Below are positions 1 to 64,000 of a stretch of DNA of 64,000 nt, piece after piece. The DNA comes from Ptychodera flava. Taxonomy: Eukaryota; Hemichordata; Enteropneusta; Ptychoderidae. Both the position numbers and the translations under genes were made by a program. The first letter of the stretch is position 1. Every line of letters begins with the position of its first letter. The notes under the pieces are model-generated. The model was not told the DNA's origin, made no database searches, and saw only the letters and a list, made by a program, of their open reading frames with translations. Location: positions 41,677,870-41,741,869 of the forward strand of contig NC_091939.1 in NCBI RefSeq assembly GCF_041260155.1, written 5' to 3'.

Positions 1-573
1 GCTTATTGATTTACATAGAACGCCTGTCTTGTTTTTAGCTTTAACTTAGCACATGATGGCAATTGGAAATTCAAAGCCAAATAGCCAGTGGGAAAAAATT
101 CGACGACTCGCTCTCACCAGCGGTCGCAATGAAAAAAAAATCGAAGTCTCTGAAGTCGGGATCATTGCTCCGCCATGTTTTTTGTTGGTTGTATGGCCAG
201 TTTAAAGTCAAAGACTTTCTTCACGGTAAAATTCATATGATTACCATACCGCGAAGTTCCCTGTGCATTTCAATATGTCTATTTGGAAGAAAAAGCGGCA
301 CGGACATTCGATCGATGGTGATGAACTTTCTCCAGGCCGTAACATGTCACCAGTTACGAACTTTACCGGTTTTCGATACGAAAGATGCAATATATTATCA
401 GCGTTGTTCACGTTGTGTTTTGAGTCTGCAGATATCGAATATAACAGGAAAAAACTAACGATTAGATTGACGATAGAGACCATGCCCGATACGGGAAATT
501 GACATCAACTTTTGCATTGAGCAGTGACTTCAGACTGATATATAAATGTCGACAATATAAAACATTGAAAATG

Positions 574-575
<2 letters not shown>
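1..575. other. No supported gene
   Basis: Several overlapping open frames of 80-131 codons occur on both strands, but none shows a known domain, splice context or protein-like composition that I can defend. I treat the stretch as non-coding flank. Confidence 0.4.

Positions 576-605
<30 letters not shown>
576..605. repeat. (GA)n microsatellite
   Basis: About 15 uninterrupted GA dinucleotides are seen directly. Confidence 0.95.
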
Positions 606-607
<2 letters not shown>

Positions 608-1606
608 TTACGCTGTCGCGAACTGATTATACAATTTCTGATATGACTTCGGTATAGACGATACACAGACATCGAAAATGTACACCTACTTTCCAGAAAT
701 TCGACAAATCTTATAATAAGAGTAGAACAAATCCAAAAGTGTTGGTTGAAGTAAATCTTCAGATGTTGGTTTTCTAAAGTTAGACAATACTTACAGAAAT
801 ATGGTCGTCATAGTCTTCTCTTAAAAACTATTATCTTCAACACCACGTTTCTTATGATCGGTGATGTCATTTTTTATTATTTTTACAAACTTTCAATGCA
901 TCAAACGCCATTAGACTATCTCATCTGCCTGTCAGGGAGTTACAATATATTTCCAAGGGCTGGCACGCGATGTCAACTTACGCGTCGTCCGTCGAGCGGC
1001 CGGTGCAGTGTCACAGATCGCTCCGTCTGTAATCGCGGCCACTTCTGATGTGACACCCACGTGCGTTTGAGGGTTTTTGTTACCTAATTTGTCGACCTCA
1101 CAAAATTTCACAGTCCATGCTTTGAAGCAGTCTTAACATGGCAAACATGTCTCGCGTAAATTTCATCCTCGTCGTTCCAATATTCAAGACTGCCCATAGC
1201 ATACAGCCCCAACATGGGGAACACGCAACTCTCTTCACCTACACGCCTTTCGATAAATTTTCAAGTAGTACATGCAGTTTCAGCGACCTGCAGCGCAATG
1301 TTTAGTAAGCCCGATCTCCATGGGCCCGATCGTGATTTTGTGCTATACCAATGCACATCGTTGGGGCGCCCCCGTCCCTCAGAGTCCAGTTTTTAACTCT
1401 CTGCGGGACGTTCCCTCAGAGTCCAATATTTTACACAGTGCGGGACGTCCCTCAGAGTGCGATAAATTGCAGTTTGCGTGTCCCGCACTTTGTCCCTCAC
1501 TCCTCCGTTTTTGATACCTCGAAATACCTGGTCCAGACTTAAGTGAAGGACAGTGTAACCTCTCAAGAGTAGGGTGATGGACTGTGTTATCTGTACAAAA
1601 TGTGTT
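606..1606. other. Non-coding stretch with short GGGACGTCCC-type duplications
   Basis: No gene is supported. Around 960-1050 the sequence is locally CpG-rich. Between about 1370 and 1500 a motif of the kind GGGACGT(T)CCCTCAGAGT recurs two to three times at roughly 44-bp spacing, and its core is palindromic. I see no promoter or coding signal that decides a function. Confidence 0.4.
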
Positions 1607-1936
1607 GAAGGCCAGCATTTTCACTATCCAATGGAGTTAATTAGGCCTTGTATTTTCACTATCCAATGAGATGAAGGCCTTGTATTTTAACTATCCAATG
1701 GGGTGAAGGCCTTGTATTTTCACTATCCAATGGAGTGAAGGCCTTGTATTTTAACTATCCAATGAGGTGAAGGCCTATCCAATGAGGTGAAGGCCTTGTA
1801 TTTTCACTATCCAATAGGAGTGAAGGTCTTGTATTTTAACTATCCAATAGGGTGAAGGTCTTGTATTTTAACTATCCAATAGGGTGAAGGTCTTGTATTT
1901 TAACTATCCAATGGGGTGAAGGCCTTGTATTTTCAC
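1607..1936. repeat. 32-bp minisatellite, about 10 copies
   Basis: The unit reads approximately GAAGGCCTTGTATTTT, then (A/C)ACTATCCAATGGGGT. Copies differ by point changes and small indels, and one copy is truncated near 1765-1790. The array is directly visible and carries no open frame of interest. Confidence 0.95.
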
Positions 1937-2432
1937 AGCAAAATTTGGCAAAGGACAACGTTATTATAAGTGTATAGTGAAGAACTGTTGTTCATCAAAG
2001 TGAACGTAAAATGTAATCATTAAATAGTTGCCTTTGTTTCTTTCATAATGGATGAGGCCACTATACTCTTTTGGATAGTGGCAGTATACCAATCGTATAC
2101 TTACATGAAGGGTCATTGCAGACTTCTCAATATTACCGGTAATGCAATCACCGCCTACATGTACATGTACCAGTAATCAAAATTGTCTAGACCAGGATGC
2201 AGGCATTAATGTAATTTATTACATATGTACCACAGTTTACTCGCATCGAAATGCGCGTGTACTACCGGTATTTACACTGCAGTGCAATACCAAAAACATT
2301 ATGCCATTCCTTTATGTTAATGAGTATTTACCAATTTTGACCTGGAACTACTTTTATTTGTAAACAAAAAAATTGTCGTCTTCATATTTCATATCAGTTC
2401 GGAGGCTGTTGCAAGTTATTAGTTACCCCATA
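1937..2432. other. No gene seen
   Basis: AT-rich sequence leading up to the Crypton-like frame. No regulatory site can be named. Confidence 0.4.
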
Positions 2433-3082
2433 ATGGATAGTCTAACCGATAAAATCTACGACAAAGTAAACTGCATTTATTTATCTGAGTGTGAGGATGA
2501 CTTTTATTATCCGGAAGAGCAGTCCGTCGTCAGTGAAGCAAAATCGACACTGACAACGCAAGACGTCAGCTCAACGGAGCCACTACCAGGTCCAAGTACA
2601 AGTACGGTACAACGTCAGGTGTAACTATCAAGCAAAGATTCGCAAGTGTTTTAACTGAAGATGCATTAAACCATCAAATTGCTCTTCAAAAAAACACAAA
2701 TACCGCCAACAAGACCAGGTGTGAGGTAGATGTCTTCAACGAGTGGAAAATAAATATGACAGCTGAACGACGGCCTCTGCAGACAATTAGCTGTGTAGAT
2801 AGACATCTCCGAGAAATGAGATACAATAAGAGCATAATTTGAGACGACAAGTTTCAAAGAAGCAGAGAATCACTCGCTGCCAAGCGCAAGAAATTAAAAG
2901 CCGAAGGAAAAGGAAACATGCCGTGCAAAGCATCAGCTTTGACAGAGAGCGACGAGACCAAACTTATTGAAAGCATCAAACTTGGCACTTCATCGCCAGA
3001 TGCAATCATCAACACAGTTTGGTTTAATATGATGAAGCTGTTTGGTCTTCCTGGAAGTAACAAACACCACCTTCGCTCGTGA
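2433..3082 (+). pseudogene. Crypton-type DUF3504 protein, decayed
   Basis: The start at 2433 opens MDSLTDKIYDKVN, an acidic leader. After one frame change the N-terminal signature RFASVLTEDALNHQI...NTANKTRCEVDVFNEW appears. It resembles the start of DUF3504 proteins (KIAA1958, QRICH1, ZMYM tails), which derive from Crypton tyrosine-recombinase transposons. After another break comes SLAAKRKKLKAEGKGNMPCK (about 2868-2925), then IINTVWFNMMKLFGLPGS, which matches the conserved block '...GKGN.P..A..LT..E...L......NTVWFN...FG.RG'. The catalytic C-terminal part is not recognisable. At least two frame disruptions mark it as a relic. It could be either a transposon copy or a retired host gene of Crypton origin; I favour the transposon. 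Confidence 0.6.
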
Positions 3083-5212
3083 AAGGACTGCCGCTGAATA
3101 CACCGCAGCACTCGTGCAAATATCGCTAGTACTGCGTGCTTGCACACAAAGGCCATGGGGTTCTGTCATAGTATCATGGTAGGAATAGGCAAGAAAAATC
3201 TCTAGATAATAGCCAGACCTCATCTGATGAAAGTACGGTTGTCAATACTAGCGTAATTCCACCGAACACAGATCTTAGGCAGACTTTAGACCAAGGCAGT
3301 ATCAGTATTCAGACTAGAACAGGAGTAGGGCAGATAGATGCCGTGATGTCAAAAGAAAAGCACAATGCAATCTGCAGGAAATACCGAAGACTGCGTGGCT
3401 CTCATCTGTACGGCTTGAAATATGCATCAGCCAATCAATTTCATGATTTCCTTGTTACTCGAGACCATTATGGCAAGGTTGTATACAGTGGAAGTGATGA
3501 GATGACACAAAATTTCAGAAATAATAAACCAATAATGGCCTTCAATGCTGCTCGGTCAAGCAGTATGACAATCAAAAACTTTGGGATTGAGGAACCAATC
3601 TACCTCCAGTCATTCCACCATGTCCATCTAACCTTCACAGCAATGTGACATTTGTCCTTGGATAACAAAAAAATATAACTCGAAAGCACACTGCCAAACA
3701 CTAAATCTGCCTCTGTTCATTCCAACATCCCCAGTGCCCCTGCAAAGAAAAGAGTTCCAGTATATCCCAGGTCCATTCAGTCAAATAAACAAATCCCAAA
3801 ATTATTTGTCATGGATGTGAGCAAAAAAAAAAAGAGATGGGAGAAAGCGGGCACACTGGCCAAATTGCACAAAGTGTGGTGTATTAAAGTGCTTGTGTCA
3901 AATTCTTTTTTAAGTATTTGTTTTGACACTACATTTTCCAGTGCATGCAAACAATGTATTCAGCAGGTTCAAGATAAACTTTTGATGACTTTTGATGACT
4001 ACTGTTTTCAATTTCAGACTTGAAACTAAATCCTAGTATTCATTTTGTTACCAGAAGCAGTGAGTACCGGTATGGGGACAGCATCATTGTGGCCGATATG
4101 TGAATTTTAATCTTGACTATAATTTAATTTTCAATAATGATATGACCTTGATAGGTTAAGTTGTAAATCAACACTTTTATTTTTTTTCCTTAAAAATTTA
4201 AACATTTTATGTACATTGTACAATGCTTTTGATGAATTTCAAATACAAATAGCTATAAAGTGGATTTACTGCACAAAAAAAATATAATTAATTACATAGT
4301 TGTACAAGGTACCACTTCTGAAATTAAATACATGACAGGGTCAGGTAATTTTTGTACAAAAAAATTGGAAGAAGTACAACAGCAAGTAAATTTAATTTAC
4401 AATTTAATATAGTTAAATCAAAAATTTTTATACAGTACATAGTTTAGAATTTCTAAAACTTCAATTATCCTCATGTATTCTTTGCTTTGTTAGGAAGTCC
4501 ATATAACATTGTTGTTCTCTTAGCAGATCTAGTCACACAAAATTTGTTAAGAGTATTATGACATATTCATGCATATATCAATTACACTGTAATGGTATTT
4601 GTACTTTTTACCAAAAGCAAAAACAGAGAAGGATGAATGATCACAAACCAATGAAAATACCAGGATGTAAAGATTATAGTGGGAGCATTACAACAATCTT
4701 CCATAGTCAATAAACTTCTCAATTACATTAGATCTACACGACATGTACACTCTCAGAAAGTCATTCATCATCTGAATCTAGAACTATATTTTACGGTAAC
4801 ACTTTTAGTGCCAACATCAATTTTTGTTGCCTTTATAAAATATACCCCAGTCAATTTTTTCAGATTTTTGCCAAAACTTTCATGAAAAACCATAGCCAAT
4901 GAAATATGTCCATTTAGTCCAAAATTATCAAAACAATTACAGAAAGATTAATAAAAATTGGTCAAATGTTTTACTAACATTTTGGTGGGAAAAATTACAG
5001 CACTCAAAGGGTTAATGTATTGGCATATTTCTGTTCATCTGCTATAGACTTCACCTTATCAAAGAGCTGTTAATGCATTTCCTCTCTTCCTTTTTTCAAT
5101 GTTTGCTTTAAACTCCTGTTTAAGCAGGCATTTTACTGTACAGTCATTCATATCATCGATAAGTGACATAGTTTTCACACCAATAAATTTCTTTGTCTGC
5201 ATTGATATGTCA
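3083..5212. other. AT-rich stretch with one unassigned open frame
   Basis: A 101-codon plus-strand frame at 3343-3648 contains KEKHNAICRKYRRLRGSHLY and a balanced composition. It may be the far end of the Crypton-like relic or an unrelated fragment; I do not recognise it. From 3650 to 5212 the sequence is strongly AT-rich with no coding signal. Confidence 0.35.
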
Positions 5213-6891
5213 TTATATGTAACAGTTCATCACTTGTGACATAAACTGGATGAAAATACTCAGGAGTATCCATGTCTGGTGTTGACCCAAGTAATTTACA
5301 TTTATAAAAGTAGTTCTTTTCAGTTGAGGTGATGTAGAAAAATTCAACAATTCTTGATCTGAGGGTTGCCCAGAAATATGAGACAACCAGTTCACACCAT
5401 GATCTTCAAGATATTTTGTCTTGCAACCTACAATGCCAAGCATTTACAGCTGGTGTTATATTCTGTACTTTAAGTAGATTATCTTGGTTATTTATTCTCA
5501 TCACTTCCACTGTTTTTGTATGAACCACAGAGTGATTCATAACAGTGAAAACATACCTGCACTACTTCTAACAATCTCAATTGAAGTGAATATGGTAGAC
5601 CATCACGACAGACTATCGTCCACTTGCGGACTGTACCACCATAACGTTCAATTCCATTTGATCTCCCAATTTTGTTAATATCAAAAGCAGGTTCTCAAAA
5701 CTATTTGGATTGAGGAATATTGGATCAGAGAGAGAAAGCCTGGGAGCTACATGTGAATGGTTGCGCTCCAAATGATGACATTTACCTGACTGATTATCAT
5801 TCACAAAATGTAAAGTTGAAGTAGTTGTTGAACTATCAGTACTCAGTCTCATCTCTGCAAAGGTTTATCTATGTGTTTTGGTATCATCAGTTTGATCACA
5901 AGAAGATTTTGTACTAATTTGTACTATTGTCTCTAGCTTTTTTCAAATTAATGCCACATGCTTCACTAGTACTTGATTTTTCCTCATTTCACATCAAAGT
6001 TACAATTTGCACATTTGCTGGTTTTTTTTCAACAAGACAATCAACATGGTCTATGTATTTTCCATTGACACAACTCTCTTCAAACTGCACTTTCTTGACT
6101 CAAGAATCAATAAAATAGATGACATGTTCATAATGAGTGTCATCAAGTTGCTTGAAGTAGTCAAATTTGGCATCACAAATTTCTTTAATTTTTTTTCATC
6201 AAATCCAGCAGCCTTAAAACACTGTTTAGGCATGAACAGGTGATTTTTTTTGAAGCACACCATCTGCATTTAATTGAATCCACAGATGATAACATACATG
6301 TACATGTATGACCGTACTAGTTATTTTATTGTCTGGCATTACCTGATGTCTGCCCATGATAATTTGTTGATTATCAAAACATTGGCAAGATCACCTTCAG
6401 GATATTTGGAAGGCAATCAAGCCTGATGATCTAATCAAGACACCATTGTAGAATAACTGCCACCTTCTGGGTTACCAGAGTATACAGCAGATTTCACTCT
6501 GGGTAACTGTATAAGTATTCAAATTTGTCATGAATGATAGGGGGCCAACAAATGATGGTTTTTAAGTTTGTAAATATTTTAAATAGTACAGGAAAATAAA
6601 TAGGTAATTGGTCTTCATCGAAACTCCAGACTCAGGATTAATACAAGCAATGCCCTTGAAAAACTTTGAATGACTTGGTTTCTCTGGGAAAGCCAATCAT
6701 TTAAAATCAAATGATTTCAAAACATCTAAGTCTTTATACAGTTGAAGAATTTGAGAAATATCAGTTACCATCTGCTCTGACTGTAGCTGCCCAAACTGAA
6801 AACTTATTCTATACAAATCATTATTATCCATAGTATCAAGGATTTCACAAGGAAGTTTACACCAGTCACCAGAATTAAGATTCATCATCAA
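5213..6891 (-). pseudogene. Decayed minus-strand gene, family not recognised
   Basis: Reading the minus strand, short stretches look protein-like but are split between frames. About 6891-6697 gives a Leu/Gln-rich segment (SGDWCKLPCEILDTMDNNDL). About 5850-5660 gives LSLSDPIFLNPNSFENLLLI, ending near LTKLGDQM. About 5650-5560 gives RYGGTVRKWTIVCRDGLPYS followed by LQLRLLE. About 5440-5330 gives YLEDHGVNWLSHISGQPSDQ. The 'YGG..RKW..V..DG.PY' block recalls large multi-copy proteins of cnidarians and invertebrate deuterostomes thought to belong to mobile elements, but I cannot name the family. Many frame changes and stops show it is dead. Confidence 0.35.
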
Positions 6892-7295
6892 ATCTCTGAC
6901 AATGTTGAACTATTTTGAATTTGTGCGTTACAAGTTTGCTCTACAGTTTCAGTTTCAATACCAATGGTATTCATACCACTATGACCCTGACCTGGACCAG
7001 CTGTCTGCCTTTTTTCTACGTCTTCCAGGATAGACAGATGTCAGATCACATAGTCATGACCCCTGTTGTGATACACAGTATAGCATAATATATTACATGA
7101 ATCAGAAAGTCATTATATATGACAGACGTGGTAAATGTATGATTATTTCCTTTACAGTGCCTGTATCTTTAGAGCAAAGCTCTATGAGTTGGACAAACCA
7201 TACTAGGATAAACTGCATTATCTTCACTGCACACATTTACATTGAAAACTGCTCAGTGTAAACTTTGTTTTCTAGCTGAAGGAGTTATGTCGCAA
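6892..7295. other. No gene seen
   Basis: AT-rich spacer between the decayed minus-strand gene and the Harbinger-like element. Confidence 0.4.
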
Positions 7296-7584
7296 TAAGG
7301 GGTGAACCATTTGATTTCGGGGGGGGGGATGGAGGAAATGGTGGGGCAACAATTTTTTTTTCCCATGACTGTGACAGCAAATTTTTTTTTCTATTGTCAG
7401 TCCTGCATCAAATTATTTTTCTGTATGCAGTGGCAAAGCAAATTTTTTTTCTCGCTTGCCAATTTTTAATACAATATGCTATACATACACGTTATTGGTT
7501 CACAACCGGATGTTTTAATAACTTGTTGTGTTCATGGTTCTGCTATTAAAATTTTATGTACAACAAATAACTAGTAAAAATCAG

Positions 7585-7929
7585 ACTGACAAACTTGACC
7601 AGCTGTACTCAAGCTGTGTAGCAGACGTGGAAAAACTCAACAAGAAATCTGCGTCATACCAAGAAAGTATGGTTTTCTACCACTTTCTACAAGACAAGGT
7701 CAAGGCAGTTGTGCAAATGGTAAATGAGAAAATGGCCACCATATCAGCTGTGCATGAGAAATACAAAGAACTGTACGGAGCTAGCCAGCAGGCAGCAGCA
7801 ATAACAGGAGAGCTGCTAACGAAAAAAGAAAGAAGAAGAAAAGAGCTGCGATATCAGCATCATCAATACCAATCCACATGTCAAGGCAAAGTGCCGAAGA
7901 GAGATGGCAAAGGACATCCACTCAACTGA
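7585..7929 (+). pseudogene. Captured coiled-coil exon, possibly PAXBP1/GCFC-like
   Basis: A splice-acceptor-like sequence ending in ATCAG at 7584 precedes an open frame beginning TDKLDQLYSSCVADVEKLNK. The segment YHFLQDKVKAVVQMVNEKMA followed by TISAVHEKYKELY resembles the coiled-coil part of PAXBP1/GCFC2 in spacing and key residues (FLQ, V..VV, NEK, I, LY), and a KKERRRK stretch follows. The frame runs to a stop at 7930. A second frame continues plausibly as REMAKDIHSTDIVTLFNRQE to a possible donor near 7970, so the true exon may shift frame once. It lies wholly inside a Harbinger-like element, which suggests a host-gene piece picked up by the transposon. The family assignment is tentative; the coding character is firmer. 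Confidence 0.4.
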
Positions 7930-8264
7930 CATTGTCACTTTATTCAACAGACAAGAAAGGGGAGACAAAGGTAGTCATATCAGCAGATTATTTTGAGTGA
8001 TGACTTTGTTTATGTTGGAGTAATATAAAAATGCATATAAAAATCACCAATATTAACGCTTTTGTCCCTTTCCAAAGTGAGAAACCTTTTAATCAAACAC
8101 AAAACTACTGCAGACATTTTTAATAAAAATAACAATTTTCCTTTCTTTCATTTTCCTTTCTTACAGGTGCTCGCAGGTACCTGCATGTACCGAACCAAAA
8201 AGATATGGGATCTGCCTACTGTCATCCATGAAGCCACTGCCATAGTCTCCAGTAGAGTAATAGT

Positions 8265-8334
8265 AGCCTGGTTTAAACAGACGGCTGATCTGTTCCATCC
8301 ACTGAACAGATCAGCCGTCTGGTTAAACCAGGCT
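8265..8334. repeat. 70-bp hairpin, 31-bp arms
   Basis: Arms 8265-8295 and 8304-8334 are inverted repeats with one mismatch, separated by an 8-base loop. This is seen directly. It lies inside the Harbinger-like element. Confidence 0.9.
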
Positions 8335-8989
8335 GATAGTGACTAGTATAGAAGTGTAGTGATCATACAGTTGTGAAAGTCAGTACTATAGCTGTGTTTT
8401 ATATAAAATCAGTACTGTCAACTTCTCAGGAAAGAAGTCATGTTTTACAAAAGTTGTGTTTGTATTTCATTATTTGTTATTGTATTTTCATTGCAAGGAA
8501 AGACATATATTTTGAGAATAATATATTGCTTTTTAAAGTAGTTCATTGAATTGTGTCGTTTGTTTTAATTTTCAGTAGATACAGATCACAGCAAGTCCAA
8601 TGGTTCCCCTTTTAATACTGACTGTGTCAATGCTTTATTGCAACATATTTAAAACACTGTCATCACAATGAAACTTTGAACATTGTGTAGTATTGAAGTT
8701 TATTTATATGCCAGATTTTTTACATCAGGATTCACTCTAAAATATTGAAAATATTAGTGCCGCCGTAGGCGGCCGCCCTCCAGCGTTTTTTTTTTAAATC
8801 AGTCCCAAACTTTGGTGATTTTAGCACATGGCGACAAATTTTTTTTTCTCTCCTGTCTGTTGGAACAATTTTTTTTTTCTCAAGCCATTGTTGGATCAAA
8901 TTTTTTTTTTCTGTCCTTCACCTGCCGACAAATTTTTTTTCCCCAGATCCTCCATCCCCCCCCCCAGAAATCAAATGGTTCTCCCCTAA

Positions 8990-11187
8990 CCACCACAAAC
9001 TCTACAACAGCTCTTCAGCAGTTGTTTTTCGTCAGCTGGCATCACTCTTAGACCTTTAACAAGAAAGAATAATGAGCACAACTTTATTTGGATAAAATAT
9101 TGAGGAAAAATTACTCATTAACAAGCATTATTACATTAAATGCCTCTCAAGTGCTTGATATGATTACACATTCTTCCAACACAAAATGAAAATTTCATAT
9201 CTGAGCTTCAAAGATAGTCTTCTTCAGACAGTGGTATTTTACAAACTAACCAGGGAATATTCTTAATGCTGGTCTTCAACAACTCTCTGGTCCCGAATAT
9301 CATCCTGGAGATATTTTATGCGTATGATTTGAATAAAAAAGTGCTCTGCTGAAATCATTTAGTTGTATCTGGAAAATATATACACACAAAATTTACATTT
9401 GAATGATACATCAAGGCAAATCTAAGAAGAAATCTTCAAATTGCAAGCCAAGAAACTGACAAAGGTGATAACACTCATCACTCAGAGCACCATGTACCAT
9501 CAACACATGAACTGAAGCTACCACAAAGCAAGTTCACAGGAAATTCGACCCTGAAAAGAAACCCAAAAACACATACTGCAATTGTTATAGACCACAGATT
9601 CTGTGAACAGTTCACATTCAGGCAGGTTGTTGTTAGGCTGATTCCGCCATAAATGTGTCTTTTTTAGGTTTGGTTAGTCGGGGAAAGTAATTTTGTCTTT
9701 TTATTTTAATTCTTGAAAAATTACATTTTTTTAGAACTCTATAAAATGACTGGAGTCGCAGTCACACAGTGTGAAGGAGTGCCTTAATCCTGTTTTACAG
9801 GATTCCGCTTCAAAGACAATGCTTTGAGATTTGTCAAGACTTCTGTCATTTCTGTACCGCACATATGCACAATCGAAATATCAGACATATTAAACGCATA
9901 TTTGAATGCTGTCGCACAAGGCATAAAACAAAAACATCAAGTCCCGAATGGCCCTCCTGCCACAATGAAATTTCCAAAACAACATTTCCCACTAACAGCA
10001 GTGTAATTAAATACAACCAACCTGTGATAGGTGCAGGCAGTCAACTTCCGTTACAATTCTAACAGATTACAAACTAGATAATGCTGCCTGAACACTCCTC
10101 TGACTAATGTCAACCTTGGGCCTGAAGGTGAAGAAAACACAACAACAGTCTGTCATAAATTATTGCAGGCAATGACAGTGAAATTTAATGTCTATTATAA
10201 ATCTCTTCCACTTCCTCAAGAGTTTTTTAAAGACATTTTCAAGTTCATGTGTACTAGCCATGATGTAACACCAATTACATCTTATCCTTCAATTAGACTA
10301 ACAATGCATGCTGTTAATTTTTACCTGAACAAGCTTAGACAATCACAAATGCTATGACAATACTGATGGCACCAATCATCCTCCCCTCTAAAATATATGG
10401 TTTCACCCTAAAACAATATCCTGAAATAACTCCAGTAACGAACCTGCTTACGTCGCAAATCGTCTTCTGTCAAATATCACAAGTAAATGGATTGTCGTAT
10501 ATCACCTCTCAACTGCATCCATTCGTACTGCTTTGATTACAAATCAACTGAGATTTTCAGACTGAAGCTCTCATCTGAAACAAGATCATTCGGTCCACGT
10601 ATATAATCACAAACTCACTTGCTTTTTACTGTTGCGCAGGGCTTCTCTAACTTTCACGCTATTCCTCATTTCCCGCATTAAAACTTAGTGATTTTAACTA
10701 TTTCGAACAGGAAATTAAAAGCAACAATTGTACACAATTATCTGGAAACTGTTGTTGCATATTACTGTACTTCCATGACTGTACATAGCCAATTTTCAAA
10801 CAAATTACTTCTTGTCAAAAAACATTACTGGGTTAGTCGTCACTCGAATTCCAATCCTTGCATTACAAATTCTGACTGAAAAATGTTTTCAGCCATGTGA
10901 AAATTTAGACACTCTCTTTTCAAGATGTATTTGGCACATGAGTTAACATCAGTACACGAAACAAGATGAATAATACCTACCTTTGCCAATATTTTAGCCG
11001 TTTGTCCAAAGTTTGACACTGTGCTCACTTTCCACTTTTCAAGTTGACGACAGACACAACAATGACAATACTGAATAACTTTTCCCTCTCGTGTCAAATA
11101 GAGGAAGTGATGAATCCAAATTGGTTGACTGTATGCATGTGATCAATCGGGCGTGTTTACAAAAAACAGTGACCACGGCAAAACATG
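8990..11187. other. 2.2 kb without a supported gene
   Basis: Short open frames on both strands (60-85 codons) show no family resemblance or splice context. The right part (10.0-11.1 kb) is modestly less AT-rich and could be intronic or intergenic. Confidence 0.4.
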
Positions 11188-12458
11188 TGTGACGTTCTGG
11201 ATGTGTAAACGTCTTTGTAATGGTTTTCTTAATTAGTTAAGTGTCTTTTAATTGTTGTGTTTACGTTTAATTATAGTAGCGAGTAGCGCACTGTCCTTGG
11301 TACATGCACTTAAGAGGTCAGTAGACATATCCGATGACATGACTGGACTGCATTCCAATGCGTCTCTTTGTCTTAGAGTGTGTAGTCATTTATCACTTCT
11401 TCTGACAGTTGTTTTTGCCAACGTGGCAGTATTAGTATTAAGATGATATTAAGTAGGGATGTTAATATACAGATTAGACAATCATAATGAGCAAAATGTT
11501 GTATGTCATTGGCTTAAGGCTTTGTTCGTGTGCAAAGGTAGCTTCTGATTGGCGGAGAAGTCATACTTAAGCCAGTGTTTTGTGTGATTTTGTTGAGTTA
11601 GCATCGGGCGCTACTCCACGCAAAGGGAAGGATGCTGTTATGCCCAGCAGTAGTAGCAGAGATCTCTAAGCTCTGGACTTAGAGTTTTGTAAGCAGATAG
11701 ACGGAGTTGCTGATAGAACGGAGTTGCTGTATGAGTACGAGACATCTCAGACGTCTCGGCGGCAAGGCTTGCAGATATCCTGAGCAGCTGCTGACTTAGC
11801 CTCGAGGGGCTTCAGCATTGATCCAGCGGCCAGTGTGCCGACAGCCAACCCCACTGAAACCCGGTTCCTGTTAAGCAGAGCAGAGGGGTAAGTCCAGTTA
11901 AGGACTTGGTTAATGGCTGTGTGCTGCTCGTTCCTGTCCCAGAGTATCACCGTAAACTCTGGTGTTGCTGCTGTAGCCTTGCCAGACTGTCTTAACAGAC
12001 AGTTCGTTCCAGTACTCCGTAGCTGTCAATAGTTCCAGTGGCATACTTGGCATTCCAGACATTCATTCCCTGCTGAGTGGAGCTACGTACGATCCTGAGT
12101 AAAGTAAGCAGAGAGTTTAGAGAGCAGAGAGTTTAGCAGTAAAGCTGTTGCTTTAGTTCCAGTAAGCTGTTGCTGTAGTTCCTGTTGAATGCTGTATTTA
12201 ACCATTAAAGAATATAAGCCAAATGGCAGAGAGCTGTAATACACGACTCCCAGTGTTTTATTGGCCTGGGTTGGGCCGTTAACCCCAGCAGAACTTCGCC
12301 GGCAGGTACCATTAAGTCAGAATCCCTTACGGGGCCTCTAAGCAGTGTAGTATTACTCAGGCCAGCTACCACTTTCCTGTTAAGATATACTCACTGTGTA
12401 AAGCCCTGTACGAACCCGACTCACGACACAAAGGCCAGAAACAGAGAAAGTTGTCGCA
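11188..12458 (+). repeat. 5' LTR
   Basis: The LTR starts TGTGACG and ends TTGTCGCA, giving the usual TG...CA termini. It is about 1.27 kb and matches the copy at 19874 almost base for base. A small frame starting near 11252 recurs in the 3' copy only because the LTR is duplicated. Confidence 0.95.
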
Positions 12459-12459
12459 T

Positions 12460-12477
12460 TGGTGGCAGCGGAGTGGG
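12460..12477 (+). promoter_or_regulatory. Primer binding site position
   Basis: Immediately after the 5' LTR and one spacer base the sequence reads TGGTGGCAGCGGAGTGG, the TGG start expected for pairing with a tRNA 3' CCA. I do not assign the tRNA. Confidence 0.7.
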
Positions 12478-12599
12478 ATGATATTCTGACTTAGACGAAT
12501 AAATGGTACAGAGTAACACTGGGCGAAAAACTAAGAAGTTTTAGAGAAATTGATGCAGACAAAAGAAAGGGTTAACTGAGGTCACATGCAGACATATGA

Positions 12600-14280
12600 G
12601 TGATGGCTACGGCAGTTGAAATCGAGCAGTCTGATAAAACTGAGGAGGTCATTACGTTCACTGGAGGTGAACAGGACCGGCCCAAAGGCAAGGTCAACAG
12701 TCCAATTGCAGAACGTCAGATCACAGGGGAAACTACAGCACAGTGGAAGGCTGTAGTAGGCGAAAGTGGATATGACACGTTAGCTTTTGGTGCGACTGGG
12801 GGCAGAATGAGCAGAGAAACTACAGAAAGGGGTGAAATAAAAGGCCCTGACTATCGTTTCCCTGGCAGCAGTTTTTCAGGCAGTGCTCTAGGCACAAGCA
12901 CCCCTAATGTGCGGCCATGGTTAAATGTAGGAAACCGGCTACAAAGTGAGAATGAGTATGGAATGCAGTCTCCATACCGACCGGAAAGCAGTTTCCTGAG
13001 ACAGAACAGAGAGGGCGCACTTGAGGGCAGAAATCACTATATGTCTGGGGCTAGACCGAAGGAAAGCAGTGACTATCTAAGATTACCGAATCTTAGGAGG
13101 GGGTCACCAGGGAGACCCCTGGCTGAGCTGTATGAAAACAAAGGAGCCTATGAAGGTAGCTACACAGAGGGCGCTTTTCCTGCTGGAAATGCAGATAGCT
13201 ACATGTCCTCCTTTGCCAGACTGAATGCCCGTCTTGATTCAGTGATGGGGCGACAAAGTAGCCCAGGTCAGGGAGAGAGCAGTCAATATAGAGGACCTTA
13301 CCTGCCTGGGGAAGGGAAGTCGACAAGATAGGATTCCTCAGAATCCAGTAAGGGGAGCCAGGCTGGAAAAGCCGGCTGTGATGCCTGACAAATATGATGG
13401 CCGCAGTTCCTGGCGTGACTACTATTGTCACTTTACCCACTGTGCAGCAATTAACAGATGGAATGCAGTGGAAAAAGGTCATTTCCTGGCAGCTTCCCTG
13501 AGAGACCGTGCCCAGAACATGCTTCCCCGTATTTATGGCTTACCTGAGGAGATGCAGTATGATGAATTAGTGGCCATATTGGAAGCACGCTTTGGTTCTT
13601 TGGGCAAAGCTGAGTTACGTTTAACCCAGCTGAAATGCAGAAAGCGGATGAAAGATGAGACGCTTGCAGATCTAGGACAAGCTATCCTAGATTTGACTGA
13701 GCAAGCTTATCCTGAACTTGACCCGATAGCCATTGACAAGTTGGCTAGGCAGTATTTTTCCGATGCAATCCCTGATGCAGAAATTCGTGCAGACTTATTC
13801 AGACAGCGGCCCAGAACACTCGATGCAGCAATACGAATTGCTATTCATACTGAGTCGTTCCTGCATTCTGAAGCTGGACGAATGAAACGACGCCAACATG
13901 TCAGACAGGTTGGCATCGATGATGACCTGTACGATGATGCAGTAGAGATTGCAGACTCCTATGATCAACACACCAGCTTGCCAACCCAGTCAGAGTTCAC
14001 TGAACTCATGGCAGCTGTCAATGCGATCAAAGAGGAGATGAAAAGAGATAAAGCTGAGCGACAAAAGAAGAAAGGACCGATAAAGTGTTTCGGATGTGGG
14101 GAAGTAGGCCATATAAAGCGCAACTGCCCAAAGGCTGAAACCTCGGGAAACACGCAAGGACCGAGTGTGGGGACCGACGCTCGGTCGACAACAGAACAAC
14201 CGGTCCCAACCAGCGATGACAAAATAGAGAATGACAAGAAACCTGACATGGAAGCCCAGCATGTGTTGGCAGTTAAATGA
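12600..14280 (+). other. Ty3/gypsy gag region
   Basis: This is the gag part of the retrotransposon. The upstream portion (12600-13331) is rich in Gly, Ser, Arg and Glu, with repeated Tyr-containing motifs, and looks disordered. The downstream portion (13378-14280) carries a retrotransposon gag core (from about MPDKYDGRSSWRDYYCHF) with a helical middle, then a basic stretch and one CCHC zinc knuckle, CFGCGEVGHIKRNC, near 14088-14129. It would form the particle and bind the RNA genome. Treated as a fossil; breaks are not itemised. Confidence 0.85.
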
Positions 14281-17200
14281 CGTGAAAGTAAAGAAAAGAC
14301 GGCCGCAGTTTTACGTTCTTGCTGAAATCCATGGTGTAGCTGCTTGTTCGTTTGTCGACACGGCTCAGAGTTGACCCTCCTCTCTCCTGATGTCTACAAC
14401 TCGATACCAGCTGCACAGAAACCTGCCCTGTTGCCACCTACAATCAGGGCGTTGCAGGCTGATGGGAAAACACCTTTACCTGTGCATGGAGAGGCCGACT
14501 TCCAGATCAAAGTTGGGCCGAATAAAACAACAATTAGAGTTGTTGTGGCGGAGATCAGTGAGGGAGTAATACTTGGCAATGACTACATCCTGGCTGCACC
14601 TGCTGAGATCAGAACACATAGTCTAACTATGGGTTTCCATGAGGGGAATGTACCCCTACTTGACCGTACAGGTAGACACCTGTGCGCTCGAGTTGTGGTA
14701 GCTGAGACAATGGCTGTTAAAGCTGGACATGAGATGGTCATACCTGGACATCTGTCCCGACCTATCGGCGTGAACCCCATGGCCTTGGTTGAACCGACCA
14801 AGCGCAATCCACTGTCAGCCGAAGGTGTCCTGGTAGGACGCGTACTCGTTGATGTCACCAATAACACTGTTCCTGTTCGTGTTATGAATGTAGGCGAAAC
14901 GACCCACATAATGCAGAAGGGGACCACCATAGCACTTGCTAGTGGTGTGGACAGTGAGGTCACGCCCCACCAACGACCTGTTGAGACCAGTCAACCTGAG
15001 ACAGGTAAACCGACCACACCTGTACCTGACCACCTGCAGGCTTTATGGGAGGAGAGTGTCAATGAACTTGGCACAGAATGCGGAGAGAAAATTGCCCAGT
15101 TTCTATCGAAATGGGAGGATATTTTCTCGAAAGACAAGCTGGACTTTGGACGCACCAGTCTGACTAAACATCACATTGAGACCGGTAACCACCAACCCAT
15201 CCGTCAGCAGCCCCGCCGACAATCGCCATGGTCGCGGGAGGAGACCAAACGTCTCGTACACGACATGTTGGAGAAAGATGTGATCGAAAAGTCCAATAGT
15301 CCTTGGGCAGCGCCGGTCGTTTTAGTCAAGAAACGAGACGGCAGCACACGTTTCTGCGTCGACTATCGCCACCTTAACGATATAACGTGAAAGACGCATA
15401 TGCCATACCCAGAATTGAAGACAGTATAAATGCGCTTGCTGGTGCTAAGTGGTTTAGCACGTTAGATCTAACAAGCGGTTACTGGCAAGTTGAGCTGGAC
15501 GGTGATGCACAGGAGAAGTCTGCATTCACCACCTGGAGTGGGCTATACCAATGGAAAGTCATGCCATTTGGTTTATGCAATGCCCCAGCCACTTTCCAGA
15601 GACTGATGGAGTCTGTATTATCAGGATTACAATGGGAAATCCTCCTGTTGTATCTTGATGATATAGTGGTGTTCGCCGATTCCATTGACCAGATGTTGGA
15701 GAGACTAGAAATAGTATTTACACGTCTGAGGGAATCCGGCCTGAAATTGAAGCCGAGCAAGTGCAGTTTGTTCCAGCGAAAGGTAGACTACCTTGGGCAT
15801 AGAGTATCAGCAGAAGGAGTCGAGACCAGCCCAGATAAAACCGATGCAGTGCAGAACTGGCCGACCCCTAAAAATGTCCATGAGGTGCGGAGTTTTCTTG
15901 GCCTGGCGTCTTACTACCGACGATTTGTGCAGAATTTTGCAGCTATTGCCAGACCCATGGTACAACTCACTGAAAAGAACCGGCCTTTCCTGTGGGATGA
16001 TGAATGCGACACAGCATTTGAGACGCTGAAAAACAGACTTGTTAACTCACCTGTCCTGGCATACCCGATACCAGGTGCACCACTGATCCTGGACACAGAT
16101 GCGAGCCTATACGCTATAGGCGGAGTCCTGTCTCAGATACAGGATGGAGAAGAGCGGGTTATTGCTTATGCCAGCCGAAGTCTAAGTAAACCTGAACGAA
16201 ACTACTGTGTGACGAGGAGGGAGCTGTTAGCAGCAGTTCACTTTATGAAGTATTTCCGTCCATACCTGTATGGGCAGCCGTTCACCTTGCGTACTGACCA
16301 TAGTTCATTACGCTGGCTGCTTAACTTCAAAGATCCAGAGGGGCAGCTAGCACGATGGCTAGAAGTACTCAGTGAGTACGACTTCAAAGTCATCCACCGA
16401 CCGGCAGAAAACATCAAAATGCTGATAGCCTGTCCCGGAGGCCATGCAGACAATGTGGACAGTCACACACAGATCAACAGGGACCAGACAATTACACTGT
16501 GGGAGCAGTTACTGCCAGTGTATCAACGCAGACAGAGACACAGTGTACCATTGCTACACAAACAGAGGAGAGCAGCATCTCTGTAGAAAAACTACAACCA
16601 CCTGTTGCACCATCCTTAGTTGCACAGGTCCTTGACCCTGAGAATGCCAGCTCTCAGGACAGAGACTTACCAGGTCACACCAGCACACCGGTGGTAGCAG
16701 AAAGAGCAATCAGTCTAGTTCCAGAATGGACAACAACACAGTTACGTCAATTACAGCTTGACGATCCTGATATTGGCCCGATCATTAAACACAAAGAGCT
16801 GAGTGCAGACCCACCAGATTGGAAGAAAATATCACCACAATCATTGGCAACCAAAGCATATTGGGGCCAATGGAAGCAGCTTGAACTGAGAAATGGAGTG
16901 CTGTATCGCAGATATGAGTCTGTCGATGGAAACACCTGTGAATGGCAGCTACTTTTGCCATCAACACTCCGGCAAGCAGTGTTTGCAGAGTTACACTCCT
17001 CAAAGACCGCCGCCCACTTTGGCGTGTTCAAAACCAAGGAGAAATAAAGCAGCGGTATTATTGGTATGGTCTGACAGGCCGATATCAAATCCATGATACG
17101 ACAGTGTGATGTTTGTGCTGCACGAAAAGAACCAAGTAAGACACGGCGTGCACCATTACAACAATATATTGTTGGCGTGCCGATGGAGAGAGTGGCGTGT

Positions 17201-18306
17201 GACATCATAGGTCCATTTCCAGAGACTGAACGTGGAAACAAATGGGCACTAGTCATAGGTGACTATTTTACAAAGTGGGTAGAAGCCTATGCTATCCCAA
17301 ACCAGAAGCCACAACTGTTGCAGCAAAACTCACCGATGAGTTTGTAAGCCGTTTTGGGGTGCCCAGACAACTCCACTCTGATCAAGGCAGAAATTTTGAG
17401 TCTGCAGTAATAGCTGAGGTATGTCGACTTTTGGGCGTTGACAAGACGAGAACGACGCCATACAATCCAAAATCTGACGGCTTCATTGAACGATACATGA
17501 AAACCCTAGCCCAGACTGTGTCAGTACTAGTGGATCCTGATCAATCGAACTGGGATGAGGTGATACCTTATGCTATGATGGCATACAGAAGTTCACCCCA
17601 GGAGAGTACTGGCGAGACACCGAATATGATGATGCTGGGCAGACAGGTAGATTTACCTGTGGACTTGATGGTCGAACCCCTACAGACCGACTCGACCGAA
17701 CGTACTGGTTATGCCTTGCAGCTGAGAGAGAAATTACAATCTGCACATCGCAGAGCTAGAAGTGCATTGCAGAAAAGTGCAATTGCCCAGAAACGACATT
17801 ATGAAACAGGGCAGCATGGAAGCGAATTGACAACTGGTCAATTTGTATGGCTGCGTGCTGAAGCCTGCAAGAGAGGAAAATCCAAGAAATTAACAGCAAA
17901 TCGATGGGAAGGACCGTTCCTGATTATTGACAAACTTTCTGACGTCACTTTCCGTATTCAGCGGAGTCAGCACTCAAAACAAAAGGTAGTGCATTACGAC
18001 CGACTAAAACCCTATGAGGGGACGCAAGCAGTTGATTGGCGTCAGCAGGACCAGAGACAACCCGATGGCGAGAAATCTGCCTCACCTGAGCTGATAGACA
18101 ATACAATCCCAAAAGACAACAATCTTGGTGACACTGAAACATTCCCTGGTAGTATGTCCCTAGATGACCTTTACCAGGCAGAGGACACAGATGTAAACAT
18201 CGACTTTGACCCTGATCATACTGAGAAAGAAATCCATCAGTATGCAACGAGGAGAAACAGGAAGGCGCCTGATCGCTATGGCGACTGGTACTATGCCTCC
18301 GACTAA
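14281..18306 (+). other. Ty3/gypsy pol region (PR-RT-RH-IN)
   Basis: In order: a retropepsin-like segment with DTAQS-type and ILGND motifs (about 14340-14600), a reverse transcriptase with the fingers motif VDYRHLND, the palm motif FSTLDLTSGYWQVEL and the active-site block LLYLDDIVVF (about 15350-15680), an RNase H beginning LILDTDASLYAIGGVLSQ (about 16085), and an integrase. The integrase has its HHCC zinc region ending CDVCAARK (near 17105-17130), the catalytic core with ACDIIGPFPET and HSDQGRNFES, and a C-terminal KVVHYDRLKPYEG block (about 17985). No chromodomain is evident. The order and motifs are those of Ty3/gypsy. It is broken in a few places. Confidence 0.92.
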
Positions 18307-18658
18307 ACATGACTGACACCCAGCTGTGACCTTATTTCACCCCAGAAATTACTACAGTGAAATAGGACACAAACAAACCAACTAACCAGATTGATGATGA
18401 ACTGATGACAGACTTTGAACTTCTGTGAGTAGACTTTAATTGTTTGATGATAGATAGTGCACTTAAAGTATACCTATGACAATGTTGTCATGTGTGACAA
18501 AAAGAACCAGCTGGCCAGAATTCTGATTCTGGTAGATGTCACCATGGCAATGACAGGGATTTTTCATCTGATACTTGACTTCCTGCCATCTGAAGTCATG
18601 GTTGAACGAGCGTGTGGACGACAGTTTTTATTCAAGTTGATGTTGCTGAGCTGACAAC

Positions 18659-19051
18659 ATGCCCAAACCTCGGTTCTCATGTAGGCAGTGTGGCCTGTGT
18701 TTTCGTGACTGGAGAAAACTGAGAAAGCATGAGTCGATCTGTAAACGAGACCGGAGAGAGGGTGGACGCCATAAGAGATGCACTGAGTGTGACCAGGGGA
18801 CTCAATGGGCGAGTCGGAGAGGCCTGGATGTGCATCATAGGCGTGCCCATGGCAACAGGCAGCCGAGGCACACAGTGGGTAATGCTGGGCGGAGTGGAGT
18901 GTTGAACGGTAGCAAGCAGTCTGACGTAGATAGCAGAGCTGTGAAATCAAAGACGGCAGTGGTGAGGGACAGCAAAGCTATGGAGGCTGAGAATACACTC
19001 CAGTGGACAGACCAGCGGTGTAAAAGTCACCCCAGGGAAATCCCAGGCTGA
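18659..19051 (+). other. Accessory zinc-finger frame of the retrotransposon
   Basis: A 130-codon frame downstream of integrase and upstream of the 3' LTR. Residues 8-30 (FSCRQCGLCFRDWRKLRKHE followed by SIC) form a Cys2-His-Cys finger, and residues 40-65 (RCTECDQ...LDVHHRRAH) form a Cys2-His2 finger. The rest is polar and basic. It occupies the place where envelope lies in errantiviruses but is unrelated to one. Extra nucleic-acid-binding frames after pol are uncommon in Ty3/gypsy elements. It may be a captured host zinc finger or a family-specific accessory gene. A second small frame follows at 19089-19412 with no recognised domain. Confidence 0.6.
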
Positions 19052-19858
19052 AGTTGAGAGACCTGGGTGTGGGGGTGAGTCTGATACAGTGTGCTCGACA
19101 ACTTGTTGCGGAGAGAGGTCATCTGAGGACAAAGCAGTGTTTGGCAGTGCAGAGCAGAGACGAGAGTATAAGCTGATCTCCATGGAGACGAGTGGCCCCG
19201 ATCCGAGGACATGTAATGGCGATACAGAAATGCCTGACGCGGCCTCAGTTGCCGGTAGTAGATTCACTTCCCCGAAAGAGAGTCTACTGCAGCTGACTCC
19301 GGACCTGGTAGAAAGAGTGACTGAAGTACAAGAAGTAATTGTACAACGCACTTTTCATCTGCGTCGACCAAACCATAACTCGAGGGATTCACCGGCTCCT
19401 TCTACCAAGTAAAGTATTAGATTTTCAACCCTGGCATAGAAGTAGGTAATCGTCGTTTGACTTAATTTAGAAACTTCTTGCTGTGAACAGTTGTACGTTG
19501 AACATTTTGACCTCGCGTGAACTTTCCAAGCTGAGAGGGATTCGTCGATATTTATCGTGATGGGCTTTGTGGTGTGAGCCTGGAAGAGTCACGATCGTGT
19601 ATTCCGCGTTGAACATTATGTTTTCGGACAATTGTTTTGTTTTGTATTGTTTTGAACTTTATTTTGAACTTTAATTTATGGGACCGTATTTATGGACTTT
19701 TAAGTGTTTGAGTTTTGTTTTTGTATTACGGTTAACTTTGATACTTTATGTAGTGAAAGTATTTGATACTGAGTAGACTGACTTTTAAATTTTAGCGGAC
19801 ATGTGTTTCATTGATGTATTGCCCAACGAGTGAAAGTTCCAACGGGAGTTATGGAACT

Positions 19859-19870
19859 CAAAGGAGGGGG
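19859..19870 (+). promoter_or_regulatory. Polypurine tract
   Basis: CAAAGGAGGGGG lies three bases upstream of the 3' LTR, the expected site of plus-strand priming. Confidence 0.8.
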
Positions 19871-19873
19871 TAA

Positions 19874-21147
19874 TGTGACGTTTCTGGATGTGTAAACGTC
19901 TTTGTAATGGTTTCTTAATTAGTTAAGTGTCTTTTAATTGTTGTGTTTACGTTTAATTATAGTAGCGAGTAGCGCACTGTCCTTGGTACATGCACTTAAG
20001 AGGTCAGTAGACATATCCGATGACATGACTGGACTGCATTCCAATGCGTCTCTTTGTCTTAGAGTGTGTAGTCATTTATCACTTCTTCTGACAGTTGTTT
20101 TTGCCAACGTGGCAGTATTAGTATTAAGATGATATTAAGTAGGGATGTTAATATACAGATTAGACAATCATAATGAGCAAAATGTTGTATGTCATTGGCT
20201 TAAGGCTTTGTTCGTGTGCAAAGGTAGCTTCTGATTGGCGGAGAAGTCATACTTAAGCCAGTGTTTTGTGTGATTTTGTTGAGTTAGCATCGGGCGCTAC
20301 TCCACGCAAAGGGGAAGAATGCTGTTATGCCCAGCAGTAGTAGCAGAGATCTCTAAGCTCTGGACTTAGAGTTTGTAAGCAGATAGACGGAGTTGCTGAT
20401 AGAACGGAGTTGCTGTATGAGTGCGAGACATCTCAGACGTCTCAGCGGCAAGGCTTGCAGATATCCTGAGCAGCTGCTGACTTAGCCTCGAGGGGCTTCA
20501 GCATTGATCCAGCGGCCAGTGTGCCGACAGCCAACCCCACTGAAACCCGGTTCCTGTTAAGCAGAGCAGAGGGGTAAGTCCAGTTAAGGACTTGGTTAAT
20601 GGCTGTGTGCTGCTCGTTCCTGTTCCCAGAGTATCACCGTAAACTCTGGTGTTGCTGCTGTAGCCTTGCCAGACTGTCTTAACAGACAGTTCGTTCCAGT
20701 ACTCCGTAGCTGTCAATAGTTCCAGTGGGCATACTTGGCATTCCAGACATTCATTCCCTGCTGAGTGGAGCACGTACGATCCTGAGTAAAGTAAGCAGAG
20801 AGTTTAGAGAGCAGAGAGTTTAGCAGTAAAGCTGTTGCTTTAGTTCCAGTAAGCTGTTGCTGTGTAGTTCCTGTTGAATGCTGTATTTAACCATTAAAGA
20901 ATATAAGCCGAATGGCAGAGAGCTGTAATACACGACTCCCAGTGTTTTATTGGCCTGGGTTGGGCCGTTAACCCCAGCAGAACTTCGCCGGCAGGTACCA
21001 TTAAGTCAGAATCCCTTACGGGGCCTCTAAGCAGTGTAGTATTACTCAGGCCAGCTACCACTTTCCTGTTAAGATATACTCACTGTGTAAAGCCCTGTAC
21101 GAACCCGACTCACGACACAAAGGCCAGAAACAGAGAAAGTTGTCGCA
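19874..21147 (+). repeat. 3' LTR
   Basis: About 1.27 kb, TGTGACG...TGTCGCA, differing from the 5' LTR at roughly a dozen positions by eye. High identity indicates a recent insertion. Confidence 0.95.
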
Positions 21148-22672
21148 CCTATTTGATAGAAAATCGCGTTGTCACATGATCTCACAAGTCCCGTCTATGC
21201 CCGACCTTCCAGACTAGATCACTAAGTCAAAAACAGGGTGGAAACCCCCCCCCCCCCCTGAAACGATCCTCCAGGCCGAAGAAACTGACCAGTCCCTAAA
21301 CCAGCTGTTTGTTTGATGACCAGTGGATACTTAAAGACTTGCAGTAGCTCGAGGTAACTAATACTAACATAAAACATTTGTACTACATTTAAAAGAAGTA
21401 CATATAGTACACTGTACTGAAGCAAACCAAGGTAAAAACCTCCATGAGCAAACTGAACATTCGTTAAATTCCTACTGTACACTCTGCAGACTAGCTACTA
21501 ATAGTGTCAGCCCTACCACCCGGTATGGCGAGAGTGTCCGGCCGCGGCTTTGACTACGCCGCCTCCCCACTCCGCCATACAAACGCTTGGGTAAAATAGT
21601 GGAGATTTCCAGTCCTACTCGGGACCGCTGCGACGTGTACAAATCAGTAAATTGGTACCTGCAACGTGGGTTAATTGGATGATCTGTTTGAGTTCGGAGG
21701 CGGGGTAGCCAAGCCAAGCGGACACACTCACTCGCCATACTGTACCACTTCCTCTCATCGACCTCATCGATCTCATCATCACCACTAACCTTCGCCTTCT
21801 TTTCGATCGCACTGATGTATGAAAAAAGCTGTATCTGTACTGAGAGGTATTCATATAGTTACTAGCCATAGCCAAAATACGTTTCATGAGGTGTTGTGCC
21901 GCCATTTTGGTCCTATAAAATATAAGAGGATGGATCCAGGATCTCTCACGCCGGATATTAAGTTCTTTCCAGGCTTTTTCTCGCAGTAGCATATAGTTAT
22001 CCTTCAGATTACGGCAATGTCCCACTTACAGAGCCGTGCTGGTGACATTTTCAGTGATACGCTCATACCACAGGATTGAAATCACTCTGAAAAGATCACG
22101 CTCCAAATCCAACGTAAACTTCCCACCAATCCCCAGACCAGAGCAAACTCTATACGCATGCGCGACAATCAGCTGTCGGTTCACTTTATGTTTCATCGTT
22201 TTCGCTGTTGAAACCATGAGCTCCCTATGTCGTATCGTTACCAAAATGATGCATCTCGTAGTTTGATGTTCTCTTTGTAATAGCGGCGAAATATGTGACG
22301 GAATGCGTTATGTTTTTGTATGCTAAGCTCTTAAAGCTGAGAGAAAACAATAGCTGAAGAGTTATTATTGTGAACAGCCAAACACTTTAAAGTTTGAGAA
22401 GCTTTTCAACGGCAGGAATTTCCCCAAAATTTCCAGTCTGGAAAAATTCACCAAATTTATTATGTCTAAGTTTAATTAGTCTGTTTTATGACTTTTGGTC
22501 TTTTTTGTTCTTGAGTGTGGTTTTTTTTGTGAGTCTTTCCGTATTTTGTATCAATGTCCTAACCTAAGTGTTTTTGCCTTATTTTGCCTTTTAAAATTTG
22601 CATGATAGCAATGTATTTTTTGGAATTTTTTCTGCGCTTTCACAGCTGAAAAGGGGCCGTAGAGCTGATAAA
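21148..22672. other. No supported gene
   Basis: A poly-C run lies at about 21246-21259. A 136-codon minus-strand frame (21615-22025) and a 72-codon one (22026-22244) have no family resemblance. A CpG-containing block at 21.5-22.2 kb could be promoter-like but has no other support. Confidence 0.35.
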
Positions 22673-22710
22673 GTTATTATTATTATTATTATTTTTATTA
22701 TTATTATTAT
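22673..22710. repeat. (TTA)n microsatellite
   Basis: Directly visible trinucleotide run with one short T-rich interruption. Confidence 0.9.
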
Positions 22711-23115
22711 AACTAGACAGTTTTGGGGCGGCGGCGCTGCATGTCATCGTGAAGTTTTTCTTTTTTGACGTCAAAAGGTTAGTGTTTCACAAAAAACAAC
22801 TTGCTTGAGATGGTTTTGATGTGATGGGCCTTGATCCCGCCTGTGAAACAATAAAATAACCTATGGGTAATGGCTTTGAAACGCATTTTAATTCCATTCT
22901 TCTACTTCCCGGTCACTAAGGGAAGACTTCCGATAACACTTTCACGCTTTTTACTTGGCCCCCAGGCCTCTATGTTCCCAAGTTTGTGCAGCGATAAGTA
23001 TTAAAGATGGGGAGATGCATTAAAAGTACCAACCCTGACCCGTGAATGCTTTCCCAAAAAAAACATTTCTTGATCAAAACGGGGGTGGGGGCAGAGTTAC
23101 CCTTCCATTAGCTGC

Positions 23116-23220
23116 AATAATTACAGCTTTGGTGGGCTGGGTCGTGCGGCTTGGGCCTCAGTAGTGCGGCTTGCGCGAAGCAGCACGACCGCGACCCAGC
23201 CCATCAAGGCTACAATTATC
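23116..23220. repeat. Imperfect inverted repeat, about 35-bp arms
   Basis: Left arm (23116-23152), with core GTGGGCTGGGTCG, pairs with the right arm (23179-23220), with core CGACCCAGCCCAT. The arms extend through ATAATTACAGC and GCTACAATTAT with a few mismatches. It could fold as a hairpin and may be a tiny MITE. Confidence 0.75.
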
Positions 23221-23408
23221 TTCGCTTGCCAAGGTCTTTTGTCCGGCCAGCTGGATGCTTCCTGGTAATAGTGGGAAGTAATGGACCCGTGCGAGCGGAC
23301 GATGGGCTACAATTATTGCATCTAGTCTTCGGTATGCCAAGTATTTGGATTTCAATGAGACAGTTTGCAGATGATTTCATTATTCTCTTATAATTATGCA
23401 AAATATGT

Positions 23409-25406
<1,998 letters not shown>

Positions 25407-25417
25407 TGACCCAGCCA

Positions 25418-25540
25418 TAATCTGAGATGTAGAGTATGGCGACGTCTATACTCACGCGGTATTCTCTTGCTGTCACCTCCCACTACAGCATAAGTGTGAG
25501 TGTAGACATTGCCGTACTCTACATCTGATTTTAATCAGAT
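25418..25540. mobile_element. 123-bp MITE with direct-repeat flanks
   Basis: TGACCCAGCCA occurs on both sides (25407-25417 and 25541-25551). Between the two copies, inverted arms share the core AGATGTAGAGTAYGGC and GTCTAYACTCAC. Arms plus an 11-bp direct repeat indicate a small fold-back insertion. The long duplication would fit a Mutator-like mechanism, but the family is not certain. Confidence 0.7.
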
Positions 25541-25759
25541 TGACCCAGCCAGAGTGGAAATCTTGAAATTGGGAGAAAAGAGAAGCTAGAAAATCGGATG
25601 ATTTATATACATTTGCATAAATAAACACTTCTTTGTCATGCAAATTACAACTGCTTGACAAGCAAAAAGGTGAACCCAATCAACATTTTAATCTTGGGTT
25701 AGCAAATTAATTAAAATTGAATGAATATTTGCAAAAAAGTGATTTTTGAGCAAAATACG

Positions 25760-26884
25760 CTCTGTTGGATGCAGCGCCCCCTTAAACTAACATTGTTTAG
25801 ATGAAACAAACTAAGGAAAAAGTGAAAAAAGGTTATGAAAAACATAGGGCCAAAGTCCCTGAAGCTACTATAGACATGGATACAAAATTAAGTATTTCCT
25901 GACTGTATGAAATTGTCTCACCAAGGTCATCCTAGGGACCTGTAAACCAAATATTAAAGCTGTCTGACCAGTGGTTTTGAAAAAACAAGCGACTAAACAG
26001 TTGACAGAGCTCTGCTGTGTTATGTAGAGAATAACTTTTTGCGACACATGTATTGATGATGAAGGTGGATATCTTTAATAGCTCATTTCAGGATGGCCTG
26101 ACCAAAAATGGCAAAATTAGCTGCAAAAATACAAAATTGAAGATTTCAGCATAATTTCAATATATTACATTAAGATAAATCCTAGGAATCTGTATACCAA
26201 ATATCAAAGCTATTACATGAGTAACTTTTGAGAAACAAATATTTTGACCAAAAATGGCAAAAATTGACCCAAAAATACAAAAATTGAAGATTTCATCAAA
26301 TTTCAATGCATCACACTAAGACAACCCCTTGGAACCTGTATACCAAATATCAAAGGCATCAGACAAGTAGTTTTTGAGACACATTTTTTGACCAAAAATA
26401 GAAAAAATTGCACCAAAAATACAAAATTGCAGATTTCATCATATATTCAATATATCATATTTAGTTTATCTGTAGGAACCTGTATACCAAATATCAAAGC
26501 TGTGAGATGAGCCGTTTTGATGAAATAAAGTTTTTTACCAAAAATGACCAAAAAATTCCTTAAAAATACAGATTTGCATATACATCGCAATTTGAACAAA
26601 TCTAAGTTGGGTTATCCCTAGGGACCTATATACCAAATAACAAAGCTAATTTGCATATTTTCAACAATATCAAAAAATGAAAAAAAAGTTTCTCATAATC
26701 ATATTTTTCATCTACACAACAAGTATCAAAACAGTAAGTACTGCGGTTCTCAAGATATTTGAGTGGACGGACGCCTCACAAACATACATACATACATACA
26801 TACATACATACATACAGACTGACGACAGATGCCGGATGGATACCCATCCCAATAGCTTCTATAGACTACAGTCTATAGTAGCTA
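25760..26884. repeat. Array of about 145-bp units with a CATA-repeat cap
   Basis: Each unit contains 'AACCTGTATACCAAATATCA' followed by AAGC, then a GAG..GTTTTTGA segment and 'GACCAAAAATGGCAAAA'. At least five diverged copies are visible. The array ends in GGACGGACG, then about seven CATA tetramers and CAGAC. The same unit and cap recur at 51.9-52.97 kb. No coding capacity. Confidence 0.85.
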
Positions 26885-27335
26885 AAAGTTAGAATTCCAG
26901 TATTGTAGACATGAGGAAGACACTCATGTGCCAGCACCAGCCACAATGGTGCTTCCAAATCAGTAAAGACACTGTCATTGTCGATGTCAGAGGTAAACCG
27001 TCTCCTGCCCATATACCTATACCAGCTGACTTTGATTGACAGACATGCTTTTAAACTGATCACAAAAATTGCCTAGTGAACTCAGAGATTATGTTGCTAA
27101 GCAAATTGATGAAGCCATCGATGATACATTAAGTGAGGAGAGCCAGGGTACTACGTCAAAGGAACCCCCGGTCAAGTGATAATTCCGCAGTTTGACATTG
27201 TCTCAAAAAGAGAATCAAAAGATCACAGAACACTTATTGCAACTTGCAACTCTTTCCTCAGTGTCATATTGGTGCTATTTTAAAGTATTGCACTTTGCTA
27301 GTACCAAGGCATTCCTCATCCAATTAAGTGATTAA

Positions 27336-27403
<68 letters not shown>

Positions 27404-28425
27404 AATCAATTGCTAGATCAATAGATATTACTTCACATACACAGGAATAATCTGTTACTGAAGTGTCATGCATCTTGCACTCTACCAATAGATCTTGCTC
27501 TCCTTGCAAGCCTTTTCACCCATTTATATGGTTGCGACAAACCATTATTCTACTTTCCTAGAGATGTTGAAAAATAATTGTTTTGATAGTGACATTTGAT
27601 ACCACTCAGAGCATTAATTTAACAGTGTTATAATGCTTATCAGCATTAATTATATATAGCTTTTCTGATATACAAGGATTACATCATTTATTCATGCTAG
27701 AGTACCCAGATCTTGCAATAAGTGACCATGATACATCAAAGTCATGGTCCTTGTTCTTGAGAGACTAAATAAACTTTGATAATTCAGTAGTATTCTAATA
27801 CTAATTGTTCTGGAATGATTGCATGCAATTAATTGGCAAAGAAAGTCTTGAAGGCGTTATCAGTGAGGCTTATGTAAACCTTCTCCTTGTTGACTCCTGT
27901 TGAGATTTTGGCCTTGAAAATGACACTCCTGACTTGAGATTAACCTTTCAGTGGGCATGTAGACCTATCCCAGCAATTACAAACAGCTGGGTCAATCCTA
28001 ATGCTAGTTTCTGGCAATTACTTTGAGACCCTTCTTATGTGATTTGATATATACAGGCAATATTGTCCTTGCTACTTTTATTGTGTTTCTGTTGAACATC
28101 TTGTGTAGTTTAGATTCCTTGGGGAAGTGATGATCAATAAATCAAAGCAATATGTATTTCATTTACCTTTAGACTTAAGAGGCTATTCAATAGTGATTTA
28201 CACATTGCAGGCTCTATCAAGAACTGGAATTTGAGTTTTACAAGGAAACAAATGCGAAATGCCATTTTATCATACAGCTCGTCTTTAATGCATGTAGTTC
28301 CTATGGCAAGATACTGATAACTAAGTGAAATTTGTGAAAACAAAATGTTTTACCTGTTTTTAAATTACTTGAGCAAGATATTGATGCCCCATAAACCACC
28401 TGGAGCAGTTCCCTTCTCTATGATG

Positions 28426-28468
<43 letters not shown>

Positions 28469-28789
28469 CAGGTGATGCTGCTGGGTCACACTAGAATCAT
28501 AAGATTTAACCTATTCAGGCCAATGCTCTGTACACTGGTCCTAAATCATCATTAATAACAATGGTTTGGGCCAAACCATTTTAGTGAAAGGGTTTAACAA
28601 ATTCATCTCAGTACAGAATGATCATAATTGTCACAGGTACAAATGTGGGCCCTGCATACATGGTTTTCATGCTTTATAGATGTATCATGCATTTTGCACA
28701 AAAATGACTTGAAATATTACATGTTGAAAGAAGTATAAGGTACATCTTTTTATCACACTTGGTTTGATAATCTTGCCAATACATAATTT
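26885..28789. other. No supported gene; two microsatellites
   Basis: Contains (AT)n at about 27339-27401 and (GA)n at about 28431-28467. The rest is AT-rich with no recognisable coding or RNA gene. Confidence 0.45.
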
Positions 28790-29080
28790 TTATTTATTTA
28801 TTTATTTAGCGTGTACACATACATGACATAGGCATAAAATGAAATACAAAACAAAAGAATAACGAGATAAAAAAAATTCTAAAGAAAGAGATTAAATACG
28901 TCTTCCAAAATTAAATTACATTTTATAAACTTTCATTAGCTCATGAAAGAACTTTGCGGTGAAATGCACAAAACAATCAAGACATATTTGAAGAAGGCTA
29001 TCTTGACAAAATGTTTCAGTTGAGCCTGAATATCAAAAATAGAATTACAGTAACTTTCTCTTAAACCTTGTGCAGGTGTA
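28790..29080. repeat. Dispersed repeat shared with 45.38-45.57 kb
   Basis: After TTTATTTATTTAG, both copies share 'TACACATA', 'ATAGGCATA' or 'TTGGCATA', 'GAAATACAAA', 'TTCAAAAGAAAGAGAT' variants, then 'CTTTGC(G/A)GTGAAATGCACAAAA'. Same order, same orientation, moderate divergence. It is probably an old interspersed repeat; the class is not identified. Confidence 0.7.
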
Positions 29081-29879
29081 CTTTGACGAATCACAATAAA
29101 ATGAAATTCATCTCCAACATCACTTTTATATAAAACTACAAAGTCTAAGGTATCTGGGAATATTCTTGTAATGACCAACTTCAACTAGGAAAATATGATT
29201 TGAAATTCTTGTTTTTGTTAATGCTATTCTATCAAGGGATTTGTAAAAGAGACAGACACTTCTCATATTTGAAAACAGTTTTAATCTTACAATAAATAGT
29301 TAGTTTCTCATAACTTTCTATGGCTTTCTTCCAGAAATCAACAAACTTTGCTTTCAAGGAATTTTTTCTGTTAATTATAATATGTGATCTTCAACCTGAA
29401 TTTAAAGTGTCCATAAGTCATTAATATCTGGTATACATATACAATACAATACATAGTTGATTTTCTCAGCTCATCAGAATGTAAATATACAAATTAAACT
29501 TTGGAATTAAGTTTTCATTAAAAATGTGGACACTACATATGATCTCAATTTTCAGAGTTCATAGGAATATTGACTGAAAAAAAAAGTTTGCAAGGATGTT
29601 ACTTCTTACAGATCCGTAAACTAACAAGTGATGGCCAGTTTGAAACTTCAAAGCATTTTGATATTCTTGTGAATATGTTAACAGAAACAGAAATTCCTAC
29701 TTAACTGTTGGTTATTTAGATCACCAAGATGTTTTAAAATTACATGACCAAACTAAAAAGTATCGGTGACTTGAAGATAGGTCACTCTTACAAGGCATGG
29801 TTCACATTTAAACCCCCAAAGTTTCGGATATGATTGTAGGCATCTACATCTGTAAAAAGCCCTTGCTGGCAATGTAAGT

Positions 29880-30070
29880 ACTGTAGCAAGCTAAAATAAA
29901 CGGGTTCTTTATTAGTGTCTGCATCATGGCCGCACTGTGCCAAGGTTTGAGTACTACTATGCTACCAAGGTGAAGATACAGGACGCTTTCAATGGATTTG
30001 AACCCACAATGCACAGCACCCAGTTACCTAGCATAGCACAGTGGGTTGCCGTTTCCACCACCTTCACTCA
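29880..30070 (-). mobile_element. tRNA-derived SINE candidate
   Basis: On the minus strand an A-box-like TGGTGGAAACG (30050-30060) is followed about 45 bp later by a B-box GGGTTCAAATCC (29994-30005). This spacing and order match an RNA polymerase III internal promoter. There is no good cloverleaf, so a SINE head is likelier than a tRNA gene. Confidence 0.5.
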
Positions 30071-30284
30071 CTCGACAAATATATAATAAAAAATCTACAT
30101 TTCTGTATCAACTTCACCAACAAAAAGTGGAAAAGAAGTAGACAAATACTTCAAAATGATTGTATCCAATACCGAGGTTTCATTTGTCTAATTTTAATAT
30201 GTGGTAAGACAGTGTCCACTTTCTAAAAGACATTTAAGTCACTGAAAAACATCTTGACTGATCATGTTTTATTTTTCTTCTATA
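30071..30284. other. No gene seen
   Basis: Short AT-rich gap before the triplicated unit. Confidence 0.4.
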
Positions 30285-32645
30285 CTTGTGAACACACAAC
30301 CGCTAAGTTGAGGAAAGACAGGAGGGTTTATTGCAAAAGGAGAATGTAAACGCCAACAAAGTAAAGAATAAAGCACAAGATGAAACGGCAAATATAAAGC
30401 AGTAAAGTGCATAGAACTAGTGCCCTCGCAGATCTCAAACTAAATACTATCAAAACTTACAATACAAAACAGTCAAAGTAGAAGTAGCAAACTAACCTAC
30501 AAGTAAAATATGAGCAAAATATATGGGAGAGGGCCCCTTCAGTCAAGCAACCGAGCAACGGTCATTGGTGACCTTGGGGTCAAGGTCTGAATGACCTTGA
30601 TGATGATTCCATCCTGAGAGGCCGGCAATGTGGGAAAGGAGTGGAATTCCCGAGAAAATGGGGGTCAGGATGGAATCCAAAGCCCGGACACTTGAAAGAA
30701 AGGGAAAAAGAGAGGAGGAGACAGGGGATGGTGGTGGGATAGGCTGAGCTGGTATGGCATGAACCCAGCGGCTGAATGAATGAATGAATGAATGGGAGCG
30801 ATGAGACAAAGGCTTGATTATGTAGTGTCGTGTGCAAACGTGGCTGATTGGCTGGGAAGGAGGATTGATAACAGTCATGGGTAGAAGAGCCGATTGGCTA
30901 AGGGGACGACAGTGAAGATGTAAGGAAGGCAGATAGCTAGGTGTAATCACAAAACACATCTATGATTAAACCAGATTCCACTTTGTGAACACACCACCGC
31001 TAAGTTGAGGAAAGACAGGAGGGTTTATTGCAAAAAGGAGAATGTAAACGCCAACAAAGTAAAGAATAAAGCACAAGATGAAACGGCAAATATAAAGCAG
31101 TAAAGTGCATAGAACTAGTGCCCTCGCAGATCTCAAACTAAATACTATCAAAACTTACAATACAAAACAGTCAAAGTAGAAGTAGCAAACTAACCTACAG
31201 TAAATATGAGCAAAATATATGGAGAGGGCCCTTCAGTCAAGCAACCGAGCAACGGTCATTGGTGACCTTGGGTCAAGGTCTGAATGACCTTGATGATGAT
31301 TCCATCCTGAGAGGCGGCAATGTGGGAAAGGAGTGGAATTCCCGAGAAAATGGGGGTCAGGATGGATCCAAAGCCGGACACTTGAAAGAAAGGGAAAAAG
31401 AGAGGAGGAGACAGGGGATGGTGGTGGGATAGGCTGAGCTGGTATGGCATGAACCCAGCGGCTGAATGAATGAATGAATGAATGGGAGCGATGAGACAAA
31501 GGCTTGATTATGTAGTGTCGTGTGCAAACATGGCTGATTGGCTGGGAAGGAGGATTGATAACAGTCATGGGTAGAAGAGCCGATTGGCTAAGGGGACGAC
31601 AGTGAAGATGTAAGGAAGGCAGATAGCTAGGTGTACATCAAAAACACATCACTTGTGATAAACACAGATTCCACTTTGTGAACACACCACCGCTAAGTTG
31701 AGGAAAGACAGGAGGGTTTATTGCAAAAGGAGAATGTAAACGCCAACAAAGTAAAGAATAAAGCACAAGATGAAACGGCAAATATAAAGCAGTAAAGGGC
31801 ATAGAACTAGTGCCCTCGCAGATCTCAAACTAAATACTATCAAAACTTACAATACAAAACAGTCAAAGTAGAAGTAGCAAACTAACCTACAATAAAATTG
31901 AGCAAAATATATGGGAGAGGGCCCCTTCAGTCAAGCAACCGAGCAACGGTCATTGGTGACCTTGGGGTCAAGGTCTGAATGACCTTGATGATGAATCCAT
32001 CCTGAGAGGCCGCAATGTGGGAAAGGAGTGGAATTCCCGAGAAATGGGGGTCAGGATGGAATCCAAAGCCCAAACGAAGGAGGTATGACTGAAGTGACCC
32101 CCAAAAGGAGGGAAGAAATTGAGAATGATGTTAGTAAAGGGGTTCTCGCACCCAGGGGAACACCGCGGTGGTGATACGGCCCTGGGTGAGGGGGTCCCGG
32201 GGGACAATAAACTGTGCGAGCCCGGGTGGAAACATGATGAAACGGAGACGAGGTTCTCGCGCCCAAGGGATCACCGTGGTGATGATACGGCTTGGGGGAG
32301 GGGGTCCTGGGGGACAGGGTAGACTGTACGAGCCCAGGTGGAAACGTGGATTGAACAAGACAAGGTTCTCGCACCCAAGGGATCACCTGATAGGCTGAGC
32401 TGGTATGGCATGAACTCAGCGGCTGAATGAATGAATGAATGAATGAATGAATGGGAGTGATGAGACAAAGGCTTGATTATGTAGTGTCGTGTGCAAACAT
32501 GGCTGATTGGCTGGGAAGGAGGATTGATAACAGTCATGGGTAGAAGAGCCGATTGGCTAAGGGGACGACAGTGAAGATGTAAGGAAGGCAGATAGCTAGG
32601 TGTAATCACAAAACACATCTGTGATTAAACACAGATTCCACTTTA
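30285..32645. repeat. Tandem triplication of an about 0.69-kb unit
   Basis: Units begin near 30286, 30982 and 31674 with 'GTGAACACACCACCGCTAAG' and share the same order of landmarks: 'GGAGGGTTTATTGC', 'CCCTCGCAGATCTC', 'GACCTTGATGATGA', then a (TGAA)n run and 'GGCAGATAGCTAGGTGTA'. Copies differ by only a few percent, so the triplication is recent. The third unit has its middle replaced by a minisatellite (about 32140-32390). Long minus-strand frames simply recur with the unit and have Ser/His/Pro-rich low-complexity composition. Confidence 0.9.
32141..32390. repeat. Minisatellite of about 110-bp units inside the third copy
   Basis: GGTTCTCGCRCCCARGGGA recurs at about 32144, 32251 and 32364, with 'GTGATGATACGG', 'GGGGGTCC' and 'GAGCCC(A/G)GGTGGAAAC' between. 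It is GC-rich relative to its surroundings and absent from the first two 0.69-kb units. Confidence 0.8.
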
Positions 32646-32822
32646 CATAAGATGATACTTATATTTTTAAGCTCTGTGTAACTGATGGAGAATCATTAAC
32701 TTATGCCTATTTATCAAAACATATGATCTATATTACTCAAAAGGGTTTTGAGTATAATATGCAGTTAATGTGGTTAACTTATGGATTTGTTTATAAATTA
32801 AACTCTGTACAACTTTTGGTAT

Positions 32823-34645
32823 TTGGAAAATTCAGTCTATTATTTACCTCACTATCTAGCACTGTTTCTCACACAATACCATTATCTCATGGATATTTTC
32901 GGGGTACAGTATAATGGCATTGTCTTATCCCTTACGAAAATAGTCTGTAGATATTCTATTGAACTCTGATATTCTATAGAAATTCTGTATATTTTATGGA
33001 AATCTGATGGAAATATGCTTCCATTGAAATTCAATTGAAAATTTTCAATACAATTCTGTAGAAAAATTTAAATTTTATAGAATTTTAATGTGTATAGAAA
33101 CTTTATAATTCTATTGAAGTTTGCTGACAATTTTCTGTAGAAAATCTGCAGAAATTAAACATATTTTTTATGGAATTTTTCAGTTCCATAGCTTTTGTGG
33201 AAATTTTTTTCTGTTTTTTTTCCTCACAGTTTACACTGTTTCAGACTTAAGTTCATGTTTTTGCATGTTGGCATGAGCTTTGATAAGAACTCAGTGACAT
33301 ATATATAGCTGGTTTCAATATGGAAAAGGTAGTGACATATACCTATGGAGAGTTCTAAGCACATTCTCGTGTACCCTTTAATTCTGAAAAGTTATTTTCA
33401 TTTACACACACGTGCCAGGAAAATGTATACAGTTTCAATTGTACCATTTCTTTTGTACATTTCATGACTGTACACAGACCAACCTGACTCTCTTTGTTAG
33501 ATCCTAGGTCAAGTGAGCTGACCTGTGCCTTTGCTTTGTTATGCAAATAGTTTCCTGCCTTTACAATGGGCTGATTACATAATAGTGTAGCCACGCATTA
33601 TTCATTTGAACTTGAGGCAGTCCACAGTGCACATGGCTCTTATGAAAAGTACAACTCCAAATTCCATGGAAAATTAGGATCCAAGGTCCATTAGCAAGAT
33701 TCTAACAGTGTTATGGAGAAGGGAGCTCACTAATACGTCACAACTGTAAGGATCCACATTGCAGCATCAACTGAAAATTACGTGAGTTAAGATACACAAC
33801 ACTTTAATTATGCACTTGGCTGAGTTGACAACTCAAAACTGCTAGACTGGAGAGGTAGGCCTTGCATTCATATGTGTAGGTTGCTTTATATTTTGTAGTC
33901 CCTGTATGTTTCATCAAGTTTCGAACGATTGTTAATCATATTTCTTTTAGAAATAAACTACATGTTTATAATTTACTTGCTGCCTGATTTTTTGTGAGTT
34001 TTACAGTAATTCATTGCTTTTGTATCTATGGCAATATCATAAGGTGGTACTCCTTACTTAATAAAAGTTTAACACATATTGTTGTCATACTTTCTAAGAG
34101 ATTGAACTCGTATAAGACAAACAAACTTCTGTAAAAGAGTGCAGAAATTAAATATAGTTCTACAGAAATTCTACATAAAAATTCTGTAGAATGTGGTATA
34201 AATTCAATATAGTGCTACAGATATTCTGTAGAACGTGTATCGAATTTACATAGAAATTCTGTAAATTCTACAGAAATGATACAGAAATTCTGTTGAATTT
34301 CTACAGAAAAAGGGGGCCAAAACTCCATTAAACTCTGTTAATTTCCATAAAGGTTCAGTAGAATTTCTGTAGAAATTCTGTATTACTTTAATTGAATTTT
34401 GTCATCAATTTCAATAGAATTTCTACAGAAAATTTTCATAAGGGATCTGCTGCTCAGCTCACCATTTTCCACTGTTTAACTCTCACACTATACCATTATC
34501 CCATGGATATTTTCCAGGTACAATATAATGGCATTGTCTTGTCTGCTGCTAAGCTCATCATTTTCAACTGTTTAATTCTCACACAATACCATTATCCCAT
34601 GGATATTTTCAGGGTACAGTAGCATAGTCTTCTCTGCTCCTCAGA
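32823..34645. repeat. 100-bp satellite units split by an insertion
   Basis: Units carry 'ACAATACCATTATCCCATGG', 'ATATTTTC.GGGTACA', 'ATAATGGCATTGTCTT' and 'CTGCTGCTCAGCTC'. One partial unit lies at 32823-32926 and two more at about 34447-34645. The gap is filled by a TIR element (32929-34444). Confidence 0.8.
32929..34444. mobile_element. 1.5-kb TIR element, AT duplication (ISL2EU-like?)
   Basis: The left end CCCTTACGAAAATA... and right end ...TTTTCATAAGGG are inverted repeats, extending as 'CTGTAGAWATTCTATTGAA' on both sides. Dense subterminal TTCTGTAGAAATTC-type motifs fill about 300 bp at each end. Both ends are flanked by AT, and the neighbouring intact satellite unit reads GTCTTGTCTGCTG at the corresponding site, giving an empty-site comparison. 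A 2-bp AT duplication is reported for ISL2EU-type elements, so I suggest that class with caution. No transposase is visible. Confidence 0.65.
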
Positions 34646-35519
34646 CCATAAAATTGCCTCTTTCTCCTTGCACCACCGTGCCCTCTGTATTTTTCATTCC
34701 AAGCATATTTGGGGATGGATAATGGTCTTGGTGGTTGTCATGGTAACCTTATGGCTAGCAACAATGGTCGGGGAAGGCTACATAAAACTGACATTTAAAA
34801 AACCCCAAAGTATTAATTTCTAAAAACATCAAAAGGCAAACTTTGACACACATATTGTATTGGTGCAGAAAGGCTACTGAAAAAAGACAGTTGCCGTTTC
34901 TCTGATTATTTTGGCAAAGCTACAAATTAGGTAGCAAAAAAACCTTTGTTACATTTGTTTTTTCAAAAGCAGCAAAATATCCTACCAGTTACATTGTTAC
35001 TGAGGACTTAGAGTCTAGATTTTGCAAAATGTCCACTATAATAGAGACATTTAATACATATTCTGAGCATTTCTACATACTCCCAGAAGTCAACAAAAAC
35101 ACTGTAATTGTAAAGATATGGAAAACAGAAATTCCTTAATATTAACGAAAAGACAACAATTGCAATGCAGAAGTATGCATTTGCCTTGGTTTAAAAAAAT
35201 TTCCAAATTACAGTGGAGTTTGCTCTGCAGAACTCGACAAGTCTACATGTTGCTTATCATTAGAAAAGTCAACATTTGCAACGAGTTATCTTTTGTATCA
35301 GATTACGGCAAACATTTCTCATGCACTGTCTGCAATCACTTTTAGGTCTTTACTTTAATTTGGGAACTTTATGAATATACATGTAAATTCTTTTTGCAAA
35401 GCGGCAACTCATCAAGGCTATACAGAACAGTTTGACTGAACAGATGGCACATTCAAGTCACAGCCAGGATAAATTATACACTAATCTTTCAGCTGTGATG
35501 ATTCCACACCCTGTATCAC
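34646..35519. other. No gene seen
   Basis: AT-rich. A 75-codon plus-strand frame at 35118-35345 has no recognisable feature. Confidence 0.4.
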
Positions 35520-35692
35520 ATGTCAATATTAGTCGAGTGGTTCTCTCTGTGGCCTCTCCGCTAGGCGACTGATGCCGTATGTTGTGGGTTCGAACCCGAT
35601 TGAAAACTAGCCGTATTAATAGTCAGCCGTCTCAAGATTTAGCTCAACAGCAACCATTTTTACTATGATCCATAAGTACATCAGATTAACCA
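35520..35692 (+). mobile_element. tRNA-derived SINE candidate
   Basis: A-box TAGTCGAGTGG (35530-35540) and B-box GGGTTCGAACCC (35586-35597) both fit RNA polymerase III consensus, with a spacing like a long-variable-arm (Leu/Ser-type) tRNA. The acceptor stem does not close, so I call a SINE head rather than a tRNA gene. It ends directly before the 848-bp TIR element. Confidence 0.6.
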
Positions 35693-35700
35693 ATATTACT

Positions 35701-36548
35701 CACAGGCGTACGGAATGTTTCCTAGATCGTCGTCGGATGGGAAGTGACTGACACTGTACTGTGAGGCCGAAGGCCGAACCTCGGTACTGTATAAGAATAC
35801 AAGGTATGTCACGGAAAAATCGACCGGTGGCCCGAAACAAACGAAATAAAGCATCTACCTCAAAAAAATCACATCGACCGGTCGGAAATACCTTCAAACT
35901 TTCAAATCTTTACTCTGGTTACAGAATTCTTTCAAATCTGCCAGTTATGGGCGATAATTGACTGTCCGGCGAATACTCGCACTTGCATTGCCACTCCGCC
36001 ATTTTGAATTTGGGAGTGGACGAGTGACCCCGTGACCCCACAACCGCTAAATTCAACCGTTAACCGTTAGGTAAATTTCATACTGTCAGTGAATACAACT
36101 TCAGCTATCAGGCAACAAGGCAATCAACATAAACCATGGGAAAGTTTATGCTTGTGAATACCGCCATCTGACATTTGTAAACAAACTCTTCACGGGGTCA
36201 CTAGTCCACTCCCAAAGGCTTTTGGGAGTAAAACAGCTATTCAAAATGGCGGAGTGGCAATGCAAGTGCGAGTATTCGCCGGATAGTTAATTATCGCCCG
36301 TAACTGGCAGATTTGAAAGAAATGATGTAACCAGAGTAAAGATTTGAAAGTTTGAAGGTATTTCCGACCGGTCGATGTGATTTTTTTGAGGTAGATGCTT
36401 TATTTCGTTTGTTTCGGGCCACCGGTCGATTTTTCCGTGACATACCTTGTATTCTTATACAGTACCGAGGTTCGGCCTTCGGCCTCACAGTACAGTGTCA
36501 GTCACTTCCCATCCGACGACGATCTAGGAAACATTCCGTACGCCTGTG
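35701..36548. mobile_element. 848-bp long-TIR element with 8-bp TSD
   Basis: The element begins CACAGGCGTACGGAATG and ends in its reverse complement. Arms of about 300 bp are near-identical inverted copies. Flanks are ATATTACT (35693-35700) and ATATTACC (36549-36556), an 8-bp duplication with one change. That length fits hAT or P superfamilies. Each arm contains the same 65-codon open frame, a consequence of the duplication rather than a gene. There is no transposase, so it is non-autonomous. Confidence 0.85.
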
Positions 36549-36556
36549 ATATTACC

Positions 36557-36629
36557 CCAGTATTGTACATATATTGTAATTTAATGCATTGGAGTCCTTT
36601 CTATGCCTCAAAGGTTCAGCCTCCTATTA
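36557..36629. repeat. Short repeat into which the Tigger element inserted
   Basis: 'TTTCTATGCCTCAAAGGTTC' followed by AGCCTCCTATTA here matches 'TTTCTATGCCTCGAAGGTTC' followed by AGCCTGCTATTA at about 40016-40047. The second copy is uninterrupted at the TA where the Tigger element begins. Confidence 0.7.
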
Positions 36630-39560
36630 CAGTGAACCTGGCAAAACCGACCTCTGAATAAACCGACTTCCTGTCAACTCCGACCGACTAAATTATCCCC
36701 GAAAATCACTCATAGGCATCTGTTGTAAAATCCCCTTGACAAACCGACCACTGTTTACTTCGAACACCGACCGCGTCGGTCGGTCCGACCCCTAAAATTA
36801 AACTTGGATAGATCGACCAATCACTTCGAAGCATTTTATTTCTCGTCGCTTACTGATGTCACAGACTTTTCCCCGTCTCTTCTAATCAAGCACTGCCGCC
36901 ACAAAGGATTTTTACCGCCTCCTTTAATCAAACACTGCCGCCACTAAGCGTTAATTTGGGTTTTCACGCCTTCTGGGGTATGATCATAGCAACGGTTTGT
37001 CAACACTTTGTCAGCCCTTCTCTGACAAGCCACCCCTTGGCGTAGTGTGAATCTGTGTAAACAAAGCACCGAACTCCAGGACATGTTGTGTTGACGAGGG
37101 CGGCGACTTATAGATCTTCCGTGCGACAATGCTTTTCGGTGAAGTTTGAGTTTGATTGACAGTAAAACAATAGAGTTTCAACGATAAAAATGAGCAAATT
37201 TCAAGTTCACAGTCATTCTGCATTCGACAGCGATCACTGCAACACCAACGAAAACCATCTCAGTACGTCTACACTACGTTAGTTTACCATGAGTCAGCCA
37301 CCTTCTAAGCGTCGCAGAACGGAACTCAGTCTCGCTGATAAGGTTAAACTTATCAAAGATGCCGAGTCTACACGTCTTACACGTCAGCAACTTGGTCAAA
37401 AGTATGGCATCGGTAAAACTACGGCAACTGACATCATCAGAAAGAAGGCCGAATACTTGCGTCAGTACGAAGAAAATGCCAATGGTTCTCGACAACGATT
37501 TAAAACAACATCGAAGTTCGAAGAAATCAACGACTTAACATGGACATGGTTTCAACAGGCAAGAGCTAAAAACATTCCCATATCCGGTCCTATGCTGCAG
37601 GAAAAGGGTCTTTCGTTTGCAGCTAGTCTTGGAGTCGAAGATTTCAAAGCTTCAAATGGATGGCTTGATAGCTGGAAGAGTCGTCATGCAGTGAAAGCTT
37701 CAAGGTCAGCGGAGAAAGTCCGATGTCGATTTGAGCGTAGTGGAAGATTTCAAGAATCGCGTTGAAGAAATGTGTGCAGGCTACAGTCCAGAAAATATTT
37801 TCAACGCCGACGAAACTGGAGTGTTTTACAGAGCATTACCAGACAGAACTTTAGCAACAAAGGCAGACGAGTGTAAAGGCGGCAAAGTTTCAAAAGAGAG
37901 ACTGACAGTGCTGTTCACCTGTAGCATGACTGGCGAGAAATTGAAACCGTTTGTTGTCGGAAAATCTGCAAAGCCCCGGTGTTTTAAGAACGTTGACATG
38001 AACACTATCCCTGTGTACTGGAACGCCAATAAGAAAGCCTGGATGACAAGTGACCTGTTCAATCTGTACATCCGAGAACTGAACACTCAAATGCGCCGAC
38101 AACGTCGCAAAATCCTGCTCTTCCTTGACAACGCGACCTGTCACCCCCACATCAACCTTTTTTAACGTCACTCTGAAGTTCTTTCCGGCCAATACCACAT
38201 CCGTACTTCAACCACTGGACCAGGGAGCAATTCGTGCCTTCAAAGCTCGCTACAGAAAACGACTTCTTCGTTCAGTGTTGGCAAAGATCGACGATGCATC
38301 GAATGCAAGTGAAGTCGCCAAGTCCGTTAATGTACTCGACGCGGTGTATTGGATCAGCGGTGCTTGGAGGGAGACCAAAGAAGAAACGATTAGAAAGTGT
38401 TTTCGCAAAGGTGGCTTCAGGGTCGATACTGATGAATCCGATGTCAGCGAAGAAACAGAAGATGAAAGCGAACTCAGAACACTCATCCAGGAAGTAAACC
38501 AAGGTTGCAGTGACTGTACAGTCGACCAGTACCTGAATTTCGACGACGCATTGCCTACCGAAGCAACCTACGATGGGGAATGGGAGGATCAGATCGTGCA
38601 GGATTTTCTCGCCAACAAAGACAGCGAAAGCAGGGAACCAGAAGAAAAGGAAGCAGAAGAGAATGACGACTCCGAAAACATCGACCCGAATGACGGCTCA
38701 GAGTTATCCTACGGGGAAGTCTTGACTATGCTGCAGAAGTTACAGAGTTTCGCACTGAACAGAGATGATCGTTACCTCACCGAAGTCCAGAACTTGAAAT
38801 CGATCACCGAACGCCATATTGTGCAGAAGCGATGCTCTTTGAAGCAATCATCACTGGACAGTTTTTTTCTGAAGAAGCCATAGGAGACAGGAGACAGTGT
38901 TTCGATAGTTTAGATAGGAGACAGTGTTTAGATTTCGCCACACTTGAAAATCGACAGAATGAAATCACGGAACTTTCACTGCATATACGGTTACGTTTTC
39001 AAAATGGCCGCCAAGCTTCACCGCCGCGTACGTCGAGTCACACACGATGTCTGATCATCCATCTTTCAATAATTGCATGTATGAACAATAGACTGAGAGA
39101 CCGTATTCATTTCCTTCTGTGAACAACATTTAATATACGGTGATACGATAATTTTTTGAAAGTTTTGATCGCTATTTCAGCCTTTTCTGACTGTGGTTGT
39201 GCACATCATGTACAGTACAAAGCATTTCCATTTTACTATGTGCGTGGCGAGGTCCGACTTTACCACCTTACTTTTTATTTATTCTGTCCAACAAAATGTC
39301 ACACAAAAGAAATAAAGTTTCGTTTTTACAAAATAATTTTTTATTTGTACAGTAATAAAAACCGTATGTCTGAAATGTGTGTCGTATGATCATGATGTGT
39401 GTGTGTGTGTGTGCCTGTGTGTGCATGTTACACTGTATTAGACTGTAAGCCAATGGGTTGATTTTAGGGCAGCCACGCCCACACTGAATAAACCGACCCT
39501 CTGTTAAAACCGACCAAAATTTGCGGTCCGATGTGAAGTCGGTTTTGCCAGGTTTCACTG
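36630..39560 (+). mobile_element. Tigger/pogo DNA transposon
   Basis: Terminal inverted repeats read CAGTGAACCTGGCAAAACCG on the left and, reverse-complemented, CAGTGAAACCTGGCAAAACC on the right. Both ends are flanked by TA (36628-36629, 39561-39562), as in the Tc1/mariner/pogo superfamily. Secondary repeats of 'AAACCGACC' occur just inside both ends. The interior encodes one CENP-B-like transposase. Total length 2.93 kb is that of a full autonomous Tigger element. Confidence 0.95.
37289..38883 (+). pseudogene. Tigger transposase, two frame changes
   Basis: Frame one (from ATG 37289, MSQPPSKRRRTELSLADKVK) holds a CENP-B N-terminal helix-turn-helix (LTRQQLGQKYGIGKTTATDI) and a second HTH (AASLGVEDFKASNGWLDSWK). 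After a frame change near 37740 the DDE1 domain begins: FNADETGVFY carries the first catalytic Asp and ILLFLDNATCHPH the second. A run of seven T near 38160 marks a second frame change, after which FFPANTTSVLQPLDQGAI carries the third Asp expected of pogo/Tigger (D-D-D). The C-terminus is acidic and ends SLDSFFLKKP. Family proteins cut and paste the element at TA. With two shifts this copy is inactive but little decayed. The T-run shift could also be a sequencing artefact. Confidence 0.9.
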
Positions 39561-39562
39561 TA

Positions 39563-40229
39563 CAACGTGTCCAGTATTATTAAAACACCAAGTTTCCAGA
39601 AGTAAGTGAGAACAAAGCTGGGAATATTTTGACAGTGACAAGTCTTTTGACGTGGCAGGACTAGATTTTAAAGGACAGTGGAAAAGACTAAGTAATGATG
39701 CTAAAACAAAACTATATCACAGCAGAATAGTCTTAATAGCAGAAAATCTGTTGTTGTGTTAAATCATTTTATCAATTCATGTTTATGTACAGTATAGTGT
39801 ATGTGTATGCGCATATTACTCAGAGTGCATCGCTCACCGCTGGATCTAGTCGTCACTTATACACCCACTGATACATTATGTTATTGTAGCAGTAGTTCAT
39901 TGTAGCTGTAGTAATAAAGTTTAAAGAAATAGAGCCGATGCCTCTGTCTCCATCACTTGAACTCAAAAGATCCTGCTTCGCAAACAATCCCACATATTGT
40001 TTTGGTACCGGAGTCTTTCTATGCCTCGAAGGTTCAGCCTGCTATTATGCAAAAATGAATTAATGGTCATGACCACTAATTCATTTTTGCGATGATTTCA
40101 TGTATCTTGTCAAAAAAAGGGGTTGAATATATGTATGGTCACTCATTCATCTAGTTTTCAACATGTCAAACAAAATAAGTAGTATATCATATCAAACAAA
40201 ATTCATGAAAAATTGGTGACTTTGTCACA
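39563..40229. other. No gene seen
   Basis: Includes a second copy of the 36.6-kb short repeat at about 40010-40050 and AT-rich sequence. Confidence 0.4.
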
Positions 40230-40479
40230 TCATAAGACATCATAAGATGTTAACCATTGGTCCTTTATTACTTTCTTAATTGTTGTCCAGTCCTGACATT
40301 CAAACTCGTAGGAAAATTCCAATAAAGCCTTTTCAGCAAGCTTCTTCTTCTGTGCGTTCTTAGCCTTTTCCCTCAGATAGTTAAAAAAGTTGTTTTTTAT
40401 TCCTTCAGGCTCATAATTTTGTGGCCGCATGCCGTCCTTTGCCCAGCACGGATAAGATCTTCTATCACAGTACGTTTTG
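40230..40479 (-). pseudogene. Last exon of an unrecognised spliced gene
   Basis: On the minus strand a good acceptor (TTTATCATTTCAG) at 40480 opens a frame starting KTYCDRRSYPCWAKDGMRPQ, continuing through NNFFNYLREKAKNAQKKKLA and FECQDWTTIKKVIKDQWLTS to a stop at 40230. Conserved-looking Cys, Trp and a charged helix give it real protein character, but I do not recognise the family. It should be spliced to the segment at 41.1-41.3 kb, whose end is near a GTAAGAT donor. Elsewhere the gene shows frame changes, so a pseudogene or a poorly assembled gene are both possible. Confidence 0.45.
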
Positions 40480-41083
40480 CTGAAATGATAAATTACATAA
40501 ATTCTATGGTGACCGATTGCAGCCATTTTGCACCAGCGATAAATTGTAGTGTCAGTGTATAAAATATAAGCTTTTTTGAAAGAATTTCATAAAATTTCTC
40601 TCTGTTTTTTAATTTTCGGGAGTAAATAAAAAATCAACAAGACATTTTATGATAATCTTTTCAAAATATCTTACATTTGTACACTAACAATAACATTGAT
40701 CACCAGGTTTTAAGTGTCTGCTTCTAAAGTGGCTACTATCGACTAACATATAATAAAGTTTAACGGTTTCTATTATACAGCGATTATAGAGTGAGTTCTT
40801 GTAACTTATTTCTAATAATCTGATAACTGATTGCTTGATTTTTTACAAGTATTCATTGTTGGAATATTGGAAAATTTTATGTAAGACCAGTGCCGTATGA
40901 CTATACAGTAAATTTTATGGATATATTTCTTCTGCAGCTTTGAATCCCTGTCCTGAATTAAAAAATTGAAATAACGTCAAAATAATTTGCCAACAATAAA
41001 TAGATATAAATCGGGTCTTCCCACGGTTAGGTGGTATATATAATTCATGTTTTGGTAGTGCAAATCATCTTACCCGTATAACC

Positions 41084-41115
41084 ATAGACCCTAAAAACGG
41101 GTTTTAGGGTCTATG
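41084..41115. mobile_element. 32-bp palindromic insertion with 8-bp TSD
   Basis: GTATAACC occurs perfectly on both sides (41076-41083 and 41116-41123). Between the copies, ATAGACCCTAAAA and its reverse complement TTTTAGGGTCTAT flank a short ACGGG loop. An 8-bp duplication around a pure palindrome is the footprint expected of a minimal hAT-type fold-back. Confidence 0.75.
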
Positions 41116-41123
41116 GTATAACC

Positions 41124-41655
41124 GTCCTTCTTCTTGGTCATACAATACTGGAAATAGGCATTTTGTACGGCTGTCAACTTTGAGGCCTGTGCCGGTCCTG
41201 CAGAATAGTACTTTTCTAGGGCCTTTCTCAGACTGTCCCTTTCCACATCATCTAGTGTTTTAGCGCACTTGGTAGATACTGGTGACGTGGTTAAGGGCTC
41301 AAATTGCTTGAAACCTCGAATGGTTTTCTTCTTTTTTCGTAGTTTCTACTTTCTCTATTTCTGAAGCTTTATGCTTTCTAGTGTCATCTACCCCACCGCT
41401 AGTACTGGCAGTTGCGCTTTTAAACATCTTGAAGTCACCCTTCAGACTACCAAGACTGTCATCCGATTTTTCGAACTCTTCCTGAAAATTAATCTCAATC
41501 AATCTACCTTCAGGTTCTGACATTTCTCGCCAATCTCATTCACCTTTCGTTCGGTGGATCGTAATTTCTGAAAGGTGAATTCCTTCAAAGCTTCAAACTT
41601 TCTGGTCAGCTCAATCTCTTCAAACTCTTCCTCCATTTCTTGAGTGGAACTTGTC
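41124..41655 (-). pseudogene. Middle exons of the same unrecognised gene
   Basis: From an acceptor (CTATTTCAG) near 41655 the minus strand reads SSTQEMEEEFEEIELTRKFE followed by ALKEFTFQKLRSTERKV, a charged coiled coil. It then changes frame into MSEPEGRLIEINFQEEFEKS and a Ser/Thr-rich linker (SATASTSGGVDDTRKHKASE), and changes frame again into RGFKQFEPLTTSPVSTKCAK and LEKYYSAGPAQASKLTAVQN, ending CMTKKKDGY at 41124. A 32-bp palindromic insertion (41084-41115) sits at the end of the exon, just before a GTAAGAT donor near 41073. Family unknown. Confidence 0.4.
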
Positions 41656-42189
41656 TGAAATAGAAATAAATACGTATCCTTTTAGTATCTATTGTTGTTT
41701 ATATAATAAACTAAAATTAAAACGTAATCCTCAAAGAAAAATTTTGGATATCAAATGCAATAACATCTGTGAATTATTTAAAGCTTACTAATCATTTTTA
41801 TACTTTGATGAAGGAATATTTATCTTTTAAGGCCTCTTATTCAAATCTGAAAACAGAGGAGGTTGAAGTGGCAGTTGTAAGCAAATTACTAAATTAGTAA
41901 ATATTTTAGGTGAATGCACAAGAAATTTCATGACTTACTTTCTACGTCTAGTCTATTAATGGGTCAGACAATATTTTTATAGACCACAAGTACTGTCTGG
42001 GCACTTTTTAAGTATAGTAAAATAATATGACTGATTTCTCAATTAATATGAAATAACAGTAAAATGCATAGTTATACTCACCAGTCCATATGCGCCATAT
42101 CCAGGTTTTTGTAACAACCTCACAATGGTTTAAATAGATAAATTGCTGCATCAGCCACTGTTGGATGTTGGCCTTCCATGTTGCTGGTA

Positions 42190-43410
42190 CTATCTTTACC
42201 AGGTGTGTAGCACAGGAATGTATTGTGACACTGATGGCCTTTGTGGCGGCATTACTTCTTTCTTGATTGCGGGGTTTTTTATTTTTCTATCCCCTTTAGG
42301 TTTTGGCTGTGCAATAGGATTATCTGCTGGTGGTGCTTGGATGGAGAGGCATTTTGAGGAACTCCAGGGTAGCAGTTTGAGCATGCGATGTCTTGGTGGG
42401 CTTGCTGTTGACATGTGTTTTGTCAATGGTTGTGACAGTAACCATTGGTTAGCTTGTGAATGTCCAGATTGTTGGATTGCTTGTTTGCCACCGGTTACTG
42501 CCTTGGCAGACTTATTTACATTTCGTGCATCTGGATTACTATTAGCAGTTGGTGGTTTCGGAAGTGGCCTTTGAACCTCTGTCTTCATGTCTTGCTTATC
42601 TTTGCTGCTTCTGGCCAAGTAGCTGTCCAGCGATCACTAGTTGCTGCTATTTTATAAATGATATCTTGTATGTTTGCTGTCCGGTTATCAATGGCATCAG
42701 CATAGGTGTGACTTTCTATCCAGATTGTGTCCTCAGAACGTAAAAATTCTGAGTCTCATTGGATGACAGCTTTACCAGAAGTTGATGGTTTTGCCTTTGC
42801 TGGCCAAACCACTTTTTAACATCAGCTGTCACTTCTTTGAACAGGATGTTGAGGACTTGTACTTTGTCCCACCACAATGTAAAAATTCTGAGTCTCTTTG
42901 GACAAAAGGTGTAGCTGAAGTTGATGATTTTTCTATTTCTGGCCTAATCACTAATTTACCATCAGCATTCAATTTGCTGTCTCTCTTGAACAGTATCTTG
43001 AAGACTTGCCCTTTCCGTCTTGCTTATCCTTGGCACTGGCAGAAGCCTGACTTCTGATCAAACAGCATCCTCAGAATGAAACAATTTTGAATCTTGCTGG
43101 ATGAAATGTTTACAAGAATTTGGCACCATTTCTGGCCTAGCCGCCGGTTTATCCTTGCTGAATTTGGAAGATCTTCAAGACTCTGCTTTCTAACTATAGG
43201 TCTGTCATTGGAAATGGTACAACTTTTATTCCAAAGTGCCTTCCTCAGAATGTAAAAATTCTGAACCATGAATAACTGGTTTACCAGAAGTTGATGCCAT
43301 GATTGTTGTTTCCCGCCTAGCAACCATTTTCCCAGAACTACTAGGTTTCCTTCTTTCACCTTGAGTCACTTCTTTCCTGAAAAGTTTAGTTATATCTGTA
43401 GGTATCATAC
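42190..43410 (-). pseudogene. 5' part of the same unrecognised gene
   Basis: The minus strand from MIPTDITKLFRKEVTQGERR (43408) shows a degenerate internal repeat whose units centre on SEFLHSEEGT, DSEFLHCGGTKY and DSEFLRSEDTIW (about 43260, 42875, 42740), each preceded by a GK(P/L)VI-type block. A segment ADAIDNRTANIQDIIYKIAA follows (about 42700), then a Pro/Lys/Gln-rich low-complexity tail to 42196. Several frame changes interrupt it. The repeat with SEFL cores is visible but I know no family with it. The plus-strand frame over 42143-42574 is its shadow. Confidence 0.4.
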
Positions 43411-44384
43411 TTTGTTTGATGGATGGTGCTGATCTCTGTTATTGGAAAAAATTGAAAATAAAATGATTTACCAATAATCCTCCACAAGGAAAGGTCCATG
43501 TACTCTGTATTGTGGTGCATTAAAGGCATACAGTCACCTGTTATCTAAATATGCCCATATTATGGTCAAAGGGGCGTTCCTTGGTATTCAAAATGCCGAT
43601 GTGAGGGCAAGCCGCCACCCGCGCTTACAATTTGTGATTGGTTAGATTTTCTTTCCATGGTAACTGTGGCAAAATTGGAACAGGGGACAGTATACCTTAA
43701 ATCAGCATTTCTGTTTTGAGTAACATGCATTGATGTGCTGTCCTACCTGCTTCCAAAATTATTAAAGGGACAAATCACTCTTTGTTTAGCTTTTTATATG
43801 AAATTTGTTTCATATGAAAAGTGGATTGTGTTGTTTTACTTCTTGAATATTGCTGAAATACTATTCAACTAGACACAACTTCAACTCTTCTTGCAGCCAG
43901 ATATTGAGGGGGACATTTATGAAGTCTTTGTAATGTTTTCTTCTCTCATGTATTAGGGCACAGTCCCTTATATGAAAATGTAACACTTTCTAAAAGTGAC
44001 TAATAAGCTCGTTGAGGCTTGGTGTAATGTCACTTAGTCACTATAATAAATATCTATCTGTGTAATCTCTGATCTGTACAAAAGAGTAGTTTTGTTAAGG
44101 AATATCACCATAAATGACTGAATATGTACTGTTACATAAAGTTTTGACCTCATGTACGCTTTTGTAATGAGATCTTAATTGGTGGTGCCTTCCATATATA
44201 TACCGTGTGAAACCTGTCAAAACCGAACCCTGTCTAAACCAGAAACCTGTCTAAACTGAACCCTTTTCCCAGTCCTATTCCAAAAGAACTATATGTTAAC
44301 AGACCTCTCTATAAACCAAACACCTCTCAAAACTGGACCATATATTTCTCAGTCCCTGTATGGTTCAGTTTAGACAGGTTTTTA
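43411..44384. other. No gene seen
   Basis: AT-rich intergenic sequence. Confidence 0.4.
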
Positions 44385-44509
<125 letters not shown>

Positions 44510-44659
44510 TCAAAACTGATAAGTTACACAAGATTTAGGCATTACTCAGAGTGTTATGCTACATTTGTCCTTTGTATCTGGTGATCGCTACAGAGGAGAC
44601 ATGTGAATTGCTCTGCCACTGTTTTACACTGTGAAGATTTCCAAACTTTCTAGGTTATA

Positions 44660-44661
<2 letters not shown>

Positions 44662-44727
<66 letters not shown>
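44662..44727. repeat. (TA)n microsatellite
   Basis: About 30 AT dinucleotides with one interruption. Confidence 0.95.
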
Positions 44728-44732
<5 letters not shown>

Positions 44733-45374
44733 TTTGTAGTCATATTTTAAACATTCAGTCAATCTGTGATTTGGTGAAATTGTTGACATGTCAGGTGTAA
44801 TATATTTTGAATGAGCTGTGAATGCATTTCACACTTTCTATGCATAACGAGATGTCCAGAACTGTTGTACATAAATGGATGTTTATGATTGATATCCAAG
44901 AGAGAACAACAGTCAATCAAAATTTTCTGTGGGTATTTACACTGTTGCCAGCCATTACTTCAATTACAAAAATATGAAAATTATCTTGTAATTTTTCTCT
45001 TTCTGAAATATGTCACAGTATCAAATGTATTGTGAAATATTACAGCTTTTTTATGCTGATTTCTCATAGAAAAACGGAAAATGGTCAGAAATTTGTCATG
45101 CTTGTCATAGGAATTGCAGATTTCATAATGATTAGAAATCTGTACTTTGGAAAACAAATATCTCTGATATACATCTGACACATTAAAGTAACATGCCAAA
45201 GGGCGTGGTGAAAAATACATGTCTGATATATTAAAGTTCTGCACCAAAAATTTCAACTGAATGATGGAATTCTGATGTTTTGTAACTCAAACATACACCC
45301 CCCCCCCCCAATTGCATTTCAAACATATGGTAACCCCCAATCACCAAAGTAAAAACCAGGCTGACTCCCCCTAT
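44728..45374. other. No gene seen
   Basis: AT-rich. A poly-C run lies near 45298-45309. Confidence 0.4.
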
Positions 45375-45570
45375 GAAACAACTATTTATTCACTTATTTA
45401 GCCATATACACATATAACATTGGCATACAAAGAAATACAAAGAAAGAATTACAATGTTGAAAAAGTTCAAAAGAAAGAGATGAAACAACCCTTCTTAAAA
45501 TTACATTTTTTCAAATGTCATCAACTAATTAAAGACCTTTGCAGTGAAATGCACAAAAGAATCATCAGCA
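45375..45570. repeat. Second copy of the 28.8-kb dispersed repeat
   Basis: Shares ordered landmarks with 28790-29080, including ACAAAGAAATACAAAG-type and GTGAAATGCACAAAA blocks. Confidence 0.7.
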
Positions 45571-45909
45571 CAAGATATTGTGTATTTGTAGAATAACAAA
45601 GTCTAAGTGTCTGAAAGGGAAATGGTAGTCGGAACTGCGCCGTGCAAGTTTCTCGTTTTCAAAGTATTTCGTGCACAATATCTTGATACACCTCATCACC
45701 ATACTATTCTTGGCTGCAACATTTGAATTATACGATGTGGATTATGACAGACGTGTTTTACTTTCAGCAATCACCATCGTACCTTGGATACGGTGTTTAC
45801 ATAGGTCATGTGGGTCCCATACAACCTTTTAGTGCGGTTCCGACAAATGTATCCCTTTACAGAATTACAGTATCACTTATGAACACACTGAAGACCCTGC
45901 CGTCCCTAC

Positions 45910-46095
45910 AGGTGCTTGGAGTTGCCAGTGTAGTTGCCAGTGTAGTATATACATACTAGATAGCCCTGCGTACAGGTCTGTGTGTTCCCGGCGTTACACG
46001 GCCGTGTAACGCCGGGAACACACAGACTTGTACGCAGGGCTAACATACTAGAGAGAATGTATACTTCACGGCAACTCCACGCACCTACCTGTGGC
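45910..46095. repeat. Large palindrome with an 82-bp near-perfect core
   Basis: 45961-46042 is a loop-free palindrome of two 41-base arms with a single mismatch, centred on ACACGGCCGTGT. Imperfect arms continue outwards: CAGGTGCTTGGAGTTGCC on the left pairs with GGCAACTCCACGCACCTACC on the right. Such cruciform-capable structures suggest a fold-back transposon or the junction of an inverted duplication. Confidence 0.9.
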
Positions 46096-46789
46096 CATCC
46101 CTAACAACTAATGAACCAGTTCAATGACCCTAAAGTAAAAGCCAAACTGTTTTTTCGAAAATGCCAAATTTGGAAATTTGAAAACAAAATATTTACTCCC
46201 CGAAAGATACAACGATTTGATTATTTGAAAAAGAGAAAGTTACTTTCACAGGAAGTCAACCAGCATAATGTCAATGTACTTTCAACTGGGCGCACACAAA
46301 TCGCCGGCCGGGGCCACGGTTTCTTTCGGCATTATGAGACTGATTGCTGGTTCGTTATCGTGTGGCTCGGCTTAGAAAAATGAATTTCGAAAAAAACAAC
46401 AAACTATTACACAAGGTTCTGGGAATGCGTTGATAATTTCCTAAGAATAGCTATACCCTAACATGACACCTGATCGAAACGGTCAACCATAGCATTACAA
46501 ACGACAATACTTGTTCAGGATGACATACATATATTTTGTATACGCAATGTAAGATCATCAATGTAAGATCATCATGGAACATGATTTGAAATCGGTAATA
46601 TGGAGGTCGTCAACAGCATGCATCATGATGACTAAATTGACATTCATACGAGTAATTTGGTATTTAATTAAAACAAGTCATCGTTGATGACACAGTCCCC
46701 ACTTGTTAATGGGTACTTTGATTACATGTCCTCAGAGAGGATAGAGTCCTCTTCATTAGGTCTGTGATAAAAATACTTTTGAATAAATT
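46096..46789. other. No gene seen
   Basis: A 90-codon plus-strand frame at 46111-46383 is basic and unrecognised. No other feature. Confidence 0.35.
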
Positions 46790-47960
46790 CGCTTGATACA
46801 TGTCTGAGTTGTAGTTCAGGACATGAAAAAATCGTAATAAAATGGCCACATGTCGCCATATTGGATCGTATCACAAAACAAATCGATGTGCATATGTATG
46901 ACATAGATCAATGTCCTTGTACCAAGTTTGAATAAAATCCGTTGAGATATGCCTGAGTTATGGCTCTGTACATGAAAAAATCGTAACAAAATGGCCGTAC
47001 GGCAGCCATATTGGATCGTATCACATGAAAAATTGACGTGCATATCTATGACATTGGTCAATGTCCTTGTACCAACTTTGAATAAAATCAGTTGAAACAT
47101 GCCTGAGTAATGGCTCTGTACATGAAAAAATCGTCATAAAATGGCCGCCTGGCGGCCGTATTGAATTGTATCACAAAACAAATCAACGTGAATATGTATG
47201 ACATTGGTCAATGTCCTTGTACTAAGTTTGAATAAAATCCGTTGAGATATGCCTGAGTTATGGCTCTGTACATGAAAAAAATCGTTACAAAATGGCCGCA
47301 CGGCGGCCATATTAGATCGTATCACATGAAAAATTGACGTGCATATATATGACATTGGTCAATGTCCTTGTACCAACTCTGAATAAAATCAGTTAAAACA
47401 TGCCTGAGTAATGGCTTTGTACATGAAAAAATCGTAATAAAATGGCCACCTGGCGGCCATATTGAATCGTATCACAAAATGAATCAACGTGAATTGAATG
47501 ACATAGGTCAATGTCCTTGTACAAAGTTTGAATAAAATCGGTTGAGATATGCCTGAATTATGGCTCTGTACATGAAAAAATCGTAACAAAATGGCCGCCT
47601 GGCGGCCATATTGGATCGTATCACAAAACAAATTGATGTGCATATCTATGACATTGGTCAATGTCCTTGTACCAGCTTTGAATAAAATCGGTTCAAACAT
47701 GTCTGAGTTATGGCTCTGTACATGAAAAAATCATAATAAAATGGCCGCCTGGCAGCCATATTGGATCGTATCAAAAACAAATTGACGTGCATCTGTATGA
47801 CATATGAAGTAATCCTTGTACCAAGTTTGAATGAAATCGCTCCAGGCATCTCTGAGATATCTGCGTGAACGGACGGACGCACGCACGGACGGACGCACGC
47901 ACGCACGCACACACGCACGGACATGACCAAACCTATAAGTCCCCCCGGACGGTGTCCGTG
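46790..47960. repeat. 150-bp satellite array with 300-bp higher-order pattern and GGAC cap
   Basis: The block CATGAAAAAATCGTAAYAAA recurs at about 46822, 46971, 47121, 47271, 47422, 47571 and 47721, with GGCCGCCTGGCGGCC palindromes after it. Copies alternate between two subtypes ('CACATGAAAAATTGACGTG' and 'CACAAAACAAATCAACGTG'), giving a 300-bp second-order period in the middle of the array. The array ends in ACGGACGGACGCACGCAC, then CCGGACGGTGTCCG. Because 150 is divisible by three, minus-strand frames stay open; they are not genes. Confidence 0.9.
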
Positions 47961-48448
47961 GGGACTAACAAAGCAGTAAAATGTTAGCTGAAGACGCCAA
48001 TCTGAAGTATCATTGCACACATTCATCGTGCATGCAGCTTACACAAACATGATTAAACATTCTGAGACGTAAATTCGCGTCATTCTCTCGAAAAATGCAT
48101 CACAGTACAATCTAGTGTCTATCCACTTACGATTGGCGTAACTTGTCGTAAATTCCATGACGATGAATAAAATAATGATTTTCAGAGTGATTGCTTCGTA
48201 AGTGTTGTTTGATGAGAACATTGCTGATTCGAATACAAAGTTATGCTGTCAAAATTTAGCAAATGCGCGATAAGAACTCTGGTCCGAGAGTGCATGATGT
48301 GGCGGCATGCGCGTAGACAGAATGTTCAGTGGTGATTTGCATCGTCACCTAGGAACCGGCGCGACGTGGGCAGCGCTCTACAACTTTCGACAAATCAGGA
48401 CGAAGTAGACAACATAAAGGACGCGTCGATTCTCTTCAGAGCCACATC
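47961..48448. other. 5' flank of the RAG2-like gene
   Basis: Moderately CpG-containing sequence upstream of the RAG2-like frame. I looked for an RSS-like terminus (CAC-starting heptamer with a partner on the other side) and found only chance-level candidates. Confidence 0.4.
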
Positions 48449-49676
48449 ATGTCCAATATGGCTGCCACCGAGTGGATCGCGTACGAGATAGGAAGTGACT
48501 TGAGTACTGGCTGGCGACAGACAAAGAAACAAAGTCTTAGAGATGTAAAAGAGGGCACATATATACCCCCAGAAGGCCATGCAGCAGCAACTCTCACGAT
48601 AATGTGTTTTTGTGTCTCGGGGGAGCCCAGAGCAAGAACCAGGCTTCCTGGCATACTTCAACAAAAGAGCCATTTGCGTTCGAACTAACAGTAACACAGA
48701 GCAGCAGTTTTAATGTAAGCAACGTGCTTGTCTCACCCGTGAGTACAGGATCATCACTCACTGAGGTAACTGATGCCAGCTTATTGAAGTTGGGTAATTC
48801 AGAGTTCTTGCTGTATGGTGGAAGGTATCTCGATTCGTAGAAAGTAACCCCTGATGTTTACTATCTACATATTTCAAAATCAACCATGAAGTGGAAAGGC
48901 AACACAATCCTCTACCGAAAACATTCGCAGAATGGTTTCATACCTGAAGCGACTTAATATCTGATGACATGGCTGTCCGTTGGTAGACCTATGGTCGGCA
49001 AAATGTTAGGAACTTACAGTTACACAACTGACAACAATTCTTCATTTTCAAACCGTCTTCAAAGGAGTGGTCTGTGATTTCTGATGTGACTCTCGAAGCA
49101 CGATGCTTTCACTCATGTTCCAATTAAGATAAATGAGAGTCTTGCTTTCGTTGGAGGGTTACATTTAAGTGAGAATTGTCAAAATTACAGATATCCTCTT
49201 TGTGATATTTTCATTTTTAAGTTAGATGATATTATTTTTGTCACATGTTGTAAATGTTGATGTGCGACCAATTCATATTTCCAGTCATGCTGCTCTGTTC
49301 TTTAAACAAGATCAAACTCTTTTGATATATGGAGGGTTTGTCGATAAAGAAAAAGGGTTAAAGAAATTAGGGGAAGAATCACACAGACAAGAACCATCTA
49401 GCCTTTTGTTTCAAACTGATTTGAATTCATGTGATGTTTCTCAGACAGATGTTGGGATCCAAAATGCCATAGTTTAACACAACATGATTGAATTGGGGGA
49501 AATATTGTAATCACTTGAGGTCACCCAAAACATCAGTTATGATTAACAAGCGGCCTACTGGCCGATATAGCTCCGCTGTGATAGTTAAGTGGATGACAAT
49601 GAGGGAAAAAATGACAAAAGTGTTTGAGATATTGAACTTGAACTGGGCAAAAATGATTTTGTTTAAATTATTGTAA
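48449..49676 (+). pseudogene. RAG2-like kelch-repeat protein, broken
   Basis: RAG2 is the regulatory partner of RAG1, a six-bladed kelch propeller that in vertebrates ends in a PHD finger. Here SLRDVKEGTYIPPEGHAAAT (near 48532-48591) matches the vertebrate RAG2 segment with CYLPPLRYPAT. Kelch Gly-Gly turns follow at the right spacing: FLCLGGAQ (about 48605), FLLYGGRYLDS (about 48810), LAFVGGLHLSENCQNYRYP (about 49145-49200) and LLIYGGFVDKEKG (about 49320). The last two correspond to RAG2 'IYILGGHSL' and 'FVIVGGYQL'. PTGRYSSAVIVKW (about 49549) looks like another blade start. At least four frame changes or stops separate the pieces. The first methionine is uncertain because the expected N-terminal strand is short. 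No PHD finger is recognisable, as in amphioxus RAG2-like. Confidence 0.8.
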
Positions 49677-51899
49677 TAATAGCAAAACGTAGTAAATATG
49701 TAAATTTGGCAGTAATTATCAGCGTATTAGGTTTGTTGTTGACATAGAAGCGAAGAATGGTGAAAATGATTTGAATAAGCTAATATTGATGTCATAGGTG
49801 ACTGAAAAAGTTTGGCACAATGGTAGTAAAAATGAAAGAAGGCAATATTTGTAAAGCAAAAAGTTGTGTTTATTGCTGTAAAAATGAAAGTGAACATTGT
49901 TTTTTTAAAGTAAAATGTGGAAACTTTTTATTTAAAGTATAGAATGGAAATGAAAACTTAAAAGAAGTTATATGCATTGTGTTGCATTGATCTGAATATT
50001 TAAACCAGTACAAAAGGAAATTATTTCGTGGAGTTGTTGTAAACTTTACAAAACAGTACTGTAAATTTGAGTCAAAAATTTGTATGAAAATAAGTGGAAT
50101 CTAAGCTTGTATTTGGTAATAAAGAATGATGTGTAAAAAAGTACATGTAGTAAAAGTTTGTAAATTGGCAATGAAGAAAAATCAGGAGGAAAATGTAAAT
50201 GTAATGTAATCTTCTAATATGAACTAAAAGGATATATATATATATATATTTAAAAAGTGCTGTTGCCTAGCAGCTAAAGGGAAATAAAATATGTATGAGA
50301 AAATACATGTAATTAAAGTCTGCTTACTATCTGTTGTGATTTTCATAAAATATCAATGATAATTTTTAAATAATTTTGACCAAAATCTAGAATCAGTATC
50401 ATGTTACACATTTTTGGTTCAAAAAGGAAATAAAAGTTAGTTCAAAATGATAAAAAATATGAAAACTTTTGCATAGAAATTTAGGCGGAAAATGTGGTTG
50501 TCAGAGGGTTAATGTAATCTATACATATGTATTAGATTGGGACAAAAAATAAGAGAATTGTAAACTGAGCAGCTAATACAAATTAAGTGAAAAGAAGTAC
50601 ATATGTGATCTTCTAATTGGGAACATAGAAAGAAAAGTAAAAAAAGTACAAGTAATCTCAAGTTCTAATTGTGAATAATTGGGGAAAAAAGTAAAAAAAT
50701 TAATGTCATCTAAGTAGCTAAATGGGCAAAAATAGAAATAAATAAAAGCAAATGTAATTTGAGTATCTAATTACTAATTAAGCAAAAATAAGTACATGTG
50801 ATCTGAGGTTCAAAGTATATGTAATGTAAAACTAATTGGGAATACAGAAACAAAAAGTATAAAAATTCACATAAATCTAAGTTTCCTATTGAGAAAAAAG
50901 GAATAAAAGTAAAAAAAATAATGCAACCAGTATCTAATTGCATGAAAAAGTTGAAACATGGGCATCTAAATGGGAAGAAAACGAATTAGAAAAAATAGTG
51001 ACAACATCACTGTTCGCTCCCATATAGTTATCAAAACAAGTTAACAATTGTATGAAACGTGGACATACATGTACAGACAGACTGACATACACAGACGCAC
51101 AGAGTGATGACATTGACCCCAAGTGTGCCTTGGCCCATGGAGAGTGATAAAGACGTAACAAACAGCTGAATGTAATGATAAAATAGTTAAGTATACCGGT
51201 AGGCCTATACAGGCACTGAGAGTGAATATGTTACAGCAATTTGATTAGTTTCTTTTCCTTTTCCACTTCTGTGATAATCTTTAAGACAATCAATCTGCAA
51301 GGCAGTTTATGTATTGACAAATATGTTATCTTTTACAAGCACACAGTAAACTGTTCTTGATTTTTCATTTACAATATTTGACATGGACTGAAATACATAA
51401 CATGCAACCAATGTTTACACTTTGCCCATACACCAGATACATGGAGAAATTTCAACATAGAATCATTACTCAGAAAACCCTATACAGGGAAAAGTAAACA
51501 TTGTTTTCTTCCAGAATAGCTGGTGCATCCACATCTGGAACAACTTACAAACTTAACCAAGTACACAAGGATGATGACACAAGAGATAAAGTTAAACTGT
51601 GGTGAACTTGACTATTCCTTTCAAATCCTTACCTAACTTGACATCTTAAACTAAAATACACTGCATGGTTAATTACGCACAAAAATACATCAGGTGGACC
51701 ATTTGATAAGGGATGGTGTCTGGAAGATCGATGAGGTACATTATCTTTTTTAGGTACATTCTTTTTTCCCCACTCTCCCACCTTTTCTTTTTGTCAAACC
51801 TTCTCTGGCTGAATTTTTTATTGGCATTTGTTTGGAATTGTGTCAAAATCTGCCAGGATTTTTTTACTGCATTTCAACACCAAATAAAGTTAACCATAA
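49677..51899. other. A-rich gap after the RAG2-like gene
   Basis: Very A-rich plus strand with loosely repeated 'AAAAAGTACATGTAATCT'-type phrases between 50.1 and 50.95 kb. No gene is supported. It may be 3' flank of the RAG2-like gene expanded by low-complexity sequence. Confidence 0.45.
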
Positions 51900-52975
51900 C
51901 AAATGCTTACTAAATCACCACATTATATACTCTTAATTCCAGTAGGTATAAAATTACCAAAAAAAATCTTAAAAATAAAAGATGACAGATATCCCAGGAA
52001 AACTGACAGTTTCGCAAAGTTGCCCCAAAAATTCAAAATTCTGGATTTCAACTTAATTTCAATATATCTTATTAACAAAAACCCTAACAACCGGTTTACT
52101 AAATATCAAAGCAATCAGACTGGTAAATTTTGAGAAACAAATTTTTTGACCAAAAATGACAAAAATTGCCCCCCAAAATACAAAATTGCAGATTTCATCC
52201 TAATTTTAAACATATCTTATTAACATAAACCCTAGGAACCTGTAGACAAGATATCAAAGCTACCAGATCACAAGTTTTCGGAGAAAAATTTTTTGACCAA
52301 AAATAGCAAAAATGCCCCAAAATAAAAAAAATTGCCATTTCCAACATACCTTCAATACATTATATTGGGATTAATCTTAGATACCTGTATACCAAATATC
52401 AAAGCTATCAAATGAGTAGTTTTTGGATAATTTTTTTTTTATCAAAAATTGGGAAAATTGCCCCAAAATTACAAATATGACAATATCAATACAATTTGCA
52501 CAAGCATGACTGAGGTCATTCTGAGGAACATGAATATGAAGTTTCATAGCAATCAGACGAGCGATTTCAGAGAACAAGATTTTTTGACTAAAAAATACGC
52601 TAAAAATACAAACATGCAAATTTCATCCCAATTTTTGCACACATACTTTAGAATACCTAAAGAAATCTGCATACCAAGTTTCAACCAAATCTGACCACTG
52701 CTTACTGAGTTTTAGCCATTTGCAGGATTTTTCCTTTTTCCCCCCTCATTTGCATATTTTTGGCACTGACATGTTCATTTGAACAAATTCACATCTCCAC
52801 CCCTAGGTGCACCTGTACACCAAATACTAAGACAGTAGGTGCTACGGTTTAGGAGTTTTTGATGTGGACGGACATACATACATACATACATACATACATA
52901 CATACAGACGACATTTTTCCACCTTATATGAATACCTCCCATTTGCATATATACATATGCATATTATATGGGAGC
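51900..52975. repeat. Second array of about 145-bp units with CATA cap
   Basis: Same unit as 25.76-26.88 kb (TACCAAATATCAAAGC, TTTTTGACCAAAAAT, CCCCAAAATACAAA), in the same orientation. It ends in GGACGGACATACATACATAC, then CAGACGAC, and a short palindrome built on CATATATACATATGCATAT. Confidence 0.85.
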
Positions 52976-53118
52976 TAAAAAACTAATTAAATCTAACTAG
53001 TAATTGGAGAATTTGTTAGTCACAGCAATGTGTGTAAAAGTAAGGAGTCATTTAACAGTTTGGCCACTACAGTTGAGAGTACTAGTGATTTGCATATTGA
53101 ATTGTGTGGCAGGGTAGT

Positions 53119-54063
53119 TTACTGTTGTTGAACTTTCGGTTGGAGGAGTATAATGGGTTTGGTAATTAAGTTGTTTTTATCGTAGGTGACTTGAATGTTA
53201 CCAGCTGTCAAAAGAGTGCGTGTAGCTAATTTTATGTCAGCACAGAGATTGGCAGGATCAGGAAATGCTGTAAGATGGTTTTGGAAGATGACAAGTTGAC
53301 AGATTTTTAAGTTAATTGTCTCTCGGAAATTGAACGTAATTTTGCCATCTTGTGAGCACATATCTTTGAGTGTGGTATTATCACAATAGTTGCAGTGGAT
53401 GATATCATCTTCTGTGTCTATATCATGTATTTGCTTGTTGCATGATATGCAGTTGTGAAATTGAATGGTTTCTTTGATAGATATGATGCGACCGGTGGAT
53501 GTTGTTGTCAAGCATCCATTTGTGCTGAGCTGGTCACTGGTAATTGTACAGGTTATGGGGGGACATTCGGAGATGTTGGTATCTGGGGTTGTGACGATGT
53601 ATTTTATGTCATCACTGGTTGTTCTAATTTTAATGGGACTGCGAAGGTATGATTTTTGAAGTGTAACTTGGTTGCACAGGTCACCGTATAAAAGAACATG
53701 GCATGTTATATTGTCACTGCCTATGACAATGTCTCTTTTTGGTAAATTTCTGAAGGTGGATTGGTATTCAGTGTCGTCAATGAAGAGAACATGTCCCTGT
53801 ATCTGGTAGGTGTTGTCACCGACCATAGAATGATCAATGTCAGCTAGAGAGATAGTTGTGTAATTGCAGGCATCAATGTAGGGGAATGGAACTCTGGAAC
53901 CTGTGAACTGTGACTTGTCAGAAATGAGATATTTGGTGGTGCCTGTACTGTCGATTTCGGCTTTTATGTTCTTGATTTCGATGGCAGTTTTGTTAGTTTG
54001 ATATTCTTTAGTACTGTAGGAGACAGAATAATGCTGCAAATTCAAAAAGAAACATCTTGCCAC
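53119..54063 (-). CDS. RPA-like OB-fold and zinc-ribbon protein (part)
   Basis: A 314-codon uninterrupted minus-strand frame. The N-terminal half looks like an OB fold of replication protein A type: YQIQGHVLFIDDTEYQSTFR, then KRDIVIGSDNITCHVLLYGD (compare 'RRDI.L.D.S...V.LWGD' of RPA70), then IRTTSDDIKYIVTTPDTNIS. The C-terminal half has a zinc ribbon, CISCNKQ...IHCNYCDN (about 53390-53450), in the position of the RPA70 C-terminal zinc domain. By family it should bind single-stranded DNA in the nucleus. It lies between RAG2-like and RAG1-like genes on the RAG1-like strand. The frame begins at an internal Met and probably continues from upstream exons. It could be a mobile-element-encoded RPA homologue or a host paralogue. 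Confidence 0.55.
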   Translation of the reverse strand: MARCFFLNLQHYSVSYSTKEYQTNKTAIEIKNIKAEIDSTGTTKYLISDKSQFTGSRVPFPYIDACNYTTISLADIDHSMVGDNTYQIQGHVLFIDDTEYQSTFRNLPKRDIVIGSDNITCHVLLYGDLCNQVTLQKSYLRSPIKIRTTSDDIKYIVTTPDTNISECPPITCTITSDQLSTNGCLTTTSTGRIISIKETIQFHNCISCNKQIHDIDTEDDIIHCNYCDNTTLKDMCSQDGKITFNFRETINLKICQLVIFQNHLTAFPDPANLCADIKLATRTLLTAGNIQVTYDKNNLITKPIILLQPKVQQQ

Positions 54064-54150
54064 ATGTTACATCTGTTGAAATTGCGATTAATATTGCGAA
54101 TTTGGTCGTATTGCATTTTACTGACATAGATAACTTTTGATCCTCATTTT

Positions 54151-54530
54151 CTAATACATATTCAACGTTCCATGAAAGTCCCTATTGCAAATATTAAAAT
54201 TGTCCTTGCTTGCCAACCAATCAATAGCATACTGTTCATTTCTGTCATCATTAAAGTATGCAATTAAAACCATATTAGCTGTAACTTTTGACTTGTTTTC
54301 AGTATATTTATGTACCATTGTTTCAACAACAGTTTCTGATTCAAATCCTTGAGGCATGATGACATACCAGATATCTTGCTTGTCAACAAGTTCTATTGTG
54401 TTTAATGGCCATTGTTATCGTTATAAATGAATTCTACTCCAAACCAAAAGCTACGACACCTCCACAATCATCTTTTAGTGTAGAACCAACTTGATCATAG
54501 GGGTCCAGTGGTGGGGAGACTGTGTTTCTA
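54151..54530 (-). pseudogene. Upstream segment of the RPA-like gene, frame-broken
   Basis: The minus strand reads NTVSPPLDPYDQVGSTLKDD then CGGVVAFG (about 54525-54445), shifts frame into VEFIYNDNN, and shifts again into WPLNTIELVDKQDIWYVIMP followed by QGFESETVVETMVHKYTENK, to a stop at 54151. The pieces read as one protein with two small frame changes. I do not recognise the domain. Position and strand suggest it precedes the OB-fold part. Confidence 0.4.
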
Positions 54531-54804
54531 TCTACAGAACAAGGTTGTCTGAGAACGTGGCACATTTTGACATTACACAACTGTGTCACAATAACACAGT
54601 AACTGTAATACCTTTGGAAGCTTTGTGCGGTACTGTAATCTTTTAAATTTATCTATAAACACAAAATGTATTCCTTTAATTGCCAAGCCCAAATGTAATC
54701 ATTTCAAAAAAGATGCAGCTCCTGAACCTTTATGTCAATAATCCAACAATGGCAATAAATAGCATTTGTTCAGTATTGAGCATAAGGATTTCACAAAAAG
54801 TTAC

Positions 54805-54849
54805 CTTTCTTTTGACAGCAGATTTCGTGTAATACTTCGTTCTTGGCAT
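54805..54849 (-). CDS. Putative first coding exon (15 codons)
   Basis: A textbook small exon on the minus strand: TATATTTGCAG acceptor, ATC, then ATG opening MPRTKYYTKSAVKRK, then an AAAG/GTAACT donor at 54805/54804, phase 0. The basic peptide would suit a nuclear protein. It lies about 280 bp upstream of the next recognisable segment of the RPA-like gene and 540 bp downstream of the RAG1-like stop. Confidence 0.5.
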
Positions 54850-55388
54850 GATCTGCAAATATAATCAAAAGAGGAATTCTGTACAATCTCTTATTTAGAC
54901 CATTCAATAATACAATTTAAAATACACCTGTACGCACTGACAAAAAAATACTGGCCCACAAGGAATTAACTGGGTATGACCTATTACAGACATTTCATTG
55001 TATATAATACATGCATGAAGTAAAGGGGATTGGTAAAAATAAAAAGACATAACTTTAACATCGTGGGTAATTTACTGTTTTTCACTTCAATAAAATTGTT
55101 TTAAACTCTGATAGCTAGAGGACAGTACACGCTACGGCAAATCTGTAGAATATTGGGATGCGAGTATTCATGATTGTGAGTAAAGTTAATTATGGAAACA
55201 CTGAAAAGTCCTCTCAAAATTACTTGAAATTCCCGTTCCGTTTTCATATCATTTTCTCAAAATATACATTTGTCAAATGTATTTATCTGTTATCAATTGT
55301 TGTCAACACATGATAAAATTAAAAAAAAAGTTGAGCACTTTACAAAGTAAAATGAATCCGTTTCAAAAAAAGGCACAAAATTAGTTAC
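54850..55388. other. Spacer between the RPA-like gene and the RAG1-like stop
   Basis: AT-rich, no gene or terminator named. A weak AATAAA-like run lies near 55090 on the plus strand. Confidence 0.4.
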
Positions 55389-57310
55389 TTATGCCTTTTG
55401 CCAGTGGACAAATTTTTTGGTGTGTCCATTCCTTCCGCAAGCACCACAGCAATACACAAGTTTTGCACATTTAGCAGCTTTGTGTAAGCAGTTGCTTGTA
55501 TACAACCACTGGAACCACATAATATCCCGGGTTTCATATTGAGAGTTGTGCCTACTGTGATGACACCTCAACAGTCTAAACAACTTGTTCCCAGCCTCAT
55601 CGCCCTCACTTGACAAATCCCCAATTGACTCGGGACCCCTGGGATCTTCTATCAATTCCTGAACATGTCCAATGATTTTATGGAAGTAATTACTGAAAGG
55701 AACATATGAGAAATTATCCCTCAAAATACACCCCATCTCTACAGCTGTTTTTTATAGAGTTTTACGTCATCCTTTTTTAAGATACCTTGAAGAGACTTCC
55801 GTGATGCTCTGTATATTCTTTGACAAAATTGAAACTTGTTCATGAAGAGAACAAGGTTATTCCTTCGGCCCTCATTACTTATGAGTTCTACAACAACATC
55901 CCTGTTTTTCTGTTCAAACAGCTCTCTGGCATAATTACCTGGCATCATGAGCTCAGGATTTATGCCAAGGGTGGACTTTAAATGGCCATCTAATTGTTTG
56001 GCTCCCAATGATAAATTTCAGCAATTTCTCTGATTATTATTTTTTTCACAAAATCACCAATATTTATATCTGCATGTGTTGCATCAATAGACTTTTCATG
56101 AGTTTCAAATCTAAACGAAGGTAAACTTTTCACTCCAAGGTTACATTGTTTCAGTGCATTGATTGAAAGCTTGTCTGGATTCTGCTTTATGTATTCAGCA
56201 GTTTGAACATGCGAGTCATATGACCAATTTACAGTGTAAGTTCCAATTTTATTTTTTGCATCAGATCTCACTGCTGTACAGAGGTCACACATGTATGCTG
56301 AACTAGCACCCTGCAGCCCAGATTCAGCCTGTGACAATTTCTCATCCAGCATTGTGTGCATGAAATGCAGTTTATGTTGTCAATATTTATCCCAAACTTT
56401 AATTAACATTACTTTTCCTCGTAGCCATCTCTCTCAGCATTTATTTCTGTAAACAGTACACTACATGTACTGCTCCAATTTTCATCAGCGAGGGCAGTGA
56501 GAACTGAGTGATTTTCTTTTACACTGGAGGGACAATCCTCAAGAAAAACATCTATGGATTTCCCCTCTACACAAAATGAAAACCACAAAGCTTTTGTCAG
56601 GGAGACTTGTATCAGCTGCATACTTTTTGACTTTAACATCCCACAGACCATCTTCCCCATCTTTTATTATTGTGTCTAGAATTAGATTTTCATCATTTGG
56701 ATCAATACAGTGTACTTCCAGTCCCGTTACAATGTCATCATCAAGCTCCTGAAGAGCCTTTGCTATGGCCTGATCATAAGGATAACGAGATCCTAAGGAT
56801 GTTCGGGACAGCAAAGTCAGAAACATTGAATGGAATAGCAGCACATGCATCCAAAGGTTCAGTGTCAGATACACTAGAAGAGCTTGCATGATGATATTTG
56901 TAAGTATCTCCATCATCTTGAACCCAAAATTCTACATTGCTTGGCATTAGTTCCCACTCAAGTTTGCTCAGTGATTCAATTGACTGAAGTACGAATGAAA
57001 CACCCTTACTTTTCAATAGACAATACTGCTCAATATACTGTGTCTTTGTCTGAAGGGTATCAATTCTCAATGCCAAACTATCCTCAACGTTAAGTTCAGA
57101 TCTCAAATTGTCTCTGAAAAGACCAATGAGCTTATTTTTTCTATCCTTTTCACCAGATTCATATAGACGGTTTGCTAAAAGGAAAATCAGGACATCTATT
57201 TTGATTTCATAATTAGTGGCACAAAAACTATCAACATCTCTTTCAATACTGAGTACCCTTCTTCGAGCATAATACAGAGGAATTTCAAGGAGTAATAACT
57301 TTTAGCGACC
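55389..57310 (-). pseudogene. RAG1-like recombinase core, broken
   Basis: RAG1 is the DDE recombinase that cuts V(D)J segments; relatives mobilise ProtoRAG. From 57300 the minus strand matches the vertebrate core in order: EIPLYYARRRVLSIERD and IFLLANRLYESGEKDRKN (dimerisation region), WELMPSNVEFW, IAKALQELDDDIVTGLE, DGEDGLWDVK with the D600-equivalent Asp (about 56651), LTALADEN with the D708 equivalent (about 56485), INAERD, DEKLSQAESGLQGASSAYMC-DLC with the C727/C730 pair (about 56289), IDATHADINIGDF, MMPGNYARELFE, NYFHKIIGHVQELIE with the H937/H942 pair (about 55682), and DLSSEGDEAGNKLFR with the E962 equivalent (about 55597). It ends QWLYTSNCLHKA and a tail CCGACGRNGHTKKFVHWQKA. At least five frame changes occur. 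Confidence 0.94.
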
Positions 57311-57369
57311 TTTCCCAACGTACATTAACGTACATTATCCCTTCTCCGTTTACAGCATGTGTTTTCATG

Positions 57370-57518
57370 TGTAAAAATATCTCAAATTTTAAACACTGAA
57401 GAACAAAACAAGCAGTTCAATTGTAGATTTGCATAAACTTCAGGTAAAAATCTGACAGTTGGGTGATCAATTTTAACAATGTCTATTTCATTATTTTCAT
57501 AGTCAATAATTTCACGAT
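57370..57518 (-). pseudogene. RAG1-like RING end and second zinc finger
   Basis: Directly inside the fold-back insertion's left flank, the minus strand reads CPIYREIIDYENNEIDIVKI, then DHPTVRFLPEVYANLQLN, then CLFCSSVFKI, a stop, and DIFTHENTCCKRRR. It aligns in order with vertebrate RAG1 after the RING: 'CPSCRYPC', a linker, and the finger '[22 protein letters not shown]'. The last RING ligand is Tyr here (CPIY for CPxC). The segment joins the RING exon at 59.25 kb across the insertion, in a different frame. A possible acceptor at AAAAG (57304) leads into the core. Confidence 0.75.
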
Positions 57519-57528
57519 ATATTGGGCA

Positions 57529-59246
57529 GGTATGTAAGGGTAGCTCAAACCCCTAACTGGGACCGCCAACTGGGACTCCCAGTTGGCTTAAAATGCACTC
57601 TGGGACCGGTCCCAGTTCACTTCTGGGACCGGTCCCAGAAGCGAACTGGGACTGGTCCCAGTTGGCCTCTGGGACCGGTCCCAGTTGGCTTCCAGGACCA
57701 GTCCCAGTTGGCTTCAAAATTAACTCTAGGACCGCGGCCGCGGTCCTAGTTGGCCTCCAGGATCAGTTCCAGTACACTTCAGGGACACATCCAATTTGTG
57801 AACTGGCACCACTATGAAAAAAACCAGTTACTGGTACTTCATACTAACAATCTGTTAATGTTTTCATCTTTTTAGCCTGCCATAATCGTAGGTATATGCG
57901 ACATTTAATAGATCCCAACTATTAAAGGCCAATTTGAAAGTAATTTAATTCTTTGTTTTGCATCTGTGTGCACATTCTAGGGTTTTTTCTACTGCCAATG
58001 GCTTGAATAGGATTTTACTGAGTAGCTTTCCTGTTTACAAAATTTCACATCTTGTAGTATAACTTGTGATGATCACGATGAAAGGAAGTTTCTGATGATT
58101 TTTGTATAGACACTTATGTTGTTACATGGAAATAATCAAGAAAATATAACGTGTGTTTTGATTTTCTTGTATGTGTTTTAGTACTGCCTTCCCGCTCATG
58201 TTTCGAAACATTGGAGTGGGCGCTAAACAAAGAATTTGATTACTTTGGCCTTACTGTGATGTACTCATTCTTAGCACTAGTAAGTCCTGTGCTATGGTGT
58301 GTGTTGAAATCTTACTGCACGGATCACGTTGATAGATAGACTGTGTACTGAATCAGATGAAAAAGGAGATGAAAATAACTGTGCAAGACTAGCAATTAAC
58401 TCATCAAACAAACATTGAACGAAAACCCGCTGTGTTTTAATAGAATTGCAATTCACTTGCAGTATATGAGTGGTATCTTAATTTGGACCTAGTTATATTT
58501 CTGAACAGATAGACGTAAATAGGAGAGGGGCAACCATTAGCGGATGCATGTACTGGTACAGCAGAATCGATCATTTCATTGTTATGCAAGGAAAAAATAG
58601 ACATCAATGAGGTTATAATAGTCCCATTACATTTTAAGACAAAGGGTTTTGAATATACAAGTCAACAACATGCACTGCTTCAAAACTTCATTGACAGCTA
58701 GTAGCTATATAGTATACGCTGTCTCAGTGTTTTCTATTTCAGTCTGTATGTCTGTCATAGCTCTATGGAGCTACGAGTCCCAGAATTGAAATGAGACCTG
58801 ACTGTCCTAGATGAAACAGGGAGATGTTAGCTTTCCCACACAAAAAACATAGTACATAATTTTCACAACAGTACAGAGAATATGAATAAAACAAGTGCAT
58901 ACAATTGCTACAAAAGGCATATAGTGGGATGGGAAACTTCTTTCCCATTAATATTATGGTTTCGTCATTACAGCATGGAGGTACCTTAACCTCCATGGTA
59001 CAGTTCATTTGATACAAGTGCGTTTCCCGGCAATCATAATGGTCCCAGTTACGTCGAGCTACGCTTCTGGGACCGGTCCCACTTCGCTTCTGGGACCAGT
59101 CCTAGAGGCCAACTGGGACCGGTCCCAGTTTGCTTCTGGGACCGGTCCCAGAAGCGAACTGGGACCGGTCCCAGAGTGCATTTAAGCCAACTGGGAGTCC
59201 CAGTTGGCGGTCCCAGTTGGGGTTTGAGCTACCCTTACATACCTCC
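57529..59246. mobile_element. 1.7-kb fold-back element inside the RAG1-like gene
   Basis: Flanked by ATATTGGGCA on both sides (57519-57528 and 59247-59256), a 10-bp duplication. The ends are inverted repeats starting GGTATGTAAGGGTAGCTCAA. Each arm (about 240 and 210 bp) consists of a 20-25-bp unit GGGACCGGTCCCAGTTGGC repeated about ten times, each containing the palindrome GGGACCGGTCCC. The interior (57.84-59.03 kb) has no transposase but includes a possible captured exon (58184-58339). A 9-10-bp duplication suggests a Mutator-like mechanism. It is younger than the RAG1-like gene it interrupts. Confidence 0.85.
58184..58339 (+). pseudogene. Possible captured terminal exon with a membrane segment
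   Basis: A pyrimidine-rich acceptor (TTCTTGTATGTGTTTTAG, ending near 58181) is followed by a frame reading CFETLEWALNKEFDYFGLTV then MYSFLALVSPVLWCVLKSYC and a stop at 58339. The hydrophobic stretch would span a membrane, and the ending TDHVDR looks like a natural C-terminus. I do not recognise the gene. It sits wholly within the fold-back element, so it may be a piece of host gene picked up by the transposon. Confidence 0.35.
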
Positions 59247-59707
59247 ATATTGGGCATGTATTTGCAGTGGCATTTTATTGACAGCCAATTGTACATGCAT
59301 GTTGCACAAGAAATGTGGTTACAGTGTGTTATCACAGGCTGACGGGAAACACAACGACATATGGAACAGTTAAACAAACAAGCAGTGTCGGCATCTACAA
59401 ACCGTTCTATTTCAAAACCTGTATCACTAAAACACATTCAACTGTACTAGAAATACCTAATCTGTCTTTTATCAATTTATTTACATCATCTAATTGGAAG
59501 TCTCCAGTTACATTTGTTGCATTTGCCTTTTGAGTTCCACTTTCCTTTGCATTGCATTGTCTTTCTCTGTGTCAGTCCTAAAATCACTATCAATTGTTTT
59601 TGTTTCTCTGTACTTTCTGCCTGAAAAACATCCCTTTCTCTTATGGGGTCTCCCTCTATCAGCCACCAATGCATACGAGTGGTCAACAGTACTACCGATA
59701 CTTCCTT
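59247..59707 (-). pseudogene. RAG1-like N-terminal exon with RING finger
   Basis: A strong acceptor (TTTTTTATTGCAG, 59708) begins a frame EGSIGSTVDHSYALVADRGR then PHKRKGCFSGRKYRETKTID. The basic GRP motif recalls an AT hook or the GGRPR motif of the RAG1 nonamer-binding region, although here it precedes the RING. After frame changes, QLDDVNKLIKDRLGISSTVE leads into FNCSICRCVSRQPVITHCNH-ISCATCMYNWLS, a C3HC4-type RING (about 59385-59290) matching RAG1 '[29 protein letters not shown]'. The exon runs into the 10-bp duplication of the fold-back element. In RAG1 the RING is an E3 ubiquitin ligase. At least two frame changes make it a relic. Confidence 0.75.
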
Positions 59708-61556
59708 CTGCAATAAAAAATGAAAAATATGGTTATATGGATTGAATATTATGTATGAGCAGCTGTAACACAATGCCAAATATGTGTGATACATGTGTAC
59801 GTCCATGCACTTGGCAGTAGGGACAGTTTTTGATTATTCAAAACAAATGTCCTAGCATGCACAAACCACTTATCCATTTCAAGAGACACATTATAAATCA
59901 AAGTTTACTTTTTGTTGGAAAAATATGACATCATTATTATCATAATTATTTTGTACTTTTTCACCTGATCTTGATGCCGAAAGTTTACAAATAAAATTGT
60001 CAAATTGTCAAAACATTAGCAACTAGTATTACATGCTTAAGTTCAAAGTAAGACGAACCTAATAATTAATAAATGTAATAGTAAATATGTAAAATTAAAT
60101 AAAATTTAACAAAAGAACGCTAAAACTTCATTGCCAATAGTAAACAAAACTGCCAAAAAAATATTACTGTCCCTTTGTTTCCTAGGTAACGCTTTAATTA
60201 CTGTGCCAGTGGTTATCAAATTACTTTGTACTACTTTTATTATGTTTAATATATTGCTCTACGCTATCTAGTAAACTACCTTTGGAAAAACACAGCTGGC
60301 AATTGTCAGTGTGTGGCTTGAAATCAACACACTTTAAACTTTTACGAAACTACCGTTGCTCTTGCTGATCACCAGATTCACATCTAAACCTAGTCAGTCT
60401 TCCTACAATTAGGACGCAATCATGACAGCCCTGCGCCCACACAGAACTTGACGGGGCTTAGAGTGTCGTTTGGGCCTGAAACGTTCTGGGCCCCGTCTAT
60501 TAGTTATGCATAGTTTACTTTACTACTTTAATCGGAGGCGCACTTGACACCTTTTGATCGTCTCAGCAAACGATCGGCTGTTCGAGTTATACGGTAACCA
60601 CCCGACTAAGACTTATCAAGTGCAGCGCCACTGCCAGTCGCGACGCGTCGACGGCCACTTTCACCTAATTACATATTCATGACATCATCAGCAGATTTCA
60701 TCAGTCGCTAGATGCTAACGCTAATTGTCTCCTCACGTCACAGGATCAGGAAAGGTCGTATCACAGTTAGTTCATATCTCCTTCGCCGTTTACCTTTTTT
60801 TCTCTGCACAAATGTTAACCAAAAATACCGAAGTCCAATATGTACATTGATTTATTAGCAGGACTTTTTTTATATTTTGTTAATTGCAGTGTTGTGCGAG
60901 TCTCCATCACCAGTTGTACAACTTGTTGCCAGCAAGCGGACTCAGCTTGCTAACTGGTGCACCAACGCGCGACATAACCACAGTCCATCGGCCTGGTTCC
61001 GGTACTATCGTCGCGTATGTGTATTGAGACCCTGTCAGACCACAATTCTTTGATTAAAAAGGGTAAGTGCGCAGCAGTTAGCGAAGCAAACATTTTCTGT
61101 CAAGAAAACTGCTGAAACGCCTCTGATTTTATTGGAAAAAACGCATAACTTTCAACATTGAGACATTTCACGTGACACCACGAGTAAAAATAAACGGTTA
61201 GTTTATTTGTTTGCGTCCGTCTTTTCAAGTTGTCCATCACTGTGACACGATTGCTCATATTCCAGTTAAAAATCACTGCATAACCGCTATTTATTTCGAC
61301 CACTTTTCTGCTGAGATTTTTTTTCTGGTGACTACCCCGCAAGATTTTGTTGAGATCTCCGTATAAGCGTGAACGAAAACACTCTGAACGGAATACCAAC
61401 GCATCAACCAGCTGTTGCAAAAGTCAAAGTTCATCCGTTTTCACAGATAAGGACAATCAGAGGTGTCAAGTACATGGACATAAGGTGACTTCTACACCTG
61501 TCCATTTCTATAGTGTTATTTAACTAATCCAAATGCGTAAAGAAAAAGCTTGTTGT
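59708..61556. other. 5' flank of the RAG1-like gene
   Basis: An open minus-strand stretch from ATG 59877 (MDKWFVHARTFVLNNQKLSL) could be an earlier exon but has no independent support. 60.4-61.0 kb is CpG-richer and might hold a promoter. A CACAGTG on the minus strand near 61237-61243 and a CACTATA near 61509-61515 resemble RAG-type heptamers, but neither has a matching partner with a shared duplication. Confidence 0.35.
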
Positions 61557-61563
61557 ATTCTAT

Positions 61564-63242
61564 CAGTGTTGGAAACTGGCCAAAATATTTGCCAGACATC
61601 AGGACTGGTAACTTTCAAAACTTGCCTGTCCTGCCAGAAAGTTGCCTGTCCTGAATTTTTGACAAATCCATTCATTCAAAAAACACAAACCATTATGTAC
61701 TTCAAACTGTAAACAACTTTATTTTCAACATGAGTATTAACTGTGATCTTACAAGCAAACTGTTCTGAATTCCACCGTTTGAAATGAATTCTAATCCGGA
61801 CTTGAATACAAAATTTCTACAATAACAATGCTGATAACACTCTGATTAATTAATTAGTCAATTCAAACACACTTTGCTCATATCGCTCAAACAGTTTAAA
61901 GGTTTCACGATAGAGGTTTTAACAACGGGGAAACAATTTTTTTTAAATTTGTCTCCATTTTATGCCACTTTATCGTATAAAACCAAGATGCAATCTGTCA
62001 TCGAATTGGTACTACAATCAACCAAACGTAACTGAAAAGATTGCTGAGCAATACAGAAAACATCATCTGGCAAAGAAAATCAAAAACTGAGAGAGCTGCC
62101 ATATAAGTAATAAAAAGTTGGCGGCATGAATTAAATAAACTAATACTCTCCTCAGACCAAACCGATTTCACAGGCCGTTTACAGCAAATATTGTTAACGA
62201 AACCATGAAACCTGGGAATGGCTAAACACAGAGAAACAAGATTTATTTCTCGAAGCAGCCCTTCACAACATGCTTTTCAAACGCCGGAAAGCAGGCACCA
62301 ATATCGACCCAAAATCTATTACAAAGTCCACTAAAAATTGACACAAAACTAAAAGTTCGGATAATCGATTCAAATGCCTAAAACAAACTAATCGTTGACA
62401 GATTAGTACAACATTTACTGTTACATAACGAGCACTAGCAACGCTCAAACTATGCCCTAAAACAAAAATCCTTATAAGCGTCCAGAAACTCCGGTCGATG
62501 CTGGGTCATGTTAATTATAATATGACACCACACACCGGATCGCTCACTATAGAGTCAGTCAATAGTGGCTAACTCTCTCAATAACGAATCTGGCTTCTCC
62601 TTCTCGAGGACGAAGATGACTTCATCACACAACCAAGCGGATGGGATACAAAACAATATAGAGCGACTGATGAAGGAACCCCATTTTTGGTTCCGAAACA
62701 CCGTTAAGACGAATCACTCAATCAACAAACCGGTTTACCGGGGACCCAGATCACATGTATTCCACACAAAATAAATGCAATGATCCTTTTATTCACCATA
62801 TCGTAATACTAAACAATCTTGGAAGAGCCGATGTGTGGAGTTGCCCTCATTTTCCATAATATCCTTTATATCTTTCCTTTATATCTTTATATTTATAGCA
62901 CTGACTGATATCGCGCAAATCTTGCTTAGTGTGAGATTTACTAGTATGAGCGACTTCCTGTTTACCCGTGTTTACATGTCTCGCTTGCATTGCGTTCCGG
63001 CGTCACACAGTTGCAGAGTTTCGGTAGCATATTAAAGCGCGTCAAAGTCGGACGTATTGGCATACTACATTTCGTTTATTTTACACAACATCTAGAAGCA
63101 GCTGATCGATGAGATTACTGGGTATGCCGTATGGGCTACTATTGAGAGCCCGACACACGGACGTGGAAGTACAATTTTCCTCCCGTCCGACTGCAAAGTT
63201 ACCCGTCTCGGACGGGAGGACGGGCGGTAGTTTCCAACGCTG
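61564..63242. mobile_element. hAT-like non-autonomous element with ATTCTAT duplication
   Basis: Starts CAGTGTTGGAAACT and ends AGTTTCCAACGCTG, a 14-bp inverted repeat with one mismatch. Both ends directly abut ATTCTAT (61557-61563 and 63243-63249). CAG(T/C)GTTGGAA-type termini and a 7-8-bp duplication fit hAT elements. Subterminal 'CCTGTCCTG' on the left and 'GGACGGGAGGACGGG' on the right look related in inverted form. No transposase is recognised; a 69-codon frame at 62565-62774 is unassigned. Confidence 0.75.
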
Positions 63243-63318
63243 ATTCTATGCCATAATTTTTTTCTTGTTTTTAACTTGGTGTGTGAAATTAATACCAGCA
63301 TTATCATTTGATTTACAG

Positions 63319-63379
63319 AAGAAAAAAAGAAGTCTGGAACATAACCGCTTTAAACAGCAAAGGCGTTTCCATGGTGGTG
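63319..63379 (+). CDS. Possible small internal exon
   Basis: Acceptor ATTTGATTTACAG and donor GGTG/GTAAGT bracket a 61-base exon reading KKKRSLEHNRFKQQRRFHGG. Both splice sites are close to consensus and the peptide is very basic. The gene cannot be identified from this alone; neighbouring exons would lie outside the window. Confidence 0.35.
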
Positions 63380-64000
63380 GTAAGTCAACATTTGTAAACC
63401 TGATATTTAATTTTACAAAACATGTCATGTTATGGTATGAATTGAATTGTCCACAACAAAACAAAATTTTCAAAGATTTGTTTGACCAGCCATACAGCTA
63501 GAATAGTTGGAGGTCAAACAGGGAGACTTGATCGAAGCACCTGTTTGTTCAAATAAAGAGATCTTGATTTTTTTCAATAGGTGTTACAAAAGAAATTAAC
63601 ATGTAAATTATTTCAAGGGAACTGCCTCCTCAATTGATCATTTACTTTTTTCCTCAAAATATGGCATTTGTAGTACAATGGAGGTTAAACATGGTAGTAC
63701 CTTCCAACTGTTATTTCTGCACCAATTTAATGATGATTTTGTAACTTTGACTGTAATTTCTAATCGTATTTCTCATTGATAAAACTAAATAATCCATTGC
63801 ATATGTTAAATTATTGTTCATATGTTCAAATCTTTGAAAATTTTACAAAATTTCTATCTCCTCTCTCTAATGTATTATTTTCTCAGTCATTTGAAATAGA
63901 CATGAATATCAGTGTGCTTAAAAGTAAGATCTCAGAATACATGTAAAAATTCCACAATTTCCTCTACACATGGGAGATAGGCCTGACTTTACTGCTGAAC
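63380..64000. other. Probable intron or intergenic sequence
   Basis: AT-rich with no coding signal. Confidence 0.4.

Follow-up and report, generated by a model that had tools for sequence, protein, structure and literature searches.

The RAGL transposon is thought to be the ancestor of V(D)J recombination, and genes related to its own cut and rejoin antibody genes. The question raised by the present locus, which lies within 64,000 nucleotides of Ptychodera flava DNA (the window, i.e., the whole stretch analysed), is whether a RAG1-like (RAG1L) gene and a RAG2-like (RAG2L) kelch gene found there are the remains of such an element. Our analysis indicates that the locus is very probably a fossil RAGL transposon with a convergent RAG1L and RAG2L pair, apparently most like RAGL_B.

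The minus strand from 59708 to 55392 codes for a RAG1-like protein whose parts follow in the order RING piece, zinc region, core and tail. A 640-aa read-through in which the frame breaks were bridged matched Pfam RAG1 (PF12940) over residues 34-614 with an E-value of 4.7e-59; the RAG1L and RAG2L read-throughs were pieced by eye, so that composite scores such as this one are flattered. Four raw single-frame pieces matching the same family stand N-to-C on the minus strand; three of them pass the cut-off without any read-through (56379-55993, E 5.3e-13; 56017-55742, E 1.3e-6; 55751-55392, E 2.3e-15), and 57301-56777 falls under it (E 0.026). RAG1 similarity across RING, zinc region and core, in that order, had been proposed in a sequence-only reading of this DNA and is borne out. 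The top PDB match of the core was amphioxus ProtoRAG RAG1L (6b40_A; E 1.7e-120, 407 bits, query 10-613), with vertebrate RAG1 entries at E 6e-58 to 1e-55. In a protein database search, 16 of 7998 scored candidates reached E<=0.001, with 33-41% identity. Three of these are named RAG1L proteins of Pinctada imbricata and one is from Amphiura filiformis; the remaining 12 are nameless but share Pfam domains, PF26100 and PF26101 being present in all 16. Bit scores of 458 against pearl-oyster RAG1L and 384 against that of the brittle star place amphioxus ProtoRAG (407) no nearer to the core than the pearl oyster, and the label “ProtoRAG-type” in the sequence-only reading holds in a wide sense only. 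Searches of viral contigs and of prokaryote genome contigs gave 16 and 18 pattern matches, respectively, of which none was a relative. Similarity at the sequence level argues strongly that the minus-strand gene is a RAG1L. In a midpoint-rooted tree of 19 rows, built with the 16 relatives (12 nameless), one amphioxus and one vertebrate sequence (presumably mouse) and with no C or D sequence knowingly included, the window RAG1L formed a long branch (2.41) at an open fork, within no supported group.

The RAG1L core and C-terminal tail (55392..57289, minus strand) are degraded and were read in six pieces separated by five frame changes: 57289-56795, 56805-56569, 56570-56412, 56412-55993 (containing the one stop of the core), 55999-55748 and 55748-55392. 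Upstream of these, the end of the RING and the next zinc region (CPIYREI...) occupy 57328..57531 on the same strand, with one stop, and the first part of the RING (ZDD*), CSICRCVSRQPVITHCNHISCATC..., occupies 59255..59425, also on the minus strand. The RING piece 59437-59105 gave a weak best RING-profile E-value of 0.0062, under the cut-off, and tblastn aligned it with the RING of RAG1L relatives, P0006 scoring best at E 3e-7. The equivalents of all five active-site residues listed for BbeRAG1L (D701, E764, D811, H894 and E1063; PMC7204232), placed via their spacing at 6b40 chain positions 234, 297, 344, 427 and 596, are identical in the window RAG1L. Within the CTT* motif, Cx2Cx3GHx4C, the Cx2Cx3GH portion is present at 55448-55422 and the final Cys lies in the next frame, past an A run. 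For ZnC2/ZnH2, two Cys and two His, which we take to be the ligand residues, are retained in YMCDLC and NYFHKIIGHV.

The kelch gene (48449..49474, plus strand) is degraded as well, with four frame changes and three stops. Its five readable pieces, in shifting frames, are 48449-48604, 48601-48954 (one stop), 48960-49112 (two stops), 49102-49233 and 49247-49474, and GG motifs of kelch blades occur at 48619, 48817, 49153 and 49331. The read-through matched the kelch profile with an E-value of 2.5e-8 at 34 bits (Pfam cut-off 50), and no Pfam RAG2 family was listed for it at E<=10. Its top PDB match was ProtoRAG RAG2L (E 0.003), with query 196-304 aligned to residues 197-308 of the chain; three further chains were listed at E<=10, and no kelch protein was among them. 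This best-matching part lies at 49038..49360 on the plus strand and is the equivalent of residues 197-308 of ProtoRAG RAG2L (6b40_M). Searched against PDB separately, the C-terminal piece matched RAG2L at 0.0043 and an unrelated enzyme at 0.0048, the N-terminal half had no match at E<=10, and two kelch open frames taken singly yielded one antibody chain at 0.61 and no match, respectively. No protein relatives of the read-through were found at E<=1 among 1025 candidates.

A frameshift-tolerant scan, which is independent of the chosen frames, was performed with a 112-aa stretch of ProtoRAG RAG2L on both strands of the whole 64 kb. The scan peaked at 79 at +49038-49360, followed by 47 in the same gene (+48646-48834) and by 46 as the best score on the minus strand. 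In 300 shuffles the highest score was 60, so that 79 was never attained; this figure is somewhat flattering because the stretch was delimited by its own match to the window region. Neither the full invertebrate nor the full vertebrate PHD pattern was found in the six frames of the window, in a scan that requires one unbroken frame, so that decay could conceal a PHD finger. Such a finger is present in all invertebrate RAG2L except that of amphioxus (PMC7204232). From the weak PDB match, the scan and the position of the gene, we hold with moderate confidence that the kelch gene at 48449-49474 is RAG2-like, as had been suggested.

RAG1L (minus) and RAG2L (plus) are convergent, with 3' ends at 55392 and 49474, 5.9 kb apart, which agrees with the tail-to-tail spacing of about 6 kb reported initially. 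The span then outlined, 48449-59707, opens at the initial Met of our RAG2L reading and closes within one base of where the first RAG1L exon that was read begins (59708). The flanks (40000-48460 and 59700-64000) were searched for terminal inverted repeats (TIRs) starting with CAC and accompanied by a 5-bp target site duplication (TSD), and none rose above control. Among five TSD-matched pairs, the best 20-nt similarity was 11/20 (offset controls <=12/20), and the TIR consensus reached 13/17 in the flanks versus 14/17 elsewhere. The right flank stops at 64000, 4.3 kb beyond RAG1L, and an element end past that position, or decay, could hide TIRs. Between the two genes lies an unbroken open frame of 315 codons (53122..54066, minus strand), with no protein relatives at E<=0.001 among 719 candidates and a fold prediction of mean pLDDT 29. 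By eye, this frame might encode an OB fold and a Cys-pair zinc motif of an RPA-like, single-strand DNA-binding protein; it is very unlikely that it represents the third gene of a distinct RAGL lineage whose RAG2L lacks PHD independently of amphioxus.

The claim that the pair is a relic is supported by the frame changes and stops and by further damage to RAG1L. A 1.7-kb foreign element (57528..59246, strand not assigned) sits in the RING region, bounded by perfect 26-nt terminal inverted repeats (57528-57553 and 59219-59244), with subterminal CTGGGACCGGTCCCAG palindromes and a target duplication of 9-10 bp, ATATTGGGC(A), at 57519 and 59247. RAG1L keeps 91 of 116 otherwise invariant columns (one of the 25 lost, M1, is merely the start codon of shorter relatives), versus 91-100% in a leave-one-out of 13 relatives, and a gap of ~10 residues lies near 55996. 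Introns were rejected as an explanation for these shifts of frame, since neighboring pieces either meet directly or share 1-11 nt and leave no room for them; the exceptions are the insert, a 38-nt gap in RAG1L (57328/57289) and two gaps in RAG2L, of 5 and 13 nt.

Several other explanations of these features were weighed. If the breaks were sequencing or assembly errors, the pair would be intact and possibly active, in keeping with two breaks that fall at minus-strand runs of six A (55753-55748 and 55418-55413) and with the five preserved active-site residues. Such errors are rejected as the sole cause on account of the 1.7-kb insert, which carries a target duplication of its own, and the 25 of 116 lost invariant residues; the ~10-residue gap and the unbroken frame between the genes also speak against this explanation, which we consider highly improbable. 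Alternatively, instead of being a transposon copy that just died, the RAG1L-RAG2L locus could have been domesticated by its host, as has been suggested in sea urchins; it would have shed its ends in the distant past and would itself be in decay today. This would fit the flanks, where no TIRs with a 5-bp duplication rise above control, and paired loci without TIRs have been reported from protostomes as well as from sea urchins (PMC7204232, PMC9885083). We judge this unlikely, as the breakage of both genes, the lost residues and the foreign insert indicate that present constraint is absent, and one copy cannot separate a domesticated past from none.

It is decidedly unlikely that a genuine RAG1L merely lies near an unrelated kelch gene or pseudogene. 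The unlisted Pfam RAG2 match, the sub-threshold kelch profile, the near-equal scores of RAG2L and an unrelated enzyme for the C-terminal piece, the PHD pattern not found and the lack of database relatives at E<=1 among 1025 candidates would all suit such a neighbor. Against it stand the top PDB match to ProtoRAG RAG2L in the same register, with no kelch protein among the three other listed chains, the scan peak of 79 versus a shuffle maximum of 60, and a tail-to-tail placement like that of published pairs (PMC7204232). A Transib transposase relic deserves almost no credence. Transib belongs to one superfamily with the window RAG1L, and the core is similar to Transib 6pqn in its C-terminal part only; however, that match (E 2.8e-4) is far weaker than the one to ProtoRAG RAG1L (1.7e-120), and the identity was rejected on that ground. 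The window RAG1L also has a RING region and a Cx2Cx3GH tail, whereas Transib is a single gene without RAG2 and without the N-terminal non-core region (PMC7204232).

A fossil RAGL transposon thus remains the preferred reading, and its closest counterpart appears to be RAGL_B of bivalves (oysters, pearl oyster and mussels; PMC7204232), with which it shares the RAG1L core, the Cys/GH tail, the RING and a convergent kelch gene. The nearest named relatives of its RAG1L are those of Pinctada imbricata (~40% identity), and the locus may belong to the RAGL_B family; it differs in that both genes are broken, in that TIRs, a 5-bp TSD and PHD were not found in the flanks or window, and in its long branch. 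Amphioxus ProtoRAG (6b40) is the closest solved structure for both proteins and is alike in tail-to-tail arrangement, the five active-site residues and PHD not being seen, but it is intact, with TIRs and a 5-bp TSD (PMC7204232), neither of which was found in the window flanks. By its description, the damaged RAG1L-RAG2L (TransibSU) core of a protostome, Crassostrea gigas, is a decayed pair like that of the window (PMC4411706, PMC7204232). RAG1/RAG2 of jawed vertebrates have a homologous core and active site in a convergent pair, but the window matches them at an E-value of only about 1e-57, the vertebrate-type PHD pattern was not found, and the tail is of the invertebrate-RAG1L Cys/GH type. 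Intact and decayed RAG1L-RAG2L pairs have been published from molluscs, a nemertean, echinoderms, amphioxus, a hemichordate and cnidarians, and fossil pairs were in print by 2015 at the latest (PMC7204232, PMC4411706). The window adds one further fossil pair, a dead copy with a RING-bearing RAG1L in which the active-site residues are still there; its kind is already known from several invertebrates, and it alters no existing conclusion.

RSS-like end binding, RNase-H-type cleavage and 5-bp-duplicating insertion are established for ProtoRAG, and by analogy the same steps may apply here if the two genes originated as a single mobile unit. In the living element, RSS-like terminal repeats would have been recognized by a complex of RAG1L and RAG2L, whose RNase-H-type active site would have cut the element ends, and these would have been joined into a target, making a 5-bp duplication. 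The inserted copy would then have been released from selection; both genes were broken by small indels and stops, and a second element jumped into the RING region of RAG1L. The ends of the RAGL element may have become unrecognizable or may lie beyond the window.

A putative upstream RAG1L exon was also read from the letters in two frames at 59425..59708 (minus strand), without a significant match of its own. Right of 59.8 kb, upstream C1/C2 zinc exons were not detected at E<0.5 with the 16 relatives as queries. The exon is preceded by a splice-acceptor-like TTTTTATTGCAG, and its RGRPHKRK region resembles the RGKPKKRK of RAG1L relatives.

The sequence-only reading had placed a RAG1-like gene (RAG1L) on the minus strand with its RING, zinc region and core in the expected order, and database searches uphold both the identity and the order. 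Reading pieces of the gene span 59708 to 55392. Four of them, arranged in order on the minus strand, each match the Pfam RAG1 family (PF12940) alone, at 57301-56777 (E = 0.026), 56379-55993 (5.3e-13), 56017-55742 (1.3e-6) and 55751-55392 (2.3e-15). RAG1L of ProtoRAG, the amphioxus RAG-like (RAGL) transposon, was the best PDB chain for two single pieces (1.7e-22 and 1.5e-26). A 640-aa core read-through, pieced together by eye across frame breaks, matched PF12940 over residues 34-614 (E = 4.7e-59) and had amphioxus RAG1L (6b40_A) as its best PDB chain (1.7e-120), ahead of vertebrate RAG1 entries (6e-58 to 1e-55) and Transib 6pqn (2.8e-4). Of 7998 scored candidates from the protein database, 16 matched the core at E <= 0.001 with 33-41% identity, and all 16 have PF26100 and PF26101. 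Four of these relatives are named (three from Pinctada imbricata, one from Amphiura filiformis), the nearest being Pinctada RAG1L.

PMC7204232 names D701, E764, D811, H894 and E1063 as function-bearing residues of amphioxus RAG1L. Their equivalents, located through the residue spacing along the 6b40 chain, are the same residue in 5/5 cases. Both Cys of ZnC2 and both His of ZnH2 are also kept. Met stands at the presumed counterpart of mouse R848, a site that is likewise hydrophobic in protostome RAG1L. The tail carries Cx2Cx3GH at 55448-55422, with the fifth ligand out of frame.

The gene pair was also described as a relic, and the damage bears this out. The RAG1L core contains five frame changes and one stop; introns were ruled out as the source of the frame changes because successive pieces touch or overlap each other. 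The neighboring RAG2-like kelch gene (RAG2L) is broken by four frame changes and three stops. RAG1L keeps 91 of 116 columns that are invariant among 13 relatives (the 25 lost include M1, an edge effect), compared with 91-100% kept by those relatives in leave-one-out comparisons. In a 19-row tree its end branch is 2.41 versus a median of 0.57, and it sits in an open fork without a supported partner. Furthermore, a 1.7-kb element (57528-59246) with 26-nt perfect TIRs (AGGTATGTAAGGGTAGCTCAAACCCC), a 9-10-bp target duplication and the palindrome CTGGGACCGGTCCCAG in its subterminal arrays is inserted within the RING, separating the first RING half (59425-59255, minus strand, upstream of the core) from the end of the RING and the zinc region that follows it (57531-57328, minus strand). 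This RING matches Pfam weakly (best 0.0062) and matches the RING of database relatives (P0006, E = 3e-7), as is also seen in the alignment. A further minus-strand exon (59708-59425) has a basic RGRPHKRK stretch resembling RGKPKKRK of a brittle-star relative (P0011), and no C1/C2 zinc exons were found upstream as far as the window end. According to PMC7204232, a RING was found in mollusc RAG1L and was not found in nemertean or echinoderm RAG1L; in contrast, the brittle-star P0011 has one in the alignment.

The claim of a facing kelch gene with RAG2 signatures held in part. A kelch protein can be read from five plus-strand pieces (48449 to 49474), with GG motifs at 48619, 48817, 49153 and 49331, and these steps of 66, 112 and ~59 codons would fit five blades of which one has lost its GG. 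The Pfam kelch model scored 2.5e-8 against the read-through (34 bits, cut-off 50), and no Pfam RAG2 family appeared at E <= 10. The best of the four PDB chains listed was ProtoRAG RAG2L (E = 0.0031), which aligned its residues 197-308 with residues 196-304 of the query. Counting against RAG2L identity, the C-terminal piece alone matched ProtoRAG RAG2L (0.0043) and an unrelated enzyme (0.0048) nearly alike, the N-terminal half had no PDB match, single open frames had none of note, and the protein database returned nothing for the read-through at E <= 1. Since the read-through frames were chosen by hand, both strands of the whole 64-kb window were scanned with a 112-aa stretch of ProtoRAG RAG2L, with frame shifts set by the program. 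The score peaked at 79 (+49038-49360), followed by 47 (+48646-48834), both inside the gene; the minus-strand best was 46, and 300 shuffles averaged 46.4 with a maximum of 60 (0/300 at 79). The scan is supporting rather than independent, because the stretch was delimited by its match to the same region. Neither the invertebrate nor the vertebrate PHD pattern is present in full in any single frame of the window; the shorter middle pattern has one match, at 39367, which is distant from RAG2L.

RAG1L and RAG2L would once have formed one mobile unit, by the published rule that such neighbors are convergent and belong to or derive from RAGL transposons. Protostome RAGL TIRs begin with CAC (consensus CACTWMCAAACKTYKBB) and have 5-bp duplications (PMC7204232). 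When 105 left ends (40000-48460) were compared with 39 right ends (59700-64000), five pairs shared a 5-mer, the best two having 11/20 matching bases versus up to 12 in offset controls; thus no TIR with a 5-bp duplication exceeded control in these intervals. The right end of the element may lie beyond the window end. Viral and prokaryote contigs contained no relative. The pair is one more decayed example of a published kind. Kapitonov and Koonin (2015; PMC4411706) described a damaged Pacific oyster pair, and further pairs are known from molluscs, cnidarians and a nemertean (PMC7204232). Homologs in 173 species (PMC9435367) and sea-urchin copies considered domesticated (PMC9885083) have also been reported.

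Between the two wrecked genes lies an unbroken minus-strand frame of 315 codons (53122-54066); further pieces may extend it upstream as far as 54866. It contains a CxxC...CxxC zinc-like motif and, by eye, we take it to resemble OB-fold plus zinc (RPA-like) proteins. No Pfam family exceeded cut-off, no database relative was found at E <= 0.001, and structure prediction gave no usable model. This frame more probably belongs to a younger nested element than to the RAGL transposon as a third gene.

Other elements are present in the window. A Gypsy-type retrotransposon (11696-20871) has a zinc knuckle, RT, RNase H and integrase inside 13246-18303, and short repeats common to 11696/20382 and 12137/20824, the 8.7-kb spacing of each pair being what LTRs would give. 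A plus-strand transposase (37283-38880), presumably Tigger/pogo-type, has three overlapping frames; the two scanned, the first and third, match HTH_Tnp_Tc5, CENP-B_N and DDE_1. Short tandem arrays of ~146-150-bp units (46778-47922, adjoined by an ACGG/ACGC microsatellite, 26099-26645 and 52016-52329) resemble the Pearl/HINE elements of oysters, as described in PMC7492417. These arrays, the RING and the nearest named RAG1L being from Pinctada hint weakly at a bivalve. The genes of the window suggest animal DNA; ARAGORN detected no tRNA in it, and Rfam no match at gathering score. Three near-identical open frames (SYLPSLHLHCRPLSQSALLPMTVINPPSQP...) of a dispersed sequence occupy 30546-32624 on the minus strand, and GC content ranges from 0.30 to 0.50 in 2-kb steps, most of the window being AT-rich.
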